Shown: piece by piece, positions 1-64,000 of the stretch
How the letters are laid out: the number at the start of each line of letters is the position of its first letter
How positions within the stretch are numbered: the first letter of the stretch is position 1
Source of the DNA: Elusimicrobiaceae bacterium
GTDB lineage: Bacteria > Elusimicrobiota > Elusimicrobia > Elusimicrobiales > Elusimicrobiaceae
DNA length: 64,000 bases
NCBI GenBank assembly: GCA_017961585.1
Contig: JAGCWX010000013.1
Coordinates: 1 to 64,000, forward strand
Direction: 5' to 3'
Made by a program: the position numbers and the translations under genes
Notes under the pieces: model-generated
Told to the model about the DNA's origin: nothing
Databases searched by the model: none
The model's input: the letters and a program-made list of their open reading frames with translations, nothing else

Positions 1-1
1 A

Positions 2-3000
2 CAACCTGCACCGGTAGCGGCTCCCGCCAAAACGTTGGATGAAGCCACGGTTACTAAAGAGATTGTTGCCATGGTAGCTGAAAAGACCGGCTATCCCGAA
101 GATATGTTGGAACGTGATTTGGATATGGAAGCCGACTTGGGTATTGATACGGTCAAGCAGGCGGAAATGTTTGCCAGCATGCGCGATCACTACGGTATCA
201 CCCAACAAGAAGGCATTCAATTAAAGGATTATCCGACGATTCGCCATTGCATTAAATTTGTACTTGATAACACGGGCAAACCGGCTGCGGTTGCAACGCC
301 TGCACCGGCGGCCCAACCGGCCCCAGCGGTAACACCTGCACCTGTGGCACAACCTGCACCGGCTGCAACCCTTCAACCTAGCGTTGAGCCGCAACCCGAA
401 CTAGCTACTTCGTCTGCGCGTATTGTGGCAGAAAATATTGAGGCCCCCAACGCAGATGCCTTAGCAACCAGCCCGACGGCACCTGTTGAAAAACGGGAGT
501 CGCTAGCGGAACGCCCGGAACGTGCCGGATATCAAGGTGAACATTGCCACGAGAAGAAACTGCGCTATGTTCCCACGGTGGCGGATGCTCCGCTTGCTCA
601 ACGCCAAGAACGCCGTTTATCCAAAGATCGCACGGTACTCATTTTTGCAGATAACTCGCAGCTTATTAAGGCCTATCAAGAGGAATGCAAAGAACTGGGC
701 GTTAAATACCACGTGTTTACCACGCTTAAGACACGTAGCAAAAATACAACCATTATGAATTGGGAATCCTACGAAGAAACCGAAGCGGCCTTAAAGGCCT
801 ACGCGCAGGAAGATCCTAATATCCAAGGGATTGTATATCTATTAGGTGCTACGGTTAAAAAGTTTGACAAAAAACTGAGCCCGCATAATGAGCTGACCAA
901 ATACGTTATGCCACTGTTTATTGCCTTGCGCGTATTTGAAAAAGGGCTTGCCAACCGCACGGATGCCGATACCTTCTTTGCGGTAAATACTAAGATTGAC
1001 GGTAACTTTGGTTACTTTACCAAAGATGAGTTTAACCCGATTGTGGGTGCCCTTTGCGGTGGAACGACGTGCTTTAGAAAAGACGTATATGAACGCACGG
1101 GAGCTATCAGCAAATTGATGGACTTTGAACCCACCACAACCCCCGATGAAATGGCTCAAAAGACCATGGACGAAGTACTCCATGGGGATATGCGCCTGAT
1201 GATTGGTACACGTGGTGGAGTGCGTTCAACCATCTTGTCGCTGCCTACTCGGTTAGACCGCCGCACCAAACATTTTGATTTGGCGGGCAAAACTATTATC
1301 TTTACCGGTTCGGGCCGCGGCATCGGCGCGATGCTCAGCCAAAAAATTGCCGCACAGTACCATAGCAAAATTATCGTCTTGGATATTATTGAAATCCAAG
1401 AAAAAACGCCGCTATGGGCTACCATGAACCAAGCCGAATTGGATGCTTTAAAGAAACAAATGTGGGAAGATTTAAAAGCCGATCCTACGCAAAAAGCTAC
1501 CCCCGTGTTATTGGAACGGGCCTTCGGCCGAGTGAAAGATTCCGTCACGCTTTATAATAACTTGCAAAAGTTGCGTGAACTGGGAAGCGAAGTGGAATAC
1601 TATCATTGCGACGTGATGAACGCGGCGATGATGAAAGAAGTCTGCACCAAAATTAAAGCCAAAAACGGCCGTGTAGACGGGCTTATCCACTTTGCGGGGT
1701 TGGAGCGCTCTAAACTTATTTACGATAAAGACCCGGTGGAATATTACCGTATCTTTGACGTAAAAGCCACCAGCTTTGGCACCTTCTTAGCTAATAACAT
1801 TGTGCGCGACGATGGCTTCTTCGCTTTTGCTTCGTCTATTGCCGGCAAATACGGCAACTTGGGTCAAAGCGATTACGCCAGCGCCAATGATTATTTGGCC
1901 AAGTCTTCCATCTCGCTAACTAACCAAGGGTATCGCTCGGTAAGCATTGCGATGAGTGCCTACAAAAATGTAGGTATGGGTGTGCGCGCCGGCGTGGAAA
2001 CATTCCTGCGTTCCAACGGGGTAGATTTTGTGGATCCCGAAGACGGTATGCAGATCTTCTTGGACGAAATTGTATACGGCCAAGTACCGGAAATTATTTT
2101 GACCGGTTCGCTGGGACGTTTGGATTGGGATCATCAACTTAAAATTGATTGGGATGAAATTGGCGCTACCGCTCCTTCTACTCCCGACGATTCAGATGAT
2201 ACCCCCAAGGGTGGGCCGGTAGCTGCGCCCGCACCCAAGGTGGCTGCTAAACCGGCGGTGGCGGTAGCTGTGGCACCGGCACCTGCTCCTGCTAAAGTAG
2301 AGACCAAAGGGCCGGATGTGTCCAAAGCGACGCATTTTTTAGGGGAAGTAAAATCCCTTACAAAGGGGAGTGAAATCCACCTGGAAAAAGAATTTAATTT
2401 AACGTTGGACCCGTACCTGGCTGATCACGCGATTGAAGGCACCCCGTACGTGCCGGGCGTGATGGGAATTGAAACTTTCTTTGAAACGGCTACTGCGCTT
2501 ACCGGCGAAGTAACCCGCGCTTTGCAAGATGTTCACTTCTACTTGCCTATTAAACTCTTGCGCAACCGGCCGCAAGCGGTGCGTGTGATCGGCAAAGTAG
2601 TGGGGGATGACGTGGCGATGGAAATTGAGTCCGACTTTATTAACAGTAAAGGTATCAAAATGGGCAACACGCGTCGTCATTTTACAGCCAAAAAACTTAC
2701 GGATTTCACTTCTACGTGGGATCAGGTAAAAGCCCAAGCTATGACGGGCCTGGAAAGCCCCTTGCAAGTAACTGCGGCTGAAATCTATCAAAAATATTTC
2801 CACGGTCCGTCCTTCCAGGTATTGGGCGGAATTGTGCGCGTAAATGAAAAGGAATCCTTAGCTATTTACAACACAACCCCGCGTCCGCAATGGAACGACG
2901 GCCCGCGTACCCTCTTGGCCAACCCCATGCTTATTGAAGCGGCGTTCCAATGCTGCGGGTTCCAGGATATGTCTATCGCCCGTAAAATGACTTTGCCGGA

Positions 3001-3175
3001 CGGCATCTACGAAGTAGCTGTGCTGAATAATCAGTTGCCGCCGGCCCGGTTGTATCTATACGGTGTGAATAGAGGCAATACCGCGGATGGGAAAACTTTA
3101 CACGATGCCTACGTGTTTGATGCACAAGGTAATGTGTGGGTGGAAGTCCACGGATATCAAGCTATCGGACAATAA
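2..3175 (+). CDS. Polyketide/PUFA-synthase-like multidomain protein, C-terminal part (ACP-KR-DH)
   Basis: The frame is open to the left edge, so this is the C-terminal part of a larger type I synthase. Counting from the TTG at 35: an acyl-carrier-like domain at about 1-80 (motif [11 protein letters not shown]), a Pro/Ala-rich linker, a ketoreductase at about 165-690 with the NAD(P)-binding TGSGRGIG near 425 and the catalytic YASAN near 612, a second Pro/Ala linker, then a double-hotdog dehydratase at about 760-1046 with [12 protein letters not shown] near 797 and FHGPSF near 921. The upstream Pro/Ala-rich stretch suggests that further ACP or KS/AT modules lie outside the window. The carrier attachment position is Thr (codon 149-151) rather than the usual Ser. 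A phosphopantetheinyl transferase follows with a 1-nt overlap. The product is unknown; PUFA-synthase-like lipid or polyketide are the options. Confidence 0.9.
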
Positions 3176-3798
3176 TGTCTTATTTGCTAGAAGTAGTTGA
3201 TTTGAAAAATCTGCCCCCGGCCGAAACGGTATTAAGCCAGCGGGAACAAGCGTTTTACCAAACGCTTAAACTCCCCAAGCGCAGGACCGAATGGTTCGGG
3301 GTCAGATTGGCTTTGAAGAAATTATTGTCCGCCCGTACGGGCAAAGCACTGCCCGATTTTACCCTACTGGCCAAAGAACGTATCGGCAAACCAATGATTA
3401 CAGTGGGGGAAAAAGAATTCTCTATTCCTTTTAGTTTAACGCATAGCAACGGGTATGCCGTGGCGGCTATTGCGCCGGATGCTAAATATATAGGTATTGA
3501 TTTGGAAAAAATTGCCCCGCGTATTAACGCGTGGAAGACCGATTTTTTTCACCCATCTGAACTTACGCAAGAGAGCGACGAGTTTTTAACTTCCCTTTGG
3601 ACTCAAAAAGAGGCCTTAGTAAAATTACTAGGCAGTGGCCTTACTGTGAATAGTTTTGACGTTCGCACCGTAAATGGGGCCCCTGTTTTTTTAGGCCGCG
3701 CCCTGGAAATTTACACGGCGTTGGGCTCCCCAAAAATTACGTTGGAAAAATTAGACTTACTCCCCGGTTTTTGCTTTAGCGTGGCGGTAGGAAAATAA
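3175..3798 (+). CDS. 4'-phosphopantetheinyl transferase (Sfp/AcpT superfamily)
   Basis: This enzyme should transfer phosphopantetheine from CoA to carrier domains of the upstream synthase. The protein has 207 residues, typical of the family. It shows the two Mg/CoA-binding signatures: GIDLEKI near residue 108 and WTQKEALVK near 142. The ATG at 3175 is chosen because it overlaps the synthase stop codon by one base (TAATG), implying translational coupling; an ATG 13 codons upstream would lie inside the synthase. Whether it also serves the fatty-acid ACP cannot be told from the sequence. Confidence 0.9.
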   Translation: MSYLLEVVDLKNLPPAETVLSQREQAFYQTLKLPKRRTEWFGVRLALKKLLSARTGKALPDFTLLAKERIGKPMITVGEKEFSIPFSLTHSNGYAVAAIAPDAKYIGIDLEKIAPRINAWKTDFFHPSELTQESDEFLTSLWTQKEALVKLLGSGLTVNSFDVRTVNGAPVFLGRALEIYTALGSPKITLEKLDLLPGFCFSVAVGK

Positions 3799-3838
3799 AA
3801 GCCGGAAAATGGTAAAATATATATAGTACGGAGGATCT

Positions 3839-5443
3839 ATGATTGAACTATTTGAAGACCCTAGATTAGATAAACCCTCTAACGAACCCGCCCCGGAAAC
3901 TTTGGTGAAATTCCGCCAAGTATCCCAAGATGCCCAAAAAGGCGCCGGGGAAGAACGTGTCAAAGCCCAGCACGACAAGGGCAAAATGACCGCCCGGGAA
4001 CGTATCTCTTACCTATTAGATAAAGACAGTTTTATTGAAATTAAGAGCTTGATGGAAAGCTCCTGCAGCGATTTTGGAATTAAAGATAAACATATCAAAG
4101 GGGACGGTGTAATCACCGGTTTCGGGCGTATTAACGGGCGCGAAGTAGCCCTGTATGCCCAAGATTTTACGCAGCTGGGCGGCTCTTTAGGGTTGGCCCA
4201 CGCGCAAAAAATTGCGGCCTTGATGGACCGCGCGATTGACGCCAAAATCCCGGTTATCGGATTGTTGGACTCCGGCGGGGCCCGTATCCAAGAAGGGGTA
4301 GATAGTTTGAACGGATTTGGTGAAATTTTTTACCGCAATGTAAAAGCTTCCGGCCTTATCCCGCAAATTTCTATCATTTTAGGTCCCTGTGCGGGCGGTG
4401 CGGCTTATTCCCCGGCACTTACGGATTTTATTTTTATGGTAGAAGGCATTAGCCATATGTTTATTACCGGGCCCGGCGCTGTAAAGGCCGCCACCGGTGA
4501 AGAAGTAGATTTTGACACGTTGGGCGGCAGTGCCCCGCATAGCGAAAAAAGCGGCGTGTGCCAATTTGTGGCTAAGTCCGAACAGGATTGTTTCCGCCAA
4601 GTGCGTGAATTGCTTTCGTTCTTGCCGCAAAATTGCGAAGAAACTTCGCCCTTGCAAACCACAAGCGATTTGATAAGCCGCCAAGTTCCCGTGCTTGAGA
4701 GTGTGTGTGAAATGGACCCCAAGAAACCGTTTCGTGTTCACCACGTGATTTGGCGCTTGGCCGATGATTTTGGATTTTTTGAAATCCACCAAAATTTTGC
4801 CAAGAACGTAGTAACGGGTTTTATCCGTTTAGGCGGGCAAGTGGTGGGCGTGGTTGCCAATAACCCGGCTGTAATGGGCGGCGCCCTTGATTGCAACGCT
4901 AGCGACAAGGCGGCCCGCTTCATCCGCTTTTTAAATGCATTTAATATCCCCTTGCTGACGCTGGTAGACACGGGCGGTTACTTGCCCGGTGTAGCCCAGG
5001 AACACGGCGGGATTATCCGCCACGGGGCGAAGCTCTTGTATGCATATGCCGAGGCCACAATTCCTAAAGTAACATTGGTACTGCGCAAGGCCTATGGCGG
5101 TGCGTATATTGCTATGGGATCTAAATATTTGCATGGGGATTTTAACTTTGCATTCCCGTCGGCCGAAATTGCCGTAATGGGCCCGCGCGGCGCGGTAGAA
5201 ATTTTGTACTCGCGCGATTTGAAAAAAGAAACCGACGAGGCCAAAAAAGAGGCGTTGAAAGAAAAAATGACGCAGGAATATTCCGATAAGTTTGCCTCGC
5301 CTTATCAAGCCGCCACCAACGGTTCTATTGATGAAGTAATTGAGCCCGCACAAGCGCGCCAAAAGATTATCCGTGCTTTTGAAGTATTAAAGAAAAAACG
5401 GGATCCAAAACGGAACCCCCGCAAAGGGAACATCCCGCTATAA
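3839..5443 (+). CDS. Acyl-CoA carboxylase, carboxyltransferase subunit (PccB/MmdA family)
   Basis: This 534-residue protein belongs to the carboxyltransferase family that moves CO2 between biotin and acyl-CoA (propionyl-/methylmalonyl-CoA class). Both crotonase-like halves are visible: GGSLGLAHAQK and LLDSGGARIQEG in the N half, and DTGGYLPG with KAYGGAYIAMGSK in the C half. A strong GGAGG ribosome-binding site precedes the ATG. No biotin carboxylase or biotin carrier is in the window, so it may use subunits encoded elsewhere, or belong to a Na+-pumping decarboxylase complex. Its position after the synthase suggests it could supply malonyl- or methylmalonyl-CoA, which is inference. Confidence 0.9.
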   Translation: MIELFEDPRLDKPSNEPAPETLVKFRQVSQDAQKGAGEERVKAQHDKGKMTARERISYLLDKDSFIEIKSLMESSCSDFGIKDKHIKGDGVITGFGRINGREVALYAQDFTQLGGSLGLAHAQKIAALMDRAIDAKIPVIGLLDSGGARIQEGVDSLNGFGEIFYRNVKASGLIPQISIILGPCAGGAAYSPALTDFIFMVEGISHMFITGPGAVKAATGEEVDFDTLGGSAPHSEKSGVCQFVAKSEQDCFRQVRELLSFLPQNCEETSPLQTTSDLISRQVPVLESVCEMDPKKPFRVHHVIWRLADDFGFFEIHQNFAKNVVTGFIRLGGQVVGVVANNPAVMGGALDCNASDKAARFIRFLNAFNIPLLTLVDTGGYLPGVAQEHGGIIRHGAKLLYAYAEATIPKVTLVLRKAYGGAYIAMGSKYLHGDFNFAFPSAEIAVMGPRGAVEILYSRDLKKETDEAKKEALKEKMTQEYSDKFASPYQAATNGSIDEVIEPAQARQKIIRAFEVLKKKRDPKRNPRKGNIPL

Positions 5444-5454
5444 GGAGAATCAAT

Positions 5455-5757
5455 ATGAAAAGAACCATGTTAGCCGTAGCCGGGGCCTTGTTGTTGGGCG
5501 CGTGTGCTACCCCCAGCACCGAAGTAGGTATTGCGTTGTTTAACGATACGGTTCAACCGCTTATGGTAACCGGCAATACCGGCACCAAAGTAGGCCGTGC
5601 GTGTGCCAAAAATTATCTCGGGCTAGTTATTACGGGTGATATGTCCGTAGAAGCCGCCAAGAAAGACGGCAAAATTACACAAGTAGCTTCCGTAAATAAA
5701 GAAGTGAAAGGGTATGCTTTGTATGCCGAGGTTTGCACGGTAGTAACCGGCAGATAA
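5455..5757 (+). CDS. TRL-like family lipoprotein
   Basis: A 100-residue protein with a lipoprotein signal peptide; the lipobox LLGAC puts the acylated Cys near residue 17. The mature part matches the pattern of TRL-like proteins: GNTGTKVGRAC, then NYLGLVITGDMSVEAAKKDGKI, then a GYALYAEV end. The function of the family is not established. It starts 11 nt after the carboxyltransferase stop with AAGGAG in between, so it is probably co-transcribed, and a strong terminator follows. Confidence 0.8.
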   Translation: MKRTMLAVAGALLLGACATPSTEVGIALFNDTVQPLMVTGNTGTKVGRACAKNYLGLVITGDMSVEAAKKDGKITQVASVNKEVKGYALYAEVCTVVTGR

Positions 5758-5779
5758 GAGATTGGTTTAGTTACTAATG

Positions 5780-5817
5780 TCCCCGGCTCATTTTGAGCCG
5801 GGGATTTTGTTATTTTT
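5780..5817 (+). terminator. Intrinsic terminator after the TRL-like gene
   Basis: A perfect 11-bp stem (5780-5790 with 5794-5804, core CCCCGGCTCA) and a 3-nt loop are followed by a T-rich tail. It closes the synthase/carboxylase operon. Confidence 0.9.
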
Positions 5818-5843
5818 GACGAAAGAGAGTAAATAAAATATAA

Positions 5844-5986
5844 AGTGTCATTCCCGAAGGCCGCAATCGGGGATGACACTTTATTCAATAAACTGTCACC
5901 CTGAACTTGATTCAGGGTCTTCCACGCCTGTTGTTGCTGTTTGTAAACAGCGTGCGTGGAAGATTCCGTATCAAGTACGGAATGAC
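5844..5986. repeat. Palindromic repeat island A
   Basis: Two structures lie side by side. The first is a near-perfect inverted repeat (5844-5857 with 5867-5880) starting AGTGTCAT. The second is a compound dyad: a half unit at 5894-5927 (TGTCA, a small hairpin, then TCTTCCACGC) and its inverted copy at 5953-5986 (GCGTGGAAGAT, a small hairpin, then TGACA), separated by a GCTGTTT/AAACAGC hairpin. The same half unit occurs three times at 45560-45714. The hairpin arms differ between copies but stay complementary. Confidence 0.85.
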
Positions 5987-6092
5987 ACTTTATGTTATAC
6001 GACGGTGGTTTTAGATATAGGTCCAAAATTGGGCCTTGTTTTTTTTGGGCGAATTCTCATTATACTATTAAGTGACGTAATAGGAGGGAGTT

Positions 6093-6631
6093 ATGAAAAA
6101 CGGATTCACGCTCTTAGAGCTGTTAGTAGTAGTGTTAATCATCGGTATTTTGGCGGGGTAGCGTTGCCACAATATCAAAAAGCGGTGGCCAAAAGTCGGT
6201 TTGCGGCTTTAAAGCCCATCGCCAAAGCAGTTAAAGATGCCCAAGAGATCTGCTTTGAGGGGCATGGCGAGTATGCTGAAAATATAGAAGATTTGGATAT
6301 TCAAGTTCCACCAGAAGCAAACGTAAATACGACTTTCTTTCCCAGTGGGGACTTGTTTGTTTTTATTGTTGATGAACGTCTTGAGAATAATGCATATATA
6401 GTTGTTTTGGCACACAGTCCTAACTTCGCCAATAATACGTATTGCGCCTTTGACGAGAGCAGTGCTGAGGCCCTTTGTAAAGCGGAAGGGACGTTTGATG
6501 ATGACGCCAGTGATTCTCTTGGAATTGGAATGTATAGACTATCGGGTAATTCTTCCGGGAGTCTAATCCCAATACAGCCAGTTTGTCCTACTAAATGCTG
6601 CGATAGTATGGGAAATCCTGTTATATGTTGA
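6093..6631 (+). pseudogene. Type IV pilin-like protein, frameshifted
   Basis: The ATG at 6093 opens a class III signal and the hydrophobic N-terminal helix (GFTLLELLVVVLIIGILAG), but a TAG at 6159-6161 stops it after 22 codons. The missing continuation (VALPQYQKAVAKSR and about 150 further residues ending DSMGNPVIC) is intact in the -1 frame from 6158. Adding one G to the GGGG run at 6155-6158 restores a full pilin of about 179 residues. Either the gene is a recent pseudogene, it is switched by slippage, or one base is lost in the assembly. The ribosome-binding site and terminator are intact and the downstream frame is not eroded, so the lesion is recent. Confidence 0.85.
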
Positions 6632-6653
6632 GAATTATTTCCAAGTATTTAAA

Positions 6654-6690
6654 AATCACCCTCGCTTAGGCGAGGGTGATTTGTTTTTCA
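6654..6690. terminator. Bidirectional terminator between the pilin and malQ
   Basis: The inverted repeat ATCACCCTCGC/GCGAGGGTGAT with a TTAG loop is flanked by A and T runs. It sits between convergent genes and can serve both strands. Confidence 0.85.
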
Positions 6691-6703
6691 ATTTGCTAGA
6701 TGA

Positions 6704-9385
6704 TTAACGGCCGCTGGCGTTGAGCATTTCTTTGAGTTTGTTGTTAAACTCAGTGGCTTCCAGCAGTTTTTCCAGCGTCATGGGCATACGGTAGCGCCAA
6801 TAATGCTTGGGATTAGCCGGTACGTTGATGCGTTCCGCTTGCGGATCTTCGCCGCGTAGCACCGAATCCATAGCCGTTAAATCCTGGAATCCAATTAAGG
6901 CCAACATGGACGGACTGTTAAAGTGCTGGCGGATAATTTGTGTGCAAATTTCCGGATCTGCCTCAGCTGGGGCTTCTCCGGTTTTTTTGAGGACATTCTT
7001 CCAGAATTTTTGCGTAATTTCCGGGTTCTCTTTCCACCACGCGCGCAGCACAGACATATCGTGTGTGGACGGAGTAGCCACGGATAAATACGGATATTTG
7101 GTGATATTATCAAACGTGGCACCCAAATGTTTAGGCATGCGTTGAATTTCCAACGACAAGAGCTGCAATTTTTCCAGCACCGGTTTTACACTGGCCGGAA
7201 TCATCCCCAAGTCTTCCGCACAGGCCAACATACGGGTGCTTTGTGTGAGTGCGGGGAGTTTTTGCAGGGCTTGTTTGGCCCAAAACTCGTTATGACGTTT
7301 GAAGAAAAAGTCATTATACAGCTTGGTAAATGCTTTTTGATCCGCCGGGGATAGCGTTTTGAAATATCCGTCCGTCAGCGCGGCAATGCGCGGATGATAT
7401 TGTTGCTCGGCCTGGTGGTCTCTTACAAAAAGCACGTTGGAAATAAGCGCGTAGACCCCTTCCTTTAAGCGCATATCTTCAGCGGAAGTGTTCCCGTTAA
7501 AGTAGGCCTCCACCTTGCGTTGGGTATCATATTCCGGGCGGAGTTGATAGGTGCCGTCTTCTTGTTTTTCCAAGAAGATTTCTTTGGCTTTGGGGGCCAA
7601 GTCGCCCAGTTTTTCATTGATGTATTCTTCCGTAATAAGCGGGCGTAAAAATTCCGGCTTGAACGTCAGCCCAAAGGAGGAAATTTCTTTCTCGCTAAGC
7701 GGTAAGGCCGGGGCAAATTGACCCAACAGTCCTTCTACGCTATCGGCAGGGATTTGCCAAATACGGAAGAACCCTAAAATATGATCAATACGATAGGCAT
7801 CAAAATAATTGGCCATGTGCGTAAAGCGTAACATCCACCAGCGGTAGTTGTCTTTGGCCATTTCGTTCCAATTATACGTCGGGAATCCCCAATTCTGCCC
7901 GGTGGTAGAAAAATCATCGGGCGGGGCGCCGGCTTGCGTATTTAAGTGGAACAAGTTAGGTTGCGTCCACGTTTCTACGCTAAAAGGAGCAACGCCTATC
8001 GGCACGTCGCCTTTCAAAATTACGCCTTGAGAGCGGGCATAATCGGCCGCTTCCAAAAGTTGTGTGTGCAACACATATTGCACGTAATACCAAAAGCACA
8101 CGCGCGGATAGTCCGCATTGGCCGGGGCGCAGAATTTAATCAAATCATCATACGAGAATTGTGAAAATTCTTCCCAATCGGTAAAGCGGGCGGTTTGATA
8201 TTTATCACGCAACGTGCAGAACATAGCATACGCTGCTAACCAATGCACGTTGGCAGTGAAAAATTGACGGAAGGCGGGGGAATCCAACACTTCTTTCCCG
8301 TTGACGTCAAAGGCCGCTTGTAGCCGGTCCAACTTCAACTTAAGGGCTGCTTCGTAATTTACTTGCGGCAACGTATTAAGTTTGCGGCGTTCTTTTTCAA
8401 ATTTTTTACGGTCTTGTTTATTCGCTTCCGGTAACGCATCCGCATTGACGTAAATAGGATGCAACGCATACACCGACACGGCATTGTAAGGGTAAGAATC
8501 TTGCCAAGTGTGGGTGAGGGTTGTGTCGTTAACGGGTAAAATTTGGATGACTTTTTGGCCTGTTTTGGCCGCCCAGTCTACCAAAGATTTAAGGTCGCCA
8601 AAGTCTCCAACGCCCCAGCCATTTTTGCGCCGTAGCGAGAAGACCGGTATTACCACTCCGCCGCCGCGGAAGAGCGTAGCATCTTTAAAATGCGGACGAA
8701 GCCCTTCTAATACGTAGGCGGTTTTATCGGCAATTTCGGGCAGATTCAGCACACGGTTGGCGCCGTCTTCCCACAAAACTTTGCCGGATTTGTCGTCTTT
8801 GATAAAGAACTTATATTCCGTTTTGCCGGATATGTTGCCCGCGTCTAAGCATACAATCCATTCGTTGGGTTCTATTTCGCTAAGTGCTTTGGCTTGAGGG
8901 GCATTCCAGTTGCCCAGTTCGTTGCCGGTTCCGCAGATGTAGAGCGTTTGTCCGGCGGTCAATTGAGCAGCTTGCACCCGCAAAACCAGGGTGCGGTTGA
9001 AAAGGGTCCAGGCGGAGGCGGTGTGAACCCGCTTGTCAAACACATCGGTCATGGCTGAAGTGTACATCCACGATTCGCGCGGCAAATCTTGCCAGCAATC
9101 TTGCAAGATATAATCGCTTGCTTGTGGATCCACCGGTAAAATGCGGGGGATTAACTGCCACTCCCGGCGCATGGTTTGACCGCTGCGGCGCACTTCGTAA
9201 TGGTAAGACATGGCCAACGGTTGATTGAATTCCAAAAGAATATGCCCTGTCCAGTTCTGCCCGTCCTTAGTGGAGAGGGGAATGTTGATCTTATTTTCGT
9301 TTGCCGCGGCATGTGCGCGGTACAAAACAGCATGCAGCGTTTCGCCCCAAACTGTTTTATAGTTGATTTGAAAAGTTAATTTCAT
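6704..9385 (-). CDS. malQ: 4-alpha-glucanotransferase with two N-terminal CBM20-like domains (DPE2-like)
   Basis: An amylomaltase (GH77) that transfers glucan segments between maltodextrins; 893 residues, much longer than E. coli MalQ because of an N-terminal extension. Residues 1-240 look like two tandem starch-binding CBM20 domains (the second holds GTGNELGNWNAPQA). The catalytic region follows with YRIDHILGFFRIW (nucleophile Asp), CAEDLGMIP (acid/base Glu) and STHDMS (third acidic residue). There is no signal peptide, so it is cytoplasmic. The CBM20-GH77 order resembles plant DPE2 and some bacterial homologues. It lies 6 nt downstream of a sugar transporter, suggesting joint maltose/maltodextrin use. 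Confidence 0.93.
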   Translation of the reverse strand: MKLTFQINYKTVWGETLHAVLYRAHAAANENKINIPLSTKDGQNWTGHILLEFNQPLAMSYHYEVRRSGQTMRREWQLIPRILPVDPQASDYILQDCWQDLPRESWMYTSAMTDVFDKRVHTASAWTLFNRTLVLRVQAAQLTAGQTLYICGTGNELGNWNAPQAKALSEIEPNEWIVCLDAGNISGKTEYKFFIKDDKSGKVLWEDGANRVLNLPEIADKTAYVLEGLRPHFKDATLFRGGGVVIPVFSLRRKNGWGVGDFGDLKSLVDWAAKTGQKVIQILPVNDTTLTHTWQDSYPYNAVSVYALHPIYVNADALPEANKQDRKKFEKERRKLNTLPQVNYEAALKLKLDRLQAAFDVNGKEVLDSPAFRQFFTANVHWLAAYAMFCTLRDKYQTARFTDWEEFSQFSYDDLIKFCAPANADYPRVCFWYYVQYVLHTQLLEAADYARSQGVILKGDVPIGVAPFSVETWTQPNLFHLNTQAGAPPDDFSTTGQNWGFPTYNWNEMAKDNYRWWMLRFTHMANYFDAYRIDHILGFFRIWQIPADSVEGLLGQFAPALPLSEKEISSFGLTFKPEFLRPLITEEYINEKLGDLAPKAKEIFLEKQEDGTYQLRPEYDTQRKVEAYFNGNTSAEDMRLKEGVYALISNVLFVRDHQAEQQYHPRIAALTDGYFKTLSPADQKAFTKLYNDFFFKRHNEFWAKQALQKLPALTQSTRMLACAEDLGMIPASVKPVLEKLQLLSLEIQRMPKHLGATFDNITKYPYLSVATPSTHDMSVLRAWWKENPEITQKFWKNVLKKTGEAPAEADPEICTQIIRQHFNSPSMLALIGFQDLTAMDSVLRGEDPQAERINVPANPKHYWRYRMPMTLEKLLEATEFNNKLKEMLNASGR

Positions 9386-9391
9386 TCCAAT

Positions 9392-10723
9392 TTACCCTTG
9401 TTGTGCTACGTGATGTTCTTTTACCAAAAACGTAAAAGCGGCGGCGATAAATAAACTAATCCCACCTATACCTACGGCGGCAATGGCACTGCCACCCAGC
9501 GCGTGTTTCATAAACGGACCGAATAATAGGTTTACACAAATTTGCGGAATAACAATAAAGAAGTTAAACACGCCCATGTAAAAACCCATTTTGTCCGCCG
9601 GTAGTGCGTTGGAAAGCATTGCGTACGGCATGGACAAAATACTGCTCCACGCGATCCCAATGCACACCATAGGTACTATCAAGCTTATTTTACTAAATTG
9701 TACGCCAAAAAGGGTAAGTCCTAAACTACCCAGGCCCAAGCCGCCAATGGTTAAGCAAATAATGTGGATTTTTTTGGCGGAAAAACGGGTGGTCAACCAT
9801 AAGAGTACAAAGGAAAACGCAAAGGCCACCCCGTTGTAAATCCCAAAGCAACTGCTGCCCCAGTTGGCGGCGGTTTCATACTCGGGCGTGCCGGGCGTGG
9901 CGTGAAAAACACCGCTGGCAATGCCGGGGGTAAAATAAACCCACATTACCATAAACGCAGCCCATGTAAAAAATTGTACTACGGCCAAACGGCGCATAGT
10001 GGAAGGCATGGTTACCATAGCGTGGCCCATTTCTTTGAGTGAATGCCAAGGGTTGGCGGATTGTTGCTGCAACGCGCGGAAGGCCTCCATATCGGCGGGG
10101 GGATATTCCGGCGTGGTAACTACGGTGGCCACAATGGCTACCAGCAGTACCACTGCACCAATGTAAAACGAGTAGCGCACCGTGGCCGGGATATGCCCGA
10201 TAGGCGCGTCCGTACTAACGCCTAAGTAGGTTAAAATTTGCGGCAAGAAAGAAGCAATCACCGCCCCCGCGCCGATCATCACGCTTTGCATGGCGTAACC
10301 GGTTTTGCGTTGCTCTTCGGGTAAAATGTCGCCCACAAAAGCGCGGAACGGTTCCATGCTTATGTTGACGGAAGAATCTAAAATCCACAACGCAATTACA
10401 GCCATCCAAATAGCGGTGGCCTGCGGCATTAAAATTAAGGCAATCATGGAAAAAATGGCCCCAACTAAAAAGTACGGGCGGCGCCGGCCCAAACGGCACC
10501 AGGTGCGGTCACTAAAATATCCAACCAACGGTTGCACAAGCAACCCTGTGACGGGTGCAGCTAACCATAACATGGGGATTTGGTCCTCGCTTGCGCCCAA
10601 GCGCGAGTAAATAGCGCTCATATTTCCCATTTGCAAAGCCCAACCGAATTGAATTCCAAAAAAGCCCAAACACATATACATGATTTGTATAAATGTTTTA
10701 GGCGGACGTTGTGTTACGTTCAT
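9392..10723 (-). CDS. MFS sugar transporter (GPH/SLC45-like)
   Basis: A 443-residue polytopic membrane protein with about 12 hydrophobic segments. The loop between helices 2 and 3 carries GYFSDRTWCRLGRRRP, the MFS motif A variant seen in sucrose/maltose proton symporters. AAGGAGG lies 6 nt before the ATG. It precedes malQ with a 6-nt gap in the same direction, which points to maltose or another glucoside as substrate; this is inference from context. Confidence 0.85.
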   Translation of the reverse strand: MNVTQRPPKTFIQIMYMCLGFFGIQFGWALQMGNMSAIYSRLGASEDQIPMLWLAAPVTGLLVQPLVGYFSDRTWCRLGRRRPYFLVGAIFSMIALILMPQATAIWMAVIALWILDSSVNISMEPFRAFVGDILPEEQRKTGYAMQSVMIGAGAVIASFLPQILTYLGVSTDAPIGHIPATVRYSFYIGAVVLLVAIVATVVTTPEYPPADMEAFRALQQQSANPWHSLKEMGHAMVTMPSTMRRLAVVQFFTWAAFMVMWVYFTPGIASGVFHATPGTPEYETAANWGSSCFGIYNGVAFAFSFVLLWLTTRFSAKKIHIICLTIGGLGLGSLGLTLFGVQFSKISLIVPMVCIGIAWSSILSMPYAMLSNALPADKMGFYMGVFNFFIVIPQICVNLLFGPFMKHALGGSAIAAVGIGGISLFIAAAFTFLVKEHHVAQQG

Positions 10724-10755
10724 AAAATCCTCCTTTCATAAGAGTATGTATCTCC

Positions 10756-10764
10756 ATTATAACA
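10756..10764 (-). promoter_or_regulatory. Extended -10 promoter of the transporter-malQ operon
   Basis: Reading on the minus strand, TGTTATAAT (TG, one base, perfect TATAAT) lies 33-41 nt before the transporter ATG. No good -35 was found, consistent with an extended -10 promoter. Confidence 0.65.
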
Positions 10765-10887
10765 CGAAATGGCCTCTTTGGAAGTAAAAAAATTGATTAG
10801 AAGCGGGAAAATATTTTTTTAATAGTGTTGAAAAAAGCAGGGTATGAGTTTTTTGGACCGAAGGGCTCACACGCTCCACCCAAAATT

Positions 10888-10903
10888 TGCTATCATAATT
10901 TTA
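10888..10903 (+). promoter_or_regulatory. Extended -10 promoter giving a predicted leaderless sigma-factor mRNA
   Basis: TGCTATCAT (10888-10896) ends exactly 6 nt before the ATG at 10903, so the usual start point falls on the A of the start codon. No Shine-Dalgarno sequence is present. Start-site mapping would be needed to confirm this. Confidence 0.6.
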
Positions 10904-12057
10904 TGGAAAGCAAAGAACTTGATAGCGTAAACGAATATTTTAAACACTTAGGCAAAATTTCCCAAGAAATTGACCGCGAAGAAATGGCGCGGTTATGGAA
11001 GTTGGTCAAAAAAGGCGATCAAGCCGCTAAGCACCGTATCATGGAAATGAACCTGCGCTTAGTGGTGCCTACCGCCAAACGTTTTCAGCGCCCCGGCATG
11101 GAACTTATGGACCTGATAGAAGAAGGTAATTTGGGGTTGATGCAGGCCATTGAAAAATACGAACCGCGCAAAGGGTACCGCTTTTCTACGTATGCTACTT
11201 ATTGGATTGAACAATATGTGCGCAGATATATTGAAGAACAATCCGGCGCTATCAAAATTCCGTCGCACGCATGGGGAAATTTAAAAAGATGGTTCCGCGC
11301 CTGGAACGAACTGAAAGAAGCCAACGGACGTGAACCGTCCTTGCGGGAAATGGCGGAAGAACTCAATTTAACGGCCCGGCAAGTTGCCTCCATTATGGAT
11401 ACGCTCAGTGCCGCCAAAGGGGTGGATTCGCTTACTTCTTTAGTGCGTGACGAAGATGAAATGACGTTGGAAGAAATCATCAGCGACGACGGAAAAGGCA
11501 ACCCGCATGATGCTTTTGTCTTTAGCGAAGATCAAAAAAATGTGCAACAAGGGTTAGAAGATTTAGACGAACGTGACCGCGAGATTGTTGCCTTGCGTTA
11601 TGGGTTGGATGATAATTCCCCCAAAACGTTGGGCGAAGTGGCCGAGATGTTGGGCCTTTCCCGCGAGCGGGTACGCCAAATTGAAGATCGTGCCATCCGG
11701 GCCTTGCGCTTGACGGCACAAAAAGCGGGCCTGCTGGAAGTGGCGGAAGAAAATTACCGTACCACCAAGTTGCACGCGGCGATGCGCCCCCGCACGAAAA
11801 CCAATATTTTGGGCGAAGAAATAGACGATAGCCCGCTTGCTAAACTTATTCGTCATAAAGTGGCACAAGCCAAAAAACAAATGGCGCAGAAGAAAAAAAT
11901 TGCATCCAAAAAGAAAGCTACCCACAAGAAAGCTTCCAAAAAAGTTACTAAAAAAGCTCTCAAACGTACCGCTAAAAAAGTAGCTAAAAAAACAGTTAAA
12001 AAGACAAGCAAAAAAACGGCCCGCAAACCCGCTAAGAAAGTTTCCAAAAAGCGCTGA
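10903..12057 (+). CDS. Sigma-70 family sigma factor with a histone-H1-like C-terminal tail
   Basis: A 384-residue RpoD/RpoS-type factor without region 1.1. Regions 1.2 to 2 run from about residue 8 (NEYFKHLGKI) through DLIEEGNLGLMQAIEKYEP and FSTYATYWIEQYVRR; region 3 is at about 130-200; region 4 has LDERDREIVALRYGL and the helix-turn-helix LSRERVRQIEDRAIRALR. The last 60 or so residues are almost only Lys, Ala, Thr, Ser and Arg, with KKxxKKAxKK-type repeats like bacterial histone-H1-like proteins. The start at 10903 fits the sigma domain start; an upstream in-frame ATG at 10825 would add 26 unrelated residues. It could be the primary factor or a group 2 factor. Confidence 0.9.
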   Translation: MESKELDSVNEYFKHLGKISQEIDREEMARLWKLVKKGDQAAKHRIMEMNLRLVVPTAKRFQRPGMELMDLIEEGNLGLMQAIEKYEPRKGYRFSTYATYWIEQYVRRYIEEQSGAIKIPSHAWGNLKRWFRAWNELKEANGREPSLREMAEELNLTARQVASIMDTLSAAKGVDSLTSLVRDEDEMTLEEIISDDGKGNPHDAFVFSEDQKNVQQGLEDLDERDREIVALRYGLDDNSPKTLGEVAEMLGLSRERVRQIEDRAIRALRLTAQKAGLLEVAEENYRTTKLHAAMRPRTKTNILGEEIDDSPLAKLIRHKVAQAKKQMAQKKKIASKKKATHKKASKKVTKKALKRTAKKVAKKTVKKTSKKTARKPAKKVSKKR

Positions 12058-12062
12058 TTTAC

Positions 12063-12136
12063 GCCCCCGTAGCTCAAATGGATAGAGCGATTCCGTCCTA
12101 AGGAAGAGGTTGCGAGTTCAACTCCCGCCGGGGGTA
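12063..12136 (+). tRNA. tRNA-Arg (anticodon CCT)
   Basis: The cloverleaf folds with acceptor GCCCCCG/CGGGGGT, anticodon loop GTCCTAA (anticodon CCT, reads AGG) and T loop TTCAACT. The 3' CCA is not encoded. It starts 5 nt after the sigma-factor stop and may share its transcript. Confidence 0.93.
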
Positions 12137-12169
12137 TTTCTGCTTGAAATGCTTTTCCCGTTTCCGTAT

Positions 12170-12214
12170 AACCATACAAAAACCCCCACATAAAGTGGGG
12201 GTTTTTGTATGGTT
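12170..12214. terminator. Shared bidirectional terminator between convergent tRNA genes
   Basis: A perfect 20-bp inverted repeat (12170-12189 with 12195-12214) with the loop ATAAA; GTGGGGG is followed by TTTTT on either strand. Its right arm includes the encoded CCA end of the minus-strand tRNA-Gln. Confidence 0.92.
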
Positions 12215-12283
12215 TCCGGACTAGGACTCGAACCTAGAATGACTGGACCAAAACCAGTAGTGATACCATTTCACCATCCGGAA
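12210..12283 (-). tRNA. tRNA-Gln (anticodon TTG)
   Basis: Read on the minus strand: acceptor TTCCGGA/TCCGGAA, anticodon loop TTTTGGT (anticodon TTG, reads CAA), T loop TTCGAGT, discriminator A and an encoded CCA (12210-12212). The span given includes CCA. Confidence 0.94.
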
Positions 12284-12306
12284 TTAAATTGTATGTTTGC
12301 CGTTGC

Positions 12307-12612
12307 TTATAGTCCGGTGGCATCGTGAGAGGAAACTGAGTCCTCCCCGGATGCGTGCAATTTTAGCTCATCTTGATAAGCTTTTAGCACATTCTCTTCT
12401 AAATATCCGCGGAATTCGCGCGTGATGGGGTGAGCCAAATCGCGGTGTTCCTCGGCGGATACTTTTCGTGAAGGCATACACAGGAATAAACCTTGATCCC
12501 CTTGTACTACCTTCATGTTGCGGACGACAAAACAATTGTCAAACGTTACACTGGCAAACGCCTTTAGGCGTTCTTCATTCATTAGATGAATCTTTATCTC
12601 CGTGATTTGCAT
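12307..12612 (-). CDS. spoVG: SpoVG family regulator
   Basis: A 101-residue SpoVG homologue, a small nucleic-acid-binding regulator first known from Bacillus septation control and found well beyond spore formers. Typical blocks are visible: ITEIKIHLMNEERLKAFASV, then FVVRNMKVVQG and LFLCMPSRK. The start at 12612 is chosen because the family begins with M-x-I-T-[ED]-I and AGGAAA precedes it; longer upstream frames fall inside ispE. The coding region overlaps the 3' end of ispE by 38 nt in another frame, suggesting translational coupling. Confidence 0.9.
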   Translation of the reverse strand: MQITEIKIHLMNEERLKAFASVTFDNCFVVRNMKVVQGDQGLFLCMPSRKVSAEEHRDLAHPITREFRGYLEENVLKAYQDELKLHASGEDSVSSHDATGL

Positions 12613-13504
12613 AGTGCGTTTCCTCATAAAAGGCCGCTGGAAATACCAACGCCCCTGAATGTTGCAGCCGGGCTGCAAGTTCCTGCGCGTGTTGCTTAGT
12701 GCCAACTAATGTAAACACGGTAGAACCGGAACCGGACATCATACAAATGCCTTCGTTTGCGCTTGCTAAAGCGGCATGGGCCTCTTTCACCGCAGGCACA
12801 AACGGGAGTACAAATTCTTCCAATCTGTTAAATAACAACGGCTTCCAATTTTCCATTGGCTTGCCGTTTCTGACGACATCTAATAATTTATCAAATTTGT
12901 TTTGGCTTGTCAATATTTCCGTCGGAGTGGGTAACTTCATCCGAGAGAATACACTAGGTGTAGAAACGGCTGTGTTCGGGTAGACAAGCACCAAGTACGG
13001 CAAAGTTTTTCCGCACGCAACGGGGGTCAATTTTTCGCCGATTCCTTCGCCTTTTAAAAACGTATCCGGATACATAAATAAAGGTACGTCCGCCCCCAGC
13101 CGGGTGGCTACCGGCAACATTTTGCGCGGGTTTTGGTTGAAAATTTTGCACAGTGCTAGCAGCACACCGGCTGCGTCGGAGGATCCACCCCCTAACCCGG
13201 CCCCGGTGGGAATATGTTTGTGCAAAGTTAAACGGATATTAGCCGTTAGCCCGGTGGCATCTAAAAATGCTTGGGCGGCTTTCCATACTAAATTGCTGGG
13301 AGTGGGGGGAACTTTGCTAGCCAACGGGCCCACTACTTGCAGAGTGATGCGACTGCACGGTGCGGGAATAGCATCTACGCACAGTGTGTCGGCCCAGTCA
13401 ATTTTGGCAAATAGCGTGGATAATTCGTGGTAGCCGTTTGGGCGTTTGCCGGTTACTTCCAAAAATAAATTTACTTTGGCCGGGCACAAACGCGTTACTT
13501 TCAT
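12575..13504 (-). CDS. ispE: 4-diphosphocytidyl-2-C-methyl-D-erythritol kinase
   Basis: A GHMP kinase of the MEP isoprenoid pathway that phosphorylates CDP-ME. The 309-residue protein shows the N-terminal PAKVNLFLEVTGKRPNGYHEL block, the ATP-binding loop PTGAGLGGGSSDAAG near residue 95 and the C-terminal MSGSGSTVF. Its start overlaps the MORN-protein stop by 4 nt and its end overlaps spoVG by 38 nt, so the three genes form one tight minus-strand operon. Confidence 0.95.
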   Translation of the reverse strand: MKVTRLCPAKVNLFLEVTGKRPNGYHELSTLFAKIDWADTLCVDAIPAPCSRITLQVVGPLASKVPPTPSNLVWKAAQAFLDATGLTANIRLTLHKHIPTGAGLGGGSSDAAGVLLALCKIFNQNPRKMLPVATRLGADVPLFMYPDTFLKGEGIGEKLTPVACGKTLPYLVLVYPNTAVSTPSVFSRMKLPTPTEILTSQNKFDKLLDVVRNGKPMENWKPLLFNRLEEFVLPFVPAVKEAHAALASANEGICMMSGSGSTVFTLVGTKQHAQELAARLQHSGALVFPAAFYEETHYANHGDKDSSNE

Positions 13505-14568
13505 AGAGGGTGCATCTCCGTATTGTGCACCACGTTGCCCCAGTGATATTCTTCGCTGGTGATCAAGTTGCCATCGGGCGCGTACAAATTACGTGTTCCG
13601 TCCAGCATACCGTCGGAATAAAATTCGTTAATATGCATTTGTCCGTTGGGGAAAAATTCCGTTCGTTCCCCGTCCAGGCGGCCGTTTGTGTAATTTTCGG
13701 TATACCATACTTCGCCGGTGGGAAAATAGAGCGTGCGCTTACCGCTGAGTTTGCCTTCCGTGTAATTTTCTTGTGCTTCGTCTTTGCCATTGGCGTAATA
13801 GGTGCGCCGCTCCCCATGCAGACGGCCGTTGCTGTATTGGGCTTGTTCGCGCACGGTGCCGTCGTTTTGAGTGATTACAAATTCGCCATCTAACACGGCG
13901 TTTTTGTACGAGCACTTGGTGGCAAGATCGTCATTTTGCGTGTAAGAATGATACTGCGCGGGCCCTTGCAAAACGCCCTGTTCGTACGTTTCTGCCGATA
14001 CTACGCGGTCTAGCTCGTCGTAACAAGTTACCAGCCCGTGGCGTTTATTATTTACATAATAGGATTGCGATTTTAATTTCCCGTTTTCGGCAAATTCTTT
14101 TACTTCCCCGTCCGGGATATTGCCCAGTAGTTCCAGCGTGGCCCCATTGGAAGAAAGCGTTTCTTGAGCGATTTGTTTTCCATCTACGTAAAAGGCACGT
14201 ACGTCTTTGCTGGTTTTAAGGATGGTGCCCGGGTAGGTGGCGGCCTCGGATTGGACGACTGAGGACAAGGGTTGCGGAGGAATGGTGTGTTCCGTTACGC
14301 GGACCAGCTGGCCTTGCTCGTATTCTTCGCTAAAAGTAACGGAGTTGTCATTCAAATCCAATACTTCCAACCGGCCGTGCAATTTTTCGTTCGCAAAATG
14401 TTTTATGGTGGCGGTAGTGGCAGAAAATTCCGCAACTTCTCCGTCGGGGATAGCCCCCGTTTTATTAATTACATTTTGGTCTTTATCCAAAAATTCTTTA
14501 GCCACACAAGTGGCCTTATAATAGGTACGCGCTTCCGGCGTTACTACGCAAATTATTTTTTCTTCCAT
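13501..14568 (-). CDS. MORN-repeat protein (YwqK-like)
   Basis: A 355-residue protein built from repeated MORN_2-type units such as NGRLHGERRTYYANG, EGKLSGKRTLYFPTG and NGRLDGERTEFFPNG, spread over most of its length. No signal peptide or membrane helix is seen. Database annotation often calls such proteins 'YwqK family antitoxin', but no toxin gene is adjacent and the name is not evidence of function. It is first in an operon with ispE and spoVG. A -35/-10 pair sits directly before the ATG with no ribosome-binding site, so the mRNA may be leaderless. Confidence 0.8.
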   Translation of the reverse strand: MEEKIICVVTPEARTYYKATCVAKEFLDKDQNVINKTGAIPDGEVAEFSATTATIKHFANEKLHGRLEVLDLNDNSVTFSEEYEQGQLVRVTEHTIPPQPLSSVVQSEAATYPGTILKTSKDVRAFYVDGKQIAQETLSSNGATLELLGNIPDGEVKEFAENGKLKSQSYYVNNKRHGLVTCYDELDRVVSAETYEQGVLQGPAQYHSYTQNDDLATKCSYKNAVLDGEFVITQNDGTVREQAQYSNGRLHGERRTYYANGKDEAQENYTEGKLSGKRTLYFPTGEVWYTENYTNGRLDGERTEFFPNGQMHINEFYSDGMLDGTRNLYAPDGNLITSEEYHWGNVVHNTEMHPL

Positions 14569-14603
14569 AAAATCATTCTACAATACTTTTGCTTAGTGTA
14601 CAA
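14568..14603 (-). promoter_or_regulatory. Promoter with predicted leaderless start, MORN/ispE/spoVG operon
   Basis: On the minus strand: -35 TTGTAC (14603-14598), 17-bp spacer, -10 TAGAAT (14580-14575), then 6 nt to the ATG at 14568. The expected start is the A of the ATG, and no Shine-Dalgarno sequence is present. Confidence 0.65.
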
Positions 14604-14651
14604 TTTGTTTCTTGGATTTAAATAGAATTTCATTAAAAGTGTTTATTTTTT

Positions 14652-14660
14652 TGCTATACT
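14652..14660 (+). promoter_or_regulatory. Extended -10 promoter of trxA
   Basis: TGCTATACT matches TGn plus a -10 box. It lies 31 nt before the ATG, and a ribosome-binding site (AAAGGGGTG) sits in between. Confidence 0.6.
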
Positions 14661-14691
14661 ACTTTTATAGATTTAACAAAGGGGTGTTTTT

Positions 14692-15015
14692 ATGAGTGAA
14701 GTAATTTTAACTGATGAAAATTTTGAAACCGAAGTATTGCAAGCCAAAGAGCCCGTTTTGGTAGATTTTTGGGCCACATGGTGCGGCCCGTGCCGGATGT
14801 TGGCCCCGGTGGTGGAAGAATTGGCTAACGAATATGCCGGCAAAATAAAAGTGTGCAAATTGGACGTGGACCAAGGGATGAACACTGCCGGGAAATATCA
14901 AATTTCCTCCGTCCCTACGCTCATTGCCTTTAAAAACGGGCAAGTGGTTTTTCAAGCGGGGGGGTTACAATCCAAGGATGCTTTAACCACCAAACTTAAC
15001 GAACTGCTTAAATAA
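14692..15015 (+). CDS. trxA: Thioredoxin
   Basis: A 107-residue cytoplasmic thioredoxin, the standard length. The active site WCGPC sits in DFWATWCGPCRML near residue 30, and the cis-proline is in SSVPTLIAF. It reduces protein disulfides. It has its own promoter and a terminator, so it appears monocistronic. Confidence 0.97.
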   Translation: MSEVILTDENFETEVLQAKEPVLVDFWATWCGPCRMLAPVVEELANEYAGKIKVCKLDVDQGMNTAGKYQISSVPTLIAFKNGQVVFQAGGLQSKDALTTKLNELLK

Positions 15016-15020
15016 TTTAG

Positions 15021-15049
15021 TCCCGCCCCATTCGGGGCGGGAATACTTT
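15021..15049 (+). terminator. Terminator after trxA
   Basis: A 9-bp perfect GC-rich stem TCCCGCCCC/GGGGCGGGA with a 4-nt loop. The T run after it is weak (ATACTTT), so termination may be partial. Confidence 0.65.
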
Positions 15050-15072
15050 CCCTGCCTGCTTTAAATCCCTTT

Positions 15073-17652
15073 ATGACACAACCTAATCCCCAGTTCTATT
15101 TAATTGACGCCCACGGTTTTTTACACCGTAACTACCACGCGTTGCCTAAATTGTCCACTTCCTCGGGGTTGGAAGTGGGGGCGTTGTACGGGTTTTTGCG
15201 TTGGCTACTCAAAATGCTTAAAGAAAAACAACCCCCGTACGTGGCGGTTTGTTTTGATTCCCCCGGCGGTTGTGCACGGCGCAAAGCGTTGTTGCCCACT
15301 TACAAGGCCAACCGCGATAAGCCCGACGAAGCCCTGGTGCGTCAGCTGAGTTTAGCGCGCGATTTGGTGCGTCAATTGGGGCTGGCGGTAGTGGCGCAGA
15401 ACGGCATTGAAGCCGATGACTTAATGGCTTTTTTGGCCCGGCAGGCGCAAGCCGCCCAAGTGCCTAGCGTATTGGTCACTTCGGATAAAGACGTCTATCA
15501 ATTTTTAAACGATTATATTTCTATTTGGCCTTCCGGCAAGGACTCCATCAAAGGGCCCGAAGCCGCCAAGGAAAAGTTTGGGGTAACTCCGGCTTTTCTA
15601 CCGGATTATTTCTCTTTGGTGGGGGATTCGTCCGATAATATCCCCGGAGCGGCCGGTATCGGCCCCAAAGGGGCGGTGGAATTGGTAAACCAATTTGGAC
15701 ACTTAGAGGATATTTTGCGCGCGGCTCACTTGGGGGATCCGCAAATAAAACCGACCCTCGCCAAAAAATTACTAGCCAGCGAAGGCAGTGCGCTACTTTC
15801 CAAACAATTGGTAGTATTGGATAAAAGTTTATCCATGCCTTTTGTATTGGACGATTACCGCGTGCGCTTGCCGGACGTAGCTGCGTTGGAAAAATTGTTT
15901 GCTCAGTATGAATTTAAAAATTTGCTGGACTATGTTCCTTCTTCTGCTTCCGTAAAAACAGATTTGTTTACAAGCGAGCCGCCGGCCCAAACTTTGCCGT
16001 TGGCCGAAGTGCTTAAACGTGCGCAAACGGCTCCCCGGGTATTTGTACATAGTGACGAGGACCTATTGTTAGTGGGTCTAAACGCACAAGAAATGGCCTT
16101 GGTCCCCGTAGCGGACGTGCAGCCGTGGGAAATGGATCAACTAAAACGCATTTTCTTAAACGACTCCATTGAAAAAATTGGGTATGATATCAAACTAACA
16201 TTGCGTTTGCTGGACCTTAATTTAGAAGGGCACTTTTTAAATTGTTTTGACGGGCGTTTGGCCAAATATTTGTTGGATCCTTCGGGCGATTTGAGTTTTT
16301 CGGGTGCGTGTGCACAGTATTTTTCCGTTACAGTAAGTGAAGAAGACCCCCGCGCGTTATTAAGTACGTATAACCGGCTGATTTGGCCGTTGCAGGGAAA
16401 ATTGACCGAGCAACTCAAACAAAGCGGACAATACGAATTGTATCAAAACTTGGAACTGCCTTTGATGATGGTATTGGCGGATATGGAGTGGCAAGGGCTA
16501 CGTATTGACCCGGGGTGGCTGGAAAGTTTTAAAGTAATTTTGGAAGAAGAAATGCGTCAATGCCAAAATGCCGTTGACGCACAGGCCGGATATCCCGTTA
16601 ATATCAATTCTCCTAAACAACTGGGCGTACTGCTTTTTGAGCAAATGAAAATCCCGCCGGTGCGCAAAACCAAAACGGGCTACTCCACGGATGAAAGCGT
16701 ACTGGAAGAAATTGCCGGGGCATATCCCATCGCACGTATTATTTTGGATTATCGCTCCAGCAATAAGTTAAAAACTACGTACGTGGATAATTTACTTTTA
16801 CTGGCGGATGAAAATAATGTAGTGCACTCGTACCTGGATCAAACCGGCACCGTAACGGGGCGGTTATCCAGCTCCAGCCCCAATTTACAAAACATTCCGG
16901 TTCGCACCGAAAAAGGCCGTCAGCTGCGCCGCGCGTTTTGTGCGGGGCCGGGGAATGTACTGTTAAGCGTGGATTATTCCCAAATTGATCTACGCGTACT
17001 GGCGCATGAAAGCCAAGACCCGGTGCTTATCCAGGCGTTTTTAGACGGGGGAGATATCCATACACAAACTGCGGCCCAAGTGTTTGGCGTGATGCCGCTT
17101 ATGGTCACCCCCGAAATGCGCTCTAGCGCAAAAGCCATCAATTTTGGTATTATATATGGACAGGGCCCTATGGGCCTATCCCAAGCACTTGGCATATCGC
17201 TTCGCGAAGCAAAAGAATACATAGACAATTACTTTAAAAATTACCACGGGGTGCGTGAATGGATTGATAAAAACATTGCGCTTGCCCGTCAAAATGGATA
17301 TGTAAAAACAATGCTGGGCCACGTGCGGTACTTGCCCGAGTTTAATATGGGGATTGGTAGTATGGCTTCGTTTGCACAACGGGCGGCTATCAATACTATT
17401 GTGCAAGGCGGCTCGGCCGATATTATTAAAAAAGCTATGCTGGATGTATTTCAAGCTTTCCGCGGTAGCGACGTTCATATGATTATGCAGGTGCATGATG
17501 AATTGATTTTTGAATTACCGCAGGAAAAATTACACGACAGTGCCATGCAAATTAAAACCTTGATGCAAAATGCAGTCAAATTGCGCGTACCTTTATTAGT
17601 TAGTGCAAAAGCTGGGGCGAACTGGTACGAACTTGAAAAAATTTCGCTATGA
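15073..17652 (+). CDS. polA: DNA polymerase I (proofreading domain degenerate)
   Basis: An 859-residue family A polymerase for repair and Okazaki-fragment processing. Residues 1-290 form the 5'-nuclease domain (EADDLMAFLA, TSDKDVYQF, GDSSDNIPGAAGIGPKGA). Residues 290-440 correspond to the 3'-5' exonuclease, but the DxE of motif I is absent, so proofreading is probably lost as in Taq. Residues 440-859 are the polymerase with motif A VDYSQIDLR, motif B RSSAKAINFGIIYG and motif C QVHDELIFE. In motif A the usual steric-gate Glu is Asp (codon 16987-16989). There is no clear ribosome-binding site; a TTAAAT hexamer ends 6 nt before the ATG. Confidence 0.96.
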   Translation: MTQPNPQFYLIDAHGFLHRNYHALPKLSTSSGLEVGALYGFLRWLLKMLKEKQPPYVAVCFDSPGGCARRKALLPTYKANRDKPDEALVRQLSLARDLVRQLGLAVVAQNGIEADDLMAFLARQAQAAQVPSVLVTSDKDVYQFLNDYISIWPSGKDSIKGPEAAKEKFGVTPAFLPDYFSLVGDSSDNIPGAAGIGPKGAVELVNQFGHLEDILRAAHLGDPQIKPTLAKKLLASEGSALLSKQLVVLDKSLSMPFVLDDYRVRLPDVAALEKLFAQYEFKNLLDYVPSSASVKTDLFTSEPPAQTLPLAEVLKRAQTAPRVFVHSDEDLLLVGLNAQEMALVPVADVQPWEMDQLKRIFLNDSIEKIGYDIKLTLRLLDLNLEGHFLNCFDGRLAKYLLDPSGDLSFSGACAQYFSVTVSEEDPRALLSTYNRLIWPLQGKLTEQLKQSGQYELYQNLELPLMMVLADMEWQGLRIDPGWLESFKVILEEEMRQCQNAVDAQAGYPVNINSPKQLGVLLFEQMKIPPVRKTKTGYSTDESVLEEIAGAYPIARIILDYRSSNKLKTTYVDNLLLLADENNVVHSYLDQTGTVTGRLSSSSPNLQNIPVRTEKGRQLRRAFCAGPGNVLLSVDYSQIDLRVLAHESQDPVLIQAFLDGGDIHTQTAAQVFGVMPLMVTPEMRSSAKAINFGIIYGQGPMGLSQALGISLREAKEYIDNYFKNYHGVREWIDKNIALARQNGYVKTMLGHVRYLPEFNMGIGSMASFAQRAAINTIVQGGSADIIKKAMLDVFQAFRGSDVHMIMQVHDELIFELPQEKLHDSAMQIKTLMQNAVKLRVPLLVSAKAGANWYELEKISL

Positions 17653-18233
17653 GTTTTCACGTGAAATCAAAATGGGTCATTGGCCTTACCGGTCCTATTC
17701 TAAGCGGTAAGAGTACTGCCCTATCTTATTTTAAGCAGTGCGGGGCGGAAACCATCTCGTGCGATGCAGTAGCCGCAACGTTATATACGCGCCCGGCAGT
17801 ACTTAAAAAAATTAAAGCCCGTTTGGGTACGAACGATCGGGCAGAGTTGGCTCAATTGGTTTTTAAAAATGCCGTTAAGCGCAAAGCATTGGAACAAATT
17901 TTACATCCGTTGATTTTAAAAGAAGTCCAAGCGCAAGTGAAAGCTTGCGCGGCACCCGTAGTAGTAATAGAAGCCCCGCTTTTGTTTGAGGCCGGGTGGG
18001 AAAAATTTACGGATCTTAATATTGTATTGCTAGCAGACCCTAAAACCTTGCAAGCCCGTTTAAAAGGGCGCGCTATGAGCCACAGCGAATACGAACGACG
18101 TTTAAAAACGCAACTTTTGCCTTTGGAAAAAGCGGCTCGGGCTGATATCGTGTGGGTTCACACGGGCAAAGCGCAGCTCAAGCAGCGCGTGCAACGTTTT
18201 TGTACTGTTTTTAAAGTCTTACATAAAAAATAG
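17649..18233 (+). CDS. coaE: Dephospho-CoA kinase
   Basis: The last enzyme of CoA synthesis. The 194-residue protein has a P-loop GPILSGKST near residue 15, the CDAVAATLY substrate segment, and the [11 protein letters not shown] block typical of the family. It overlaps polA by 4 nt (ATGA), implying coupling. CoA is also the donor for the phosphopantetheinyl transferase at 3175, though the two are not linked in the map. Confidence 0.93.
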
Positions 18234-18241
18234 GAGTAATC

Positions 18242-19708
18242 ATGGAAGAACAAATCACGCAGGACTCTACCAACCCTGCCAAAGAAACCAAACCGGCGAA
18301 AGCCGATACGGCCGAAGTCAAACAGGCCCAACCTGCCAAACCGCGCAACGTGCGCCCTATGCGCACGACCAACAACCGCCCCAATAACAATAACGGGCCG
18401 CGCAACTTTGCTCAACCGCAGCAACCCCGCCAACCCAACGGTGCTAAACCGATGGACGCCAGAGAGCTCAATAAACTTAGCGTAGCGGAGCTTACCAAAC
18501 TAGCGGTTAATTACAATTTGGAAGATATTTCCGGTCTGCGCAAACAGGAACTGATTGGTCGTATTATGGCAATTCAAGCCAAACAAAACGGCTCTGTATA
18601 CGGCGGTGGCGTGTTGGAAATCCTGCCGGATGGTTTTGGATTTTTACGCTCGGAAGAAAACAACTACCTCTCCAGCGGGGATGATATTTATGTATCTCCT
18701 TCGCAAATCAAACGCTTTGGGCTACGCAAAGGGGATACTATTGAAGGTTTAATCCGCCCGCCGAAAGATAACGAACGCTATTTTGCTATGTTGCAAGTAC
18801 AAAAGGTGAACGGCGTAGAAACCGATAAAATCTACAACCGCCCGCTGTTTGAAAACTTGACCCCACTGCACCCCAATGAACGCTTTACCCTGGAAACCGA
18901 TAAAAATGCGATCACCCAGCGCGTGATTGATATGATTGCTCCGATCGGGAAAGGGCAGCGTGCTTTGATTGTAGCCCCGCCCAAAAGCGGGAAAACCATG
19001 ATTTTACAAGCCATTGCACATTCTATTGCAGAAAATTATAAAGACGCCGTTTTAATGGTGCTTTTAATTGATGAACGCCCGGAAGAAGTAACCGACATGA
19101 GCCGCAGCGTCAAAGGGGAAGTGGTAGCTTCTACCTTTGATGAACCGGCGGACCGTCACGTGCAAGTGGCCGAAATGGTACTTAACAAAGCCAAACGCTT
19201 GGCCGAACAAGGCAAAGATGTGATTATTTTGCTGGATTCCATTACCCGCTTGGCCCGTGCGTACAATACGGTAGCTCCTTCATCCGGCCGTGTATTAACC
19301 GGTGGTTTGGAAGCTACTTCCCTGCAAAAGCCCAAACGTTTCTTAGGGGCTGCCCGCAATATTGAGGAAGGGGGATCTCTGACCATTATCGCCACGGCAA
19401 TGATTGAAACCGGCAGCCGCATGGACGAAGTAATCTTTGAAGAATTCAAAGGGACCGGTAATAGCGAGCTTACGTTGGACCGCAAATTGTCTGAACGGCG
19501 TATTTTCCCCGCGGTGGATATCAACCGCAGCTCTACGCGTAAAGAAAATTTACTCTTGTCTGAAGACGAGCTCAATAAAGTGTGGATCATGCGCAAAGTG
19601 CTGGCCCCGCTTAGCTCGGTAGATGCGATGACGATGCTTTTGGAAAAGCTTTCGGCTACCAAGTCCAATAAAGACTTCTTTAAGCAAATGGAAGTAAATG
19701 CATTTTAA
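18242..19708 (+). CDS. rho: Transcription termination factor Rho
   Basis: A 488-residue hexameric RNA helicase that ends transcription. About 75 N-terminal residues rich in Asn, Pro and Gln precede the Rho-N domain ([14 protein letters not shown]). Then follow the cold-shock-like RNA-binding domain ([15 protein letters not shown]), Walker [10 protein letters not shown] and the Q-loop region with [10 protein letters not shown]. The N-terminal low-complexity insertion is common in Rho of many phyla. GGAG precedes the ATG, 8 nt after coaE. Confidence 0.97.
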
Positions 19709-19774
19709 GTGTATGTTGAATGCGCAAGAGTGGGGCAAACGTATGTTTGTTCCACTTTTTGTTTGAAACTAAAT

Positions 19775-19800
19775 CCCCGGCTTTGCCGGGGAATATTGTT
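19775..19800 (+). terminator. Hairpin after rho
   Basis: CCCCGGC/GCCGGGG with a TTT loop, followed by AATATTGTT. It lies between convergent genes. The T run is poor, so efficiency is uncertain. Confidence 0.6.
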
Positions 19801-19836
19801 GAGATCAGGTTTATCAGGACTTTAGAATAGCTATAT

Positions 19837-20580
19837 TTAAAATCCGAATGAGCCGATGTACCGTTTCGCGCCGTGGGTTCTTAGATAACGTGTAACGTAA
19901 ATTTTTCCGTTTGTTGCGGCAAGATCTAAAGCGGTATGTCCACTAACATCTTTTGCATTTACATCGGCCCCGTGTGCAACCAAGTATTTTACAACATTTA
20001 AATGGCCCTCAAAAGCGGGAAACATTAAAGCCGTATATCCATGAACATCTTTTGCATTTACGTTGACGTGCTTTTCCTCAACCAAGTATTTTACGACGTT
20101 TAAATGGTTATGGGAAGCAGCTTGCATGAGAGGGGTCATTGCTTCGCAATTTTTTACACTCACGCTAGCTCCGTGTTGAACCAGGTATTTTACTACGTCT
20201 AAATGTCCATTTGATGCGGCAACATAGAAAGCGCTCTCTCCAAGGCTGTCTTTTTTATTAACGTTAGCCCCGTGTTCAACCAGGTATTTCACAACGTCTA
20301 ACTTTCCTGTATACGCGGCCCCCCTTAAAGGAAATCCGGCATTTGCGTCGAATCCCTTTTGTTCAATCAGTAATTTTACCATGTCTAAATCCCCATCAAA
20401 AGCGGCTTCGTAAAGCAAATCACCATCTCCTTGGATTTGGCTATGATGAATCATAGCAACGGAGGCAGCACGTTCAACACGCGCAGGCAGGCTGTTATCA
20501 CCAATGTTTGCAAAGGCAACCCTGGGGTTCATTAATGCCACTAGCAATAGGGCCATTATTTTTGTCAGTGTGTTTTTCAT
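19837..20580 (-). CDS. Secreted ankyrin-repeat protein
   Basis: A 247-residue protein with a signal peptide (MKNTLTKIMALLLVALMNP, likely cut after AFA near residue 24). About six ankyrin repeats follow, with typical G-x-LDVVKYLVEHGANVN units; the last is GKIYVTRYLRTHG. Ankyrins bind proteins; the partner is unknown and nothing nearby suggests one. The gene is monocistronic with AGGAGAG before the ATG. A periplasmic or exported location is inferred from the signal peptide. Confidence 0.88.
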   Translation of the reverse strand: MKNTLTKIMALLLVALMNPRVAFANIGDNSLPARVERAASVAMIHHSQIQGDGDLLYEAAFDGDLDMVKLLIEQKGFDANAGFPLRGAAYTGKLDVVKYLVEHGANVNKKDSLGESAFYVAASNGHLDVVKYLVQHGASVSVKNCEAMTPLMQAASHNHLNVVKYLVEEKHVNVNAKDVHGYTALMFPAFEGHLNVVKYLVAHGADVNAKDVSGHTALDLAATNGKIYVTRYLRTHGAKRYIGSFGF

Positions 20581-21025
20581 TTTATCTCTCCTTCTGCTCC
20601 TTTAGTATTCCTACTATTTTAAGTATAAGGAAATACGGCGCATATACCAGGGCCTTAGGGTCTATACAAGCGGGCAAAAAGGGCCCAGAAAAATCTAGGC
20701 CCTGTTCTATTATTGAAAAAGGGATTTGTACCCTTCGGTGCTACAAAGGAAGTTGTCTCCTCCGTCCTGTTGGTGAATAGGCCGCCCGCTAGGCACCGGG
20801 AGAGATATTCACAAGATATATCTTGTTGTGTGTGGAATACAGATACAGCAAATTTGGTAAATAAACTATGTCCAAAAACAGAAAAACCTCTATGTGTTAT
20901 GAATCAGACGGAGGATACAATAACTATTTTTACTAAATTTATCTATCAACCACAAAAACGGTTTACTTTTTCACTGGAAAATATGCTATAATAAATTATC
21001 AGATTTTTATAAGGAAGAAACGAAA
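20581..21025. other. Long gene-free stretch between the ankyrin gene and rpmE
   Basis: No convincing gene. It holds a GGGCCC-type hairpin followed by a T run on the minus strand (about 20678-20704), an AAGGG/CCCTTTTT hairpin (about 20718-20736, also terminator-like on the minus strand), and a long-range stem CGGTGC/GCACCG that closes a 60-nt loop (about 20737-20802) with smaller stems inside. This could be an unannotated small RNA on the minus strand. Two short reading frames on the plus strand have no ribosome-binding site or recognisable product. The rpmE promoter is at its right end. Confidence 0.5.
20984..20992 (+). promoter_or_regulatory. Extended -10 promoter of rpmE
   Basis: TGCTATAAT: TG, one base and a perfect TATAAT, 33 nt before the ATG with AAGGAAG between. 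A weak TTTACT lies 19 bp upstream. Confidence 0.75.
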
Positions 21026-21373
21026 ATGAAAGAAAAATTACACCCGACGTATGAATTCGTAGAAGCGGTCTGCGCCTGTGGCCATAAATTTATGACCCGC
21101 TCTACGGCTAAAACCTTGAAATTGGACATTTGCTCCGCCTGCCACCCGTTCTTTACCGGCAAACAAAAATTGCTCGATACCGAAGGTATGGTAGAAAAAT
21201 TCAACAAACGCTTTGCCAAAACCGAAGGGAAAACTTTGGTCCGCAAACCCAAAACTGAAGTGAAGGCCAAAGCCAAACTTAAAAAACCGGTGGCCAAGAA
21301 AGCCGCTGTAAAAAAACCGGCTAAGAAAGCAGCTCCGAAAGCTGAAAAAAAAGCTGAAGCCAAAGCAAAATAG
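21026..21373 (+). CDS. rpmE: 50S ribosomal protein L31 with lysine/alanine tail
   Basis: The first 70 residues are zinc-type L31: [20 protein letters not shown] and [19 protein letters not shown], with the Cys pairs expected for Zn. The protein is 115 residues rather than the usual 66-70 because of a 45-residue Lys/Ala/Pro-rich extension ([21 protein letters not shown] at the end). The composition resembles the tail on the sigma factor at 10903. A terminator follows immediately. Confidence 0.95.
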
Positions 21374-21386
21374 CCACGCTTTACCT

Positions 21387-21425
21387 AAAGAGCAGACAAC
21401 CGCAAGGAAGTCTGCTCTTTTTGTA
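21387..21425 (+). terminator. Terminator after rpmE
   Basis: An 11-bp perfect stem AAAGAGCAGAC/GTCTGCTCTTT with a 12-nt loop, ending in TTTTT. It stands 15 nt before the prfA start, so prfA is read either by read-through or from an unseen promoter. Confidence 0.85.
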
Positions 21426-21439
21426 TATAGGAAAGTTAT

Positions 21440-22498
21440 ATGGATACCTCTAAATATACCCAAGAATTTGAAACATTGGAAAAGGAATTGTATTCCGGCA
21501 ATTTGTCGGGTGCAGAACTGACCAAAAAAGCCAAGCGCCACGCTTTTTTAAAGCCCATCATTGAAAAAGAGCGCGAAATTGCAACCGTTGAAAAAAACAT
21601 AGCCGATAACCGTGCTTTAATTGAAGCTGGCGAGGATAAAGATTTGGTCAAAATGGCTGCCGATGAATTGGCAGAGTTGGAAGCGAAACTGCCGGAACTT
21701 CAAAAGGAACTGCGCATTTTGGTGATTCCGCCCGATCCAAATGATTCTAAAAATATTTACTTGGAAATCCGCCCCGGAGCCGGGGGGGATGAGTCGGCCC
21801 TGTTTGCGGCTGAGCTTTTGCGTGTCTATCAACATTTTGCTCAAACCAAGGGATGGACGACCGAAATTTTGGAATTTACCCCTACGGGTTTGAAAGGATG
21901 CAAATACGTAAGTATGTTTATCAAAGGGGATGGGGCCTATTCGTGGCTGCGCAATGAAGCCGGAACCCACCGCGTGCAGCGCGTGCCGGATACGGAAACT
22001 TCGGGCCGGGTACATACCTCCACCGTTACGGTGGCTATCATGCCGGAGGCCGAAGAAATTGATATTGAAATCCGCCCCGAAGATTTGGAATTGGAAACTT
22101 CCCGTGCGGGTGGACACGGCGGGCAGAACGTAAATAAGGTAGAAACGGCCGTACGTATTTTGCATAAGCCGACCGGGATTGTAGTTTCCTGCCGCGAAGA
22201 ACGTCACCAAGGGGCCAACCGCGAGAAAGCTTTGGCTATGTTGCGTGCTAAACTTTACCAGATAGAAGAAGAAAAACGCAACAAAGAAATCTATGATGAG
22301 CGAAAAAGCCAAGTAGGAACAGGGGACCGCTCGGAAAAGATCCGCACGTATAACTTTCCGCAAAGCCGCGTGACCGATCACCGCACCGATAAATCCTACC
22401 ATAACTTATTGGAAATTATGGAAGGAAATATTGAGCCGATTTTGACGGATTTGCGCACGTACCGCGTAGAACAAAAACTCAAAAATCTGCAAATTTAA
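21440..22498 (+). CDS. prfA: Peptide chain release factor 1
   Basis: RF1, reading UAA and UAG; 352 residues. The stop-codon-reading segment is [13 protein letters not shown] (PxT motif) and the hydrolysis motif is [10 protein letters not shown], residues about 228-237. The following prmC methylates the Gln of GGQ, so the pair is functionally linked. Confidence 0.97.
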
Positions 22499-23334
22499 TG
22501 ACTATTGCTGAACTTTTGCAAACAGCTGTGTCCCGGTTGCAGGATGCCCAGTCGGACGAACCACAAGCCAATGCCGAATGGTTGCTGGCACACGTGTTAA
22601 ACGTAACACGTACCTGGGTGCTGGCAAACGGCAGTTTTGAGCTTTCGGATAAAGATCAGAAAATATTTGAAAAATTATTGGCCCGCAAAGAGGCCGGGGA
22701 GCCGCTTTCTCACATTGTGGGCGTGGCTCCGTTTTGCGGATTGGATATAGTTGTTACGCCGGATGTGCTTACCCCGCGCCCGGAAACGGAAGATTTGGTA
22801 GAACAAGTGGCGGCACGTTTTGAGCATAAGGGCCACTATACGTTTTTGGATATGTGCACGGGTAGTGGATGTATTGCCGTAGCGTTAGCGGTTAAGTTCC
22901 CAAACGCTCGGGTATTGGCGGTAGATGTTTCGGCCGCCGCTTTAAAAGTGGCGCAAGAAAATATCCGTAAACATAAACTCCAAGAGCGTGTGCAACTGTT
23001 GCAAAGCAATTTGTGGGAGGAAGTAACGGGCGTGTTTGATTTGATTATTGCCAACCCGCCGTATATTCCTACCGAAAATTTAGCCGCTCTTACACGCGAA
23101 GTACAGCACGAGCCGCGCCTTGCGCTAGATGGTGGAGCGGACGGATATGAAATCACGCGGCCGTTGTGCCAGGCGGCGGATAATTTTTTGGCCCCGGGCG
23201 GCCTGTTAGCCCTGGAATTAGATGACGGACAAGCTTGGCCGCTGGCGCGCGGACTAGCTGAAATTGGTTGGCAAGCAGAGGTCAAAAAAGATATATTTAA
23301 CGTAGAGCGGTTTGTATTCGCTACACGCAAGTGA
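22498..23334 (+). CDS. prmC: Release factor glutamine methyltransferase
   Basis: An AdoMet-dependent N5-glutamine methyltransferase that modifies the GGQ of RF1 and RF2. The 278-residue protein shows the SAM-binding DMCTGSGCIAVALA near 120 and the catalytic NPPYIPT near 183. The ATG overlaps the prfA stop by one base (TAATG), a tight coupling that matches its substrate. Confidence 0.96.
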   Translation: MTIAELLQTAVSRLQDAQSDEPQANAEWLLAHVLNVTRTWVLANGSFELSDKDQKIFEKLLARKEAGEPLSHIVGVAPFCGLDIVVTPDVLTPRPETEDLVEQVAARFEHKGHYTFLDMCTGSGCIAVALAVKFPNARVLAVDVSAAALKVAQENIRKHKLQERVQLLQSNLWEEVTGVFDLIIANPPYIPTENLAALTREVQHEPRLALDGGADGYEITRPLCQAADNFLAPGGLLALELDDGQAWPLARGLAEIGWQAEVKKDIFNVERFVFATRK

Positions 23335-23343
23335 GGAGTTTTT

Positions 23344-24615
23344 ATGGATCGGTTTTTAATTGAGGGTGGTAAAAAATTGCACGGTACGGTGCATATCAGC
23401 GGTAGTAAAAATGCAGCACTTCCTATTTTAGTGGCTACTTTGCTTACGGATGAAAAGTGCATCCTGCACCGGGTGCCCAATCTGCGCGATGTGCGCACAA
23501 CACTTAAAATTTTGGAATATTTGGGCAAAAAAATCACGTATCAAAATAATACCGTGGTGGTGGAAGCCAACGGACAGCTTAAAAATAATTTGCCTTATGA
23601 ACTGGTCAAACAAATGCGGGCCAGCTTTTGGGTGGCGGGGCCGCTTTTGGCGCGCTTTAAGGAAGCAGATATCCCTCTGCCCGGCGGGTGTGCGATTGGG
23701 GTGCGCCCGGTGGATATCCACCTCAAAGGATTTGAAAACTTAGGGGCAGTGTGCGATGTAAAAGCCGGTAACGTAATCATCCGCGCAGAAAAATTGACCC
23801 CGGCCCAAATTGTGTTGCGTTTCCCAAGCGTGGGGGCTACCCAAAACCTTTTGATGTGTGCGTGCTTGATCCCCGGGGAAACAATTTTGGAAAATGTGGC
23901 CAAAGAACCCGAAGTGGACGACGTAATTGCTTTCTTAAATAAAATGGGGGCGGATATCCGCGCGGATGAAAAAGGCCGTTTGGTGGTGCATGGTAAAACT
24001 GCCTTACATGGGGCAGAGCATACCGTGGTGGCTGACCGAATTGAAACGGGGTCCTTTATCCTGGCTGCTGCCGCCACGCGCGGGGATGTAACCGTGGCCG
24101 ATTGTGTGCCCGAGCATAATGCTATTTTGCTGAGCGATTTACGCGAAGCGGGTTTTACCTTGGAAGTAACGGATACTTCGGTGCGTGTGCCCCCGTATGA
24201 GGGCGAAATTAAACCTGTGCGGGTGCGTACGGCCCCTTATCCCGGATTCGCTACGGATTTGCAAGCTCCTTGGATGACGCTGATGACGCTTTGTAGCGGC
24301 ACGGCCGAAATTGATGAAGATATTTTTGAAAACCGCTTTATGCATGCGCCCGAATTAGTGCGTATGGGTGCCAATATCTATACCGAAAAAAGTGTGGCGC
24401 GTGTAACAGGGGTCAAAAATCTACTGGCGGCCCATGTGCAAGCATCCGATTTGCGCGGCGGGTTTGCCTTGGTAATGGCCGGGCTGTGTGCGCAAGGGGA
24501 AAGCGAAGTGGAACGTATCTATCATATTGACCGCGGATATGAAAACCTAGAGCAAAAATTGGCTGCTTTAGGGGCCACTATTCGTCGCTACAACCCCGAT
24601 AAAGATGAATTTTAA
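23344..24615 (+). CDS. murA: UDP-N-acetylglucosamine 1-carboxyvinyltransferase
   Basis: The first committed step of peptidoglycan synthesis, adding enolpyruvate to UDP-GlcNAc. The 423-residue protein has GSKNAALPIL near the N-terminus, the catalytic Cys in LPGGCAIGVRPVD (Cys form, fosfomycin-sensitive type) and the C-terminal DLRGGFALVMAG. GAGG lies before the ATG, 9 nt after prmC. The 3' end overlaps folC by 11 nt. Confidence 0.97.
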   Translation: MDRFLIEGGKKLHGTVHISGSKNAALPILVATLLTDEKCILHRVPNLRDVRTTLKILEYLGKKITYQNNTVVVEANGQLKNNLPYELVKQMRASFWVAGPLLARFKEADIPLPGGCAIGVRPVDIHLKGFENLGAVCDVKAGNVIIRAEKLTPAQIVLRFPSVGATQNLLMCACLIPGETILENVAKEPEVDDVIAFLNKMGADIRADEKGRLVVHGKTALHGAEHTVVADRIETGSFILAAAATRGDVTVADCVPEHNAILLSDLREAGFTLEVTDTSVRVPPYEGEIKPVRVRTAPYPGFATDLQAPWMTLMTLCSGTAEIDEDIFENRFMHAPELVRMGANIYTEKSVARVTGVKNLLAAHVQASDLRGGFALVMAGLCAQGESEVERIYHIDRGYENLEQKLAALGATIRRYNPDKDEF

Positions 24616-25840
24616 TCAGTGGTTTTTGGACTTACAAACCCGAACCGCATTAAACAGCGGGGCGGGTTTGTCTGCATTCATTAAAGTATTAGACAAGCTG
24701 AAAAATCCCCAACAAAATTATAAAATTGTCCACGTGGCAGGTACCAACGGTAAAGGGACTGTATGTACCCTTTTAGCCCATACACTTGTTTGTGCAGGAA
24801 AAAGAACGGGATTGTTTGTATCTCCACATTTGCAAAGCCCCACGGAGCGTATCCAAATAAACGGGCAAGCTATTTCCGAGCAAGATTTTAAACAAGCCGT
24901 GCAAACGGTGCTGGCCGTACAAGAAAATTCGCTCAATTTATTTGAATTGCTAACCGCTGCCGCGCTGGTGTATTTTGCTTGGCAACAGGTGCAATATGTA
25001 GTGTTGGAAACAGGACTAGGCGGCCGTAAAGACCCCACCAATGTATGTACTCCCGTGTTGAGCATCATTACGTCCATCGGGTTGGATCACACGCAATTGC
25101 TAGGCAATAGCGAGGCACAAATTGCCACTGAAAAAGCCGGGATTATTAAGCCGGGTGTGCCGGTGATTTGCGGGGAAGTATCGGCGCAGGCCGCGGCAGT
25201 TATTGAACAAGCCGTAGCCCACCATCAAACCACGCTCACTTGGGTGCGCGAAGGGAATCCGTTTTATAGTCAAGCGTATGATTTTGTGCACGGATTTACT
25301 ATTTTGCGTTTGGCGAGCCAGCCCGAATGGAAATTGCGCTTATTGGGGGAAAAACAAGCGCAAAATGCTTGTATTGTTTATCACGCGGCAAAGCAACTGG
25401 GTGTGGCGAAAGCTGCTATTCAAACTGCCTTTGAAACCGTCAATTTGCCGGGACGTTTTGAGTGCATTCAAAAAGGGGGAACAACCTTTGTGCTAGATGG
25501 GGCCCATAACCCGCAAGCGGTGGCAAATTTAATGCAATTTTGGCAAAAAACGCCTTATGCGGCGCAAAATCCGGCCTTGCTGTGCGGATTTATGAAAGAT
25601 AAAGATTTAAAACAAATGCTTCCGTTTATGGCTCCGCACTTTCAGCGTGTGATTGTAACGGTTCCGACTTCCCCGCGCGGAGCAAAGGCCGAAGATTTTG
25701 GCGATTTGTTAAATGGTTCCAATATTACTTTTGAACCGGATTATAAAACCGCCCTGGCCTTGGTGCAAAAGGAACCAGTGGTATTGTGTGCGGGGTCCTT
25801 TTACCTGGTTGGCGCGGTGCGGGAATGCCTGCTATCATAG
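24605..25840 (+). CDS. folC: Bifunctional folylpolyglutamate synthase/dihydrofolate synthase
   Basis: A Mur-ligase-fold enzyme adding glutamate to folates. The 411-residue protein has the P-loop GTNGKGTVCTLLAH near residue 47, SPHLQSPTERIQING, and LDGAHNPQAV in the C half. The ATG lies within murA (11-nt overlap), so it is co-transcribed with the prfA-prmC-murA group. Confidence 0.94.
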   Translation: MNFNQWFLDLQTRTALNSGAGLSAFIKVLDKLKNPQQNYKIVHVAGTNGKGTVCTLLAHTLVCAGKRTGLFVSPHLQSPTERIQINGQAISEQDFKQAVQTVLAVQENSLNLFELLTAAALVYFAWQQVQYVVLETGLGGRKDPTNVCTPVLSIITSIGLDHTQLLGNSEAQIATEKAGIIKPGVPVICGEVSAQAAAVIEQAVAHHQTTLTWVREGNPFYSQAYDFVHGFTILRLASQPEWKLRLLGEKQAQNACIVYHAAKQLGVAKAAIQTAFETVNLPGRFECIQKGGTTFVLDGAHNPQAVANLMQFWQKTPYAAQNPALLCGFMKDKDLKQMLPFMAPHFQRVIVTVPTSPRGAKAEDFGDLLNGSNITFEPDYKTALALVQKEPVVLCAGSFYLVGAVRECLLS

Positions 25841-25868
25841 CCGAAACATTGTGGCTTTGGAAATCAAG

Positions 25869-25904
25869 TTGACACGAGTCTGCGAATGTAGTTTAATTAA
25901 ACTA
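25869..25904 (+). promoter_or_regulatory. Promoter with overlapping 16-bp palindrome before the coiled-coil gene
   Basis: -35 TTGACA (25869-25874), 17-bp spacer, -10 TTTAAT (25892-25897). The -10 lies inside the perfect palindrome TAGTTTAATTAAACTA (25889-25904), a plausible repressor operator. A related shorter palindrome TAGTTTAAACTA is at 31302-31313. Confidence 0.65.
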
Positions 25905-25926
25905 TAGCTTTTTATGAGGTTTTAAT

Positions 25927-27747
25927 ATGGCGTTAGATAATAATTTGGACGGAAGCAACGATATTGCCCATTTTTTAGAAAAATTTAAAGAAAGCCCTTA
26001 TACCAAACCTGCCGAGCCGGATTTGTTTTCTCCGGCAAATAACAATGCCGGGGTGCGCCCTGCACAGTACGCGCGCAGTTTTGAAAAATTAGAGCAAAAA
26101 ATCCACGAATTGGAAGCAAAGTTTGAGGCATCCACCACACAAAATCAGTTGATTTTGTCGGAGTTGGCCCGCACGCGCGACGCCATTGAACGCCAAAAAG
26201 ATAAGGATGCTTTTTTGGAACATTTATCGCGCACGATTTCCACGTTGCGTACCAGCGTAGAAAATCTCTCTCGCGCGCAACAAACCCAATCGTTTGCTTT
26301 TCGCGAAGCACCAGTGCAACGCAGTTTTGATCCGCTTCCTTCCGTTTTTGCGCCTACGCAATCGCCTTCCGCGCAAGCGTATGAGGCCCAAGAGCAAGAA
26401 ACTTTACGCTTGAAACGGGAACGGGAAGAGCAGGATCGCTTGTTTAACAGTTTGCGTCAAAAGGCCTCTCAGTTAAAGGCGGTTAACAATGCCTTGGGCC
26501 GGGAAATCAAAAAAGCCCAACAAGAAAAAATGGAGGCCCTTAAAAAAACGGCCGACCAAGCCAAAGAAATTTTGTCTTTGCGGGATCAACTTACGGCGGC
26601 AGAAGAACACTTTAAAGCATTTGATTTTGAAGGCCGTATTATTTCCATTAAGCAGGAATATCAAGAAAAAGTATCTAGCTTGCAAACCCAGCTTAAAGAA
26701 ATGTCCGACACGTGCGTAAAGCAAGTGGAAGAAATTGAATCGCTAAAGAACGAAAATACCAAATTGCAGCATGCTTCCGCCGAGAAAGAAGCCCTGCAAG
26801 CCCAGTTGGCCGGCAAAGAGCAGGAAATGAATGCCTTGAAAGCGACGATGGCTGCGCTTCAGAACAAACAGGCCGATCAGCATGCGCAAGAACTAGCCAG
26901 CTTTACCCAACAATTGCGTTCCTTGGAAGAACAGCGCAATCGCTTAACGCTGGAGTTGGAACAATCTCAAATTTCCGTGGAAAATATCCGCCGCGAAAAA
27001 GCAGAACTAGAGAACAACTTCAAGCAATTGCGCGCGCAAATTGACCAAAATGATGCTGTGATTGCCCAATTGAAACAAAAAATTGAAGTGTTGGGGCAGC
27101 AAAATGAAGAATTGACCAACACAAACCGGGATTTGCTCCACCACAACGAAGATTTACTGCAAACCAATGCGGTACTTACGCAGGATAATACGTCTTTGTC
27201 TCACACAAACGTAGAGCTAACCCACCGCAACGCGGCCCTTGCGCAGCATAACAGTAAGCTTTCTCACCGTACGGAAGAATTGGAAACGCAAAAGACAAAT
27301 TTGTCGCGCCAAATTGTGGAATTGGAAACGGCTAACCAAGCAACGGTAAGGCAAGCCCCTCAAGTACCGGTTTCGGCTCCGGCCCCGGTTTCCAACGCGG
27401 CTTTAACGGCGGCGCGTTTGGTTCAACAACATTTGCAAGAAACTGCGTCCCAAGCTGGTTCCGATGCAGCCCAGAATGCTACTTCCGATTCGTTGCGCCG
27501 GCCGACGGAACCAGTATTGCATTCGCTGGGACGGCGGTTAACTCCTTCGTCTTCTGAAGAGGCCTGGGAAATGGTTTCTGCTACGATTTCGCGCCCTACT
27601 CACATTAAAAGCGAAGAAGATCTGCCCGAAATTAAGGTTACGAAGTCAGCTGATTCCAGCAATCTATTTGACGGCGAAGATTTTTTGGAAAAAACCGATA
27701 GTTTTATCGGCCGCATGAAGTGGTCCATCTTCCGGGAGAGCCGTTAG
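25927..27747 (+). CDS. Large coiled-coil protein of unknown function
   Basis: A 606-residue protein with no signal peptide or membrane segment. About residues 45-110 and 155-480 are predicted coiled coil, with long runs of heptad-like LEEQ/LKNE sequence and an unusual stretch of TN-rich repeats (LTNTNRDLLHHNEDLLQTNAVL). The N-terminal 45 residues and the C-terminal 100 are low-complexity linkers. It could be a cytoskeletal or scaffold protein; no family is recognised. It stands between folC and ddl and ends 4 nt before ddl, so it may be co-transcribed with cell-wall genes. Confidence 0.8.
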   Translation: MALDNNLDGSNDIAHFLEKFKESPYTKPAEPDLFSPANNNAGVRPAQYARSFEKLEQKIHELEAKFEASTTQNQLILSELARTRDAIERQKDKDAFLEHLSRTISTLRTSVENLSRAQQTQSFAFREAPVQRSFDPLPSVFAPTQSPSAQAYEAQEQETLRLKREREEQDRLFNSLRQKASQLKAVNNALGREIKKAQQEKMEALKKTADQAKEILSLRDQLTAAEEHFKAFDFEGRIISIKQEYQEKVSSLQTQLKEMSDTCVKQVEEIESLKNENTKLQHASAEKEALQAQLAGKEQEMNALKATMAALQNKQADQHAQELASFTQQLRSLEEQRNRLTLELEQSQISVENIRREKAELENNFKQLRAQIDQNDAVIAQLKQKIEVLGQQNEELTNTNRDLLHHNEDLLQTNAVLTQDNTSLSHTNVELTHRNAALAQHNSKLSHRTEELETQKTNLSRQIVELETANQATVRQAPQVPVSAPAPVSNAALTAARLVQQHLQETASQAGSDAAQNATSDSLRRPTEPVLHSLGRRLTPSSSEEAWEMVSATISRPTHIKSEEDLPEIKVTKSADSSNLFDGEDFLEKTDSFIGRMKWSIFRESR

Positions 27748-27751
27748 TTCT

Positions 27752-28831
27752 ATGCCCCCTACTAAAGTAATTGTTCTATATGGCGGTAAATCAACCGAGC
27801 ATGAAGTGTCCGTACATAGTGCGCAAACGGTTTGTCGTATGCTGGCCAGTCAACCGGAAAAGTATCAAATTTATCCTATTTTTATCAGCAAACAGGGCTA
27901 TTGGTTTTTGCAAGAAGAGTGTGGCCCGCAAACGCCTAAAGATTTGCCGGTAACCCCGGTGATTCGGCCGGATGCCTTGGTGCAAGCGTTGGACGGTTCC
28001 TTTTCTATTGGGGCAGATGTCGTGTTTCCGGTAGTACACGGTACTAATTGTGAAGATGGAACGCTGCAGGGATTCTTGGAAACGCTTAACGTCCCTTACG
28101 TGGGATGCGGGGTGTTGACCTCGGCCGTGGGAATGGATAAAGAATTGACCAAACTGTTGGCACGGGAAGCCGGGTTGCCGGTGATCCCGTATCAAAAAAT
28201 TTCCAAACATATTGCGTATGATAAAACTGCCTTGGAAAACTGGGTCAAAGACCGTTTGCCCGTATTTGTAAAACCCGTGCGGCTAGGTTCTTCCGTAGGA
28301 ATTACCAAAGTAACGCACGTGGAACAATTAGAACTCGCTTTGAAACAGGCCCTGCAATTTGACAGCGAAGCCCTGGTGGAACAGGGGATAGATCATGCCC
28401 GTGAAATTTTTTGTGCTGTATACGGAGACGAGGAAAAATTATACACCTCTGCCTGCGGGGAATTGCGCACCGTAGCGGGTGAATTTTTTGATTACAATGC
28501 CAAGTATGTGGTAGCAGGTGGGTGTGAAACACAAGTGCCTGCCCGTATCCCGCCGGAAACGGAAGAAGCTATGCGCCGTGATACCCACACGTTGTTCCGT
28601 CAGCTGCAAGGGCATGGGCTGGCCCGGGTAGATTTTTTGATGGATCCCAAAACGGGCGAGTATTACATGTCCGAAATCAATACGATCCCCGGCATGAGTG
28701 AAACCAGTTTGTTCCCGCAGCTTTTTGAGGCCAGCGGTGTAAATTATGCCCTGATTTTAGACCGGCTAATTGAAATCGCCCGGCAAGAGCATGCCCAAAA
28801 AGGACAGTTATCCTTATCCAGACAATTATGA
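27752..28831 (+). CDS. ddl: D-alanine--D-alanine ligase
   Basis: An ATP-grasp ligase making D-Ala-D-Ala for peptidoglycan. The 359-residue protein shows VLYGGKSTEHEVS at the N-terminus, VHGTNCEDGTLQGF (Cys where Gly is usual in HGxxGEDG), VKPVRLGSSVGITKV, and the metal-binding EINTIPGMSE. The active-site pattern is the Ddl rather than VanA type, judged by eye. It overlaps the next gene by 4 nt. Confidence 0.94.
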   Translation: MPPTKVIVLYGGKSTEHEVSVHSAQTVCRMLASQPEKYQIYPIFISKQGYWFLQEECGPQTPKDLPVTPVIRPDALVQALDGSFSIGADVVFPVVHGTNCEDGTLQGFLETLNVPYVGCGVLTSAVGMDKELTKLLAREAGLPVIPYQKISKHIAYDKTALENWVKDRLPVFVKPVRLGSSVGITKVTHVEQLELALKQALQFDSEALVEQGIDHAREIFCAVYGDEEKLYTSACGELRTVAGEFFDYNAKYVVAGGCETQVPARIPPETEEAMRRDTHTLFRQLQGHGLARVDFLMDPKTGEYYMSEINTIPGMSETSLFPQLFEASGVNYALILDRLIEIARQEHAQKGQLSLSRQL

Positions 28832-29262
28832 CGGTAATCAAACGGTTTTTGAGATATCCTTTTTTTGTGCAACTCCTAGTAGTGTTGTGCACGGTAGGAG
28901 CGGCCACCAACTTGGTACTTTTATTGCGGGATGTATTTTTTCAACAACCTATTTTGTGGCGGCTGCACGTGGGTTTTTTGATGCTTTATGTGGCACAGGT
29001 TTTGTTTGTTTTGATCCCCGAAAAATATGTTTGTTTGTTGACGGTTTTACAAGGGATTGTGGCCCTGATGACCACAGCGGATTTTATTTTTACCCCTTTG
29101 CTGCAAATAGCCGGGCTACTCTATCATGGATTTTTTAGCCCCACGCTGGAACAACTAAAAGTATACCAGTATGTCTTTATGTCGGCTGCGTTTACCTTGC
29201 AAATGGCCAGTGCGGCCTATTTGTGGGGATATCTGAAGTCTATTCAAACTCGTCCCCAATAA
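28828..29262 (+). CDS. Small integral membrane protein, unknown
   Basis: A 144-residue protein with four hydrophobic segments (about 12-32, 42-62, 65-95, 115-137). No family is recognised. It overlaps the ddl stop by 4 nt (ATGA), so it is translated together with ddl and may relate to the envelope; that is inference. Confidence 0.7.
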   Translation: MTVIKRFLRYPFFVQLLVVLCTVGAATNLVLLLRDVFFQQPILWRLHVGFLMLYVAQVLFVLIPEKYVCLLTVLQGIVALMTTADFIFTPLLQIAGLLYHGFFSPTLEQLKVYQYVFMSAAFTLQMASAAYLWGYLKSIQTRPQ

Positions 29263-29289
29263 GAAATACGTATTTGTTTGAAAAGAAAG

Positions 29290-29362
29290 TGCCCCGCATG
29301 GGATTCGAACCCGTATCACCGGTTCCGAAGACCGGTACTCTATCCAGTTGAGCTAACGGGGC
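29290..29362 (-). tRNA. tRNA-Arg (anticodon TCG)
   Basis: Minus-strand cloverleaf: acceptor GCCCCGT/GCGGGGC, anticodon stem CCGGT/ACCGG with loop CTTCGGA (anticodon TCG, reads CGA), T loop TTCGAAT, discriminator A. CCA is not encoded. Confidence 0.94.
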
Positions 29363-29410
29363 TCCCCCTTATTGTAGCAATTTCCGGGGGAGAAATGCAC
29401 ATTCTTTGAG

Positions 29411-29447
29411 TTGCAAAAAATAATTTAATTTTACTACAATGTCTCTA
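29411..29447 (+). promoter_or_regulatory. Promoter with predicted leaderless start, CpXC gene
   Basis: -35 TTGCAA (29411-29416), 18-bp spacer, -10 TACAAT (29435-29440), 6 nt, ATG at 29447. No Shine-Dalgarno sequence is present, so the transcript should begin at the start codon. Confidence 0.7.
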
Positions 29448-30091
29448 TGAGATCCCTTCAAAATGAAGCTGCTGCACAATGCCCCAACGGATGCGAGCCG
29501 TTTGACGTAACCTATTGGTCCTTGGTGCGGGCAGATCAAAATGATGATTTAAAAGCCGCTATTTTAGGCGGAGAACTGAACTTGGTGCGCTGCCCCGAGT
29601 GCGGACATTACTTTCACCACGACGGGGAAATTATCTATTTGGATGCCCCCGCGGAACTGTTGGTGTTTGTATTTTCGCCTAAAGATAAACAGCGCGCGGC
29701 CGAGTTGCAGCAAAAAATTTCGCACGATTATGAGATTATCAAAAATTCGCTTTTGAAGGATGCTCATTTGGATTATCCGCCGTTATGTGTATTTGGACTG
29801 GAAGAATTACAAAATGTATTGCGCCACGAGGAAAACTTGGTGGCTGAGTCCGAAGTAGTAGCGGCTAGTAGCGCGGCCGAAGGGTTTGAAGTGGCCCGCT
29901 TAAAACCTTCTTATGCACGCCAACATCATTTTCCTTTTTACATCCCGGCTCCAACCGCTTCCGCTCCCGCAGCTAACGACTATGCCGTGGCGGCAGCCCG
30001 CGTGCTTAAAAGCGGCTTAAACAGCGCACTTTTGTTGCAGTTTAAAGACGCTATGTCTGCGCCGGGGGCGCAACTTCCTATTTTATTATGA
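29447..30091 (+). CDS. CpXC-domain protein
   Basis: A 214-residue soluble protein. The N-terminal half carries paired Cys (CPNGCEP near residue 12 and CPECGHYFHHDGE near 50) that look like a zinc ribbon, the arrangement of the CpXC domain; the C-terminal half is poorly defined and Ala-rich. Function is unknown. It overlaps the next gene (tRNA nucleotidyltransferase) by 4 nt, so the two are co-translated. Confidence 0.75.
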   Translation: MRSLQNEAAAQCPNGCEPFDVTYWSLVRADQNDDLKAAILGGELNLVRCPECGHYFHHDGEIIYLDAPAELLVFVFSPKDKQRAAELQQKISHDYEIIKNSLLKDAHLDYPPLCVFGLEELQNVLRHEENLVAESEVVAASSAAEGFEVARLKPSYARQHHFPFYIPAPTASAPAANDYAVAAARVLKSGLNSALLLQFKDAMSAPGAQLPILL

Positions 30092-31200
30092 CTTGTTTAA
30101 TTCCACAAAAACATCACGATAGATTATTAACTATCGGCACCTATGCTCAGCGCTTGGGATTGAAAGCGTGGGTAGTGGGAGGTGCTGTTCGGGATTTTTA
30201 TCTTGGCCGAGATACACTGGATATGGATTTGATTTTTGATGGCAACCAAGAATCCGTAGCCGGTTTTTGTGTCAAACAATGGGGGGGAGAAAAACGTAAA
30301 TTTTCCAAATTCGCTACGTTTAAGGTAACGCTCAAAGATGGTTTTAAGTTGGATTTAGCTCGTCTGCGTAGTGAAGTGTACCCTTACCCAGGATCTCTGC
30401 CGCAAGTTAGTTTTACTAAAGATATTAAACAGGACCTTTTCCGCCGAGATTTTACCGCTAATGCCTGGGCCCTTTCCATTTTGCCGGATACGTTCGGAAA
30501 AAGCGTTGATCCATATGGTGCCCGCAAAGATATTGACAAAGGATTCTTGCGAGTATTACACGAGAAAAGTTTTATTGATGATCCAACCCGCATGTACCGT
30601 GGGATTCGCTTTGCCGGACGTTTTGGTTGGCGCGCGGCCCCCAAAACCAAACAACTATTTTTGGAAGCCGTAAAAGAAGAAGCCCCATTGTTGGTTTCAC
30701 GCGAACGCTTTTGCCAGGAATTTTTAAAAATTTTGGCCGAAGAAAAATTGAAAGCCGTGTTTGATTATCTCATTGAGTATGATCTGCTTAAATTTGCTTG
30801 GCCTAGTTTGAAGTGGACAGATGCTTTACTCCAGGTAAATACAGTAGAGGAACGTCTGGGAGTGCTTGTATGCTCTCTAAAGGAGAACGGCGAAGAATTT
30901 TTAAGTAGTTTGTGTGTAGCGCATGAACTGTCACAAGCGATTATGGGAGCATGGAAAGTAGAACAACAACGTTTAAGCCCGCTTGCCGCGTTGACCAATT
31001 TCCAATATACGGTTTTGCGTGCTGTTTTGCCGGATTTACCGCAGCCAGCTTTGCAACCCAGTGTGTTGCGTGGTCAAGATTTAAAGGACTTGGGGGTATA
31101 TGGCCGAAATATTTCTTCGCTTTTAGACAAAGTACGCGAGGCCCAGTGGAAAGGGAAAATTTCCACGCGCGAAGAAGCCCTTAAATTCATTGGAAAATAA
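30088..31200 (+). CDS. CCA-adding enzyme / poly(A) polymerase family (class II)
   Basis: A nucleotidyltransferase that repairs tRNA 3' ends or adds poly(A). The 370-residue protein shows the catalytic VVGGAVRDFYLGRDTLDMDL near residue 28 (Asp pair), the RRDFTANAWALS block, and DPTRMYRGIRFAGRF near 165. Length and motifs fit either the CCA- or A-adding subtype; these cannot be told apart by eye. Two of the three tRNA genes in the window lack encoded CCA, so a CCA-adding activity is required in this organism. Confidence 0.9.
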   Translation: MTCLIPQKHHDRLLTIGTYAQRLGLKAWVVGGAVRDFYLGRDTLDMDLIFDGNQESVAGFCVKQWGGEKRKFSKFATFKVTLKDGFKLDLARLRSEVYPYPGSLPQVSFTKDIKQDLFRRDFTANAWALSILPDTFGKSVDPYGARKDIDKGFLRVLHEKSFIDDPTRMYRGIRFAGRFGWRAAPKTKQLFLEAVKEEAPLLVSRERFCQEFLKILAEEKLKAVFDYLIEYDLLKFAWPSLKWTDALLQVNTVEERLGVLVCSLKENGEEFLSSLCVAHELSQAIMGAWKVEQQRLSPLAALTNFQYTVLRAVLPDLPQPALQPSVLRGQDLKDLGVYGRNISSLLDKVREAQWKGKISTREEALKFIGK

Positions 31201-31206
31201 TGGTAT

Positions 31207-31241
31207 AAAAACTCCCCCAAGAAACCTTGGGGGAAGTTTTT
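31207..31241 (+). terminator. Terminator after the nucleotidyltransferase
   Basis: A stem of CCCCCAAG/CTTGGGGG with an AAAC loop, extended by flanking A and T runs. It ends in TTTTT. Confidence 0.85.
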
Positions 31242-31392
31242 CGGTCCATACCGAATTTGCATTAGTTGGCACTAATCAAATTGATTTAAATATAGTATAA
31301 CTAGTTTAAACTAAAATTTCAAGTCCTTTTTTGAAAATTTGAAAAAAATGCTGCGTATAGAGGGGGAAACCTGGTGCGCGGTTATTAAAATA

Positions 31393-31401
31393 TGCTACAA
31401 T
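31393..31401 (+). promoter_or_regulatory. Extended -10 promoter of yebC
   Basis: TGCTACAAT (TGn plus TACAAT) lies 35 nt before the ATG with AAGGAGA between. Upstream (31261-31313) are two inverted repeats, ATTAGT-TGGC-ACTAAT and TAGTTTAAACTA, of unknown role. Confidence 0.65.
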
Positions 31402-31436
31402 AGAAATAACTAATTTTATAAACCAAGGAGATCCCT

Positions 31437-32198
31437 ATGGGTGGACATTCACACTGGGCCGGTATTAAGCACAAAAAGGCCCTCGTAGACGCCAAAAAAG
31501 GCAAAGTATTTACTAAAATTTTACGCGAAATTACCATCGCCGCTAAAATGAGCGGTGGCAACCCGGACCAAAACCCACGTCTTCGTAAAGCGGTGGACGA
31601 TGCCCGTGCGGCAAACATGCCTTCTGACAACGTCAAACGCGCAATCATGAAAGGTACCGGCCAATTGCCCGGTGTTTCCTATGAAGAAATTACCTATGAA
31701 GGGTACGGCCCCGGTTCTGTAGCAATTATTGTAGAATGCACAACGGACAATAAAAACCGTACGTTCTCGGAAATTCGCAAAATTTTCACCAGCCACGGCG
31801 GTTCTATTGGGACGGCGGGCTGCGTGTCTTACATGTTCAAAAGCAAAGGCATGGTCATTGTGAAGAAAGAAGATATTTCCGAAGATGATTTGATGAACTT
31901 GGCGTTAGAGGCCGGTGCAGAAGATGTGCGCACTTCGGGTGATGTGTATGAAGTAATTACCAACCCGGATATGGCCGAATTGGACGCGGTGAAAAAAGCC
32001 ATTGAGGCCAAAGGCATTACGCCTGTGTCTGCCGATTTGACCATGATCCCGGATACGAACGTATCTATTTCGGATGAACACACCGCGGAAACTTTGATGA
32101 AAATGTTGGAAGCGTTAGATGATCACGACGATACCAAAAACGTCTATGACAATTCCGACATTCCCGAAGAAGTAGCCGCTAAATTAGAAGCTGAGTAA
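31437..32198 (+). CDS. yebC: YebC/PmpR family regulator
   Basis: A 253-residue member of the YebC family, DNA-binding or translation-related proteins conserved in bacteria; in several species the gene precedes ruvC, as here. Visible blocks are MGGHSHWAGIKHKKALVDAK at the start and GSIGTAGCVSYMF near residue 122. It ends 8 nt before ruvC. Confidence 0.93.
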   Translation: MGGHSHWAGIKHKKALVDAKKGKVFTKILREITIAAKMSGGNPDQNPRLRKAVDDARAANMPSDNVKRAIMKGTGQLPGVSYEEITYEGYGPGSVAIIVECTTDNKNRTFSEIRKIFTSHGGSIGTAGCVSYMFKSKGMVIVKKEDISEDDLMNLALEAGAEDVRTSGDVYEVITNPDMAELDAVKKAIEAKGITPVSADLTMIPDTNVSISDEHTAETLMKMLEALDDHDDTKNVYDNSDIPEEVAAKLEAE

Positions 32199-32206
32199 GA
32201 GGTGTT

Positions 32207-32773
32207 GTGAGCACTAAAACGACTACCGTTTTAGGCATAGACCCCGGTTTAGATAGAACGGGATGGGCCGTCTTAACACGAGATGCCCGTTCCGTTCTTT
32301 CGCTTGTAGCGTGCGGGTTGATCCATACCGAGGCAGGGCAGGAACTACCCAAACGCTTGGATTTTGTCTATCAGCAAACGCAAAAAATCTTGCAGGAATA
32401 TCAGCCGGACCAAGTGGCTATGGAGCAGAACTATTTTCTCAAGCGTGCGCAAACCATGGCCAATACGGTAATGACCCGCGGTGTGATTTTGCTGGCGTGT
32501 GAGCAAGCCCAAAAACCCATCACGTTTTATTCTCCAAAGCGCGTTAAAATGATTATTTGCGGCAGTGGCGCGGCCGATAAAAAACAAGTGCAGCGTATGG
32601 TGCAACTGACGCTCAACTTAGATAAAGTCATCAACCCCGATGATACGGCCGATGCTGCCGCCATTGGAATCTGCCATTTAAAAACCGCACCTTTGAGTAA
32701 TATGCTTAACATAAAGGCCGCTTTTTTAGAAAAACTAAAAGCGGCCCGTGAACAACAAGTGGAAAAGAAATAA
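32207..32773 (+). CDS. ruvC: Holliday junction resolvase RuvC
   Basis: An endonuclease that cuts Holliday junctions. The 188-residue protein has the catalytic acidic residues: Asp in GIDPGLDRTGW near residue 11, Glu in AMEQNYFLKRA, and the Asp pair in NPDDTADAAAIG. The start is GTG after GAGG. ruvA and ruvB are not in the window. Confidence 0.93.
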   Translation: MSTKTTTVLGIDPGLDRTGWAVLTRDARSVLSLVACGLIHTEAGQELPKRLDFVYQQTQKILQEYQPDQVAMEQNYFLKRAQTMANTVMTRGVILLACEQAQKPITFYSPKRVKMIICGSGAADKKQVQRMVQLTLNLDKVINPDDTADAAAIGICHLKTAPLSNMLNIKAAFLEKLKAAREQQVEKK

Positions 32774-32795
32774 TGTTAGGTTTCAAAATTTGTTT

Positions 32796-33287
32796 TTAAT
32801 ATTCTCCTTCTATGTGTGCCCAACCTTGAGATGTCAAACTTTCGCAAATGTATTCCCCCATGCTGGTGTATAAGTCCCAGCATTCTCTTGTCCAATTGCT
32901 ATTGCCTTTTGGGTGAGAAACCTTGAAAGAGTAGTTTGTGTTCACTACTTCGATGGAACAACCGTTTGAATGACAACCGGCATAATACGTAAAATTTTGT
33001 GTAACGATGGCCCCATCATTATCAATATCGCCGGGTATTTCCACATTGGCCACATTTGGATAGTAAATGTAGTCTGCTTCCGCATTGGATTTTGCATAAC
33101 CATTTTCCAGCACATACAAATCCAGTTGTTTTTCCATGGTGCTGATATTGAGTAATGCCTCACTTAGTCGGCTTTTTTCCACGGCTTTTTGGTACTGTGG
33201 CAACGCCACCGCTGCCAAAATACCGATGATAAGAACAACGACTAATAATTCTATTAGCGTGAAACCTGCTTTTATTTTTTTGTTCAT
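32796..33287 (-). CDS. Type IV pilin-like protein (intact)
   Basis: A 163-residue prepilin with a short basic leader and the class III cleavage site: MNKKIKAGF, cut before F, with Glu5 in TLIELLVVV, then ILAAVALPQYQKAVEKSR. The globular part has Cys pairs (AGCHSNGCS, REC..YICES) likely to form disulfides. The ATG at 33287 is chosen because AAGGAGA precedes it; an ATG 18 codons upstream lacks one and would spoil the leader peptide. It is transcribed from a promoter near 33510 through a long structured leader. Its intact sequence allows reconstruction of the broken homologue at 6093. Confidence 0.92.
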   Translation of the reverse strand: MNKKIKAGFTLIELLVVVLIIGILAAVALPQYQKAVEKSRLSEALLNISTMEKQLDLYVLENGYAKSNAEADYIYYPNVANVEIPGDIDNDGAIVTQNFTYYAGCHSNGCSIEVVNTNYSFKVSHPKGNSNWTRECWDLYTSMGEYICESLTSQGWAHIEGEY

Positions 33288-33500
33288 GTTTTCTCCTTTT
33301 GCCGGAGTGCAAAAAAAGCGACGAACTATCGCATAAGCCATTTCCGTAACCCGTGCAATAATCGCCGCCTGCCTACCCCTTACGGGGCAGGCATAAAAGC
33401 AGACGATTATTTGATGGACGGAAATGTGCTTGGCCGTTGGGCTTTGCGCTGTGTAGGCTTTCCCTGCACTTCCAACAAATAATCTGTAATTTTTTACTAC
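33288..33500 (-). promoter_or_regulatory. Long structured 5' leader of the pilin mRNA
   Basis: About 213 nt from the predicted start to the ATG. On the minus strand three nested stems are evident: CATTTCCGT with ACGGAAATG (9 bp), AATAATCG with CGATTATT (8 bp), and GCCTGCCCC with GGGGTAGGC (9 bp with one G-U) around a GTAA loop. Upstream is a GTGC/GCAC-closed element with two AAAGCC blocks. Some words recall the c-di-GMP-I riboswitch core (GCGCAAAGCC) but the required tetraloop hairpin is missing. It could be a novel riboswitch or a small RNA. Confidence 0.6.
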
Positions 33501-33506
33501 CCTTTT

Positions 33507-33536
33507 ATTTTAACATAATTTCCCCTGAAATTGCAG
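33507..33536 (-). promoter_or_regulatory. Promoter of the pilin leader
   Basis: On the minus strand: -35 CTGCAA (33536-33531), 18-bp spacer, extended -10 TGTTAAAAT (33515-33507). The start would be near 33500. Confidence 0.55.
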
Positions 33537-33582
33537 GGTCTCGCGCGCGTACGAAAAAATCTTCGCTAAAACCCTGTAAAAT

Positions 33583-33598
33583 TGCTACAATACTAATA
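33583..33598 (+). promoter_or_regulatory. Extended -10 promoter with predicted leaderless start, M50 protease
   Basis: TGCTACAAT (33583-33591) ends 6 nt before the ATG at 33598, with TTCGCT at 33562-33567 as a weak -35 (18-bp spacer). No Shine-Dalgarno sequence is present. Confidence 0.65.
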
Positions 33599-34236
33599 TG
33601 GGAATTATTGTTTTATTACCGGTATTGTTTTTGTCTATTATCTTGCATGAATTTGCCCACGGATATGTGGCATACCGCATGGGGGACGATACCGCTTATT
33701 ACAGCGGGCGCTTGACGCTCAACCCGATTGCGCACGTGGATATCGTAGGTACGCTAGTTGTGCCGGCGGTATGCTGGTTGTTTGGTTGGCCCCTGTTTGG
33801 GTGGGCCAAGCCCGTGCCCATTAACCCCCGGCGTTTCCCTTCGCCACGCAAAGATATGGGCAAAGTGGCTTTTGCCGGCCCGGCGATCAACCTCATTTTA
33901 GCTACTATCTGTGCAGGAATTTTGAAGATAGTGATCCTATCCCAAGGGCATTTGGGGGCACAGCTGGCGGCCACCTTGGTGTATATTTTGAAATACGGAC
34001 TGCTGATTAACGTGTTTTTGGCTATTTTTAATTTAATCCCCATTCCGCCGCTAGACGGTGGGCGCGTAGTAACGGCGTTGCTGCCGCTTGAGGCCGCTAT
34101 GAAGTATGACTTGTTTGTAGGCCGCTACGGGATGTGGATTGTGTTTGCACTTGTTTTGACCGGGGTGGTAAAATATCTTCTTTTTCCACCCGCAATTTTT
34201 ATAGTGAGCGTGCTTGCTAAAATTTTTGGTTTATAG
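33598..34236 (+). CDS. Site-2 protease family membrane metalloprotease (M50)
   Basis: A 212-residue polytopic membrane protease. The zinc motif HEFAH lies in the first helix (LHEFAHGYVAYRMGD near residue 16) and the third ligand in NLIPIPPLDGGR near 145. The short form without PDZ domain resembles the YwhC/Rv-type branch. Family members cut substrates inside the membrane, but the target here is unknown. It heads a run with trpS, scpA, scpB and glgA. Confidence 0.92.
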   Translation: MGIIVLLPVLFLSIILHEFAHGYVAYRMGDDTAYYSGRLTLNPIAHVDIVGTLVVPAVCWLFGWPLFGWAKPVPINPRRFPSPRKDMGKVAFAGPAINLILATICAGILKIVILSQGHLGAQLAATLVYILKYGLLINVFLAIFNLIPIPPLDGGRVVTALLPLEAAMKYDLFVGRYGMWIVFALVLTGVVKYLLFPPAIFIVSVLAKIFGL

Positions 34237-34244
34237 AGGTTTTT

Positions 34245-35300
34245 ATGGCAGAAAATAAAATTGTACTTTCGGGCATGCGCCCTACCGGTAAACTCCATTT
34301 GGGTAATTTTCACGGAGCCCTTAAAAATTGGGTAGCCCTGCAAGATAGATATAATTGCTATTTCTTTGTGGCGGATTTGCACTCGCTCACGACGGCCTAT
34401 CAACATACCGAGAATTTGGCCCAAAACAGCGAGGATATGCTTATTGACTGGCTGACCGCCGGGCTGGACCCGAAAAAATGTACCATTTTTATTCAAAGTG
34501 ATATCCCGCAAGTCAGCGAACTCAATACGTTGCTGGGCATGATTACCCCCTTGGGGTGGCTGCTGCGTAACCCGACGTACAAAGAACAAATTCAAGAACT
34601 TTTAAAACAAAAATACGCCGGGCAATTAGATGAAAAAACCTTGGGCGAAAAAGTGGCCTCTATTGCGGCGGATGATGACATCTCTTGCTTTGGATTTTTG
34701 GGGTACCCCGTGCTGATGGCAACGGATATCCTCATTCAACAAGCCAGCTACGTGCCGGTGGGTAAAGACCAAACCGCCCACTTGGAAATTGCGCGCGATT
34801 TATCGCGCCGGTTTGCCGAAATTTACGGCGAGCAAGTATTTACCGAGCCGCAACCGCTCTATACTACCGTGGCACGCGTGCCGGGGTTAGATGGGCGCAA
34901 AATGTCCAAATCGTACAATAACTCTATTTTCCTGGGGGAAGACATTGACAGCGTGCGCAAGAAAGTAATGTCCATGTTTACCGACCCCAATAAAAAAGCC
35001 AAGGACGATCCTGCCGACCCCGAAGGATGTGTGGCGTTTGCGTTCCATAAAATTTACAATCCCAACGCCGCCACGCGTTGCGAAGAATGTAAGGCCGGTG
35101 CCTTGGGATGCGTAGCGTGCAAGAAAGAGCTTTTTGCCTTGATGGAGCCGGAACTGACGGCCTTTAATGCGCGGCGCAAAACCTTTGAACAAGACAAAGC
35201 ACAGCTGGCCCAAATTGTGGCACAAGGGAAAGAAAAAGCCCGTGCTAACGCAGCTTGCACATTAGAAAAAGTTAAAAAAGTCATGCGGATTATTAAATAA
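34245..35300 (+). CDS. trpS: Tryptophanyl-tRNA synthetase, with Cys cluster
   Basis: A class I synthetase of 351 residues with the HIGH-like GKLHLGNFHG near residue 14 and GRKMSKSYNN near 217. Near 268-283 it has C-x2-C-x6-C-x2-C (CEECKAGALGCVACKKE). The C-x6-C-x2-C part matches the [4Fe-4S]-binding segment described for Thermotoga TrpRS, so a cluster or zinc is likely. AGAGG lies 9 nt before the ATG. Confidence 0.95.
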   Translation: MAENKIVLSGMRPTGKLHLGNFHGALKNWVALQDRYNCYFFVADLHSLTTAYQHTENLAQNSEDMLIDWLTAGLDPKKCTIFIQSDIPQVSELNTLLGMITPLGWLLRNPTYKEQIQELLKQKYAGQLDEKTLGEKVASIAADDDISCFGFLGYPVLMATDILIQQASYVPVGKDQTAHLEIARDLSRRFAEIYGEQVFTEPQPLYTTVARVPGLDGRKMSKSYNNSIFLGEDIDSVRKKVMSMFTDPNKKAKDDPADPEGCVAFAFHKIYNPNAATRCEECKAGALGCVACKKELFALMEPELTAFNARRKTFEQDKAQLAQIVAQGKEKARANAACTLEKVKKVMRIIK

Positions 35301-35302
35301 TT

Positions 35303-36070
35303 ATGCTTACTACTGCTCCTACTCCCATTCATGTGCACATCAACGTCTTTGAAGGACCGATGGACTTGCTGTTGCACCTGATTAAAAAAGATAACCTAGA
35401 TATTTGCGACATTAACATCGCCGAGATTACCAACCAATATCTGGATTATTTGAACGTGATGAAGGAGCTGAATTTGGAAGTGGCCGGTGAGTTTTTGGTG
35501 ATGGCCAGTACGCTAATGCAAATTAAGGCCAAGACGCTGCTGCCTTCCCAGGCGCCCACTTCCGAGGACGAAGGCCCCAACCCCATGAAGGAATTGGTGG
35601 CTAAGCTGGTAGAATATCAAAAATACAAAGAGGCCAGCAAATATTTAAACGAAAAATTAGAAGAAAATAAAGACAAATTTTACCGTTCTGCCCCCATTTT
35701 TGACAATAACGAAAAAATGCTCAATTTGCAGCTTTTTGACTTGTTAGCCGCGGTGAAACGGGCGTTTGACCGCTTGGATGAACGCAAGCGTATTGAACTC
35801 TTGAAGGTAGAGGAATTTCCGATTGAGTCCAAAATGGAAAAAGTTGTCAATTTGTTTAAAGGGCGGGAATGGGTCCTTTTAGACGATATTTTTGTAGGGG
35901 AAACCAAAAAACGCGGGGTGATTACTTGCTTTATGGCGGTGCTGGAGCTGATGAAAATTAAAAAAATTATTGCCCGGCAAGACGAGCTGGAAGGTAGTAT
36001 CCGCATTTATTTAAACCCCGAAAATAAAGATAAAGATTTTAAAACCTTGATGCATGGCGACGCAGAATAA
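35303..36070 (+). CDS. scpA: Segregation and condensation protein A
   Basis: The kleisin subunit of the SMC-ScpAB condensin; 255 residues. The N-terminal block is FEGPMDLLLHLIKKDNLDI (near residue 12), followed by a helical middle and a C-terminal winged helix. It begins 2 nt after trpS and is followed by scpB after 14 nt. smc is not in the window. Confidence 0.94.
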   Translation: MLTTAPTPIHVHINVFEGPMDLLLHLIKKDNLDICDINIAEITNQYLDYLNVMKELNLEVAGEFLVMASTLMQIKAKTLLPSQAPTSEDEGPNPMKELVAKLVEYQKYKEASKYLNEKLEENKDKFYRSAPIFDNNEKMLNLQLFDLLAAVKRAFDRLDERKRIELLKVEEFPIESKMEKVVNLFKGREWVLLDDIFVGETKKRGVITCFMAVLELMKIKKIIARQDELEGSIRIYLNPENKDKDFKTLMHGDAE

Positions 36071-36084
36071 CGCCGGAGAATTTT

Positions 36085-36999
36085 ATGACCGAAGAATTAA
36101 ACGAAATGACTGCTCAACCTCAACCGCAACCTGCCGAACAACCCCAGCAGATGCCCGCGGCGGATGAGCCAGCCCCTACTTTGTTGCAAAGTGAAGATTT
36201 GCAAAAAATTATTGAAACGTTGCTTTTTATTACGGACCGGCCGGTAAAAGTATCGCGCCTGGTGGACGTGATTGAAAATACGACCGCCAAAGAAGTGCGT
36301 GAAGCTATTACCCGATTGCAAGATGATTACATGGTGCGCGGAAGTGCCGTGCAAATTTTAGAAATTGCCGGTGGTTACCAAATGTGCACCAAGCCGGAAT
36401 ATGGCCGCTGGGTGCGCCGTTTGTACAACGAAAAGATGACGACCCGCCTTTCCAACGCGGCTTTGGAAACGTTGGCGATTATTGCCTACAAGCAACCCCT
36501 TACTCGGGCGGAGATGGAAGCTATCCGCGGGGTGGATGTAGCCGGACCTTTGGAAAAACTTTTAGACCGCGGTTTGGTGCGTGTGGTAGGTCGCAAAGAT
36601 ACCATTGGCCACCCAATGGTGTATGGCACCACGGACGAATTTCTGCGAATGTTTGGCCTGAACAAAGTGGCCGAACTGCCGGACTTGCAAGTATTCGCCG
36701 CCAAGAATTTAGAAGATAAACAAGAAGATTTGCCCTTTGGCGAACCACTCCCACCGGTTGGGGCGCCACGTATTATTCCGATTGATGAATTGGAAGGGGA
36801 AGAAAAATTTGAAGCGCTAGACGCTTCCACCCCGGACCCATTTTTTAAACGTAACAGCTATAACCAGGGCGACTTGACGTTGCTGGAGGAGAATGAAACT
36901 TCATCCACTACAGGGTTTGAAACAGCGGAAGTTTCCGTTCCCCCGCAGCCAAGCCAAGAGCCCTCATCAGAAACTACTGCCAAGGAGGAAGAAAAATGA
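36085..36999 (+). CDS. scpB: Segregation and condensation protein B
   Basis: The dimeric winged-helix partner of ScpA; 304 residues. The conserved core lies at about 30-190 (IIETLLFITDRPVKVSRLVD, ALETLAIIAYKQPLTRAE, GHPMVYGTTDEFLRMFGL). A Gln/Pro-rich N-terminus and a 110-residue acidic Glu/Pro-rich tail are added beyond the usual length. Its stop overlaps the glgA start by 4 nt. Confidence 0.94.
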   Translation: MTEELNEMTAQPQPQPAEQPQQMPAADEPAPTLLQSEDLQKIIETLLFITDRPVKVSRLVDVIENTTAKEVREAITRLQDDYMVRGSAVQILEIAGGYQMCTKPEYGRWVRRLYNEKMTTRLSNAALETLAIIAYKQPLTRAEMEAIRGVDVAGPLEKLLDRGLVRVVGRKDTIGHPMVYGTTDEFLRMFGLNKVAELPDLQVFAAKNLEDKQEDLPFGEPLPPVGAPRIIPIDELEGEEKFEALDASTPDPFFKRNSYNQGDLTLLEENETSSTTGFETAEVSVPPQPSQEPSSETTAKEEEK

Positions 37000-38444
37000 A
37001 TATCGTTTTAGCCGCCAGTGAAGCGTTCCCGTTTTGTAAAACCGGGGGACTTGCCGATGTAGTAGGTGCTTTGTGCCAACAGTTCGCCGGACACAAGGGC
37101 AATAAAGTACTGTTGTTTTTGCCGCATTACCGCAATATTGTGCGGGTGTCTTCCCTTAAAATCGTACCCGGGGTTTATTTGATTCCCGTGGGAGATAAAA
37201 TTGAACAGGCCTCTTTGTCTTACATCAATTGGGGCAATGTGCTGGTGTTTTTTGTAAGCAACCGCAAATATTTTGATCGCCCGGATTTGTATCGTACCAA
37301 AGAAGGGGAATACCAGGACAATGACGAGCGGTTTATCTTCTTCAACCGGGCTGTACTGGAAGGGTGTAAATTTATTGGGTTCCGCCCGGATATTATCCAT
37401 TGTCACGATTGGCAAACCGGCCTTATCCCGGCCTATTTGAAAACGGTTTACAAGTTGGACGCTTTCTATACCCGCACGCGCTGTTTGTACACGGTACACA
37501 ATATTGCCTACCAAGGGCATTATTCTTATGCGGCTTTCCGCAAAGCGGGTTTCCACCCGGTGGATTATACCCCCGAAAAATTTGAATATTACGGCGGGAT
37601 TAGTTTCTTAAAGAGTGGGCTTGTATTTGCCGATAATATCAATACCGTAAGCCCCAATTACGCGCGCGAAATTCAAAACGACCCGGCCATGGGTTTTGGT
37701 TTGGACGGAGTTTTGCGGGCACGCAGCAAGAACTTCTGCGGTATTGTAAACGGCATTGATACGGATATATGGGACCCGGAAATTGACCCCGTGCTTTCGG
37801 TGGGTTATGATGCGGCAGAGGCCTCGCGCGGTAAATTAACCGCCAAACGCGCGTTGCAACAACAGTGCAAACTGACTCAAGATGACGATAAACCGATTAT
37901 AGGCATTGTGTCCCGTTTGGACTACCAAAAAGGGTTGGATGGAGTCATTGGACTCATTGAAAAATTACACAAACAAGTGCAATTTGTGATTTTGGGCCAG
38001 GGGGATCCCCTGTTGGAAAAGGCCTATCAAGGATTAGCCCGTGCCCATGCCGGAAGCGTAAGCTATAACAGCCGGTTAGATGAAGAATTGGCTCATAAAA
38101 TTTATGCCGGGGCAGATTTGTTGTTGATGCCTTCGCGCTTTGAACCGTGTGGGCTTTCGCAACTAATCGCTATGAAATACGGCACGTTGCCCATTGTATC
38201 CAAGGTGGGGGGATTAGTGGATACCGTGATTGGATTTGACGGGAAAAATGAAAATACCGCCACCGGGTTCTTTATTGAAACTTTTACGGAAAAAGGGCTC
38301 TACAATACCGTGGTTCGGGCTTTGCAAGTGTATAAAAACCGGGTACTGTGGGACCGATTAGTGCGCAGCGCAATGCGGCAAGACGTATCGTGGGATAAAT
38401 CGGCCCAGGCCTATTTGGATTTGTACCGCAAAACCGTAGCTTAG
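36996..38444 (+). CDS. glgA: Glycogen (starch) synthase, ADP-glucose type
   Basis: A GT5 glycosyltransferase extending alpha-1,4-glucan; 482 residues. ADP-glucose-binding KTGGLADVVGAL lies near residue 10, and the catalytic region has SRFEPCGLSQL near 380 (the retaining-GT Glu). It suggests storage glycogen, connected to the MalQ at 6704. Its coupling by a 4-nt overlap to scpB is unusual and probably only reflects operon packing. Confidence 0.95.
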   Translation: MNIVLAASEAFPFCKTGGLADVVGALCQQFAGHKGNKVLLFLPHYRNIVRVSSLKIVPGVYLIPVGDKIEQASLSYINWGNVLVFFVSNRKYFDRPDLYRTKEGEYQDNDERFIFFNRAVLEGCKFIGFRPDIIHCHDWQTGLIPAYLKTVYKLDAFYTRTRCLYTVHNIAYQGHYSYAAFRKAGFHPVDYTPEKFEYYGGISFLKSGLVFADNINTVSPNYAREIQNDPAMGFGLDGVLRARSKNFCGIVNGIDTDIWDPEIDPVLSVGYDAAEASRGKLTAKRALQQQCKLTQDDDKPIIGIVSRLDYQKGLDGVIGLIEKLHKQVQFVILGQGDPLLEKAYQGLARAHAGSVSYNSRLDEELAHKIYAGADLLLMPSRFEPCGLSQLIAMKYGTLPIVSKVGGLVDTVIGFDGKNENTATGFFIETFTEKGLYNTVVRALQVYKNRVLWDRLVRSAMRQDVSWDKSAQAYLDLYRKTVA

Positions 38445-38481
38445 TATCCCTTAGAAGGATAGCACCTGTAAGGAGAATAGG

Positions 38482-39264
38482 ATGGACGAACTTTTTGAAA
38501 CGGATGATAAAAAGAAAAAAGTACCTAAACAAATTGGGCACTTGTACCGTAAGTTGTTCTTACTGGTATTTGCCGTGGCGTTACTGGCCCAGGGGCTGGT
38601 GATAGTGGAAAAAACACTTACGGATTATTATGACCGCTTGGCAGATTCATTCAAAGTGATTTTAACCGTAGATGATACTGCCGATGATGTCACTTTGCAA
38701 CAATGGGGCCAAACCCTGAGCCAAAAGCAGGATATTACCAGCGTGCATTTGCTTTCTTCGGAAGATGCCTTGGCGGTGGTTCGTCATAAAAACCCACAGT
38801 TAGTAGATGCCCTGTTGGCGTTGGGGAAAAACCAAATGCCGGCTTATTTTGAAATTACTTTGGCGACCCCGGCCCTGAATAATATCCGTCCGTTTGTGGA
38901 TAATTTGGACGCTGAATATGAAAGCTTAACGCCGCACTATAATTTGGCCCAGGCCAAAATGCTCTTTTACACGGGGCTTTGTGCAAAATTGATCCGTTTG
39001 ATAGGGCTTTTGTCCCTGCTGGCTTTTTTGGCTTTTATGTTTTTGGTAGAAGCTGCCCCTTACCCGGCACCTCATGCTTGGCGGGGGGGTGTTTCCGGCA
39101 TATTAGCGGGCGTTGTAGGAGCATTGCTGATAGGCGGGATTATTTATCCTACCGGATTTTTGCAGGAAATGTTACCGTATTTGACTTCCTGGTCGCGGCA
39201 GGCCTTGCTGCTTGTATTTTGCGGATTACTAGGGTGGACCTTGGCAAAATGGCAAAAATTTTAG
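38482..39264 (+). CDS. ftsX: FtsX-like cell-division membrane protein (divergent)
   Basis: A 260-residue protein with one N-terminal membrane helix (27-47), an extracellular domain (about 50-165; VILTVDDTADDV, SVHLLSSEDALAVV, KNQMPAYFEITL match the FtsX pattern) and three more helices (about 170-190, 205-226, 235-256). The cytoplasmic loop between helices 2 and 3 is shortened and lacks the usual REIEVMRLVGA-like segment that contacts the ATPase FtsE. No ftsE is adjacent. Placed before an EnvC-like protein and CtpA it resembles the ftsEX-envC-ctpA order. Called on domain pattern and context. Confidence 0.75.
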   Translation: MDELFETDDKKKKVPKQIGHLYRKLFLLVFAVALLAQGLVIVEKTLTDYYDRLADSFKVILTVDDTADDVTLQQWGQTLSQKQDITSVHLLSSEDALAVVRHKNPQLVDALLALGKNQMPAYFEITLATPALNNIRPFVDNLDAEYESLTPHYNLAQAKMLFYTGLCAKLIRLIGLLSLLAFLAFMFLVEAAPYPAPHAWRGGVSGILAGVVGALLIGGIIYPTGFLQEMLPYLTSWSRQALLLVFCGLLGWTLAKWQKF

Positions 39265-40403
39265 GGATTTTAATGGGGCTAGTGATGTTGGCGTCTTCGG
39301 CCTATGCCGATGATGCCGCGCAGCGTAAGCAAGAACTGGCCCAACTAAAAAACCAAGCCCAACAAAAAGAACAAGAACTGAAAAAATACAGAGAACAAGA
39401 AAAGAAAATTTCCAAGGAAATTACCGATTTGCAAAATAAAAAAGCCGAAGCAGAAAAACGCAAAAACAAAGTGGAAATGGATTTATCGCTATTGGAACAA
39501 AATTTACTTTCTATTGAAGAGAAACGGACCGCCCTCTCGCGCAGTATGCCTATGTGGCAGGGACTCGCCTGGCAAGAGTTGGTGCACTACTATTTGGAGC
39601 CGGCCTGTGTATCCTGCCCGGAAGAACATCCCATTGATACGGAAATTTTTATTGACCGCATGCTGACACACAAGGCGGTATTTGCTCAAGCCCTGCAGAA
39701 AGAAAATCAAGACGCCCAGGAACGTTTAGCCGATTTTAGCCAACGAAATAAACAATTGCAGGCGGAAAGCTCTCAGCTTAAAAAGGAGCAGGCGGTCATC
39801 TCTCAATCCTTTCAGAAAAAACAGCAAGATTTGAATGTTACTAAACGTAAGGTGGACGGCGTACGTAAGGAAATTAATGAGCTTAATAAATCCGCCACTG
39901 AGTTAAATAAATTGTTGGCCTCTTTTGAGCAGAAACGCCAAAAAGCGGCAAAGGGCGGGACTTCGTCCAAAAAATCAACAGGCCCCAAGATTAACGTGCC
40001 GCCTCATTCGCTCCCGTGGCCTGTTACCGGTAAGGTAATCAGCCAATTTGGTAAAGAGTACCGGGCCGACTTAAATACTTGGATTTTTAGAGACGGTATT
40101 AAAATTGCCGCTACGCACGGTTCCCCGGTGCGGGCCAGCGCGGCCGGTAGTGTAATTTATGCAGGCCCCTTCCGTTCTTATGGGAATGTGGTGATTATAG
40201 ACCATGCAAAAGGATTTTTTACGATTTACGGTTTCTTAAATACGATACAAGTATCGGTAGGAGATTCGGTAGCACAACAAGGTACGGTAGGGACTGTGGG
40301 AAAAGACTCTCAAGCCACCTCAGGTACCGGGCAAAGTGCCGTATATTTTGAAATGAGACAGGGAACCACAGCGGTAGATCCGCTAGATTGGTTAAAAAAA
40401 TAG
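39249..40403 (+). CDS. envC: EnvC-like murein hydrolase activator with degenerate LytM domain
   Basis: A 384-residue protein with a signal peptide (MAKILGILMGLVMLASSAYA), a long coiled coil at about 22-240 and a LytM/M23 domain at about 253-384. All zinc ligands are lost: the H-x3-D site reads FRDGIK, the YAH position reads YGF, and HxH reads AVY before FE. This matches EnvC/NlpD-type amidase activators rather than active endopeptidases. The start at 39249 gives a good signal peptide and overlaps ftsX by 16 nt; the long frame upstream of it is ftsX read in another frame. Confidence 0.88.
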   Translation: MAKILGILMGLVMLASSAYADDAAQRKQELAQLKNQAQQKEQELKKYREQEKKISKEITDLQNKKAEAEKRKNKVEMDLSLLEQNLLSIEEKRTALSRSMPMWQGLAWQELVHYYLEPACVSCPEEHPIDTEIFIDRMLTHKAVFAQALQKENQDAQERLADFSQRNKQLQAESSQLKKEQAVISQSFQKKQQDLNVTKRKVDGVRKEINELNKSATELNKLLASFEQKRQKAAKGGTSSKKSTGPKINVPPHSLPWPVTGKVISQFGKEYRADLNTWIFRDGIKIAATHGSPVRASAAGSVIYAGPFRSYGNVVIIDHAKGFFTIYGFLNTIQVSVGDSVAQQGTVGTVGKDSQATSGTGQSAVYFEMRQGTTAVDPLDWLKK

Positions 40404-40410
40404 AGGGAAT

Positions 40411-41787
40411 ATGAAACATCAAAAATTAAATAAATGGATAGCTGGTGCAGCTGTATTATTTTTCTTAGGGACGTTGTTCCCTTATGCGTATGGCGCAGTG
40501 GATAGCAGTTTGAAAAAATTGCGTACGCTAGTTGACGTGTTGGAATTTGTAAAAGAAAACTATGTGGAAACAACCGACACAGACCAATTAGTTGCTGGGG
40601 CCATCAAAGGGGTGGTGAATGAGTTGGATGATTTTTCCTCTTATTTGGATCCGAAAGATTACAAAGAATTGAAAAATGAAACCGAAGGTGAATTTGGCGG
40701 CTTGGGGATGCGTTTGCAAAAAGTGGATGGGTTCATTACGGTAATGACCCCGATGCCCGGAACCCCGGCCTTTAAAGCCAACATTATGCCACAAGATCGT
40801 ATCTTGCGGGTGGACGATCAGGACGTGTCCGACATGAAATTAGACGAAGCGGTGAGCTTGATGCGTGGCAAAGTAGGTAGTAAAGTGAAATTGACGATTG
40901 CCCGCAAAGACGACCAAGGGGAATATCAAACCTTGCCGGATATTACCCTCAAACGTGCTACGATTGTGCCCGAAGTAGTATACTACCGTATGTTGCCGGA
41001 TCACATTGGCTATTTGTATTTGGTGGATTTTTCGGGCCACAGTACCGATGAGATGAAGAAAGCCCTGGCCGATTTAACCAAACAAGGCATGCGTGCCTTG
41101 GTACTTGATTTGCGTTTTAACCCGGGGGGACTGCTCAAAGGGGCAGTAGAGGTTTCTAAATTATTTTTGCCGGCGGATAAGATGATTGTCTATACCCAAG
41201 GCCGCAAACAGGAATATTATCAAGAATATAAAACAACGGATAATCCACTATATCCCGAAACCCCCATGGCGGTGCTGATCAACCAGGGTTCGGCCAGCGC
41301 CAGCGAAATTGTATCCGGCGCGTTGCAAGATAACCAGCGTGCGTTTGTAGTGGGGCAACGTTCCTTTGGTAAAGCCAGCGTACAACAAGTGTTGCCGCTT
41401 TCAGGTGGGGCTGGGTTGCGCTTGACTATTGCTAAATATTACACACCTTCCGGGCGGTTGATTCAACGCAATTATCGCGATAAATCCAAAACGGATGAGG
41501 GCGGAATTTTGCCGGATGTGGAAGTAATTGTAGCACCGGAAGAAGAGGCGAAAGTTTTCATGCAATACAATGACGTGGTCTATACCCCTGGGCAACCCGT
41601 AAAGGCCATGCAATTTACTGCCAAAGACCCGGTATTGGATAAAGCGGTAAAAATTTTATCGGGTAAAATAACGTTAGAAGATGCCAAAAAAGCTTCTCAA
41701 GAAGAAGCTGCGGCGCGTAAAGCTAAAAAAGAGAATAAAAAAGAAGATAAAAATGCCGGTGCTCAACCCGCTCAAAAGGCAAAATAG
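40411..41787 (+). CDS. ctpA: C-terminal processing peptidase (S41)
   Basis: A periplasmic Ser/Lys protease of 458 residues with an N-terminal signal/anchor (about 10-30), a PDZ domain (about 85-170; GGLGMRLQKV, GTPAFKANI) and the S41 catalytic domain with the Ser in GSASASEIV near 294 and the Lys in SFGKASVQQ near 320. The C-terminus is Lys/Glu/Ala-rich. It sits in a row with the FtsX- and EnvC-like genes, so it may trim envelope or division proteins. Confidence 0.94.
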   Translation: MKHQKLNKWIAGAAVLFFLGTLFPYAYGAVDSSLKKLRTLVDVLEFVKENYVETTDTDQLVAGAIKGVVNELDDFSSYLDPKDYKELKNETEGEFGGLGMRLQKVDGFITVMTPMPGTPAFKANIMPQDRILRVDDQDVSDMKLDEAVSLMRGKVGSKVKLTIARKDDQGEYQTLPDITLKRATIVPEVVYYRMLPDHIGYLYLVDFSGHSTDEMKKALADLTKQGMRALVLDLRFNPGGLLKGAVEVSKLFLPADKMIVYTQGRKQEYYQEYKTTDNPLYPETPMAVLINQGSASASEIVSGALQDNQRAFVVGQRSFGKASVQQVLPLSGGAGLRLTIAKYYTPSGRLIQRNYRDKSKTDEGGILPDVEVIVAPEEEAKVFMQYNDVVYTPGQPVKAMQFTAKDPVLDKAVKILSGKITLEDAKKASQEEAAARKAKKENKKEDKNAGAQPAQKAK

Positions 41788-41788
41788 A

Positions 41789-42808
41789 ATGAAAGAAAAT
41801 TTTACCATTTTGGGAATAGAATCCACGTGCGATGAAACCTCCGCCGCGGTACTTAAGGGAGGGAAGATTTTATTGTCCAATGTGATCTATTCTCAAATTG
41901 AGGAACACAAAAAGTATCACGGTGTTGTGCCTGAACTAGCCAGCCGAGCCCATGCCGCTAAAATTGCTACCGTCATTGAGGAGGCATTGCAAAAGCACCC
42001 CATTGATTGTGTTGCTTTTGCCAGCGGACCGGGGTTGCCCGGCGGGCTGATGGTTGGGCGCGTAGCCGCAGAAACATTAGCGGCTTATAAGCAAGTACCG
42101 TTGATAGGGGTAAACCATTTGGAAGGACACATCTTTGCGTGTGATTTTGAAAACGGTGAAGTAAAGAACCGCTTGCAGTTCCCGTTAGTAGCCCTGGTGG
42201 TATCGGGCGGTCATACGGAATTGTGGTACGTAAAAGGATACGGGCAATATAAAGTGCTTGGAAAAACACGTGATGACGCCGCCGGAGAAGCTTTTGATAA
42301 AGTGGCCAAGCTTTTAGGGCTTGCCTACCCGGGCGGGCCGCAAGTATCCAAGCAGGCACTTTTGGGCCGGCGGGATGCAATTGATTTCCCGCGGCCGCTT
42401 TTGCCGGGTACGTGGGAATTTTCCTTCAGCGGAATTAAAACCTCGGTAAGTTATTATTTGCGCGATCATCAAAATTTTAGTGTACCGGATGTATGCGCCA
42501 GTTTTGAACAAGCTATGGTGGATACATTGGTTACTAAAACGTTGTTGGCAGCTAAGAAATATAAGGTGCGTCATATTGCAGTGGGGGGCGGAGTGGCAGC
42601 CAATGCATTGCTGCGCCAAACCATGCAAGAACAAGCCGCGTTGCAAGGCAAAAACGTGTATTTTGTGGAACGCAAATTATCTTCGGACAATGCCGCTATG
42701 ATTGCATTGGCAGCTTATAAAAAGTTAGAATACGCCCAGCAAACCGGTACCAAGGTACAAGCTAACATAGATATTAACCCAAATATGAAAGTAAAGAGCT
42801 GGAGCTAA
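41789..42808 (+). CDS. tsaD: tRNA N6-adenosine threonylcarbamoyltransferase
   Basis: The enzyme that completes t6A37 in tRNAs reading ANN codons; 339 residues. The metal-binding HLEGH near 110 and VSGGHTEL near 137 are clear, as is ILGIESTCDETS at the start. The ATG at 41789 follows the ctpA stop by one base; an in-frame upstream start would translate ctpA in another frame. Confidence 0.96.
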   Translation: MKENFTILGIESTCDETSAAVLKGGKILLSNVIYSQIEEHKKYHGVVPELASRAHAAKIATVIEEALQKHPIDCVAFASGPGLPGGLMVGRVAAETLAAYKQVPLIGVNHLEGHIFACDFENGEVKNRLQFPLVALVVSGGHTELWYVKGYGQYKVLGKTRDDAAGEAFDKVAKLLGLAYPGGPQVSKQALLGRRDAIDFPRPLLPGTWEFSFSGIKTSVSYYLRDHQNFSVPDVCASFEQAMVDTLVTKTLLAAKKYKVRHIAVGGGVAANALLRQTMQEQAALQGKNVYFVERKLSSDNAAMIALAAYKKLEYAQQTGTKVQANIDINPNMKVKSWS

Positions 42809-42823
42809 GTTTAAGGAGTAAAT

Positions 42824-44032
42824 ATGATTGTGTGGGTCATGCCGGATGCCGGCGATAAAAGTAAAGAAACCTATAATGCTTTTCTATCTTTATTTAGGAA
42901 GGAAAATCCGCAGATCAATGTATCTATGCGTGTGTTTACGCGCAACGTGTTGTGGCGGCGGATGTTTACCATCAAAAATCCTACGCACGAGGAAGAAGTG
43001 CCGGATGTGATTCAAATCCCGCATTATTGGACGGCACTCTTGGTGCGGGAAGGCGTGGCGGAAAATTTATCTCAATTGGACCCGGGATTATCGCTTACTT
43101 CGTGTGTGAAAGCGTTGAAAAACCATTGTTATAAACCCGGTACGAAGGATATTTATTCCTATCCTTGGTGGTTTGATATCAGTGCGTTGCATTACCGCGA
43201 AGACCACCTGAAATTGGTAACCAATCACCCCGAGAAAGACCTCTCCACCTGGGAAGGATTCCTGAAAATTTGCGCGGCCTTGCGCGAAAGATTTCAAAAT
43301 GTTCCCGGATATTATCCGGTGCAAAATAGCGATTGGCGCGGTTCGCTTTCCATGCGCAGTGCATTGCCTTGCGTATGGGGAAGAGGGGTGGACTTGCTGA
43401 CGGCAGATTTTAAGCGCACCTCCGTAGCCACCAAAGCGTTTAAAGAAGGCATCCGCGATTATATCAACTTGGCGTTGGAAAACTACATGCCTATCTTGCG
43501 TGAGCGTGGCTCTTTGGGAACCATGGTTTCCGGGCAGGCCAGTTTAATGATTTCGCGCAAGCAAGGGGTCGGCACGTTTGATGCCCGGCGCGGCATCCCG
43601 GTGCGAACCTTGCCGGTCCCGTCCACGGGGGATACGCGGGCGGCCTATTTATCGGGCATGAATTTGTTTGTCAACGTGCGCTCTCAACATAAAAAAGAAG
43701 CACTTAGTTTTATTAAGTTTTGCGCCCGGCCCGAGGTGCAAGCTTATTTGGCACGGACCTTGGAAGTGTTCCCCGCGTTTGAAGATGCTGTGGAATTATT
43801 TGTGCTTTCTTCGCCTTCTAAACGTTTGCGTGCGTATGAAAATATTTTACCGCTGGCCAAAACGTTGCCGAATTTAACCATTACCGGCACAATTATGGAA
43901 ATTTTAAAGCGTATTTTAGCTGTATGTGCTACACAAATTGTGGAGGGGCGTTTTACGCAGGCCTCGCTGGACCGCGAGCTGGACCTGGCCGCCAAAGAAA
44001 TAGAATATTTGTTGTCTATTTATGAGGGATAA
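42824..44032 (+). CDS. Solute-binding-protein fold lacking a signal peptide (cytoplasmic)
   Basis: A 402-residue homologue of family 1 extracellular (maltose/sugar type) binding proteins. It begins directly with the mature-type N-terminus (IVWVMPDAGDKSKETYNAF), then VPDVIQIPHYWTALLVREGV, YPWWFDISALHYRED, and late blocks KKEALSFIKFCARPEVQAYL. AAGGAG lies 6 nt before the ATG and only 15 nt separate it from tsaD, so there is no room for a secretion signal. No ABC permease is nearby. The next gene, 2 nt downstream, is a GAF-GAF-GGDEF protein, which suggests an internal ligand sensor acting with it. Ligand unknown. Confidence 0.8.
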   Translation: MIVWVMPDAGDKSKETYNAFLSLFRKENPQINVSMRVFTRNVLWRRMFTIKNPTHEEEVPDVIQIPHYWTALLVREGVAENLSQLDPGLSLTSCVKALKNHCYKPGTKDIYSYPWWFDISALHYREDHLKLVTNHPEKDLSTWEGFLKICAALRERFQNVPGYYPVQNSDWRGSLSMRSALPCVWGRGVDLLTADFKRTSVATKAFKEGIRDYINLALENYMPILRERGSLGTMVSGQASLMISRKQGVGTFDARRGIPVRTLPVPSTGDTRAAYLSGMNLFVNVRSQHKKEALSFIKFCARPEVQAYLARTLEVFPAFEDAVELFVLSSPSKRLRAYENILPLAKTLPNLTITGTIMEILKRILAVCATQIVEGRFTQASLDRELDLAAKEIEYLLSIYEG

Positions 44033-44034
44033 TT

Positions 44035-45546
44035 ATGTTTGATAAAAAATCCTACACACTTTATAAATTTCACAAACAATTAAACCAAGCGTTTCAAAAC
44101 AAGCGCGAATTATTGGAAAGTGCCTTGCCGGTGCTGCGCAATTTGTTTAAGCTGGACCGCATTTACTTTTTTGATTGGCAACAGGAGCGGGCGATTCTTT
44201 CGTTGCGAATGATGTGCAAAAAAGAATATTGCATGGACAAGCAGGAAGACATTTCCGTAATCGGTGAACCGGCTTTCTTAAAGCAACTGTTGCGCGAAGG
44301 CATTACCGAGACGACCGACCTGAGCTACCCTGCCATTTACGTGCTGGTGAAGTGGCAACGCCCCAGCATGGAACTGCGTGGCGGCGAAGTGCGCACGTAT
44401 ATGCAAGAAAAAGTAGGGGTGCTGCGTTTGGAACGCTTCCGCAAAAACCGTCCGTTTACGCCGCAGGAAAAGGAACTCATTCAAGCGTTGGGGCAAGAAA
44501 TTTCACACAATTTGCGCAACACGGAAATTGACCAGGCCAAAAACCAGCGTTTAAACGTGTCTACGGCGCTTAACGATTTGTCCACGGTGTTTGCATCTTC
44601 GTTGCGGCTTAACGACGGCTTGGAACTAATTTTGCAAGGGGTGCAAAAGTACTTCCGTTTTGACCGCGTGCGTTTGTATTTGACGGACTCTTACGGCCGG
44701 CGTGTTAAAAGTGCGTTGTGTGTGGATATTTCCGGCCAAGTAACGCACCGCAAAGGGGACGAAATTACCGAGCAAGAACAAGCCCTGGTGAAAGAGGTTT
44801 TTGACTCGGCCACTACGTACCGTTCTACCCGCAGTGTAATTTACATTCCCTTAAAAGTGCAGCGCAGCAAAGTAGGTTTTTTGGCGTTTGATAATATTTT
44901 GTCCCGGCGGCACATTGGGTATTTGGATTTTATTTCGTTGCAGCAGTTTGCCTCGCAAATGGCGCTTTCTATTGACAATGCGCGCTTGTTTGAACGCGTG
45001 CAAGAATTGTCTAATTACGACGAGCTTACCCGCCTGCCGGTGCGGCGTTATTTTAATGAAAAATTATCGGAAGAAATTTACCGTGCCAAGCGGTTTAATT
45101 TAACGCTGTCGCTAATGATTATTGACATTGATTTTTTCAAACAAATTAACGACAACTACGGCCACCAAATTGGGGACTGGGCTTTGCAAGAAGTCAGCCG
45201 GGTGATCCGTCATAGTTTACGTCAGACCGACGTGCCCTGCCGTTTTGGCGGGGACGAAATGGTCATCATGCTCCCCAGCACCAACAGTGAAGAATCCAAG
45301 GTAATTGCCAAACGTCTGCACGAGCGCATTACCGCCATTGTGCTGCCCACCAAGTATACCGGGGGGGAAGAAATCCATATTTCTATCAGCCAAGGGATTG
45401 CCACTTTCCCGTCGGATGCGTCCAGCACGGAAGAGCTTTTTGCGCAGGCAGACAAAGCGCTTTACGTGGTAAAGCAAAACGGGCGCGGGCACTTTGCCGT
45501 CTACCGCGAGGTGGCCGACCAAGTGCAGGGATACAGCAAAGAATAA
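44035..45546 (+). CDS. Diguanylate cyclase with two GAF domains
   Basis: A 503-residue soluble protein. Two GAF-like sensor domains span about 15-170 and 185-335, then the GGDEF domain 345-495. The active site is RFGGDEM (405-409; Met instead of the final Phe, still compatible with activity) and an inhibitory RxxD (RQTD, 396-399) lies five residues before it. DIDFFKQINDNYGHQIGD carries the metal ligand and substrate residues. It should make c-di-GMP from GTP with product inhibition. It starts 2 nt after the binding-protein gene, so the two are co-translated. Confidence 0.92.
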   Translation: MFDKKSYTLYKFHKQLNQAFQNKRELLESALPVLRNLFKLDRIYFFDWQQERAILSLRMMCKKEYCMDKQEDISVIGEPAFLKQLLREGITETTDLSYPAIYVLVKWQRPSMELRGGEVRTYMQEKVGVLRLERFRKNRPFTPQEKELIQALGQEISHNLRNTEIDQAKNQRLNVSTALNDLSTVFASSLRLNDGLELILQGVQKYFRFDRVRLYLTDSYGRRVKSALCVDISGQVTHRKGDEITEQEQALVKEVFDSATTYRSTRSVIYIPLKVQRSKVGFLAFDNILSRRHIGYLDFISLQQFASQMALSIDNARLFERVQELSNYDELTRLPVRRYFNEKLSEEIYRAKRFNLTLSLMIIDIDFFKQINDNYGHQIGDWALQEVSRVIRHSLRQTDVPCRFGGDEMVIMLPSTNSEESKVIAKRLHERITAIVLPTKYTGGEEIHISISQGIATFPSDASSTEELFAQADKALYVVKQNGRGHFAVYREVADQVQGYSKE

Positions 45547-45559
45547 CGGCAAACGGCGT

Positions 45560-45714
45560 GCGTGGAAGATGCTGAATCAAGTTCAGCATGACACGTGTTG
45601 TGAAACTAAATAGAGTTGTCATCCCAAACTTGATTTGGGATCTTCGACGCTGGTAGTTACGTAAGAAACGACGAACGGCAGGCGCGGAAGCCCCTGAAAC
45701 AAGTTCAGGGATAA
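45560..45714. repeat. Palindromic repeat island B
   Basis: Three half units of the family seen at 5894-5986: 45560-45593 (GCGTGGAAGAT, hairpin GCTGAA/TTCAGC, TGACA), 45617-45650 (TGTCAT, hairpin CCCAAA/TTTGGG, ATCTTCGACGC) and 45682-45714 (GCGCGGAAG, hairpin CCCTGAA/TTCAGGG). Flanks are conserved while hairpin arms change together. Confidence 0.85.
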
Positions 45715-45789
45715 AACCTGATTTTATGCTTTTGTTTATCGCCGAAAAATCTCTCTTGACATTTCTCTCAAATATTGCGAAAATTTATT

Positions 45790-45929
45790 GTGTGTAGGTT
45801 TGGGGCCTTTTTTAGGAACCGTTCCTACTTACGCAAAGTAGTAAATCACCGGCGGAAATAAATGTAAAGTTCCCGTCGGGGATATATAGTTTTTTAAATA
45901 AAAACCTTAAAAGGGATTAACTTAAAAAC
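45790..45929 (+). promoter_or_regulatory. Structured leader of the giant surface protein gene
   Basis: Three elements: a 15-bp perfect palindrome TAGGAACCGTTCCTA (45813-45827); a stem CTACTT/AAGTAG with loop ACGCA (45825-45841) that shares bases with it, so the two cannot form together; and a stem CCGGCGG/CCGTCGG (45849-45855 with 45873-45879). The layout could be an operator plus mRNA structure or an RNA switch. No known riboswitch class is matched by eye. Confidence 0.5.
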
Positions 45930-48900
45930 ATGAAAAAAATTACTTCTTTCCTTCGCACTATTTTTACCAAACAGGCGGCAACCCCGTCCATTTTAACTAT
46001 CTTACTTCTTGTGTCCGCAGCACCGCTGTGGGCCCAAACCGTCAACACCGTAAGCACCGGTGTGTGGTATAATGACGGCGTAAATGCAGCCACTGACGGT
46101 ACGGATTATGCCTTGTATTGTAATAATACTGGTCCTGAAGTTACTGGAGACAATAACAAAGATAGAAGTTTTGTATATACCCCTGCTCCGAAAAGTAATA
46201 GAAACCAAAATGATCCGTGGGCTAGCTCGGCCTTGATTGAGTACGATCAACCCTATCCTTCTCCAACTGCTGCCAATAATTACCCCAACCACTGCTTGGG
46301 GTTGTGTGCGGCTTATACATGTAGCAACTTGCCTGTGGGGCAGACCACGTATTCCGTGGCATTCCCGTTGCAGCGCATTACGTTTGATATTTTTAAATAT
46401 TACAACGGCCAAAACCCCAAAAACCCGGACCAAGCCCCTACCATCCGCTCCATTGATGTGTACCCGGCGCAGGATGTGACTGAACCGAGTAAGTATACCT
46501 GCGGTTCATACCGCTGTTCCAACGCGGGACGGGATGATACTAATGAATCTCAAATTGCAGAATGTTTAGGCGCCCACTGGGTTTGTGATGGGACAACCAA
46601 GCCGGTAACATCAACTACGAACGTAACTTGTGCTGTAAGTTATAATTCGGATACTGCAGAATTGGATTGGTATTGCCAGGATTCAAGTAAAAATGATTAT
46701 ACGAGCTATGTTTCTTGCGATCTTGATCCAAGCCAACTGACTGATACAACAGTGGTGGCGATTTGTAGAGGAGGTGGAGCAACAAAGCAGTGCACATTGA
46801 AGGGATCGGGTGCGCACAATCCGTGCACTATAAACGATTTACAAGTTGCTCAAACAAATGGTTCTTATTGTTGGCCCACTACAATGACTCGTGAGGAAGC
46901 TTGTGGTACTGGGCCGGGAAAGACACCAACTAAAGGGACCAGTGGTGGATCTGTGGTTGGCGGGCAAACCTGTTGGCCATATGCGGACGTGGTGTGGCGT
47001 AAAAGTGCGGGGATATGTACTATTCAGTCCGATGCTGACGTATTTAGAGGTTGCTGCCAACGTGAAGGCCATAGTGATTGTTTAGTATTTGATAACAACG
47101 GGGCTGAAACCAACGAACAGCTTAACTTCTGCACCGGGTGGGATGGATTTTATGAAATTGCCGGTGAATTTGGTAAATCCAACGGGCAATTCGGGTTCCG
47201 CGCTACGGCGTATACCAACGTCCCTTCGGACGGTGTGATTGCGGACCGCATTGAAATTGAAGAAACGGGCGTTTACCCCGGCCACAATGGCGCAACCCAA
47301 ATCCCGATACAAATTGACGTGACTAACGTGCACACTGTGCGCAGTACGCCTTCGCTGATTGGGTCCATTACGCCGGTTGCCGCGCAACCTTATACATTTA
47401 CCTATCGTTTAAGTAAAGATGCGGATGTGCGCATTGCTATCTTTGATGCATCCACCGCAGATAATGCTGCTTATGCGTATGATGTCGTTCCGGGGACTAA
47501 TAATAGTACTAACCAAGCAAGTTTTGCCGCCGGCGGCGATTACGAGGCCGCTACAGGTGTAATCGTCCGTACGTTAGTGGACTGGCAGCCGCGCACCGGC
47601 GAAGGTATTAAAGGAACTGAAAAAGATACCCAAATTGCGGATTTTGACTCTTGGGATGGCCGCCACGACGAAGGATTCTTGTTGCCGGCCGGTAACTATA
47701 TTGCCTCTATTCAAGCTAAATCTCAAGACGAATGGGATGGGATAGATTTCTCGCGCGCGGTTACGCGCCAAGTATCCTTGGACCCCTTGAAACTGACGGA
47801 TGTGCGGGTAACCGGGCTGAACAAGCAATCCACCGCGTATGCTACCATTTCTTACGTGCCGACGGAATCCGCCACCGTGTATTGGGAAGTATATACCCCC
47901 GGTACTGTATTTGAAGGGCCCAATGGCGTATCCGAAATTTTAACCGATTCCGCTACTGCTACCGGGACCGGGCCTGCCGTTAAGGCAAATACGGGTTCTT
48001 TGGTATATCGCCACATAGAGCAAAAAACCCGCCAAATGAACTATACCGACAAGTGGGACGGCACCTGCCAAGTGTCTGATGTCACCAACAAGGCGTTAGC
48101 TCCGGCTACCATTGCTAAAGGGGCTACCTTCCCGAGTGGTGCTTATGAATCTGATGGGGTCACCCCTAAGACGGGTACGTGTAATGAGGATGCCGGTTGT
48201 ACCTATTATTATCACGTTTATCAGCCCAATGTTTCATCGTGTGTGCGGTATTATGCCCTCCACGAAACATTGCCAAATGGCACGGTTTGTACAAAGGATA
48301 ATTTGTTGTATAGTAATGCTACGGGGATGTGCGAAGAAAACTATGCTTACGGTGCCCCGATGCCGGATGGAAACTACGTTTATGTATTGTGGGCAGAAAT
48401 ACCTTATAATGGTAAATACGTAAACGCTATCGGGTCTGATGATGGGAAACCCAAATTTACAACGGGTGCAACCTGTTCCAAAACAGGTAAAGAAATTAAT
48501 AACCAATGTTTTACTGGTGTAAAGACCTTAAAATATACCGTGGGTACCATGGAGTTGGAACGCGGCTTGGTGGGCATTACGTTGCAGCCCGTCAGCTACG
48601 CTACCATTGGTTCTAGCCCTACGGCGTATGGGCTTGATCCGTTTATCTTTAAATACTCGCTGGATAGGCCTGCCCAAGTGATTGCCACGGTTGAAAATAC
48701 CGCCGGCGTAGTGGTAAAACACTTGACGCTGGAAGAAGGCGAGCCGAATGTTTCCCAACAGCTTAATACCATCACTTGGGACGGGCGCGACGATCAAGGC
48801 CGTATGGTCTACCCCGGAACGTATATGTTCCGCGTGAAGGCCATGGACGCTATGTTCCCCGCGCAAAGCAACGAAGCCATTACCACCTTCCCTGTGGATA

Positions 48901-51350
48901 TGTACCGCGTGGTGGATATGGAAACCACCCACGTATATGGGGATGCCAATGCCAAGGCAACTATTTCGTATCACTTGTCCAAACCCATGAACGTGCAGAT
49001 CAATATATATAATAAGGATGTTGTCATCCCGGATTATAATGGTCTGACCGGGGAGTATAGTGATTATGAAGTGTTATCGGTGTGTAACGGGAAGCTGGAA
49101 CATGTGGCAAAGGAAGATTGGGACAAAGCTACTGGTCGCCCTAGCGTATCCGTTGATTGCTCGGATGTTCCCTCGCAGACCATGCCTAGAGAGATTGTTA
49201 CAAATGGATCTATTGTGGAATATAAGGAGTATGGTAGCCCTGCTAAGTATTATCGTAAGACTTGGACGGCTGCGGAAGAATATAACTTGGATCCGACCAA
49301 ATACCGTGGAGATGACGGAAAAGAATATTCTATTCCTAAATATACCATTTACTTGAAAATGGAACAAATTAAAACCACCACCCAAGGTGCCGGCGTGGTA
49401 TGGCCGCCCCGCATCTGCGATAAGAAAACGGATGGTACGGATCGCGGTACGGAGAGCATTTTTACAGGTGGGGCTGTTGATCCGGCCAAAGTAAACCAGT
49501 ATAAAGTTGCTTGTATCTACGTAAACGATAAAACATTTACCAATTACCCGGCGAATGCTGTAACGGCTGCCTCGGGCGCGGTGGATGTGCGCTTGCAACC
49601 GATCCACACGATTGAACGCTCCAGCTTGAAGACCGGCGATGAGGCCCTTGTGATGGAAGAATGGGATGCGTTGTACTTCTACAACCCCACTCCGTCCGGC
49701 TCCAAGTATACACAAGAACAAATTAACAAGTGTAAAAACGCCACCGAAAAGGCCAACTGCCCGTACGGTATGATCCCGGACGGTGCGTATCCGTTCTACA
49801 TCTCGGCCCGCTCCAACGAGCCCTTCAACCGCTACTATTATAGTAGGCAGATGGATGGAGTCAGCAACGTGTACAGCGTTTCGGACCAACCGTTTAGAAC
49901 TGCGGCTGAAGTCAAACAAGAAAGCTACCTCTACGCGTCGGATAAGTCGGTCGGGAACATTTATGTAACCCGCGGCGCGGTGTACTTCTTGGACGACTCG
50001 GTACATGTGTACTCCAACTCGCCGCAGATGTTTAATACTTCTACCACCACCATGAAGTATCTGCCGCCGTACGAGATTAACTTCTCTATCTCCCGCGCGG
50101 CTACGGTAGAAATTGCCATCGTGGCGTTGCAGGATGGCGTCTGCTCGCCGATTACCGACAACGTCAAATCCGGCAAAGTAAATACCTTTGAATCCCGCAC
50201 CAACGTGGCGGGGGACATCTGCCGTGTGCTTTCGTATAAGCCCAAGAATATGTCCTCTCAAGCGTTTGATGCTACCGCCATCCACAAAGTAATTTGGGAC
50301 GGCACCGACCATAACGGCAACTACGTCAAATCCGGCATCAATTACGAAATCCGCTTAACGGCCCGTAACTACCCGGATGCCACCATGTACGAGCCCACGG
50401 TCAAGAGTATTACCACCACGGTCAACATCATGAAAGTGTTTGACCTCTTAGAGGTGGATAACTACGCTATCTTCCAACGTGACACGGATATGAAGATTGG
50501 TTACCAGGTATCTGTGCCGATGAAAGTAGCTGTTCAAATTTTGAAACCCGGTACCACCATCTACGACTGGACCAAAGGTACCCTGCGCGACCCTGCCACC
50601 GGCAAGGAAGTAAAAGATATCAACGACGTGCTTGTGCGCGCGATTGTGGGTATCCGCTCGAGCAATATGCTCATCCAAGAAGTGTGGGACGGCCGCGACT
50701 ACGCTCAACAGGAAGTGCCCGACGGCGTTTACCCCTTCCGCTTCGTAACCGTGCCCGGTAACGAAACGGCCGCTATTGACAGCGTAACGGGTGCTATTGC
50801 TGAAGGATTTGGCGACGATTCCTCCGAAGATTCAACCAAGTGGAAAGTAAACTACGTGGCCGATGATCAAGAATATACTACCTTGCATAAAGCGACGGTA
50901 GCTATCGGCGACGGGCGGTTCGTCTGCGAAGATTGGAAGAAGACTGTGTTCTTCTACCCCAACCCGCTGCGCGATGCCAGCAAAGGTACCTTGGAAATTA
51001 CCAAGATGCCCGTGCCCGGTACGGTATCTATTAAGTACTTCAACTTGGCCGGCGACCTGGTGCGCGATAGCGACTACACCTGTGTGGATGCCAATAACTT
51101 CCAAACCACCATGGGTAAGGATTTCTACTTCCAACCCGATAACAACATCAGCGATACGCGTGTGCCGCTTGATGAAAACGGTGACTTGGCTATTAAGAAC
51201 ATCCGCAACGCTGCCTTGCGCTGCAAATGGGACCGCACCAACCAGCACGGCAAGAAAGTAGCACGCGGTGTGTATTTCGGGCTGATTGACTTTAAGGCCT
51301 TTAACGGGCGCGAACATTGCCAAAAGGTGGTTAAAATCTTAATCCCCTAA
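45930..51350 (+). CDS. Giant secreted surface protein with FlgD-like repeats and a T9SS-like C-terminal domain
   Basis: 1806 residues with a signal peptide (about 1-35, ending PLWAQ). The first 470 residues are Cys-rich with low similarity to known families. From there on, FlgD-Ig-like modules recur, each with W-D-G-R/T, G, then V/P-x-G-x-Y: Trp at 575, 950, 1456, 1586 and 1767. The last 110 residues (FFYPNPLR, then a beta-rich repeat with VARGVYFG, ending KVVKILIP) resemble type IX secretion C-terminal sorting domains and FlgD-like ends. A PorV-like protein follows immediately. Likely exported to the cell surface, possibly as adhesin or sheath; function unknown. The ribosome-binding site is weak. 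Confidence 0.85.
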   Translation: MKKITSFLRTIFTKQAATPSILTILLLVSAAPLWAQTVNTVSTGVWYNDGVNAATDGTDYALYCNNTGPEVTGDNNKDRSFVYTPAPKSNRNQNDPWASSALIEYDQPYPSPTAANNYPNHCLGLCAAYTCSNLPVGQTTYSVAFPLQRITFDIFKYYNGQNPKNPDQAPTIRSIDVYPAQDVTEPSKYTCGSYRCSNAGRDDTNESQIAECLGAHWVCDGTTKPVTSTTNVTCAVSYNSDTAELDWYCQDSSKNDYTSYVSCDLDPSQLTDTTVVAICRGGGATKQCTLKGSGAHNPCTINDLQVAQTNGSYCWPTTMTREEACGTGPGKTPTKGTSGGSVVGGQTCWPYADVVWRKSAGICTIQSDADVFRGCCQREGHSDCLVFDNNGAETNEQLNFCTGWDGFYEIAGEFGKSNGQFGFRATAYTNVPSDGVIADRIEIEETGVYPGHNGATQIPIQIDVTNVHTVRSTPSLIGSITPVAAQPYTFTYRLSKDADVRIAIFDASTADNAAYAYDVVPGTNNSTNQASFAAGGDYEAATGVIVRTLVDWQPRTGEGIKGTEKDTQIADFDSWDGRHDEGFLLPAGNYIASIQAKSQDEWDGIDFSRAVTRQVSLDPLKLTDVRVTGLNKQSTAYATISYVPTESATVYWEVYTPGTVFEGPNGVSEILTDSATATGTGPAVKANTGSLVYRHIEQKTRQMNYTDKWDGTCQVSDVTNKALAPATIAKGATFPSGAYESDGVTPKTGTCNEDAGCTYYYHVYQPNVSSCVRYYALHETLPNGTVCTKDNLLYSNATGMCEENYAYGAPMPDGNYVYVLWAEIPYNGKYVNAIGSDDGKPKFTTGATCSKTGKEINNQCFTGVKTLKYTVGTMELERGLVGITLQPVSYATIGSSPTAYGLDPFIFKYSLDRPAQVIATVENTAGVVVKHLTLEEGEPNVSQQLNTITWDGRDDQGRMVYPGTYMFRVKAMDAMFPAQSNEAITTFPVDMYRVVDMETTHVYGDANAKATISYHLSKPMNVQINIYNKDVVIPDYNGLTGEYSDYEVLSVCNGKLEHVAKEDWDKATGRPSVSVDCSDVPSQTMPREIVTNGSIVEYKEYGSPAKYYRKTWTAAEEYNLDPTKYRGDDGKEYSIPKYTIYLKMEQIKTTTQGAGVVWPPRICDKKTDGTDRGTESIFTGGAVDPAKVNQYKVACIYVNDKTFTNYPANAVTAASGAVDVRLQPIHTIERSSLKTGDEALVMEEWDALYFYNPTPSGSKYTQEQINKCKNATEKANCPYGMIPDGAYPFYISARSNEPFNRYYYSRQMDGVSNVYSVSDQPFRTAAEVKQESYLYASDKSVGNIYVTRGAVYFLDDSVHVYSNSPQMFNTSTTTMKYLPPYEINFSISRAATVEIAIVALQDGVCSPITDNVKSGKVNTFESRTNVAGDICRVLSYKPKNMSSQAFDATAIHKVIWDGTDHNGNYVKSGINYEIRLTARNYPDATMYEPTVKSITTTVNIMKVFDLLEVDNYAIFQRDTDMKIGYQVSVPMKVAVQILKPGTTIYDWTKGTLRDPATGKEVKDINDVLVRAIVGIRSSNMLIQEVWDGRDYAQQEVPDGVYPFRFVTVPGNETAAIDSVTGAIAEGFGDDSSEDSTKWKVNYVADDQEYTTLHKATVAIGDGRFVCEDWKKTVFFYPNPLRDASKGTLEITKMPVPGTVSIKYFNLAGDLVRDSDYTCVDANNFQTTMGKDFYFQPDNNISDTRVPLDENGDLAIKNIRNAALRCKWDRTNQHGKKVARGVYFGLIDFKAFNGREHCQKVVKILIP

Positions 51351-51362
51351 GGCGGGTGTTCG

Positions 51363-51371
51363 TGGTATAAT
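51363..51371 (+). promoter_or_regulatory. Extended -10 promoter of the PorV-like gene
   Basis: TGGTATAAT with TG at 51363. The start would fall near 51378, leaving only about 4 nt (AGGA) before the ATG at 51382. This would give the pilus cluster its own transcription start inside the larger operon. Confidence 0.6.
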
Positions 51372-51381
51372 ATTATAAGGA

Positions 51382-52368
51382 ATGAAAAACTTTATGAAGA
51401 TATCAAAACTTGTAGTTGCTAGTTTAACGGTGGGGTTGCTAAGCACCCCTGCCATGGCTATTCACAAGAATGCCGGTACCAGCGCAGGCGCGTTCTTAAA
51501 AATTGACGCCGGCGCCCCGCGTGCCCAAGCATTAGGGAATGCCTTCGTCTCCGTGGCCGACGGGCCCGAGGCGTTGTTCTGGAACCCGGCCGGTTCGGCT
51601 GCCGCTACCACGCGCGAAATCCAGTTTACCTATATGGATTACTTGCAAGGGTACAAAGCCCGTACGTTGGCGTATCTGCAACCGATCGGTAAGACGATTA
51701 TCGGGTTAAGCGTCAACTACATGGATATGAAAAACTTTGATTTTCGCGATTGGCAAGGCCGTCCCAATCCGGAAGTAGGTATCCCGGTGCAGAACTTTGT
51801 GGGTAGCTTGTCCATTGCGCGCGGTTTTATCAACCAAAAATTGCAATTGGGTGCTACCGCTAAATACATTACAGAACGTTTGGACAACGGCTCGGGCCAT
51901 AACCATTATGACAACGTCGGTTTTGACGTGGGTGCCAAATTGCGCTTGGTAAATTGGTTGGGTTTAGGCGGTGCGTTGGTAAACATCGGCGATAGAGACG
52001 AAATGCCGCGCGGCCTTCGCTTAGGGGCTGACTTAAATACCCGCTACTTTACGATTTCCGGCGAATATATGAAATATGTGGACGATAAAGCCCGCTATGG
52101 TGTAGGTTTGGAAATCCACATCCCCGAAGATTTGTTGCAAGTGGCTCGTTTTGACTTGCGTGTAGGTTACTATACGCGTGATAACGCCGGTATCAACGAA
52201 GACAGTTGGGTCAAACAAGTAGGGTTGGAAGAAACCTCCCGCGTTTCCTTTGGGTTTGGTATTTACAGCGCCGAACTGTTTGGATATGGGGCCTCGCTTG
52301 ATTATGCCGTTACGCCGTTTGGGGCGTTGGGTACGTCGCAACAGATTGCCGTATCCGTGCAATTTTAA
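51382..52368 (+). CDS. PorV/PorQ-family outer membrane protein
   Basis: A 328-residue protein with a signal peptide (cut near AMA, residue 28) and a beta-barrel-like sequence with alternating pattern. It opens with GTSAGAFLKIDAGAPRAQALGNAFV and EALFWNPAGSAA, the signature of PorV/PorQ proteins (UPF0164), which act with type IX secretion substrates in Bacteroidota. Its position right after a protein with a T9SS-like end is suggestive. A second in-frame Met at codon 5 is an alternative start. Confidence 0.88.
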   Translation: MKNFMKISKLVVASLTVGLLSTPAMAIHKNAGTSAGAFLKIDAGAPRAQALGNAFVSVADGPEALFWNPAGSAAATTREIQFTYMDYLQGYKARTLAYLQPIGKTIIGLSVNYMDMKNFDFRDWQGRPNPEVGIPVQNFVGSLSIARGFINQKLQLGATAKYITERLDNGSGHNHYDNVGFDVGAKLRLVNWLGLGGALVNIGDRDEMPRGLRLGADLNTRYFTISGEYMKYVDDKARYGVGLEIHIPEDLLQVARFDLRVGYYTRDNAGINEDSWVKQVGLEETSRVSFGFGIYSAELFGYGASLDYAVTPFGALGTSQQIAVSVQF

Positions 52369-52370
52369 GT

Positions 52371-52553
52371 ATGAAGGAGCTGGGTAAAGTACTTCAAAAT
52401 AAAAAAGGGCAGGCCGCTGTTGAATATATTTTAGTGGCAGCGGGGCTGATGGGAATGTTCCTAGCATTTTATGTAACGTATTCCCACTTAGTACCGCAAC
52501 AGTTTGAACAGGGCGCCAAAATTATTTTGTCGGACTATAGCCCCCAAAGTTAA
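52371..52553 (+). CDS. Flp-like minor pilin
   Basis: A 60-residue prepilin-like protein: a short basic leader KKG, cleavage before QAAVEY (Glu at +5), then a hydrophobic helix (ILVAAGLMGMFLAFYVTY). It starts 2 nt after the PorV-like gene without a clear ribosome-binding site, so coupled translation is likely. A minor subunit of the Tad pilus is the best guess. Confidence 0.7.
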   Translation: MKELGKVLQNKKGQAAVEYILVAAGLMGMFLAFYVTYSHLVPQQFEQGAKIILSDYSPQS

Positions 52554-52579
52554 GAGATTTAAAAAATTAGGAGGAGTTT

Positions 52580-52804
52580 ATGAAATACATCGTTGCATTA
52601 CAAAACAAAGCCGATATGCTCAAAGCCAAAGCTTTAGGCATGGTAGCTAAAAAAGAAGGGCAGACTACCATTGAATACGTAATGATTATTGGCGTAATCG
52701 TGGTAGTAGCCGGTTTGGCTATGGTGGCCATGAGATCTTTGGTGCCGGATGTGTTTGAAAGCATTAAAGCCAAAATCTTAGGCGGTATCAATAACGCTAA
52801 CTAA
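52580..52804 (+). CDS. Flp family type IVb pilin
   Basis: A 74-residue protein, the size of Flp pilins. The prepilin site is KKEG before QTTIEYV (Glu at +5), followed by a hydrophobic helix (IIGVIVVVAGLAMVAM). Preceded by AGGAGG. Probably the main pilin of the Tad machine encoded downstream. The peptidase that would process it (TadV/CpaA) is not in the window. Confidence 0.85.
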   Translation: MKYIVALQNKADMLKAKALGMVAKKEGQTTIEYVMIIGVIVVVAGLAMVAMRSLVPDVFESIKAKILGGINNAN

Positions 52805-52807
52805 GTT

Positions 52808-53293
52808 ATGCATATTATTCATAGGAGGCGCGGACAAGTAACTGTAGAGTTAATGCTTATTTTGCCTGTATTTATGCTGCTTATTTTCTTTGTGCTTGAA
52901 TACGGCAATATAGCTTACCGCACCTTGGTATTAAACCACGCTTCCTATGAATTTGCACGCATTGCTTCGCTAACGGGGGTAGATAAGCCCAGCGGCAATG
53001 CAAACCGAACCATAATGGTTCAGAAAATTGATCAGGCCAAACGCAAGATTTTTGGGGCCGAGGCCGAACGTCTTAATGTACAGGTAAAGGTGGAAACAAC
53101 CGGTATAGACCCGATGTATAAACGGCACCGCCACCAAGACGTGATTGTAACGGTGATTTATCCGGTAAGGTTGGCGTTCCCGGGGACAAGTTGGTTGTTG
53201 GCGGATGCGCCCCGCCGGGAAGGAATGCGAAAAATAAAAGCTACCGCGCGTATGCCGGTGGAGAAATCGTATCTGAGTTCAGATATGAAATAA
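52808..53293 (+). CDS. TadE-like pseudopilin
   Basis: A 161-residue protein with a prepilin-type start: RRRG before QVTVELML (Glu at +5), a single hydrophobic helix, and a soluble C-terminal part with YEFARIASLTG, typical of TadE/TadG-like proteins. It starts 3 nt after the Flp pilin gene. Confidence 0.85.
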   Translation: MHIIHRRRGQVTVELMLILPVFMLLIFFVLEYGNIAYRTLVLNHASYEFARIASLTGVDKPSGNANRTIMVQKIDQAKRKIFGAEAERLNVQVKVETTGIDPMYKRHRHQDVIVTVIYPVRLAFPGTSWLLADAPRREGMRKIKATARMPVEKSYLSSDMK

Positions 53294-53330
53294 CCGATTT
53301 GATTTATAATTTAAGTTGTAAGGAGAATAC

Positions 53331-54086
53331 ATGAGAAGAGGTTTTTTATTACCCTTGTTACTGGCTATTTTGGCAGCCATTGTATATGCAATGATTGTCA
53401 GCAGTGCTGAGAAAAAATTGAATGCGTCCAAAAACGTGAAATACGTATTTGTTCCGACGCGTGATATTAAAGAACGTGAAGTCATTAAAAGGGATTTTGT
53501 AAAAACCGTCCCTGTGCCGGCTGCCTACCTACAGAAAGATGCTTTTACTTACAGCACGGAAGCAGATTTTAAAGCGATTGAAAACGCGGTAGCCCGTATT
53601 CAAATCCCCAAAGGAAACCAAATTTCCAAATATGCTATTACCTCCCTTTCGCCGGAAGCGGGGCTTTCCAGCAAAATCCCGGTGCAAATGAGAGGATACA
53701 TCATTACCGATGTCCCGATAGCGACCGCCAGCTTAATCAAACCGGATGATAACGTAGATATTTTGTTTACGTTTAAGGCCGATATGAAAGACGGTTCTCA
53801 ACAAAACGTGGCTGTTACCCTTTTGCAAAACATCAAAGTGCTTGGTGTGGGGGGCGATTTAGGACAAGGTTTGGATGCTAAAACCGCCAGCTCCCTTAAA
53901 AACAAAGACGAAGAGGCCTCTGCTTATTCGGATAGTACGGCGTTGGCGTTGTCTCTTTCTCCGCGTGATGCGCAATACTTGGCCTTGGCCCAACAACAGG
54001 GTGAAATTTCGGTCATCTTACGTTCTCACGGGGATGTAACCAACTATATGATGGAGATTGCTACTTTCCAAAAATTATTTAATTAA
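53331..54086 (+). CDS. cpaB: Flp pilus assembly protein CpaB/RcpC
   Basis: A 251-residue periplasmic protein with an N-terminal signal anchor and an SAF-type domain (VFVPTRDIKEREVIKRDFV), followed by VDILFTFKA and LSPRDAQYLALAQQQGEISVILR, the typical CpaB blocks. It helps the secretin function in Tad systems. AAGGAG lies before the ATG. Confidence 0.9.
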   Translation: MRRGFLLPLLLAILAAIVYAMIVSSAEKKLNASKNVKYVFVPTRDIKEREVIKRDFVKTVPVPAAYLQKDAFTYSTEADFKAIENAVARIQIPKGNQISKYAITSLSPEAGLSSKIPVQMRGYIITDVPIATASLIKPDDNVDILFTFKADMKDGSQQNVAVTLLQNIKVLGVGGDLGQGLDAKTASSLKNKDEEASAYSDSTALALSLSPRDAQYLALAQQQGEISVILRSHGDVTNYMMEIATFQKLFN

Positions 54087-54097
54087 TGGGATGAAAC

Positions 54098-54844
54098 ATG
54101 ATTAATAAAAAGTTTACTTATGGCGTTTCATTATCAGTTTTACTAATTAGTTTGCTCGCTCCGTCTTGCGCGCATGCTAAGAAGACACGTTTAGTGGCAG
54201 TAAGTGCCGACGTTGTCGAAATCAGCGGAACCCTGCAAAGCGTGAAAGGGTTCTCCTGGAACCAGCTCTTCGATTTTGAAGAAGCGACGATCCCGGGCAT
54301 TTTGTCTTTGGGTGAATTTGAACGTAAAACGGCGGTAGCTACCCGTTTGCGTTTGATGGAAACAGAAGGCCGCGCTCAAGTGCTTTCTAACCCCAAGATT
54401 GTTACCTCCTCGGGTAGTGCCGCTAAAATTACGGTAGGGGGCCGCGTGCCGATACCGGTGGTAAACAACCAGGGGGTAGGGTCCCAGTTGGAAGACTATG
54501 GTATTTTGCTCAACGTGATGCCTACCATCATTCCGGAACGCAATAACATCATTGACTTACAAGTTCAGCTCTCCGTATCTACGGTGGACTATTCTCGTAC
54601 GGTTATGATTGGTACCGCCACGGCACCTTCTTTCACCAACCGCGACGTAGAAACCCACGTAGAATTAAACAGCGGGGAAACGTTGGTAATTGGCGGACTC
54701 AAAAGCAGCGCTCGCAACGTCAGTGAAGACCGCGTGCCGTTCTTAGGGCGCATTCCGCTTTTAGGTTTACTCTTTAAGAATAAAGACGTTACCGAAGAAC
54801 AACGTTCTTTGTTCTTGTTCATTACGGTTGAAATTGTAGAGTAG
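54098..54844 (+). CDS. Short secretin-like protein (CpaC position)
   Basis: A 248-residue protein with a signal peptide (cut near AHA, residue 27). The region 85-248 matches the secretin gate domain: QVLSNPKIVTSSGSAAKITVGGRVPIP, LNVMPTII, ETLVIGGL, and VPFLGRIPLLGLLFKNK. The N0/N1 and BON domains that normally make CpaC about 450 residues are missing. It may form a minimal pore or be an accessory part, with a full secretin elsewhere. Confidence 0.85.
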   Translation: MINKKFTYGVSLSVLLISLLAPSCAHAKKTRLVAVSADVVEISGTLQSVKGFSWNQLFDFEEATIPGILSLGEFERKTAVATRLRLMETEGRAQVLSNPKIVTSSGSAAKITVGGRVPIPVVNNQGVGSQLEDYGILLNVMPTIIPERNNIIDLQVQLSVSTVDYSRTVMIGTATAPSFTNRDVETHVELNSGETLVIGGLKSSARNVSEDRVPFLGRIPLLGLLFKNKDVTEEQRSLFLFITVEIVE

Positions 54845-54851
54845 TAATTTT

Positions 54852-57179
54852 ATGGCAGAGACGAAAGAAACTCCAAAATCGGAAGCAAAAATTATTGCTT
54901 TTTCAGGCCCGAAGGAAGGGGCCGGAAAGACGACTCTTACACTTAATTTGGCGTTGGGTTGGGCAGGCATTCAAAAACGTCCGGTCCTTATTGTTCCGTT
55001 GGATCCTCTTGCGCGCCAAGAGCATAGCTTTTATTTAAACATCAAAAAACCAGTCAGCGTAGCGGATATTTTGCAAACGCTTGGCAATACCAATATTGCC
55101 GTAGTGGGCGGATTGTTGCGCGGCAAAATTTCTATGTCTCAATGGGGCGTAGGGCTTTTACCGTTGGGCAATACGCGTGCGCAAGTGGCTTCTATCAGCC
55201 CTAAAATTTTGATTCCTATTTTATCTCGCTTGGCGCAGACGTTTGATATTTTCCTGGATGTGGATTCCAGTTTCCCCATGCAGGCATTCGCGTTTGATAT
55301 TGCGGACCGTATGTTTTGGGTGTCGCAAGCTACGCGCACTCACTTAAACGCCACCGTACAGCTTTACAACGATTATAAAGAGCAACACTATCCCATGGAT
55401 CGTATCAGCGTGATTTGTAACGCCTATGATATGCCTGGGTCCATCCCTTACGAAGAAGTAGAACATTTCTACAGTTCTTTAGGGCAAGAAATAGATGTAT
55501 TTTTGCCGTGGGATGAAGATGTGATGGCCACCTCCAACCGCAAAGAAGTGGAAATTATTACCAACCCGCAGGCCGAATGGGTAAAAGGGTTACGTTTGAT
55601 TTTGGCTAAAATCCGCGATTTGAAATCCGCCCCGAAAGATTGGACGGCTTCGGTTTCCGACGAGGAATTTACGCAGGCCGCTCAGGACATTTGGAGCCCG
55701 GTACTCTTTAATGGCGGTAAGACGGAAAGTGCCGAAAGTCACGTGGCAGCCGAAGAGGATATGGGCCGGACCAAACTCTCTTTTTGGGACGATTTGAAGC
55801 AAAAAGTACACAAAGAAGTCGTACACACGTTGGAAGTTGAGCATATTGTCATCAGCGATGAGAGCTCTGCCAGCGAGCAGACCCGCAAACGGGTGTCTGC
55901 CATTGTGGATGATATTTTGCAAAAACAGCCCAATTTGCAGTTTTCCCGTGAACAACGGGCTCGTTTCTCGGCGGAATTATTAGATGAAATTTTGGGGTTA
56001 GGGCCGCTGGAAGTACTCATGCGTGACCCGGCTGTTACCGAAATTATGGTAAACGCCTTTGATAAAATTTTTATTGAACAAAAAGGTAAACTCACGCTTA
56101 CCAAATACAAATTCCGCAACAACGACCAAGTAGTACAGGTAATCAAGCGTATTGTGGCACCGTTGGGACGTCGTATTGACGAATCTGTGCCGCTTGTGGA
56201 CGCCCGTTTGAAAGATGGTTCCCGTGTGAACGCAATTATTTCACCGCTTGCGGTTTCGGGGCCGACGCTTACTATTCGTCGTTTCTCGCAAAAACCTTTC
56301 GGGCCGGAAGATTATTACCGTTTTGGCACCATCAGCCCGGAATGTATGGAATTTATTAAACAGTGCGTTAAAATCCGTAAAAATATTATTGTGTGCGGGG
56401 GAACCGGCACCGGTAAAACTACGTTCTTGAACGCTATCTCAGGTTATATTGCCGATGACGAACGTATTATTACCGTGGAAGATACGGCCGAACTTCGTTT
56501 ACAGCAACCGCACTGGGTGTCGCTGGAATCTCGTCCGCCAAACGTAGAAGGAAAAGGGGCCGTAACGATTCAAGATTTGGTTAAAAACTGTTTGCGTATG
56601 CGTCCGGACCGCATTGTGGTAGGGGAGTGCCGTGGTGGCGAGGCCTTAGATATGTTACAAGCTATGAACACCGGTCACGAAGGTTCACTTACTACGATTC
56701 ACGCCAACACGCCGCGCGACGGATTATCTCGTTTGGAAGCTATGTGCTTGCAAACGGGGGTGGATTTGCCGGTGCGCGTCATTCGCGAAATGATTTCCTC
56801 AGCCGTGAACATGATTGTGCAGTTGTCTCGTTTTTCGGATGGTTCCCGTAAGGTAACCTACATCACCGAAATGCACGGGCAGAAAGACGGCATCATTCAA
56901 TCTACCGATTTGTTCCGCTATGTACAGACGGGTGTAGATGTTAATGGGAAAGTGCAAGGGGTGTTTGCCCCTACCGGGGAGTTACCCACTTTCTTTGATG
57001 AATTTGAAGCCAAAGGGTGCCCCGTTTCTAAAGAAGTGTTTACCAAAGGAGCCGTTCCTTTGGGGGCAGACGGAGAACCCGATTTAAAAGCAGCTGGGCA
57101 GCAGACGCAGGGGGAACATGTTCCTCCGCCACCTGCGGCGCCCCATACGCCGCAACCTCCCACGCCGCCGGCTGTGTAA
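54852..57179 (+). CDS. cpaF: CpaE-CpaF fusion: MinD-like and Tad secretion ATPase
   Basis: A 775-residue protein. Residues about 10-265 are a ParA/MinD-like domain (P-loop [17 protein letters not shown]) equivalent to CpaE. Residues about 330-700 are the CpaF/TadA ATPase: [17 protein letters not shown], Walker [11 protein letters not shown] near 517, [41 protein letters not shown] Pro/Ala-rich tail ends it. CpaE and CpaF are separate proteins in Caulobacter, so the fusion links localisation and motor functions in one chain. AAA energy for pilus assembly. Confidence 0.93.
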
Positions 57180-57191
57180 AGTAAGGTAAAT

Positions 57192-58817
57192 ATGAGAAAA
57201 AGTCGTATCCTTATAGCTTTGATTGTTTTGCTGACTTGTGTATGCGGGCCGGCGGAACTGTTTGCGCGTTCTTTGGATACGAAAGATTTGGATAAAATCC
57301 AGTGTGCGCAGGATAAAATGCGTATTTTGGCTGGATTTTTTAATACCGAAGATAAAGAAAAAGAAAAAACCTATACCCTTACCAATTTATGCGGTGCCGC
57401 TGCCAACAAGCCCGTTACCATGCCGTCCTGGTTTGAACAAGAATTGGAACGGATGGACAAAAACAAAGTGTTATTTGTTACCACCGATAATCAAACGTAT
57501 AGCGAGGTGGACTTGTGGCGTCAGGCATTTTCAAACGTGTATTTGTATTTGGACCGTGCGGCTGAATCCTTAGACCCCAACAAACCCATTGTGCTTGAGC
57601 AGCTTTCCCGCGGGTATGTAGGAAATCGGTTGAACTTGATGGCTACAATTGACCGGTTGAATAAAGACCTGTTGCGCGGGAACCAACTGGTGGTTATGAA
57701 AGACAGCATGGAAGGGCGTGCGCGCTCCATGTTATCCACGCTGGAACTTATTAACAATGAGTTTTTTAGTACGATTGAATCTTTCTCCAGCCCGGTAGCC
57801 CAGCGCGATGAGAAATATCGTCAATCTGTCATGGCCGTAGTGGTGTTGGCCAACCATTTGTATTCCCAGTTTATGGGCTCTCCTATCCCGGCCAATCCAC
57901 CGGATCCTAAAACCTATCAGACCACTCGGGCCGACCGACTTTATACGCTTACGTTGATCATTATAGGGTCTTTATTCGCAGGGATGTTTGTGTATTTCCT
58001 GATCAATAACAAACGCGAATCTATTGACCGTATGATGGAAGATTACCGCGCAAGAAGTGTGGTATGGGCAGATGATTTCAACCGTCAGTTTGTCAGCATT
58101 GATGTAAAGTATATCGTGCTGGGAACCATCGCGATTTTTATGGCTATTGGCTTTTTCTTCGGGTGGATGATTGGCGGATTTATGGGCGTTTTCATATTCT
58201 TGGCGTTCCTGTTTGTGGGGGGAGTGGTCAGTATCCGCGTTCCGTCCTCTTTACTTGAGGCCCTTAAACGCCGCCGCGGGGTGAAAGTCAACAAACAGCT
58301 GATGGATGCACTGATTTTACTTTCCAACTCACTCAAGTCGGGTATGGATATTGTACAAGGGTTTGAGATGGTTTCCAAAGATTTATTGCCGCCTATTTCG
58401 GATGAATTCGGGCTGGTGGTGAAAAACTACCAGTTGGGAACTCCCTTTGAACAAGCATTAGACGGTATGGTAAACCGCGTAGATAGCCGTATGTTGGCCC
58501 ACGTGGTAAAAGCCATTATTATTCAACGCCAAGTCGGTGGTAACTTGCCGGTCATCTTTGCCCGTTTGGTGGAAAATATTCGCGAAGAGAGCAAATTGGA
58601 AGAAAAACTGCAGGCCTTAACGGCTCAACAGCGTATCCAATCTTTGGTTGTCAGTATTATGCCTTTTGCAATGATGGCTATTATGTTTATGTTCAACCCG
58701 GACCAGATGCTTTCTTTCTATTTGAGTCCCTTGGGAATGATTTTGTTCTTGTTCTGTATCGTGTGGATTTTCATCGGTATGCAAGTGCTTAAAAAACTGG
58801 GAGATATCAAGGTATAG
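57192..58817 (+). CDS. tadB: TadB-like platform protein with large N-terminal extension
   Basis: 541 residues, while TadB is usually about 300. Residues 1-25 form a signal peptide or first helix, and 26-255 a probable periplasmic helical region not recognised by eye. Helices at about 255-275, 305-325 and 328-350 precede the T2SF/GspF domain (about 370-500; LMDALILLSNSLKSGMDIVQGFE, HVVKAIIIQRQVGGNLPVIF), with two C-terminal helices. It forms the inner-membrane platform with TadC. Confidence 0.88.
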   Translation: MRKSRILIALIVLLTCVCGPAELFARSLDTKDLDKIQCAQDKMRILAGFFNTEDKEKEKTYTLTNLCGAAANKPVTMPSWFEQELERMDKNKVLFVTTDNQTYSEVDLWRQAFSNVYLYLDRAAESLDPNKPIVLEQLSRGYVGNRLNLMATIDRLNKDLLRGNQLVVMKDSMEGRARSMLSTLELINNEFFSTIESFSSPVAQRDEKYRQSVMAVVVLANHLYSQFMGSPIPANPPDPKTYQTTRADRLYTLTLIIIGSLFAGMFVYFLINNKRESIDRMMEDYRARSVVWADDFNRQFVSIDVKYIVLGTIAIFMAIGFFFGWMIGGFMGVFIFLAFLFVGGVVSIRVPSSLLEALKRRRGVKVNKQLMDALILLSNSLKSGMDIVQGFEMVSKDLLPPISDEFGLVVKNYQLGTPFEQALDGMVNRVDSRMLAHVVKAIIIQRQVGGNLPVIFARLVENIREESKLEEKLQALTAQQRIQSLVVSIMPFAMMAIMFMFNPDQMLSFYLSPLGMILFLFCIVWIFIGMQVLKKLGDIKV

Positions 58818-58819
58818 CT

Positions 58820-59704
58820 ATGAGCAATTCCATGTCGCTGGTTTTGAATTTATTGTTATTGATAGGGGCGGGGGCCATTTTTGTGGCTATTTTCCGCTTG
58901 TTTGCCCCTGCACAACAGCGCGAAGAAATTGTAGACGTAGCCGTACGGCGCTACAAATCGGCCTCCAGCTTTGCGCGGTTGGACGAAGATAAATTTTTTG
59001 ATCGCTTGGCCTTGTTCTTCTTGCACACTTTCCATTTGGAAGATAGCTTAGAAGAAATGCATCTGCAGTTAGGTAGTCCCGATAAGCCCCAACCGGTAGA
59101 TATTTTGTATACCAAAATGATAGCGGCGTTGGTGATTCCTGTGGCTTTGATGCTGTTGTTCCAATCGTTTTGGCCGATTATACTGGTGCCGGTTGCCTTT
59201 ATGCTGCCGGACTTGCTCATCAAAGGCCGTATTGCACGCCGGCAAGCCGAAATATTGGGCAACTTCTCTGCCACGGTAGATTTGGCTGCCCTGATTATTG
59301 AATCCGGTCTAGATTATTTGACCGCGTTTGAAAGAATTATTAAAGTAGCGCGTGAAAAAACCATTTTGGAAGAAGAACTTGAAAAAACAATTGGCGAAAT
59401 CAAGCTGGGTTATTCCCGGCGTGAGGCATTGGAGCGTTTTGCCGCCCGTACGGGTGTGCAGGAAGTGCGCTCTTTGGTGGGGCTGATTATTCAGTCGGAC
59501 GAATTGGGTACCAGCTTGGTAGATTTGCTGCGTAACTTCTCGGCCGATTTGCGTTCCCGTCGTTTGAACAAGGCCGAAAAATTGGCGGCCCAGGCCTCTA
59601 CGAAAATGCTTTTCCCGTTGTTTATATTCATCTTCCCAACGATTTTTATTTTAATTTTATCCCCTATGTTGGGCGGGCTTTTGTCCGGCGGATTGGGGTT
59701 CTGA
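58820..59704 (+). CDS. tadC: TadC-like platform protein
   Basis: A 294-residue protein of normal TadC length: an N-terminal helix (6-28), two central helices (about 95-135), the T2SF domain (about 150-270; VDLAALIIESGLDYLTAFERI, RSLVGLIIQSDELGTSL) and a last hydrophobic segment. It begins 2 nt after tadB. Confidence 0.92.
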   Translation: MSNSMSLVLNLLLLIGAGAIFVAIFRLFAPAQQREEIVDVAVRRYKSASSFARLDEDKFFDRLALFFLHTFHLEDSLEEMHLQLGSPDKPQPVDILYTKMIAALVIPVALMLLFQSFWPIILVPVAFMLPDLLIKGRIARRQAEILGNFSATVDLAALIIESGLDYLTAFERIIKVAREKTILEEELEKTIGEIKLGYSRREALERFAARTGVQEVRSLVGLIIQSDELGTSLVDLLRNFSADLRSRRLNKAEKLAAQASTKMLFPLFIFIFPTIFILILSPMLGGLLSGGLGF

Positions 59705-59712
59705 GGCACCGT

Positions 59713-61149
59713 ATGAAAAAAATAACCTTAGTTGCTTTTTTGTTGTTAGCTGTGTATAACGCGGATGCATCCACCTTTACGCGTGAGGTTCCTGTGCGTC
59801 AACACGGTAAAGAAGCCGGTATGCTATTGGACTTGGGGAAAATTTCCCTGGGTACACTTAACGATGTGGAAGAAAAAAAGCAATATTTATCCACCGTGCA
59901 ATTGGAAAAACAACGTATCCAAAACTATACATTGCGTATGGTGTATGATAATGCCTACCAGCTTTATAAACAAGGGGATTATCAACGCGCCCAAGAATTA
60001 GCCCAAACTATTTTGAGCATTGATCCAAACTTTAAACAGGCCCAAACTTTGGCCCAACAAGCCAACCATATGGGCACGTATGGGACGGTGTCGGAATCGC
60101 AAGTATTAGATGCTAAATTTAAAGAAGCCCTGGCCTTGTATGACAGCGGCCGCTTGGTAGAAGCGAACGATAAATTAAACGAAATTTTAGTCATTCAGCC
60201 CGGGAATGCCAAAGCGCAATCTTGGAAACAGCAAATAGATGTGGAAATTGCCAAAGAATATGCGCGCCGCGGTGAAGTAGCCAACGAACAAGAAAATTAT
60301 CAAGCTGCCTTGGATGCTTGGTATAACGCCCTTTTGATGCGCAAAAACGACCCGGCTTTAGTGGCCAAAATCTCAGAGGCGGAAGAGAAACTGCGCCAGC
60401 AACAATTGCAAGAGCATATGAAACAAGCTTTGGAATTTTACAGCCGCGGGCAGTACGTGGAAGCTTATACCGTGTTTGAACGTATCAAAAAAATTCAACC
60501 GGGGGATGCCCGGGTGCAGAAGTACATGTCGCAACTGAAAAATGAAATTGCCGGCGGATACTATACAGCAGGATGCCAAGCGTATAGTGCGTATCATTTT
60601 GACCAAGCCATTGCCTATTGGAACAATGCCAAAAAATGGGGGGCCGATACCGCTGCAATGGATAATATGATTAAGCAAGCCCGCAACGCGAAAGAACGTT
60701 ACTTGCGCAACCAAGAATTGCGTGCGAAACAAGAGGCCCTGCAGGCACAACAAGCGCAAGCATTGGCTGAACAGGCCGCTCAGAAAGCCAAAGAAGCTAC
60801 GGAAGAAGCTCAGCGCAAAGCGGAAGAAATTGATTTGAAAGAAACCATTATGGTGGATGACCTGGTTCCGGGTACTACGACGACCGTAATCCCGGGGGCT
60901 GCCACTATACCGGGTACCATTACGGCGGAACAACCGTTGCCGGGTTTAATCCCCGCAGGTATGACCCAGGTATCGGCTGAAGCCCATGCGGCCTCTCAAG
61001 CCAAATACATCCAGGGATTGGATGCTTATAACCAAGATGATTTTGAACGTGCCCGCCAAGCGTGGATTGTGGCCAAGCAGCTTGACCCGGGTAATATGGA
61101 TGCCGAGCTGGGGTTGCGCAAAATTGAAGAGCGCATGATGGTAAAATAG
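59713..61149 (+). CDS. Secreted TPR-repeat protein (TadD-like position)
   Basis: A 478-residue protein with a signal peptide (cut near ADA, residue 19). TPR units at about 75-110, 140-175, 190-225, 230-265, 280-315 and 430-465 (for example YQLYKQGDYQRAQELAQTIL and LDAYNQDDFERARQAWIVAK) flank an Ala/Gln/Glu-rich coiled region at about 325-380. It occupies the position of TadD, the TPR lipoprotein of Tad systems, but has no lipobox. Probably a periplasmic assembly factor. Confidence 0.82.
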   Translation: MKKITLVAFLLLAVYNADASTFTREVPVRQHGKEAGMLLDLGKISLGTLNDVEEKKQYLSTVQLEKQRIQNYTLRMVYDNAYQLYKQGDYQRAQELAQTILSIDPNFKQAQTLAQQANHMGTYGTVSESQVLDAKFKEALALYDSGRLVEANDKLNEILVIQPGNAKAQSWKQQIDVEIAKEYARRGEVANEQENYQAALDAWYNALLMRKNDPALVAKISEAEEKLRQQQLQEHMKQALEFYSRGQYVEAYTVFERIKKIQPGDARVQKYMSQLKNEIAGGYYTAGCQAYSAYHFDQAIAYWNNAKKWGADTAAMDNMIKQARNAKERYLRNQELRAKQEALQAQQAQALAEQAAQKAKEATEEAQRKAEEIDLKETIMVDDLVPGTTTTVIPGAATIPGTITAEQPLPGLIPAGMTQVSAEAHAASQAKYIQGLDAYNQDDFERARQAWIVAKQLDPGNMDAELGLRKIEERMMVK

Positions 61150-61158
61150 GAGGAATAC

Positions 61159-62262
61159 GTGAAATTAACTTCTAAATGGCTTTTGTGGTTTGTTTTGGTT
61201 ACTGTGTATGCCGCAGTAATTGGGGGATTGTTTTACTACAATTTGTTCAAGTTCGTGTTTGACCAAAAACTCCAAAACGAAATGGTGGAAATGGTTCGTT
61301 ACCGAACCCCTCAATTGGTGCAAGCATTAGCCAAAAAACCTCGTGACGTGTCTTTTAACGAAGCGGACCAAATGAAAGAAATGTTGCAAAATGATGCCCG
61401 CATTAAAAACGTCATTTATCTAAACTATGATGGTTCTATCCGTTGGCACGAAAATACCAAGTTTTTGCATATGTCGTATGCGGATTACAATAACTCCGTG
61501 GGTTTTGACAGCAACGCTGTGGTACAGGCGATCCGTACCAAAACCCCGCGCTCTGTATTAACGGGCGATGGCGACGAATATGATATGGCTATTCCGCTGC
61601 TTGCCAAGGGCGATGTAGCAGGGATTGTTAATTTGAAGGTTTCCCGTGCCAGCGCGCGCGATTTAATCCATCGTTCTATGATTCGCTATGTGGTAGGGGC
61701 GGTTATTATGTTCCTGCTCATAGGGGGCGTTTTATACCTGTTCTTGCTACTTAAAGTGATTCGTCCACTCAATGCGCTCAAAGACAGCATTGACAGCTTA
61801 ACCCTGAATAACTTGGTGCTTTCCTATCCCACCCGGCACGACGAAATAGGCGATGTGGCTGTTTCGGTGCAAGGATTGTTGGGTAAAATTAAAGAGGATA
61901 TGAAAGGGTTGGAACATGGCGAAATTTTAGCCCTGGAAAATGAAAAAACTTGGTGGAAAGCTATTTTCGCCGTGGCAGTGCCCAAGGGAACGCGTGCGAT
62001 TGTGGTGGATGAAAACAACAACGTTCTCTATACCAATTTTGAATTAAAGGAAGAAGAAGGCCGCAAAATCCACTTATTGGATATTTTTGACGGAACTCAA
62101 CAGGAAATTATTCAAGTGGTGGGGGAAGCTTTGGAAAACCCTACCAAGGTGTTGCGTGGTACTACCACTACCAAAGATGTAAAATGTACGGTTAAGGCAG
62201 TGGAACTGCCTAACGATGCAGGGAAAAACCGGATTGTGATTGTGCTGGAACCGGAGAAATAA
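61159..62262 (+). CDS. Membrane HAMP receptor without output domain
   Basis: A 367-residue protein with helices at about 8-30 and 176-200 enclosing a 145-residue periplasmic sensor region, then a HAMP domain (about 200-255; RPLNALKDSIDSLTL) and a C-terminal PAS-like part (AIVVDENNNVLYTNFELKEEEG). No histidine kinase, GGDEF or methyl-accepting region follows. It may pass its signal to a partner protein. AGGAGG precedes the GTG start. It lies in the Tad operon, 9 nt after the TPR gene. Confidence 0.78.
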   Translation: MKLTSKWLLWFVLVTVYAAVIGGLFYYNLFKFVFDQKLQNEMVEMVRYRTPQLVQALAKKPRDVSFNEADQMKEMLQNDARIKNVIYLNYDGSIRWHENTKFLHMSYADYNNSVGFDSNAVVQAIRTKTPRSVLTGDGDEYDMAIPLLAKGDVAGIVNLKVSRASARDLIHRSMIRYVVGAVIMFLLIGGVLYLFLLLKVIRPLNALKDSIDSLTLNNLVLSYPTRHDEIGDVAVSVQGLLGKIKEDMKGLEHGEILALENEKTWWKAIFAVAVPKGTRAIVVDENNNVLYTNFELKEEEGRKIHLLDIFDGTQQEIIQVVGEALENPTKVLRGTTTTKDVKCTVKAVELPNDAGKNRIVIVLEPEK

Positions 62263-62282
62263 TTTTTTAGTAAGGAGAAAAT

Positions 62283-62552
62283 ATGAAAGTAGAAATTAAA
62301 AAAGTATCTATCAAGGATGTATTGTTTTCGGCATTCCCATTGGCTGTATTTGTGGTAATGTTATTAACAGCCGTGTTTGAAGTGTTTAAACCGGAAGCTA
62401 CTTTGACGGTATCTTACGTAATGGGTTTGGTCATGTATGCTATTTCAGCTACTATTTTGTTCTTGGTATCTAGCGTAGTGTTGTTATTTGCATACAATTT
62501 TTTGTGTTCTCTTGGCGTACGCGGAGTACGGGTAGATTTAGAAGATAAATAA
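62283..62552 (+). CDS. Small membrane protein, DUF3566-like
   Basis: An 89-residue protein with two hydrophobic helices (about 12-32 and 42-72) and short charged ends. The pattern KKVSIKDVLFSAFPLAV and FLCSLGVRGVRVDLE loosely recalls DUF3566 proteins. Function unknown. AAGGAG lies before the ATG, in line with its neighbours. Confidence 0.65.
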   Translation: MKVEIKKVSIKDVLFSAFPLAVFVVMLLTAVFEVFKPEATLTVSYVMGLVMYAISATILFLVSSVVLLFAYNFLCSLGVRGVRVDLEDK

Positions 62553-62561
62553 AGGAACAGT

Positions 62562-63500
62562 ATGAAAAAAATTGTTGCGTTTTGTTTGGCTGTTTTGGTG
62601 GCCGCGCCTGCAGTGTGGGCTGCGCCTGCCGCCAAAAAAGCTGCTACTCAGAAGAAGGCAGAATTTATAATTGTGGAATCAGGCGAGTATGCAGCCGGGA
62701 AGGAAGACCCCAGGCTGACCGCAGGGATTGCGCAATTTTTGGGAATGGAGCCGGTAGTTACCAAAAAGACTCAATTGGAAGCTATGCAGGACGAAAAATT
62801 GGCTAATTTGGATTATAGTTTCCTCCCTTTGTATTTGGTTAAAAAAACGGATGCCGTTCGCTCTAAAATGGAATCCTATTTACAACGTGGTTTTGTGCTG
62901 GAGACGGAAGAGTATATCGTATTGCCGCACCAAACGCGCAGCGGGGTATACACGGCTAAAGAAGCCAAACCGGGCGTAATGGAGATTTTTGTCATGTCGC
63001 AATGCCCTTACGGGGTAATGGCTGAAAGTGCGGTTATAGAAGCCAAGAAAAACGGGACATTTCCGCAGGGGAAAGAGGTCAAAATTCGTTATATTGTCAA
63101 TTATGATCCTCGCAATGGATTTTCCAGCTTGCATGGTTCGGCCGAATGGGAAGAAGATGTACGGCAATTGTTAATTGCCAAGTACTATCCTTCCAAGCTG
63201 TGGCAGTATTTAGAGATCCGCAACAAAGATTATCGCTCTAGCCGTTGGGATAAGGCCATGCAGCAAGCCGGTATCAATGTAAATAAAATTATGAAAAAGT
63301 TTGATACCGAAGGGTTGGAACTCTTAAAACAAGAAGCTGCTTACGGAAAAGAATACGGCGTGAATGCTTCCCCTTCGTTCTTGTGGGAAGGGAAGGTGCT
63401 GCTGGATTTTGGTTCGGCGGCGGAAATAGACGGTTTCTCGTTCTTAAACCCTCGTACAGCTTCGGGGGAAAGGGCAGCGGCTCCCGCGGGTAGCTGCTAA
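62562..63500 (+). CDS. Secreted thioredoxin-fold protein with a single-Cys CPYG motif
   Basis: A 312-residue protein with a signal peptide (cut near VWA, residue 20). The C-terminal half has a DsbA/GILT-like thioredoxin fold: VMSQCPYGVMAESAV near residue 146 and the cis-proline NASPSFLWEG near 266. The active site has one Cys (C-P-Y-G), so it cannot form the usual intramotif disulfide; the only other Cys is the last residue. The N-terminal 130 residues are not recognised. It may act on cysteines of exported proteins such as the giant Cys-rich protein; this is inference. Confidence 0.75.
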   Translation: MKKIVAFCLAVLVAAPAVWAAPAAKKAATQKKAEFIIVESGEYAAGKEDPRLTAGIAQFLGMEPVVTKKTQLEAMQDEKLANLDYSFLPLYLVKKTDAVRSKMESYLQRGFVLETEEYIVLPHQTRSGVYTAKEAKPGVMEIFVMSQCPYGVMAESAVIEAKKNGTFPQGKEVKIRYIVNYDPRNGFSSLHGSAEWEEDVRQLLIAKYYPSKLWQYLEIRNKDYRSSRWDKAMQQAGINVNKIMKKFDTEGLELLKQEAAYGKEYGVNASPSFLWEGKVLLDFGSAAEIDGFSFLNPRTASGERAAAPAGSC

Positions 63501-63514
63501 ATAAGCGGTTTTTA

Positions 63515-63550
63515 AACGGGGGCTAGGAGTCAATCCGGCCCCCGTTTTGC
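63515..63550 (+). terminator. Terminator after the thioredoxin-fold gene
   Basis: A 9-bp perfect stem AACGGGGGC/GCCCCCGTT with a 14-nt loop, then TT. The T run is short. It probably closes the Tad operon, at least in part. Confidence 0.65.
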
Positions 63551-63586
63551 TGAGTAGTACCATTTAGAAGTGTGGGAGTTTGCAAA

Positions 63587-64000
63587 GTGAAGCGCTTTCG
63601 TGGGTTATTTTTTAAAGCGGTAGTGGTGTTAAGCATCATCTCTATTGTACCGGTTTTGGTGGTAGGGTACCGAGTGGTGCGGATTAACAGCCTTTTGCTT
63701 AAAAATCAGCTTCTGCAAAAACAGGAGATGATTGCCTCCCGCCTTTCCTTCGTGATTCGTTCCTCTTTAATTTCCAAAGAACAGTTATTGTCCGAATTTA
63801 GCGATTTGCACACGGATTTTGGTTCCCATGCGTTGATTACCCCTTCGGATTTGGATTATTTGCGGGCGCGTTTCCCGTCTTTGTTTTATTTGGTTGCTTT
63901 TTCCAAAACAGGGACACTGCTTTTTGATACGGGTACTGCCCCAACCGATACTTACAGCACCATGCAGCAGGAGATGTTGCGTGCCTGTTTAACGGGCGCT
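63587..64000 (+). CDS. Membrane sensor protein, N-terminal part
   Basis: The frame from GTG at 63587 is open to the right edge (138 codons). GGGAG lies 8 nt upstream. It encodes a basic N-terminus (VKRFRGLFFKAV), a transmembrane helix (VVLSIISIVPVLVVGYRVV, about 12-30) and the start of an extracytoplasmic domain with IASRLSFVIRSSLISKEQLL. The layout fits a sensor kinase or similar receptor whose output domains lie outside the window. Start codon and family are provisional. Confidence 0.7.
   Translation, partial: MKRFRGLFFKAVVVLSIISIVPVLVVGYRVVRINSLLLKNQLLQKQEMIASRLSFVIRSSLISKEQLLSEFSDLHTDFGSHALITPSDLDYLRARFPSLFYLVAFSKTGTLLFDTGTAPTDTYSTMQQEMLRACLTGA

Follow-up and report, generated by a model that had tools for sequence, protein, structure and literature searches.

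A conserved switch-like leader RNA upstream of pilin and other genes in Elusimicrobiota, a probable transcription attenuator

Our analysis indicates that the RNA leader preceding a type IV pilin gene in the window (the whole 64,000-nucleotide stretch of Elusimicrobiaceae DNA analysed here) is probably a cis-acting transcription attenuator, a member of an orphan class restricted to the phylum Elusimicrobiota. Comparison of many copies demonstrates, at the level of sequence, the helices, the strands that they share, the U-run and the placement before genes. The architecture is thus well supported, and from it we infer that termination happens, which state is the default, and the signal with the direction in which it acts. 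What one looks for in an attenuator was found: copies lie on the same strand upstream of genes, a terminator with a U-run comes before the start codon, and a conserved helix excludes that terminator. If this reading is correct, the leader represents a regulatory RNA class absent from Rfam and from the literature searched, with a two-state design and dozens of copies in single genomes, and it would offer a testable regulatory mechanism and an orphan-ligand question for a little-studied phylum of gut and termite-associated bacteria.

The leader and its locus

The leader runs on the minus strand from about 33500 to 33288, flanked by the pilin gene downstream and by a divergent gene starting at 33598, which looks like an M50-type protease from an HEFAH motif seen by eye. 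The list of open reading frames holds a longer pilin frame beginning at 33341; we place the start at the ATG at 33287-33285 because of the position of the ribosome-binding site. The features are as follows.

32796..33287, minus strand: type IV pilin gene, ATG at 33287-33285, named pilin from its N-terminal signature alone
33293..33297, minus strand: ribosome-binding site AGGAG, read directly
33298..33310, minus strand: post-terminator tail, which, once transcription reads through, may pair with strand a and the beginning of P2 (suggestive)
33311..33317, minus strand: U-run of the terminator, 7 U, from the sequence; such runs are common in other copies found with model R1 (below)
33318..33337, minus strand: strand d, 3' half of the terminator, core CGUCGC at 33323-33318 (alignments A3 and A6)
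33339..33347, minus strand: strand f, ACGGAAAUG, within the terminator loop (A3 and A6)
33356..33368, minus strand: strand c, 3' half of the antiterminator and 5' half of the terminator (column triples)
33371..33392, minus strand: hairpin P4, between b and c, compatible with both states (A3)
33399..33417, minus strand: strand b, 3' half of P1 (33417-33405) and 5' half of the antiterminator (33411-33399) (alignments)
33418..33426, minus strand: strand e, CAUUUCCGU, pairing with f (covariation in A3 and A6)
33428..33447, minus strand: hairpin P3 with an internal loop (A3 and covariation in other genera)
33451..33469, minus strand: hairpin P2, GUGCAGGGAAAGCCUACAC (A3 and covariation in other genera)
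33472..33484, minus strand: strand a, 5' half of P1, GAUUAUUUGUUGG (relatives and A3)
33507..33515, minus strand: extended -10 promoter element TGTTAAAAT, read directly

An earlier sequence-only reading had placed a structured leader behind an extended -10 promoter. The promoter word TGTTAAAAT is visible in the sequence, and several class A relatives carry TGTTAYAAT-type words at the matching position, whereas a consensus scan gave no -35/-10 pair; transcription probably starts near 33500. The structure was borne out more fully, since the RNA of 33500-33289 folds at -90.8 kcal/mol against a mean of -56.9 (sd 4.0) for 200 dinucleotide shuffles (z -8.45), none of which was as good as the native sequence; for the opposite strand the z was -5.17. 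The three nested stems that had been described are all present, namely an outer 9-bp stem (CATTTCCGT/ACGGAAATG, 33426-33418 with 33347-33339), an 8-bp stem (AATAATCG/CGATTATT) and a 9-bp hairpin (GCCTGCCCC/GGGGTAGGC, 33392-33371, with one G-T pair). These stems make up the antiterminator conformation, which is one of two states, and that reading had missed P1, the long-range terminator, the mutually exclusive pairings and the role of the outer stem as a pseudoknot in the other state. The consensus scan also flagged a single terminator-like site, 33332-33318 followed by 7 T, where shuffles average 0.4, and the U-run ends 23 nt upstream of the pilin start codon.

Two mutually exclusive conformations

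The leader follows a four-strand plan in which a pairs with b to form P1 (33484-33472 with 33417-33405), b with c to form an antiterminator, and c with d to form a long-range intrinsic terminator (33368-33318, then 7 U). State 1 comprises P1 with P2 and P3 inside it, P4, the terminator with its U-run, and a 9-bp pseudoknot in which strand e, located between P3 and b, pairs with strand f of the terminator loop. In state 2 the b:c antiterminator is formed and the e:f helix becomes nested rather than pseudoknotted. Because strands b and c are each shared, P1 excludes the antiterminator and the antiterminator excludes the terminator.

Both states are supported by the alignment of 23 class A/B copies (A3). 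State 1 has standard pairs in 94.0% of 1315 cells and two-sided changes in 32 of 58 pairs; 0 of 500 shuffles reached any of five measures, and slid partners were only 41-49% paired. State 2 is 93.8% paired, with 28 of its 43 pairs changed on both sides. Taken by helix, P2 is paired in 98.1% of cells (5/7 pairs two-sided), P3 in 100% for its outer 2 pairs and 95.6% for its inner 4 (4/4 two-sided), P4 in 93.7% (8/9), the e:f helix in 85.5%, with 14.5% unpaired (8/9), and the core helix of the terminator in 97.8%. P1 and the antiterminator, the latter paired in 96.0% of cells, consist within a class mainly of invariant pairs or pairs with one-sided (G-U) changes, and each is two-sided in 3 of 12 pairs only; this is expected if each strand has two partners, though it makes for a weaker proof. 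The constraint can be followed directly in column 140 of strand c, which has partners in b (column 95) and in d (column 188): the three letters change together, the triple 95/140/188 reading UAU in 10, CGC in 7, UGC in 3, UGU in 2 and CGU in 1 of the 23 copies.

A second sequence class with the same plan

Some leaders, first met as weak matches to model R1 (below) and differing in sequence, form a second class, which we call class C. The idea of a single sequence class was dropped, since class C keeps the plan while its sequences differ and a further hairpin domain is added. Its strands are a = CUGUUUUUGG, b = CCAAAAACAGYCG, c = CGGCUGUUAU and d = AUAACAGCCG, followed by a U-run; P2, P3 and e:f are as in class A/B, and the additional hairpin domain lies between b and c. 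In the alignment of 22 of the 23 class C sequences (A5; L158 was omitted as close to L156 and L161, and L151 had been omitted earlier as a further type), state 1 is 95.6% paired with 32 of 56 pairs two-sided (0/500 shuffles) and state 2 is 95.1% paired with 28 of 40 two-sided. All 8 antiterminator pairs form in every copy that has both letters (100%), with two-sided change in 1 of the 8, and the same holds for 1 of the 10 pairs of P1. As class C keeps the same pairings with other sequences, all four switch strands differ jointly between the classes, and this joint change of a, b, c and d is the strongest argument that the alignments offer for a switch.

In class C the loop of the extra hairpin is self-complementary in nearly every copy and takes several different sequences (UAAUUA, UUAUAA, UCAUGA, UCUAGA, GAUC, AGCU; leaders showing such loops include L147, L149, L145 and L024). 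A palindrome of at least 4 is present in 21 of the 22 loops and one of 6 in 11 of them, against means of 8.9 and 1.5 and maxima of 15 and 7 over 2000 rounds with shuffled loops; these counts are not independent because the copies are related, and among distinct loops the figures are 13/14 and 6/14. Kissing dimers between such loops are possible. Two further loci, L151 and L061, carry a divergent leader type (GACTTGTTTTTGGCG...) that seems to be built on the same plan.

Copies from other genera

A third alignment (A6) holds 23 copies from other genera and families, none of which had served in deriving the structure, together with one A3 row, the anchor that carries the structure over, and was made by MAFFT without fitting to structure. 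The state 1 test on it omits P4 and the inner terminator pairs, leaving 43 pairs, of which 24 are two-sided, and 94.3% of cells are paired; on four measures none of 500 shuffles did as well, and for the number of pair types 12 did. State 2 is 92.9% paired with 21 of 30 two-sided and a shuffle pattern like that of state 1. Here P2 is 94.0% paired (7/7 two-sided), the inner pairs of P3 81.5%, the terminator core helix 97.2%, and P1 is two-sided in 1 of 12 pairs, a fit to P1, P2, P3, P4 and the terminator that is partly selected because the copies were found with a model holding those helices. The pseudoknot (91.2% paired, 8/9 two-sided) and the antiterminator (98.9% of cells paired, 1/8 two-sided) are the cleaner test, since both are absent from that model. 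The triple 95/140/188 reads UGC in 12, CGC in 5, UAU in 4, and CGU and UGU in 1 each of the 23. The terminator helix is conserved and partly covarying in A3, A5 and A6.

The sequence-only reading had proposed conservation and covariation in relatives as the check on its claims, and both turned out to be strong.

Distribution of the leader

A DNA search of 101 genomes, the window's own included, gave matches in 15, all of the same genus, three of them over a 27-nt promoter stretch only and one over 63 nt. Where the match covered 170 or more of the 231 query bases, as at 15 loci including the window's own, a pilin signature always follows within 370 nt, and several genomes carry two or more copies. 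The class A pattern, taken exactly from P1 through P2, occurred in 21 stretches among genomes of 84,980 species, a search that diverged copies elsewhere would escape, and all 21 are titled as Elusimicrobium, Elusimicrobiaceae, Elusimicrobiales or Endomicrobium-type bacteria. The pattern gave 0 stretches in viral contigs, and a phage origin was rejected on this result.

Diverged copies were sought with two models whose E-values are rough by construction: R1, made of P1, P2, P3, P4 and the terminator, and R2, made from class C. Within the genus R1 matched 44 of 66 genomes; across the phylum it matched 72 of 340 genomes and 15 of 100 genera. The corresponding figures for R2 are 62 of 66, 97 of 334 and 11 of 98. 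All of these are lower bounds, because the many-genome searches used stricter filters and scored few candidates. Four genomes have at least 36 class C copies each, all 36 scored R2 candidates having matched. A large family of the same order, f2, has almost no R1 or R2 matches (one weak match each, G083 and G088) despite its GGDEF proteins.

The window's genome has 1 R1 copy and 8 R2 matches at E<=1, 5 of the latter just upstream of a pilin. This makes 6 leaders before pilins (1 R1, 5 R2) as against 68 pilin-motif matches at E<=0.01, and a leader common to all pilins of the genome was rejected. Those 68 matches to the pilin N-terminal signature are spread over many contigs of a genome of 1.49 Mb (G000). 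A second pilin-like gene in the window (6102-6205, plus strand) meets a stop soon after the signature and continues in another frame. At L003, L021, L165, L171 and other loci an in-frame repeat, giving peptides such as GDPRLQASGMT, stands between the pilin start codon and the signature.

Placement before genes and the nature of the targets

The R1 searches covered 104 of 122 loci, omitting repeat fetches (L001, L032, L034-L043, L047, L059), L013-L015, which hold the promoter fragment only, and L054, which has the same score as L053. The 102 R1 copies used below are 98 of 106 matches (bits >35) and 4 of 6 from a further search; the 8 dropped were two class C copies and six matches on the opposite strand. 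In 98 of the 102, some stretch of 8 nt at the 3' end holds 6 U or more. Leaving aside four copies too near a contig end, 76 of 98 are followed within 130 nt by an ORF on their own strand that has a ribosome site and is 50 aa or longer; the controls gave 10 of 96 for the divergent side and 14 of 98 for random positions.

This placement bears on two other readings. Copies are many in single genomes, and two stand in tandem at L095, as would suit a dispersed MITE-like repeat or DNA cruciform that sits before genes by chance; yet the same-strand placement, the 3' U-run and covariation that preserves two alternative structures are what one finds in an RNA, and we consider a mere repeat extremely improbable. 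The many copies in several genomes would also suit a small RNA acting in trans, whether 6S-like or regulatory, that termination in the leader produces; this alternative persists in a weak form because a terminated transcript would be a free structured RNA of about 190 nt. The copies lie, however, on the same strand and just before genes, as expected of a cis element, no Rfam small RNA fits, and 6S RNA, the unrelated element that the sequence-only reading had held against its own proposal, has no match to RF00013 in the window or in the genome at E<=0.001, where a control was positive in 5 of 14 genomes. We judge a trans-acting role very unlikely, and the cis-acting attenuator is the reading that we carry forward.

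A downstream ORF was identified for 99 of the 102 R1 copies. Pilins are the commonest of the downstream genes; others encode glycosyltransferases, DNA methylases or envelope proteins. Of the 102, 43 have a pilin signature no more than 700 nt away; for class C the chosen ORF bears one in 12 of 23 copies. Since the samples were chosen by score, these shares are no estimates for the phylum. The proposed link between leader and pilin holds for the window's copy, which precedes a pilin; more than half of the R1 copies examined (59 of 102) have no recognisable pilin downstream. In a Pfam scan of 30 chosen non-pilin downstream proteins, 10 had no family at E<=0.01 and some others had sub-threshold matches only. 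The named targets include DNA methylases (L066, L073, L103; EcoRI-type L091 and L101), glycosyltransferases (GT8 at L090, GT61 at L099, TibC/GT9 at L095), LicD (L071), an outer-membrane barrel (L122), a PLD-like protein (L102), ribosomal protein L31 (L113) and a sigma-70-family factor (L112), and several others (e.g. L062, L080, L082) look by eye like lipoproteins or secreted proteins. A portal gene near L106 was not counted as a target, since its start lies 252 nt downstream and lacks a ribosome site.

Pilins, surface sugar transferases, envelope proteins and restriction-modification enzymes tend to be phase-variable in other bacteria. One could imagine a multi-copy, phylum-specific switch that chooses among pilins, surface glycosyltransferases and DNA methylases in answer to one common new signal, with class C leaders that would also sense one another through kissing hairpin loops and so compete, an extension that we regard as unlikely. 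The downstream genes are too varied for a ligand to be read from them.

Energies and a proposed mechanism

With the core helices enforced and the pseudoknot not counted, the two states of the window's copy are nearly equal, P1 with the terminator at -71.5 and the antiterminator at -72.6 kcal/mol, a difference of 1.1 kcal/mol. Over the A3 rows, OFF minus ON ranges from -10.8 to +5.9 and is within 5 kcal/mol in 19 of 23; in six class B rows with the core pairs enforced the OFF/ON difference lies between -4.7 and +4.4 kcal/mol. Equilibrium folding of the growing transcript, in a model that has neither pseudoknots nor kinetics, gives P1 a probability of 1.00 at 100 nt, the antiterminator 0.93 at 154 nt and the terminator at most 0.07. 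Without help this model favours read-through, the terminator being almost absent by itself, and so we infer that termination follows when a signal stabilises P1 together with the pseudoknot.

We propose the following sequence of events. From a start near 33500, strands a and b would pair first as P1, closing a 5' domain that contains P2 and P3. As c emerges it could take b from a, forming the antiterminator, and read-through would turn the pilin ON. If P1 is held, c would stay free until d emerges, the terminator would form, and the gene would be OFF. In the OFF state strand e would pair with f in the terminator loop, making of the 5' domain and the terminator one pseudoknotted fold, and a ligand or factor that stabilises P1 and the pseudoknot would thereby bring about termination.

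Conserved unpaired letters give a hint as to where such a signal may act. Two unpaired A follow P1 (22 and 23 of 23 copies in A3, 21 and 23 of 23 in A6, 22 and 22 of 22 in class C), an unpaired U stands after GGG and before strand f (23/23, 23/23 and 20/22), and an unpaired G follows strand f (23/23, 23/23 and 21/22). In state 1 these letters meet where P1, the pseudoknot and the terminator join, and they likely form the receptor site.

In the window's copy the tail after the U-run forms a duplex of -19.2 kcal/mol with strand a (z -4.79, from shuffles that keep base composition and not dinucleotides), and a z below -2 was reached by 8 of the 23 copies in class A/B and by 14 of the 22 in class C. 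Since the tail can pair with strand a, a read-through mRNA may close its own 5' end, which the duplex energies suggest.

These energies also speak to the view that the RNA does not switch and is a very stable, constitutive 5' leader by which the pilin mRNA is protected or tuned. The full read-through leader is extremely stable (z -8.45), the antiterminator dominates the growing-transcript model, and the tail could seal the 5' end in some copies, all of which would fit such a leader. It leaves unexplained, however, the U-run terminator (98/102 copies) and P1, both kept in two sequence classes, and we hold it to be unlikely.

The signal and c-di-GMP

The sequence-only reading had seen words resembling the c-di-GMP-I riboswitch core and had suggested c-di-GMP as the signal. 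A variant c-di-GMP or cGAMP riboswitch controlling pili, its ligand made by GGDEF enzymes, is attractive in that pilin genes are a known riboswitch target, GEMM riboswitches controlling them in some other bacteria, and 303 of 334 Elusimicrobiota genomes encode GGDEF proteins, the window's own at 3 places. The resemblance in the words did not translate into a match, for neither GEMM-I (RF01051) nor GEMM-II (RF01786) was found at the gathering threshold in the whole window, at E<=10 in 33200-33700, or at E<=1 in six divergent relatives. Across Rfam 15 as a whole, searched against the window at gathering, the leader at E<=10 and the six relatives at E<=1, there were tRNAs and chance matches only. 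No GGDEF protein was found at E<=10 in two genomes of one genus, G303 (90% complete) and G304 (63% complete), despite their 5 and 7 R1 copies, nor in G249 (99% complete), which has 1 weak R1 match. Incomplete genomes and other types of cyclase leave a small opening, and we consider c-di-GMP or cGAMP a distinctly unlikely signal. What survives of that proposal is its more general form, a structured RNA linked to a pilin and outside the known c-di-GMP-I class, for the leader is conserved and covarying with no GEMM match. The titles and abstract openings of the open-licence papers searched held no report of this RNA.

Comparison with known systems

GEMM-I and GEMM-II share pilin targets with the leader, and differ from it in that the leader has no covariance-model match to them and is present in genomes with no detectable GGDEF. 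T-box leaders are structured, with mutually exclusive antiterminator and terminator, and in this they are alike; the T-box Rfam model, however, had no match in the window, the leader region or the six divergent relatives, and no aminoacyl-tRNA synthetase was among the 30 downstream proteins scanned with Pfam.

The four-strand plan itself is that of trp-type attenuators, in which strands 1, 2, 3 and 4 pair as 1:2, 2:3 and 3:4. Unlike these, the leader has a pseudoknot and extra hairpins, and its targets are surface and DNA-modification genes rather than those of amino-acid biosynthesis; by eye, no conserved leader peptide was noticed in the leaders. SAM-I-type riboswitch platforms set a closing helix P1 against an antiterminator and an intrinsic terminator before the gene, and this competition is common to both; they differ in that the leader is without an Rfam match and that its terminator loop takes part in a conserved pseudoknot with the 5' domain. 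We therefore regard the conserved, switch-like leader RNA as real on the comparative evidence, and as apparently of a known kind, a transcription attenuator or orphan riboswitch, with the terminator loop drawn into its conserved fold.

What the first reader, a model, noticed from the sequence alone, without database searches (positions are those of the whole stretch)
42824..45546. Cytoplasmic sugar-binding-protein fold coupled to a GAF-GAF-GGDEF diguanylate cyclase
The first protein has the fold of ABC solute-binding proteins but starts at the mature N-terminus with its ribosome-binding site directly behind tsaD, so it has no signal peptide. No ABC transporter is adjacent. Its stop is 2 nt from the cyclase start. 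Periplasmic binding proteins are known to act as ligand sensors for membrane receptors; a cytoplasmic one translated together with a soluble cyclase would be a different arrangement. It could report internal maltodextrin or another metabolite (malQ, glgA and a sugar transporter are in the window) to c-di-GMP, and the next genes are surface and pilus genes. Intact RxxD and GGDEM suggest a working enzyme.
Basis: partly seen in the sequence, partly recalled or inferred. Interest (0 to 1): 0.8.

Follow-up and report, generated by a model that had tools for sequence, protein, structure and literature searches.

The report
Cytoplasmic sugar-binding protein paired with c-di-GMP cyclase
A protein built like the sugar catchers that bacteria normally export for import systems stays inside the cell in this gut bacterium and its relatives, and it is always encoded right before an enzyme that makes the signal c-di-GMP, so it is probably an internal sensor rather than part of a transporter.

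Summary
ORF 42824-44032 has an ABC solute-binding-protein (SBP) fold. An in-frame stop 12 nt upstream leaves no room for a signal peptide. ORF 44035-45546 is a soluble GAF-GAF-GGDEF protein, 2 nt downstream. The pairing is real and old. In 96 loci with the SBP, the cyclase is the next gene in 92; in the other 4 the contig ends. These cover all of the order Elusimicrobiales examined, other families of Elusimicrobiota, and two genomes of a second small group. Every cyclase-linked SBP lacks a signal peptide. Almost every unlinked homologue has one, and the two sets separate cleanly in a tree (100/99). The window's genome has no sugar-type ABC permease, and its only canonical GGDEF motif is in this cyclase. 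Closest solved relatives bind cellodextrins and beta-glucosides, not maltodextrins. Deep-branching cytoplasmic members keep the sugar-stacking tryptophans; in the window's lineage these became Arg and Gln, so the ligand has probably changed. In two deep lineages the pair directly follows sugar-importer genes. Best reading: a cytoplasmic ligand-receptor subunit of a soluble diguanylate cyclase, a cytosolic counterpart of periplasmic NspS-MbaA. Physical contact, ligand and enzyme activity are untested. New variant of a known kind.

The parts
42812..42814 (+). in-frame TAA 12 nt before the SBP start; rules out a longer N-terminus
   Evidence: sequence
42813..42818 (+). AAGGAG ribosome-binding site of the SBP gene, directly behind the tsaD stop (42806-42808)
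   Evidence: sequence
42824..44032 (+). cytoplasmic solute-binding-protein homologue, 402 aa, no signal peptide
42941..42943 (+). codon of Arg40, in the place of the sugar-stacking Trp41 of the beta-glycoside-binding protein; Arg/Lys in all 32 Elusimicrobiales rows examined
43028..43030 (+). codon of Trp69, equivalent to pocket Trp67; invariant in 49/49 cytoplasmic members
43175..43177 (+). codon of Asp118, equivalent to pocket Glu117; Asp/Glu in 45/49
43958..44023 (+). C-terminal helix of the SBP (residues 379-400); the motif E..YLLS.Y is conserved in the cytoplasmic family and mostly absent from exported homologues; candidate cyclase contact (inferred)
44024..44029 (+). GAGGGA, probable ribosome-binding site of the cyclase inside the last codons of the SBP gene (translational coupling, inferred)
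   Evidence: sequence
44035..45546 (+). soluble GAF-GAF-GGDEF diguanylate cyclase, 503 aa
44101..44454 (+). first GAF-like domain (about residues 23-140), from the structure model; only a marginal Pfam hit
44608..44970 (+). second GAF domain (about residues 192-312)
45013..45489 (+). GGDEF domain
45220..45231 (+). I-site RxxD (RQTD)
45247..45261 (+). active-site signature GGDEM
38482..42808 (+). conserved upstream genes: ftsX-like (no Pfam hit), M23-peptidase-like, ctpA-like and tsaD-like; the same order throughout Elusimicrobiales and in several other families (names by resemblance and synteny)

Best explanation
The two genes encode a soluble ligand-receptor/cyclase pair. The first protein is a solute-binding protein that lost its export signal and its transporter. 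It sits in the cytoplasm, closes its two lobes on an intracellular ligand, and binds the soluble GAF-GAF-GGDEF cyclase, probably at the N-terminal GAF module. This alters the dimer geometry of the cyclase through the long linker helix and so controls c-di-GMP synthesis. The ancestral ligand was probably a beta-linked gluco-oligosaccharide such as a cellodextrin. In the window's order the pocket is remodelled (stacking Trp to Arg and Gln), so the ligand there is probably a more polar or charged sugar, for example a sugar phosphate, uronic acid or cell-wall fragment. Shown: co-conservation, absence of signal peptide, absence of a cognate transporter, intact cyclase and I-site motifs, purifying selection. 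Inferred: physical contact, ligand binding, direction of control.
For: Pairing without exception: 92 of 96 loci have the cyclase next, the other 4 end at a contig edge; median SBP stop to cyclase start about 6 nt, with overlapping starts in several lineages. The pair persists where all the other neighbours have changed: 8 loci without tsaD upstream. Cyclase-linked SBPs all lack an export signal while unlinked homologues carry Sec/Tat or lipoprotein signals, apart from cut-off rows and one unclear row; the two sets are one split of the tree, 100/99. The genome has no sugar-type permease, only a Dpp/Opp-type pair, and no other SBP_bac_8 protein. Cyclase motifs are intact in every full-length homologue where the motif scan returned a sequence. 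dN/dS is about 0.03-0.1 for SBP pairs, similar to the cyclase and to TsaD. Pocket residues Trp69 and Asp/Glu118 are conserved and Arg/Lys40 is fixed in the order. In two deep lineages the pair directly follows two BPD_transp_1 permeases with an exported SBP upstream. One PilZ receptor and one GGDEF-EAL protein show a c-di-GMP network.
Against: No complex could be modelled or measured. Trp41 and the SGPW tryptophan, the sugar-stacking residues of solved relatives, are lost in the window's class, so ligand binding there is uncertain. The cyclase has two GAF domains of its own that could be its only sensors. The fifth residue of GGDEF is Met and activity is not shown. No ligand is known.
Confidence: 0.62

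Rival explanations
1. The SBP has become a ligand-free protein-interaction subunit: it holds, stabilises or localises the cyclase, and the remodelled pocket no longer binds a small molecule.
For: The stacking tryptophans are lost in the whole class of the window, although kept in deep lineages; the SGPW Trp is kept in 25 of 26 exported homologues. Some of the strongest family-specific conservation is in the C-terminal helix, not the cleft.
Against: Trp69 is invariant and Asp/Glu118 nearly so; Arg40 (Lys in a few) is fixed at the old Trp41 position, which looks like a new specificity rather than decay.
Confidence: 0.17
2. The ligand is a cell-wall turnover fragment (for example a GlcNAc-MurNAc-type beta-1,4 disaccharide), and the pair reports peptidoglycan recycling to c-di-GMP.
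For: Throughout the order the pair follows ftsX-like, M23-like and ctpA-like genes; the closest solved relatives bind beta-linked disaccharides; an Arg in the pocket could meet a carboxylate. The genome has three GH3 proteins, one of a NagZ-like size.
Against: The cell-wall neighbours are absent in the deep lineages, where an ABC sugar importer or a glycoside hydrolase and glycan-binding proteins (L118) flank the pair. No direct evidence of any ligand.
Confidence: 0.12
3. The two genes are only co-expressed; the SBP acts alone as an intracellular binding or storage protein and never touches the cyclase.
For: No physical evidence of contact exists.
Against: The pair stays together, often with overlapping ends, across many families, two classes and a second small group, also where no other neighbour is kept. 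A chance operon would have broken up.
Confidence: 0.06
4. It is an ordinary transport SBP whose start is mis-called, or which is exported by a non-classical route.
For: Fold and family are those of transport SBPs.
Against: In-frame stop 12 nt upstream; no signal peptide in any cyclase-linked homologue; no sugar-type permease in the genome.
Confidence: 0.03

Closest known systems
NspS-MbaA (Vibrio cholerae, Sinorhizobium meliloti)
   Same: A solute-binding protein not used for transport, encoded by a gene that overlaps the next gene, for a GGDEF protein; ligand state controls c-di-GMP (PMC9993111).
   Different: NspS is periplasmic and PotD-like; MbaA is a membrane protein with a periplasmic domain and GGDEF-EAL. 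Here neither protein has an export or membrane signal, the SBP is of the CbpB/beta-glycoside family, and the cyclase is GAF-GAF-GGDEF.
Periplasmic PBP-domain cyclases and phosphodiesterases (CdgH, RmcA; also ArtI-STM1987)
   Same: PBP-type receptor linked to c-di-GMP turnover.
   Different: CdgH and RmcA receptors are fused and periplasmic. A 2022 review states that PBP-clan domains in c-di-GMP proteins are periplasmic and that only SBP_bac_3 had been studied (PMC8846402).
CbpB of Clostridium thermocellum and Thermus thermophilus beta-glycoside-binding protein
   Same: Closest solved relatives; L080 cytoplasmic SBP versus CbpB E 4.5e-60, family profile versus 7c63 E 5.6e-69; same fold and part of the pocket.
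   Different: Those are exported receptors of ABC importers; the window protein lacks the signal peptide and the two stacking tryptophans.
SgrR-type transcription factors (SgrR, DsvR)
   Same: A solute-binding-protein domain used as an intracellular sensor (described in PMC13060122).
   Different: SBP_bac_5 domain fused to a DNA-binding domain; here a free-standing SBP_bac_8 protein next to a cyclase.
SiaC-SiaD (Pseudomonas aeruginosa)
   Same: A separate protein binds and activates a diguanylate cyclase (7e6g title, Foldseek hit).
   Different: SiaC is not a solute-binding protein (recalled, not tested).

Membership tests
ABC-transporter solute-binding proteins (SBP_bac_1/SBP_bac_8) | two-lobed SBP fold and sequence homology | tested here: met
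   Pfam SBP_bac_8 63.5 bits over cut-off 27; Foldseek E 1e-28 to 7c67
ABC-transporter solute-binding proteins (SBP_bac_1/SBP_bac_8) | exported (signal peptide or lipobox) | tested here: not met
   stop codon 12 nt upstream; no signal in any cyclase-linked homologue
ABC-transporter solute-binding proteins (SBP_bac_1/SBP_bac_8) | cognate membrane permeases | tested here: not met
   only a Dpp/Opp-type permease pair in a 98% complete genome
Diguanylate cyclases (GGDEF) | GGDEF domain with GG[DE]E active-site signature | tested here: met
   TIGR00254 172 bits over cut-off 37; GGDEM in the window, GGDE/GGEE wherever the scan returned a motif
Diguanylate cyclases (GGDEF) | RxxD inhibitory site | tested here: met
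   RQTD five residues before GGDEM; RxxD in the homologues
Diguanylate cyclases (GGDEF) | c-di-GMP synthesis | not testable with these tools
   no assay possible
NspS-MbaA type SBP/GGDEF systems | SBP gene directly before or overlapping the GGDEF gene | tested here: met
   92 of 92 readable loci
NspS-MbaA type SBP/GGDEF systems | periplasmic SBP | tested here: not met
NspS-MbaA type SBP/GGDEF systems | membrane-anchored GGDEF(-EAL) partner with periplasmic domain | tested here: not met
   soluble GAF-GAF-GGDEF, no membrane segment seen, no EAL
NspS-MbaA type SBP/GGDEF systems | physical SBP-cyclase interaction controlled by ligand | not testable with these tools
   no complex prediction or assay available
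SgrR-type cytoplasmic SBP-domain regulators | DNA-binding domain fused to the SBP domain | tested here: not met
   whole protein is SBP; no other domain found

The most novel reading that the evidence does not exclude
An ancient, phylum-wide family of free-standing cytosolic solute-binding proteins acts as the ligand receptor of a soluble diguanylate cyclase. A transport receptor was converted into an intracellular metabolite sensor for c-di-GMP, first for beta-gluco-oligosaccharides and later, in Elusimicrobia, for a different polar ligand.
Probability: 0.55. Interest if true: 0.8.

Novelty: new variant of a known kind. Interest (0 to 1): 0.7.

Why it matters
Solute-binding proteins are treated as extracytoplasmic by definition, and reviewed PBP-domain c-di-GMP receptors are periplasmic. 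A whole lineage that keeps one inside the cell, in strict one-to-one linkage with a cyclase, shows a route by which transport receptors become internal sensors. It also gives a poorly studied gut and environmental phylum a concrete input to its c-di-GMP signalling: in the window's genome this cyclase is the only one with a canonical GGDEF motif. The clean split between exported, unlinked and cytosolic, linked homologues makes the ligand switch directly testable by swapping pocket residues.

Tried and rejected
Mis-called start: rejected by the in-frame stop and homologues. Orphan transport SBP: rejected, no sugar-type permease in the genome. Chance neighbours: rejected. Maltodextrin sensor: not supported; relatives bind beta-glucosides and the stacking Trps are gone. 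SBP-like hits with 750-790 aa frames, first suspected to be SBP-cyclase fusions, turned out to be classic exported SBPs; the two read in full (L035, L036) continue into permease-like sequence. Frames of 723-753 aa at L072, L073 and L075 are only long open frames around a normal cytoplasmic SBP followed by a cyclase. Papers: four open-access searches on the combination found no description of a cytosolic SBP with a cyclase; the library lacks most subscription papers, so absence is weak evidence. The genome-wide scan used only two peptide patterns, so rarer occurrences in other phyla could be missed.

Full report
What is there. The window lies in a 1.49-Mb, 98% complete genome whose relatives are Elusimicrobiota (record titles). 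ORF 42824-44032 encodes 402 aa and ORF 44035-45546 encodes 503 aa. The first has AAGGAG at 42813-42818 behind the tsaD stop and an in-frame TAA at 42812, so translation cannot begin earlier. A GAGGGA lies in its last codons, in front of the second ATG. Pfam places the first in SBP_bac_8/SBP_bac_1; its AlphaFold model has mean pLDDT 93.5 and matches the Thermus beta-glycoside-binding protein and CbpB best among solved structures. The second has GGDEF and one GAF by Pfam, and its model shows a GAF-like N-terminal unit, a long helix, a second GAF and GGDEF without membrane helices; the top Foldseek match is a phytochrome-activated cyclase.

Conservation of the pair. The SBP is found in 59 of 61 closest genomes, 43 of 43 of the good ones. 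The loci that could be read there show the order ftsX-like, M23-like, ctpA-like, tsaD-like, SBP, cyclase. A phylum-wide profile search and fetched neighbourhoods extend the pair to other families of the class, and to an Endomicrobiales MAG and another Elusimicrobia MAG outside the class (L080/L111, L083/L112). Two genomes of another small group also carry it: L118, titled Caldiserica bacterium, and G312/L152. Counting deduplicated loci, 96 hold the SBP, 92 have the cyclase immediately downstream, and in 4 the contig ends; tsaD is upstream in 83 and absent in 8. Starts and stops overlap in several lineages. The linkage therefore belongs to the pair and not to the neighbourhood.

Location. None of the cyclase-linked SBPs has a credible signal peptide: most have a stop within a few codons of the start, and longer upstream frames are mostly hydrophilic, with a short hydrophobic stretch in L033 and a weaker one in L083/L112, both before the conserved start. 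Homologues without a cyclase neighbour almost all carry Sec, Tat or lipoprotein signals; the exceptions are rows cut by contig ends and one unclear row, L139. In a tree of 49 cytoplasmic and 26 exported rows the two kinds are one split with support 100/99. The root is unknown, so I infer but do not show that the cytoplasmic kind is derived.

No transporter. A search of the whole genome for BPD_transp_1 found only two permeases, which by sequence are of the Dpp/Opp type, and no second SBP_bac_8 protein. The SBP cannot be a normal importer subunit here.

The cyclase. RxxD and GGDE/GGEE are kept in every full-length homologue where the motif scan returned a sequence. In the genome there are three GGDEF proteins; the others read SADNF in a GGDEF-EAL protein and GGDDF in a REC-GGDEF protein, so the window protein is the only one with a canonical motif. 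One PilZ protein with RxxxR and DxSxxG is present, and one EAL. SBP and cyclase are both under purifying selection, dN/dS about 0.03-0.1.

The pocket. The family profile hits the beta-glycoside-binding protein 7c63 at 5.6e-69 and CbpB at 5.6e-66; the Endomicrobiales member hits CbpB at 4.5e-60. In CbpB two tryptophans stack on the sugar (PMC9601137); by my count of the alignment they correspond to Trp41 and the SGPW Trp of the Thermus protein. In deep-branching cytoplasmic members both are kept (8/8 Trp; 7 Trp and 1 Tyr); in family f1, the window's own, they are Arg (19/19) and Gln (17/19); in f2 Arg/Lys at the first; in the rest of the class mixed. Trp67 is invariant (49/49) and Glu117 is Asp/Glu in 45/49. 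I read this as an ancestral beta-glucan sensor whose ligand changed in Elusimicrobia; loss of ligand binding is the main alternative.

Context. In L080 and L083 the pair directly follows two BPD_transp_1 permeases, with an exported SBP upstream of them (in L080 with an MFS gene between). In L118 a glycoside-hydrolase-like gene lies directly upstream and a gene with weak glycan-binding-domain hits next to it. In the window, glgA is upstream and a large surface protein, a PorV-like protein and what look like Tad-pilus genes are downstream (names by resemblance).

Known relatives. NspS-MbaA is the nearest system: an SBP gene overlapping a GGDEF-EAL gene, but periplasmic and membrane-bound (PMC9993111). 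A 2022 review describes PBP-clan domains in c-di-GMP proteins as periplasmic (PMC8846402). SgrR-type regulators show that an SBP domain can serve inside the cell (PMC13060122). I found no report of a free-standing cytosolic SBP with a soluble cyclase, within an open-access library only. Hence: new variant of a known kind.

Uncertainty. Nothing here measures contact, ligand or activity. The spread beyond Elusimicrobiota rests on a narrow pattern scan plus one small group.

Noticed in passing
L080 10788-15467 (-); L083 10877-13887 (-): Exported SBP plus two BPD_transp_1 permeases (sugar-importer type) directly upstream of the cytoplasmic SBP-cyclase pair in two deep-branching genomes.
   Followed up: yes
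L035, L036 (read in full); also L085, L101, L102, L105, L134, L135, L145 (frame length only): Exported SBP that continues into permease-like sequence in one polypeptide of about 730-790 aa (MalE-MalF-like fusion).
   Followed up: partly
L044 5555-7810; L045 6101-7066: The other two GGDEF proteins of the genome have non-canonical motifs (SADNF in a GGDEF-EAL protein, GGDDF in a REC-GGDEF protein).
   Followed up: partly
L127 1483-1950: The single PilZ protein of the genome keeps RxxxR and DxSxxG and lies near a pilin-like gene.
   Followed up: no
window 45571-45650: Palindromic repeat GCTGAATCAAGTTCAGCATGAC just after the cyclase; 20 copies with up to 2 mismatches in the genome, none for the reversed control; folds with z = -3.8.
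   Followed up: partly
window 45930-59704: 1806-aa surface protein, PorV-like protein and what look like Tad-pilus genes downstream; the first two are syntenic in many relatives.
   Followed up: no
L118 3679-5892: Glycoside-hydrolase-like gene and a gene with weak glycan-binding hits beside the pair in a MAG titled Caldiserica bacterium.
   Followed up: partly

What the first reader, a model, noticed from the sequence alone, without database searches (positions are those of the whole stretch)
45930..52368. Giant FlgD-like/T9SS-like surface protein followed by PorV outside Bacteroidota
The 1806-residue protein has at least five FlgD-Ig-type modules and ends like a type IX sorting domain (YPNPLR near the start, KVVKILIP at the end). 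The next gene is a PorV/PorQ-family barrel, whose relatives handle type IX substrates. If the organism is an elusimicrobium, this suggests a type IX-like or a derived export route with the cargo and its barrel side by side. The Cys-rich first third is not recognised.
Basis: partly seen in the sequence, partly recalled or inferred. Interest (0 to 1): 0.75.

Follow-up and report, generated by a model that had tools for sequence, protein, structure and literature searches.

The report
Type IX-like cargo-carrier pair in Elusimicrobiota
A gut bacterium of the phylum Elusimicrobiota carries a giant surface-type protein with a type IX export tag, its own carrier barrel next door and the matching outer-membrane channel elsewhere in the genome, showing that the core of this export route, said to be confined to Bacteroidota and close allies, is phylum-wide in Elusimicrobiota, while the usual motor and tag-cutting parts were not found.

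Summary
Confirmed and extended. The 1806-aa protein (45930-51350) has a signal peptide, a conserved N-terminal beta-sandwich with a variable Cys-rich insertion, six FlgD-Ig-like modules and a C-terminal domain (CTD) whose family profile hits the type IX CTDs of PorZ and PorU before flagellar FlgD. The next gene (51382-52368) is a PorV-family barrel. The organism is an Elusimicrobiaceae gut bacterium. Its genome also encodes a full-length Sov/SprA translocon homologue on another contig: profile match to solved SprA E = 8e-20, present in 166 of 198 Elusimicrobiota genomes. In related genomes 19 of 23 PorV-family genes directly follow a CTD gene, so carriers look dedicated to single cargoes. In this genome the pair is the only one detected. 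It sits, conserved across two families and a complete single-contig genome, at the head of a Tad-pilus locus. GldM, GldN and the PorU peptidase were not detected in any genome, but no positive control was available. Best reading: a divergent type IX-like SprA-PorV-CTD route displaying a Tad-linked adhesin on its own barrel. Export and function remain untested.

The parts
45930..51350 (+). Giant multi-Ig CTD protein (1806 aa), putative type IX-like cargo / surface adhesin
   Evidence: Pfam FlgD_ig E 4.6e-21, 4 stretches; orthologues in both families of the order and in a complete genome
45930..46037 (+). Signal peptide, about aa 1-36, probable cleavage before Gln (LWA|QTV)
   Evidence: read by eye; orthologues also begin AQT / AQQ
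46038..47354 (+). N-terminal module (aa 37-475): predicted beta-sandwich with a variable Cys-rich insertion at about aa 181-400
   Evidence: conservation by segment; model of an insertion-free orthologue, pLDDT 70, pTM 0.69; best structural ties include adhesin repeat domains, Z 8.9, not decisive
47325..50849 (+). Six internal FlgD-Ig-like modules (aa 466-603, 621-826, 887-990, 994-1300, 1361-1490, 1494-1640)
   Evidence: repeat profile from orthologues; four of them by Pfam
50907..51347 (+). C-terminal sorting-type domain (aa 1660-1806), YPNP ... KVVKILIP
   Evidence: CTD profile A4: PorZ CTD 2.3e-10, PorU CTD 1.3e-7, FlgD 0.0044; fold Z 9.2 to PorU CTD, rmsd 2.8 over 100 aa; invariant columns
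51382..52368 (+). PorV-family outer-membrane barrel, putative dedicated carrier
   Evidence: NF033709 90.3 bits vs 90; profile A2 hits only PorV 6h3i_F in the PDB, E 3.6e-4
44035..45546 (+). GAF-GGDEF diguanylate cyclase upstream (same position in the complete G090 genome)
   Evidence: Pfam GGDEF 1.3e-46; G090 neighbour
52808..53293 (+). TadE-like pseudopilin, first gene of the Tad locus
   Evidence: Pfam TadE 6e-12
53331..54086 (+). CpaB/RcpC
   Evidence: TIGR03177 113 bits vs 71
54098..54844 (+). Short secretin (248 aa)
   Evidence: Pfam Secretin 1.4e-42
54852..57179 (+). TadZ(MinD/ParA)-TadA ATPase fusion
   Evidence: Pfam CbiA 2e-7 + T2SSE 4e-62; TIGR03819 E 4.9e-98 but below its cut-off, 328 vs 373
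57192..58817 (+). T2SSF-domain protein (TadB-type)
   Evidence: Pfam T2SSF 6.4e-17

Best explanation
The two genes encode a cargo and its dedicated carrier for a divergent type IX-like secretion route. The cargo is exported by Sec (inferred), crosses the outer membrane through the SprA-type translocon encoded on another contig (inferred from homology), is captured by its C-terminal Ig-like domain on the PorV-family barrel encoded by the next gene (inferred from gene pairing and homology), and stays on the cell surface anchored by that barrel, as type B substrates stay on theirs. Its Ig stalk and N-terminal beta-sandwich act as an adhesin produced together with the Tad pilus (inferred from conserved linkage). 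Shown here: homology of all three core parts, genome-wide cargo-carrier pairing, near phylum-wide SprA, and conserved Tad linkage. Not shown: transport, surface location, energisation, binding.
For: SprA homologue of 1792 aa: TIGR04189 101 bits, E 2.9e-29; profile of 19 orthologues hits only SprA in the PDB, E 8.4e-20, three collinear stretches; 166/198 phylum genomes, 135/142 of the good ones. PorV profile hits only PorV. CTD profile hits PorZ and PorU CTDs and the CTD chain of a SprA-PorV entry, 8glk_D, before FlgD; three of the five CTDs tested from non-orthologous PorV-linked genes of relatives pass TIGR04183 (26.6, 32.3, 30.0 vs 23). 19 of 23 PorV-family genes in four genomes directly follow a CTD gene (gaps -33 to 145 bp) and 0 of 23 precede one, leave-one-out profile. 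SprA presence and CTD presence go together, 94/166 vs 2/32, Fisher 3.8e-8. Order cargo-PorV-Tad conserved across both families and in a 1,643,562-bp single-contig genome.
Against: SprA, PorV and CTD each fall below the equivalog or domain cut-offs of the canonical proteins. No PorU catalytic domain, GldM or GldN found, so the canonical energy chain and sortase are unaccounted for. SprA is not linked to the pair. The co-occurrence test is confounded by genome reduction and used a stringent CTD proxy. The Tad linkage could mean that the protein belongs to the pilus instead.
Confidence: 0.72

Rival explanations
1. A complete type IX system is present; PorU, PorL/M and PorK/N are merely too divergent for the NCBIfam profiles, and PorV works as in Bacteroidota.
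For: SprA itself is diverged to half its cut-off; negative searches for PorU, GldM and GldN had no positive control.
Against: Zero hits in 198 genomes for GldM and GldN; PorU hits fall only in its CTD part, positions about 860-1095; carriers are multiplied and paired, unlike one general PorV.
Confidence: 0.3
2. The giant protein is a Tad-pilus component (tip or outer-membrane adhesin) that leaves by the Tad secretin; the PorV-like barrel is an accessory of the pilus and SprA serves other proteins.
For: Strictly conserved linkage to the Tad locus in the order; short secretin in the locus.
Against: Paralogous CTD-PorV pairs occur repeatedly in relatives, which hold 5 to 29 PorV-family matches per genome, far more pairs than one Tad locus; in gut genomes this is the only CTD protein found while SprA is kept, leaving SprA without another recognised client.
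Confidence: 0.15
3. The PorV-like barrel alone exports its neighbour as a two-partner-like system, independent of SprA.
For: One-to-one gene pairing; no physical link to SprA.
Against: PorV-family proteins are carriers docked on SprA in Bacteroidota (PMC12635249); SprA is nearly phylum-wide and its loss goes with CTD loss.
Confidence: 0.08

Closest known systems
Type IX secretion system, type A substrates (P. gingivalis, F. johnsoniae): SprA/Sov + PorV + TIGR04183 CTD
   Same: Homologous translocon, carrier family and Ig-like CTD with YPNP and GVY motifs
   Different: PorU, GldM and GldN not detected; PorV multiplied and paired with single cargoes; outside the FCB phyla
Type IX type B substrates with dedicated PorP/SprF carriers (SprB-SprF)
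   Same: One carrier gene per giant surface adhesin, encoded side by side
   Different: The carrier is PorV-family, not PorP/SprF; the CTD resembles type A
FlgD Ig-like domain (PF13860) and Vpr-type Ig domains
   Same: Fold and W-D-G...G-Y signature of the internal modules
   Different: No flagellar context; terminal domain matches type IX CTDs better
Tad pilus loci, already reported in Elusimicrobia (PMC6668835)
   Same: TadE, CpaB, secretin, TadA, TadB-type genes directly downstream
   Different: Headed by a CTD-PorV pair throughout this order; not part of the Tad definition

Membership tests
Type IX secretion system | Sov/SprA outer-membrane translocon | tested here: met
   Homologue: 101 bits, E 2.9e-29, below the equivalog cut-off of 200; PDB SprA E 8.4e-20, collinear over residues 148-1564
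Type IX secretion system | PorV-family carrier barrel | tested here: met
   NF033709 90.3 vs 90; PDB PorV only hit, E 3.6e-4
Type IX secretion system | True PorV or PorQ equivalog | tested here: not met
   PorV 24.2 vs 250; PorQ 54.5 vs 220
Type IX secretion system | Cargo with a C-terminal domain homologous to type IX CTDs | tested here: met
   Profile A4: PorZ 2.3e-10, PorU 1.3e-7; fold match to PorU CTD, Z 9.2
Type IX secretion system | TIGR04183 type A sorting domain over cut-off in this protein | tested here: not met
   Not listed at E <= 1 for P0001; 20.5 vs 23 in an f2 orthologue; over cut-off in 3 of 6 CTDs of relatives
Type IX secretion system | PorU sortase (C25 peptidase) | tested here: inconclusive
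   PF01364 0/61; NF033707 matches only its CTD part; no positive-control genome
Type IX secretion system | PorL/M motor and PorK/N ring | tested here: inconclusive
   GldM 0/198, GldN 0/198, no positive control; GldL and GldK not searched
Type IX secretion system | SprA-dependent surface display | not testable with these tools
   needs experiment
Type B substrate with dedicated carrier | PorP/SprF carrier and TIGR04131 CTD | tested here: not met
   Carrier is PorV-family; TIGR04131 not listed for P0001 at E <= 1
Flagellar FlgD | FlgD equivalog score | tested here: not met
   55 bits vs 230 for the best FlgD model
Tad pilus component | Conserved neighbour of TadE, CpaB, secretin and TadA | tested here: met
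   linkage only, no shared domain with Tad proteins

The most novel reading that the evidence does not exclude
Elusimicrobiota run a SprA-based export route without the PorLM motor and PorU sortase, in which each cargo leaves the translocon on its own PorV-type barrel; in gut lineages the translocon has been reduced to serving a single adhesin that works together with the Tad pilus.
Probability: 0.35. Interest if true: 0.86.

Novelty: new variant of a known kind. Interest (0 to 1): 0.7.

Why it matters
A 2024 paper states that type IX genes are absent outside the FCB phyla (PMC11285876). A near phylum-wide SprA translocon with paired carriers and CTD cargoes in Elusimicrobiota changes that distribution. 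If the motor and sortase are truly missing, it raises a testable question: what does SprA need at minimum, and what drives release of the carrier-cargo complex? Genomes with one translocon, one detected carrier and one detected cargo would be the simplest place to ask. The same arrangement in a complete 1,643,562-bp genome, which from memory is the size of cultured E. minutum Pei191, makes experiments conceivable.

Tried and rejected
PF13585 CHU_C rang nowhere, also not in controls, and hits P0001 only below cut-off (17.1 vs 27). Single-sequence PDB searches with SprA, PorV and the cargo gave no useful type IX hit; profiles were needed. Flagellar FlgD was considered and rejected: scores far below cut-off. 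GldM gave one weak hit in 61 relatives (15 bits, one genome), with none at E <= 0.001 in 198 genomes. The N-terminal domain gave no clear fold match (Foldseek best E 6e-3; Z 8.9 ties of adhesin repeats with glycosidase domains); no function claimed. sigma-70 and terminator scans were near chance level. Rfam found only tRNAs. Paper searches for Elusimicrobia with type IX, T9SS or PorV found no report of such a system. Using SprA as proof of a complete type IX system was rejected, because the other core parts were not found.

Full report
WHAT IS THERE. The window lies on contig C33 of a 1.49-Mb, 98% complete genome. ORFs 45930-51350 (1806 aa) and 51382-52368 (328 aa) are intact. Related contigs are named Elusimicrobiaceae, Elusimicrobium and Ca. 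Avelusimicrobium, many from rumen and gut. The large protein has a signal peptide (read by eye), an N-terminal module, six FlgD-Ig-like modules and a terminal domain with FYPNPLR ... WDRTNQHGKKVARGVYFG ... CQKVVKILIP. The Cys-rich part, about aa 181-400, is a variable insertion that sister-family orthologues lack. A model of the insertion-free N-terminal domain is a beta-sandwich (pLDDT 70) with only weak structural ties.

THE TERMINAL DOMAIN. In 26 orthologues from two families the PNP, W..N, GVY and CQ..KKILIP positions are nearly invariant. A profile that also holds CTDs of relatives hits PorZ (2.3e-10), PorU (1.3e-7), and 8glk_D, a CTD chain of a SprA-PorV entry (0.0012), before flagellar FlgD (0.0044). 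The predicted fold matches the PorU CTD (Z 9.2, rmsd 2.8 over 100 residues), tied with the Ig domain of Vpr; confidence is moderate (pLDDT 69.5). TIGR04183 itself does not reach its cut-off in this protein; it does in three of six CTDs of PorV-linked genes in relatives, one of the six being an orthologue of this protein at 20.5 vs 23.

THE BARREL. It reaches the PorV/PorQ family model (90.3 vs 90) but neither the PorV nor the PorQ equivalog. Its profile hits only PorV (6h3i_F) in the PDB, E 3.6e-4.

THE TRANSLOCON. A TIGR04189 search found a homologue in all 61 genomes examined, below cut-off. In this genome it is a 1792-aa ORF on contig C36 next to LptF/LptG genes, 101 bits as a whole protein. 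A profile of 19 orthologues finds SprA, and nothing else, in the PDB: E 8.4e-20, three collinear stretches. It is present in 166 of 198 Elusimicrobiota genomes (135 of 142 good ones); the absences listed are all in one family and mostly small genomes (12 absences are not listed by the tool).

GENOME-WIDE PAIRING. Sister-family genomes hold 5 to 29 PorV-family matches each. In four genomes searched with the barrel profile, 19 of 23 such genes directly follow a gene whose product ends in this CTD, judged by a leave-one-out profile, and none precedes one. This resembles type B substrates, each with its own carrier (PMC12635249), but with a PorV-family carrier. In this genome and in G031, G092 and G090 the CTD profile finds a single CTD protein each, and the barrel profile finds one PorV here.

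TAD LINKAGE. Directly downstream lie TadE, CpaB, a short secretin, a TadZ-TadA fusion and a T2SSF protein. The order cargo, PorV, Tad genes recurs in sister-family genomes (in one the cargo and barrel read as one frame, others are broken by masked stretches) and in a 1,643,562-bp single-contig genome of the same family, where a GGDEF gene precedes the pair and SprA again sits next to an LptF/G-like gene. That size matches my memory of E. minutum Pei191; the handle itself is unnamed.

WHAT WAS NOT FOUND. PF01364 peptidase 0/61; PorU model hits only in its C-terminal CTD part; GldM and GldN 0/198. None of these searches had a positive control, so absence is provisional. GldL and GldK were not searched.

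MECHANISM. Most likely: Sec export, passage through SprA, capture of the CTD by the neighbouring PorV-type barrel, surface retention on that barrel, and adhesin function together with the Tad pilus. The homologies, the pairing and the linkage are shown; every transport step is inferred. How the route is powered is open.

NOVELTY. A 2024 paper says that type IX genes are absent outside FCB phyla (PMC11285876), and an earlier survey found them only in Bacteroidetes (PMC4793230). I found no paper on a type IX-like system in Elusimicrobia, in an open-access library only. I rate it a new variant of a known kind, not a member of the canonical type IX system, because equivalog tests were not met.

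Noticed in passing
G037:C11:39408, G043:C54:24898, G038:C6:189680, G059:C3:104817: Open frames of about 13,000 to 17,600 aa that contain FlgD_ig domains in sister-family genomes; extremely large putative surface proteins.
   Followed up: no
window 54852-57179: Fusion of a MinD/ParA-type (TadZ-like) domain with a TadA ATPase in one protein, with similar-sized proteins at the same place in relatives.
   Followed up: partly
window 54098-54844: Very short secretin (248 aa) with only about 86 residues before the secretin domain, so little room for the usual periplasmic N domains.
   Followed up: no
L183:4764-13210 and L045:10990-11466, L050:1267-4962: Tandem or nearby second copies of the cargo gene, ending in the same CTD, upstream of a single PorV gene.
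   Followed up: partly
window 46032-46045 (start of the mature protein): Cargo and orthologues appear to start with Gln after signal-peptide cleavage (AQT, AQQ), recalling the Bacteroidetes Q-rule (PMC5837995); PorV and SprA of this genome do not look so.
   Followed up: no
L049:2403-3728: Protein near the cargo gene in a sister-family genome with weak PorP/SprF-family similarity (21.5 bits, below cut-off).
   Followed up: partly
G013:C4:15969, G025:C135:12911: PorV orthologues reported with an in-frame TAA inside the match; possible pseudogenes or assembly errors.
   Followed up: no
phylum search, family f10 / genus g31: SprA is missing mainly from small genomes (0.4-1.4 Mb) of one family, suggesting loss during genome reduction.
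   Followed up: partly
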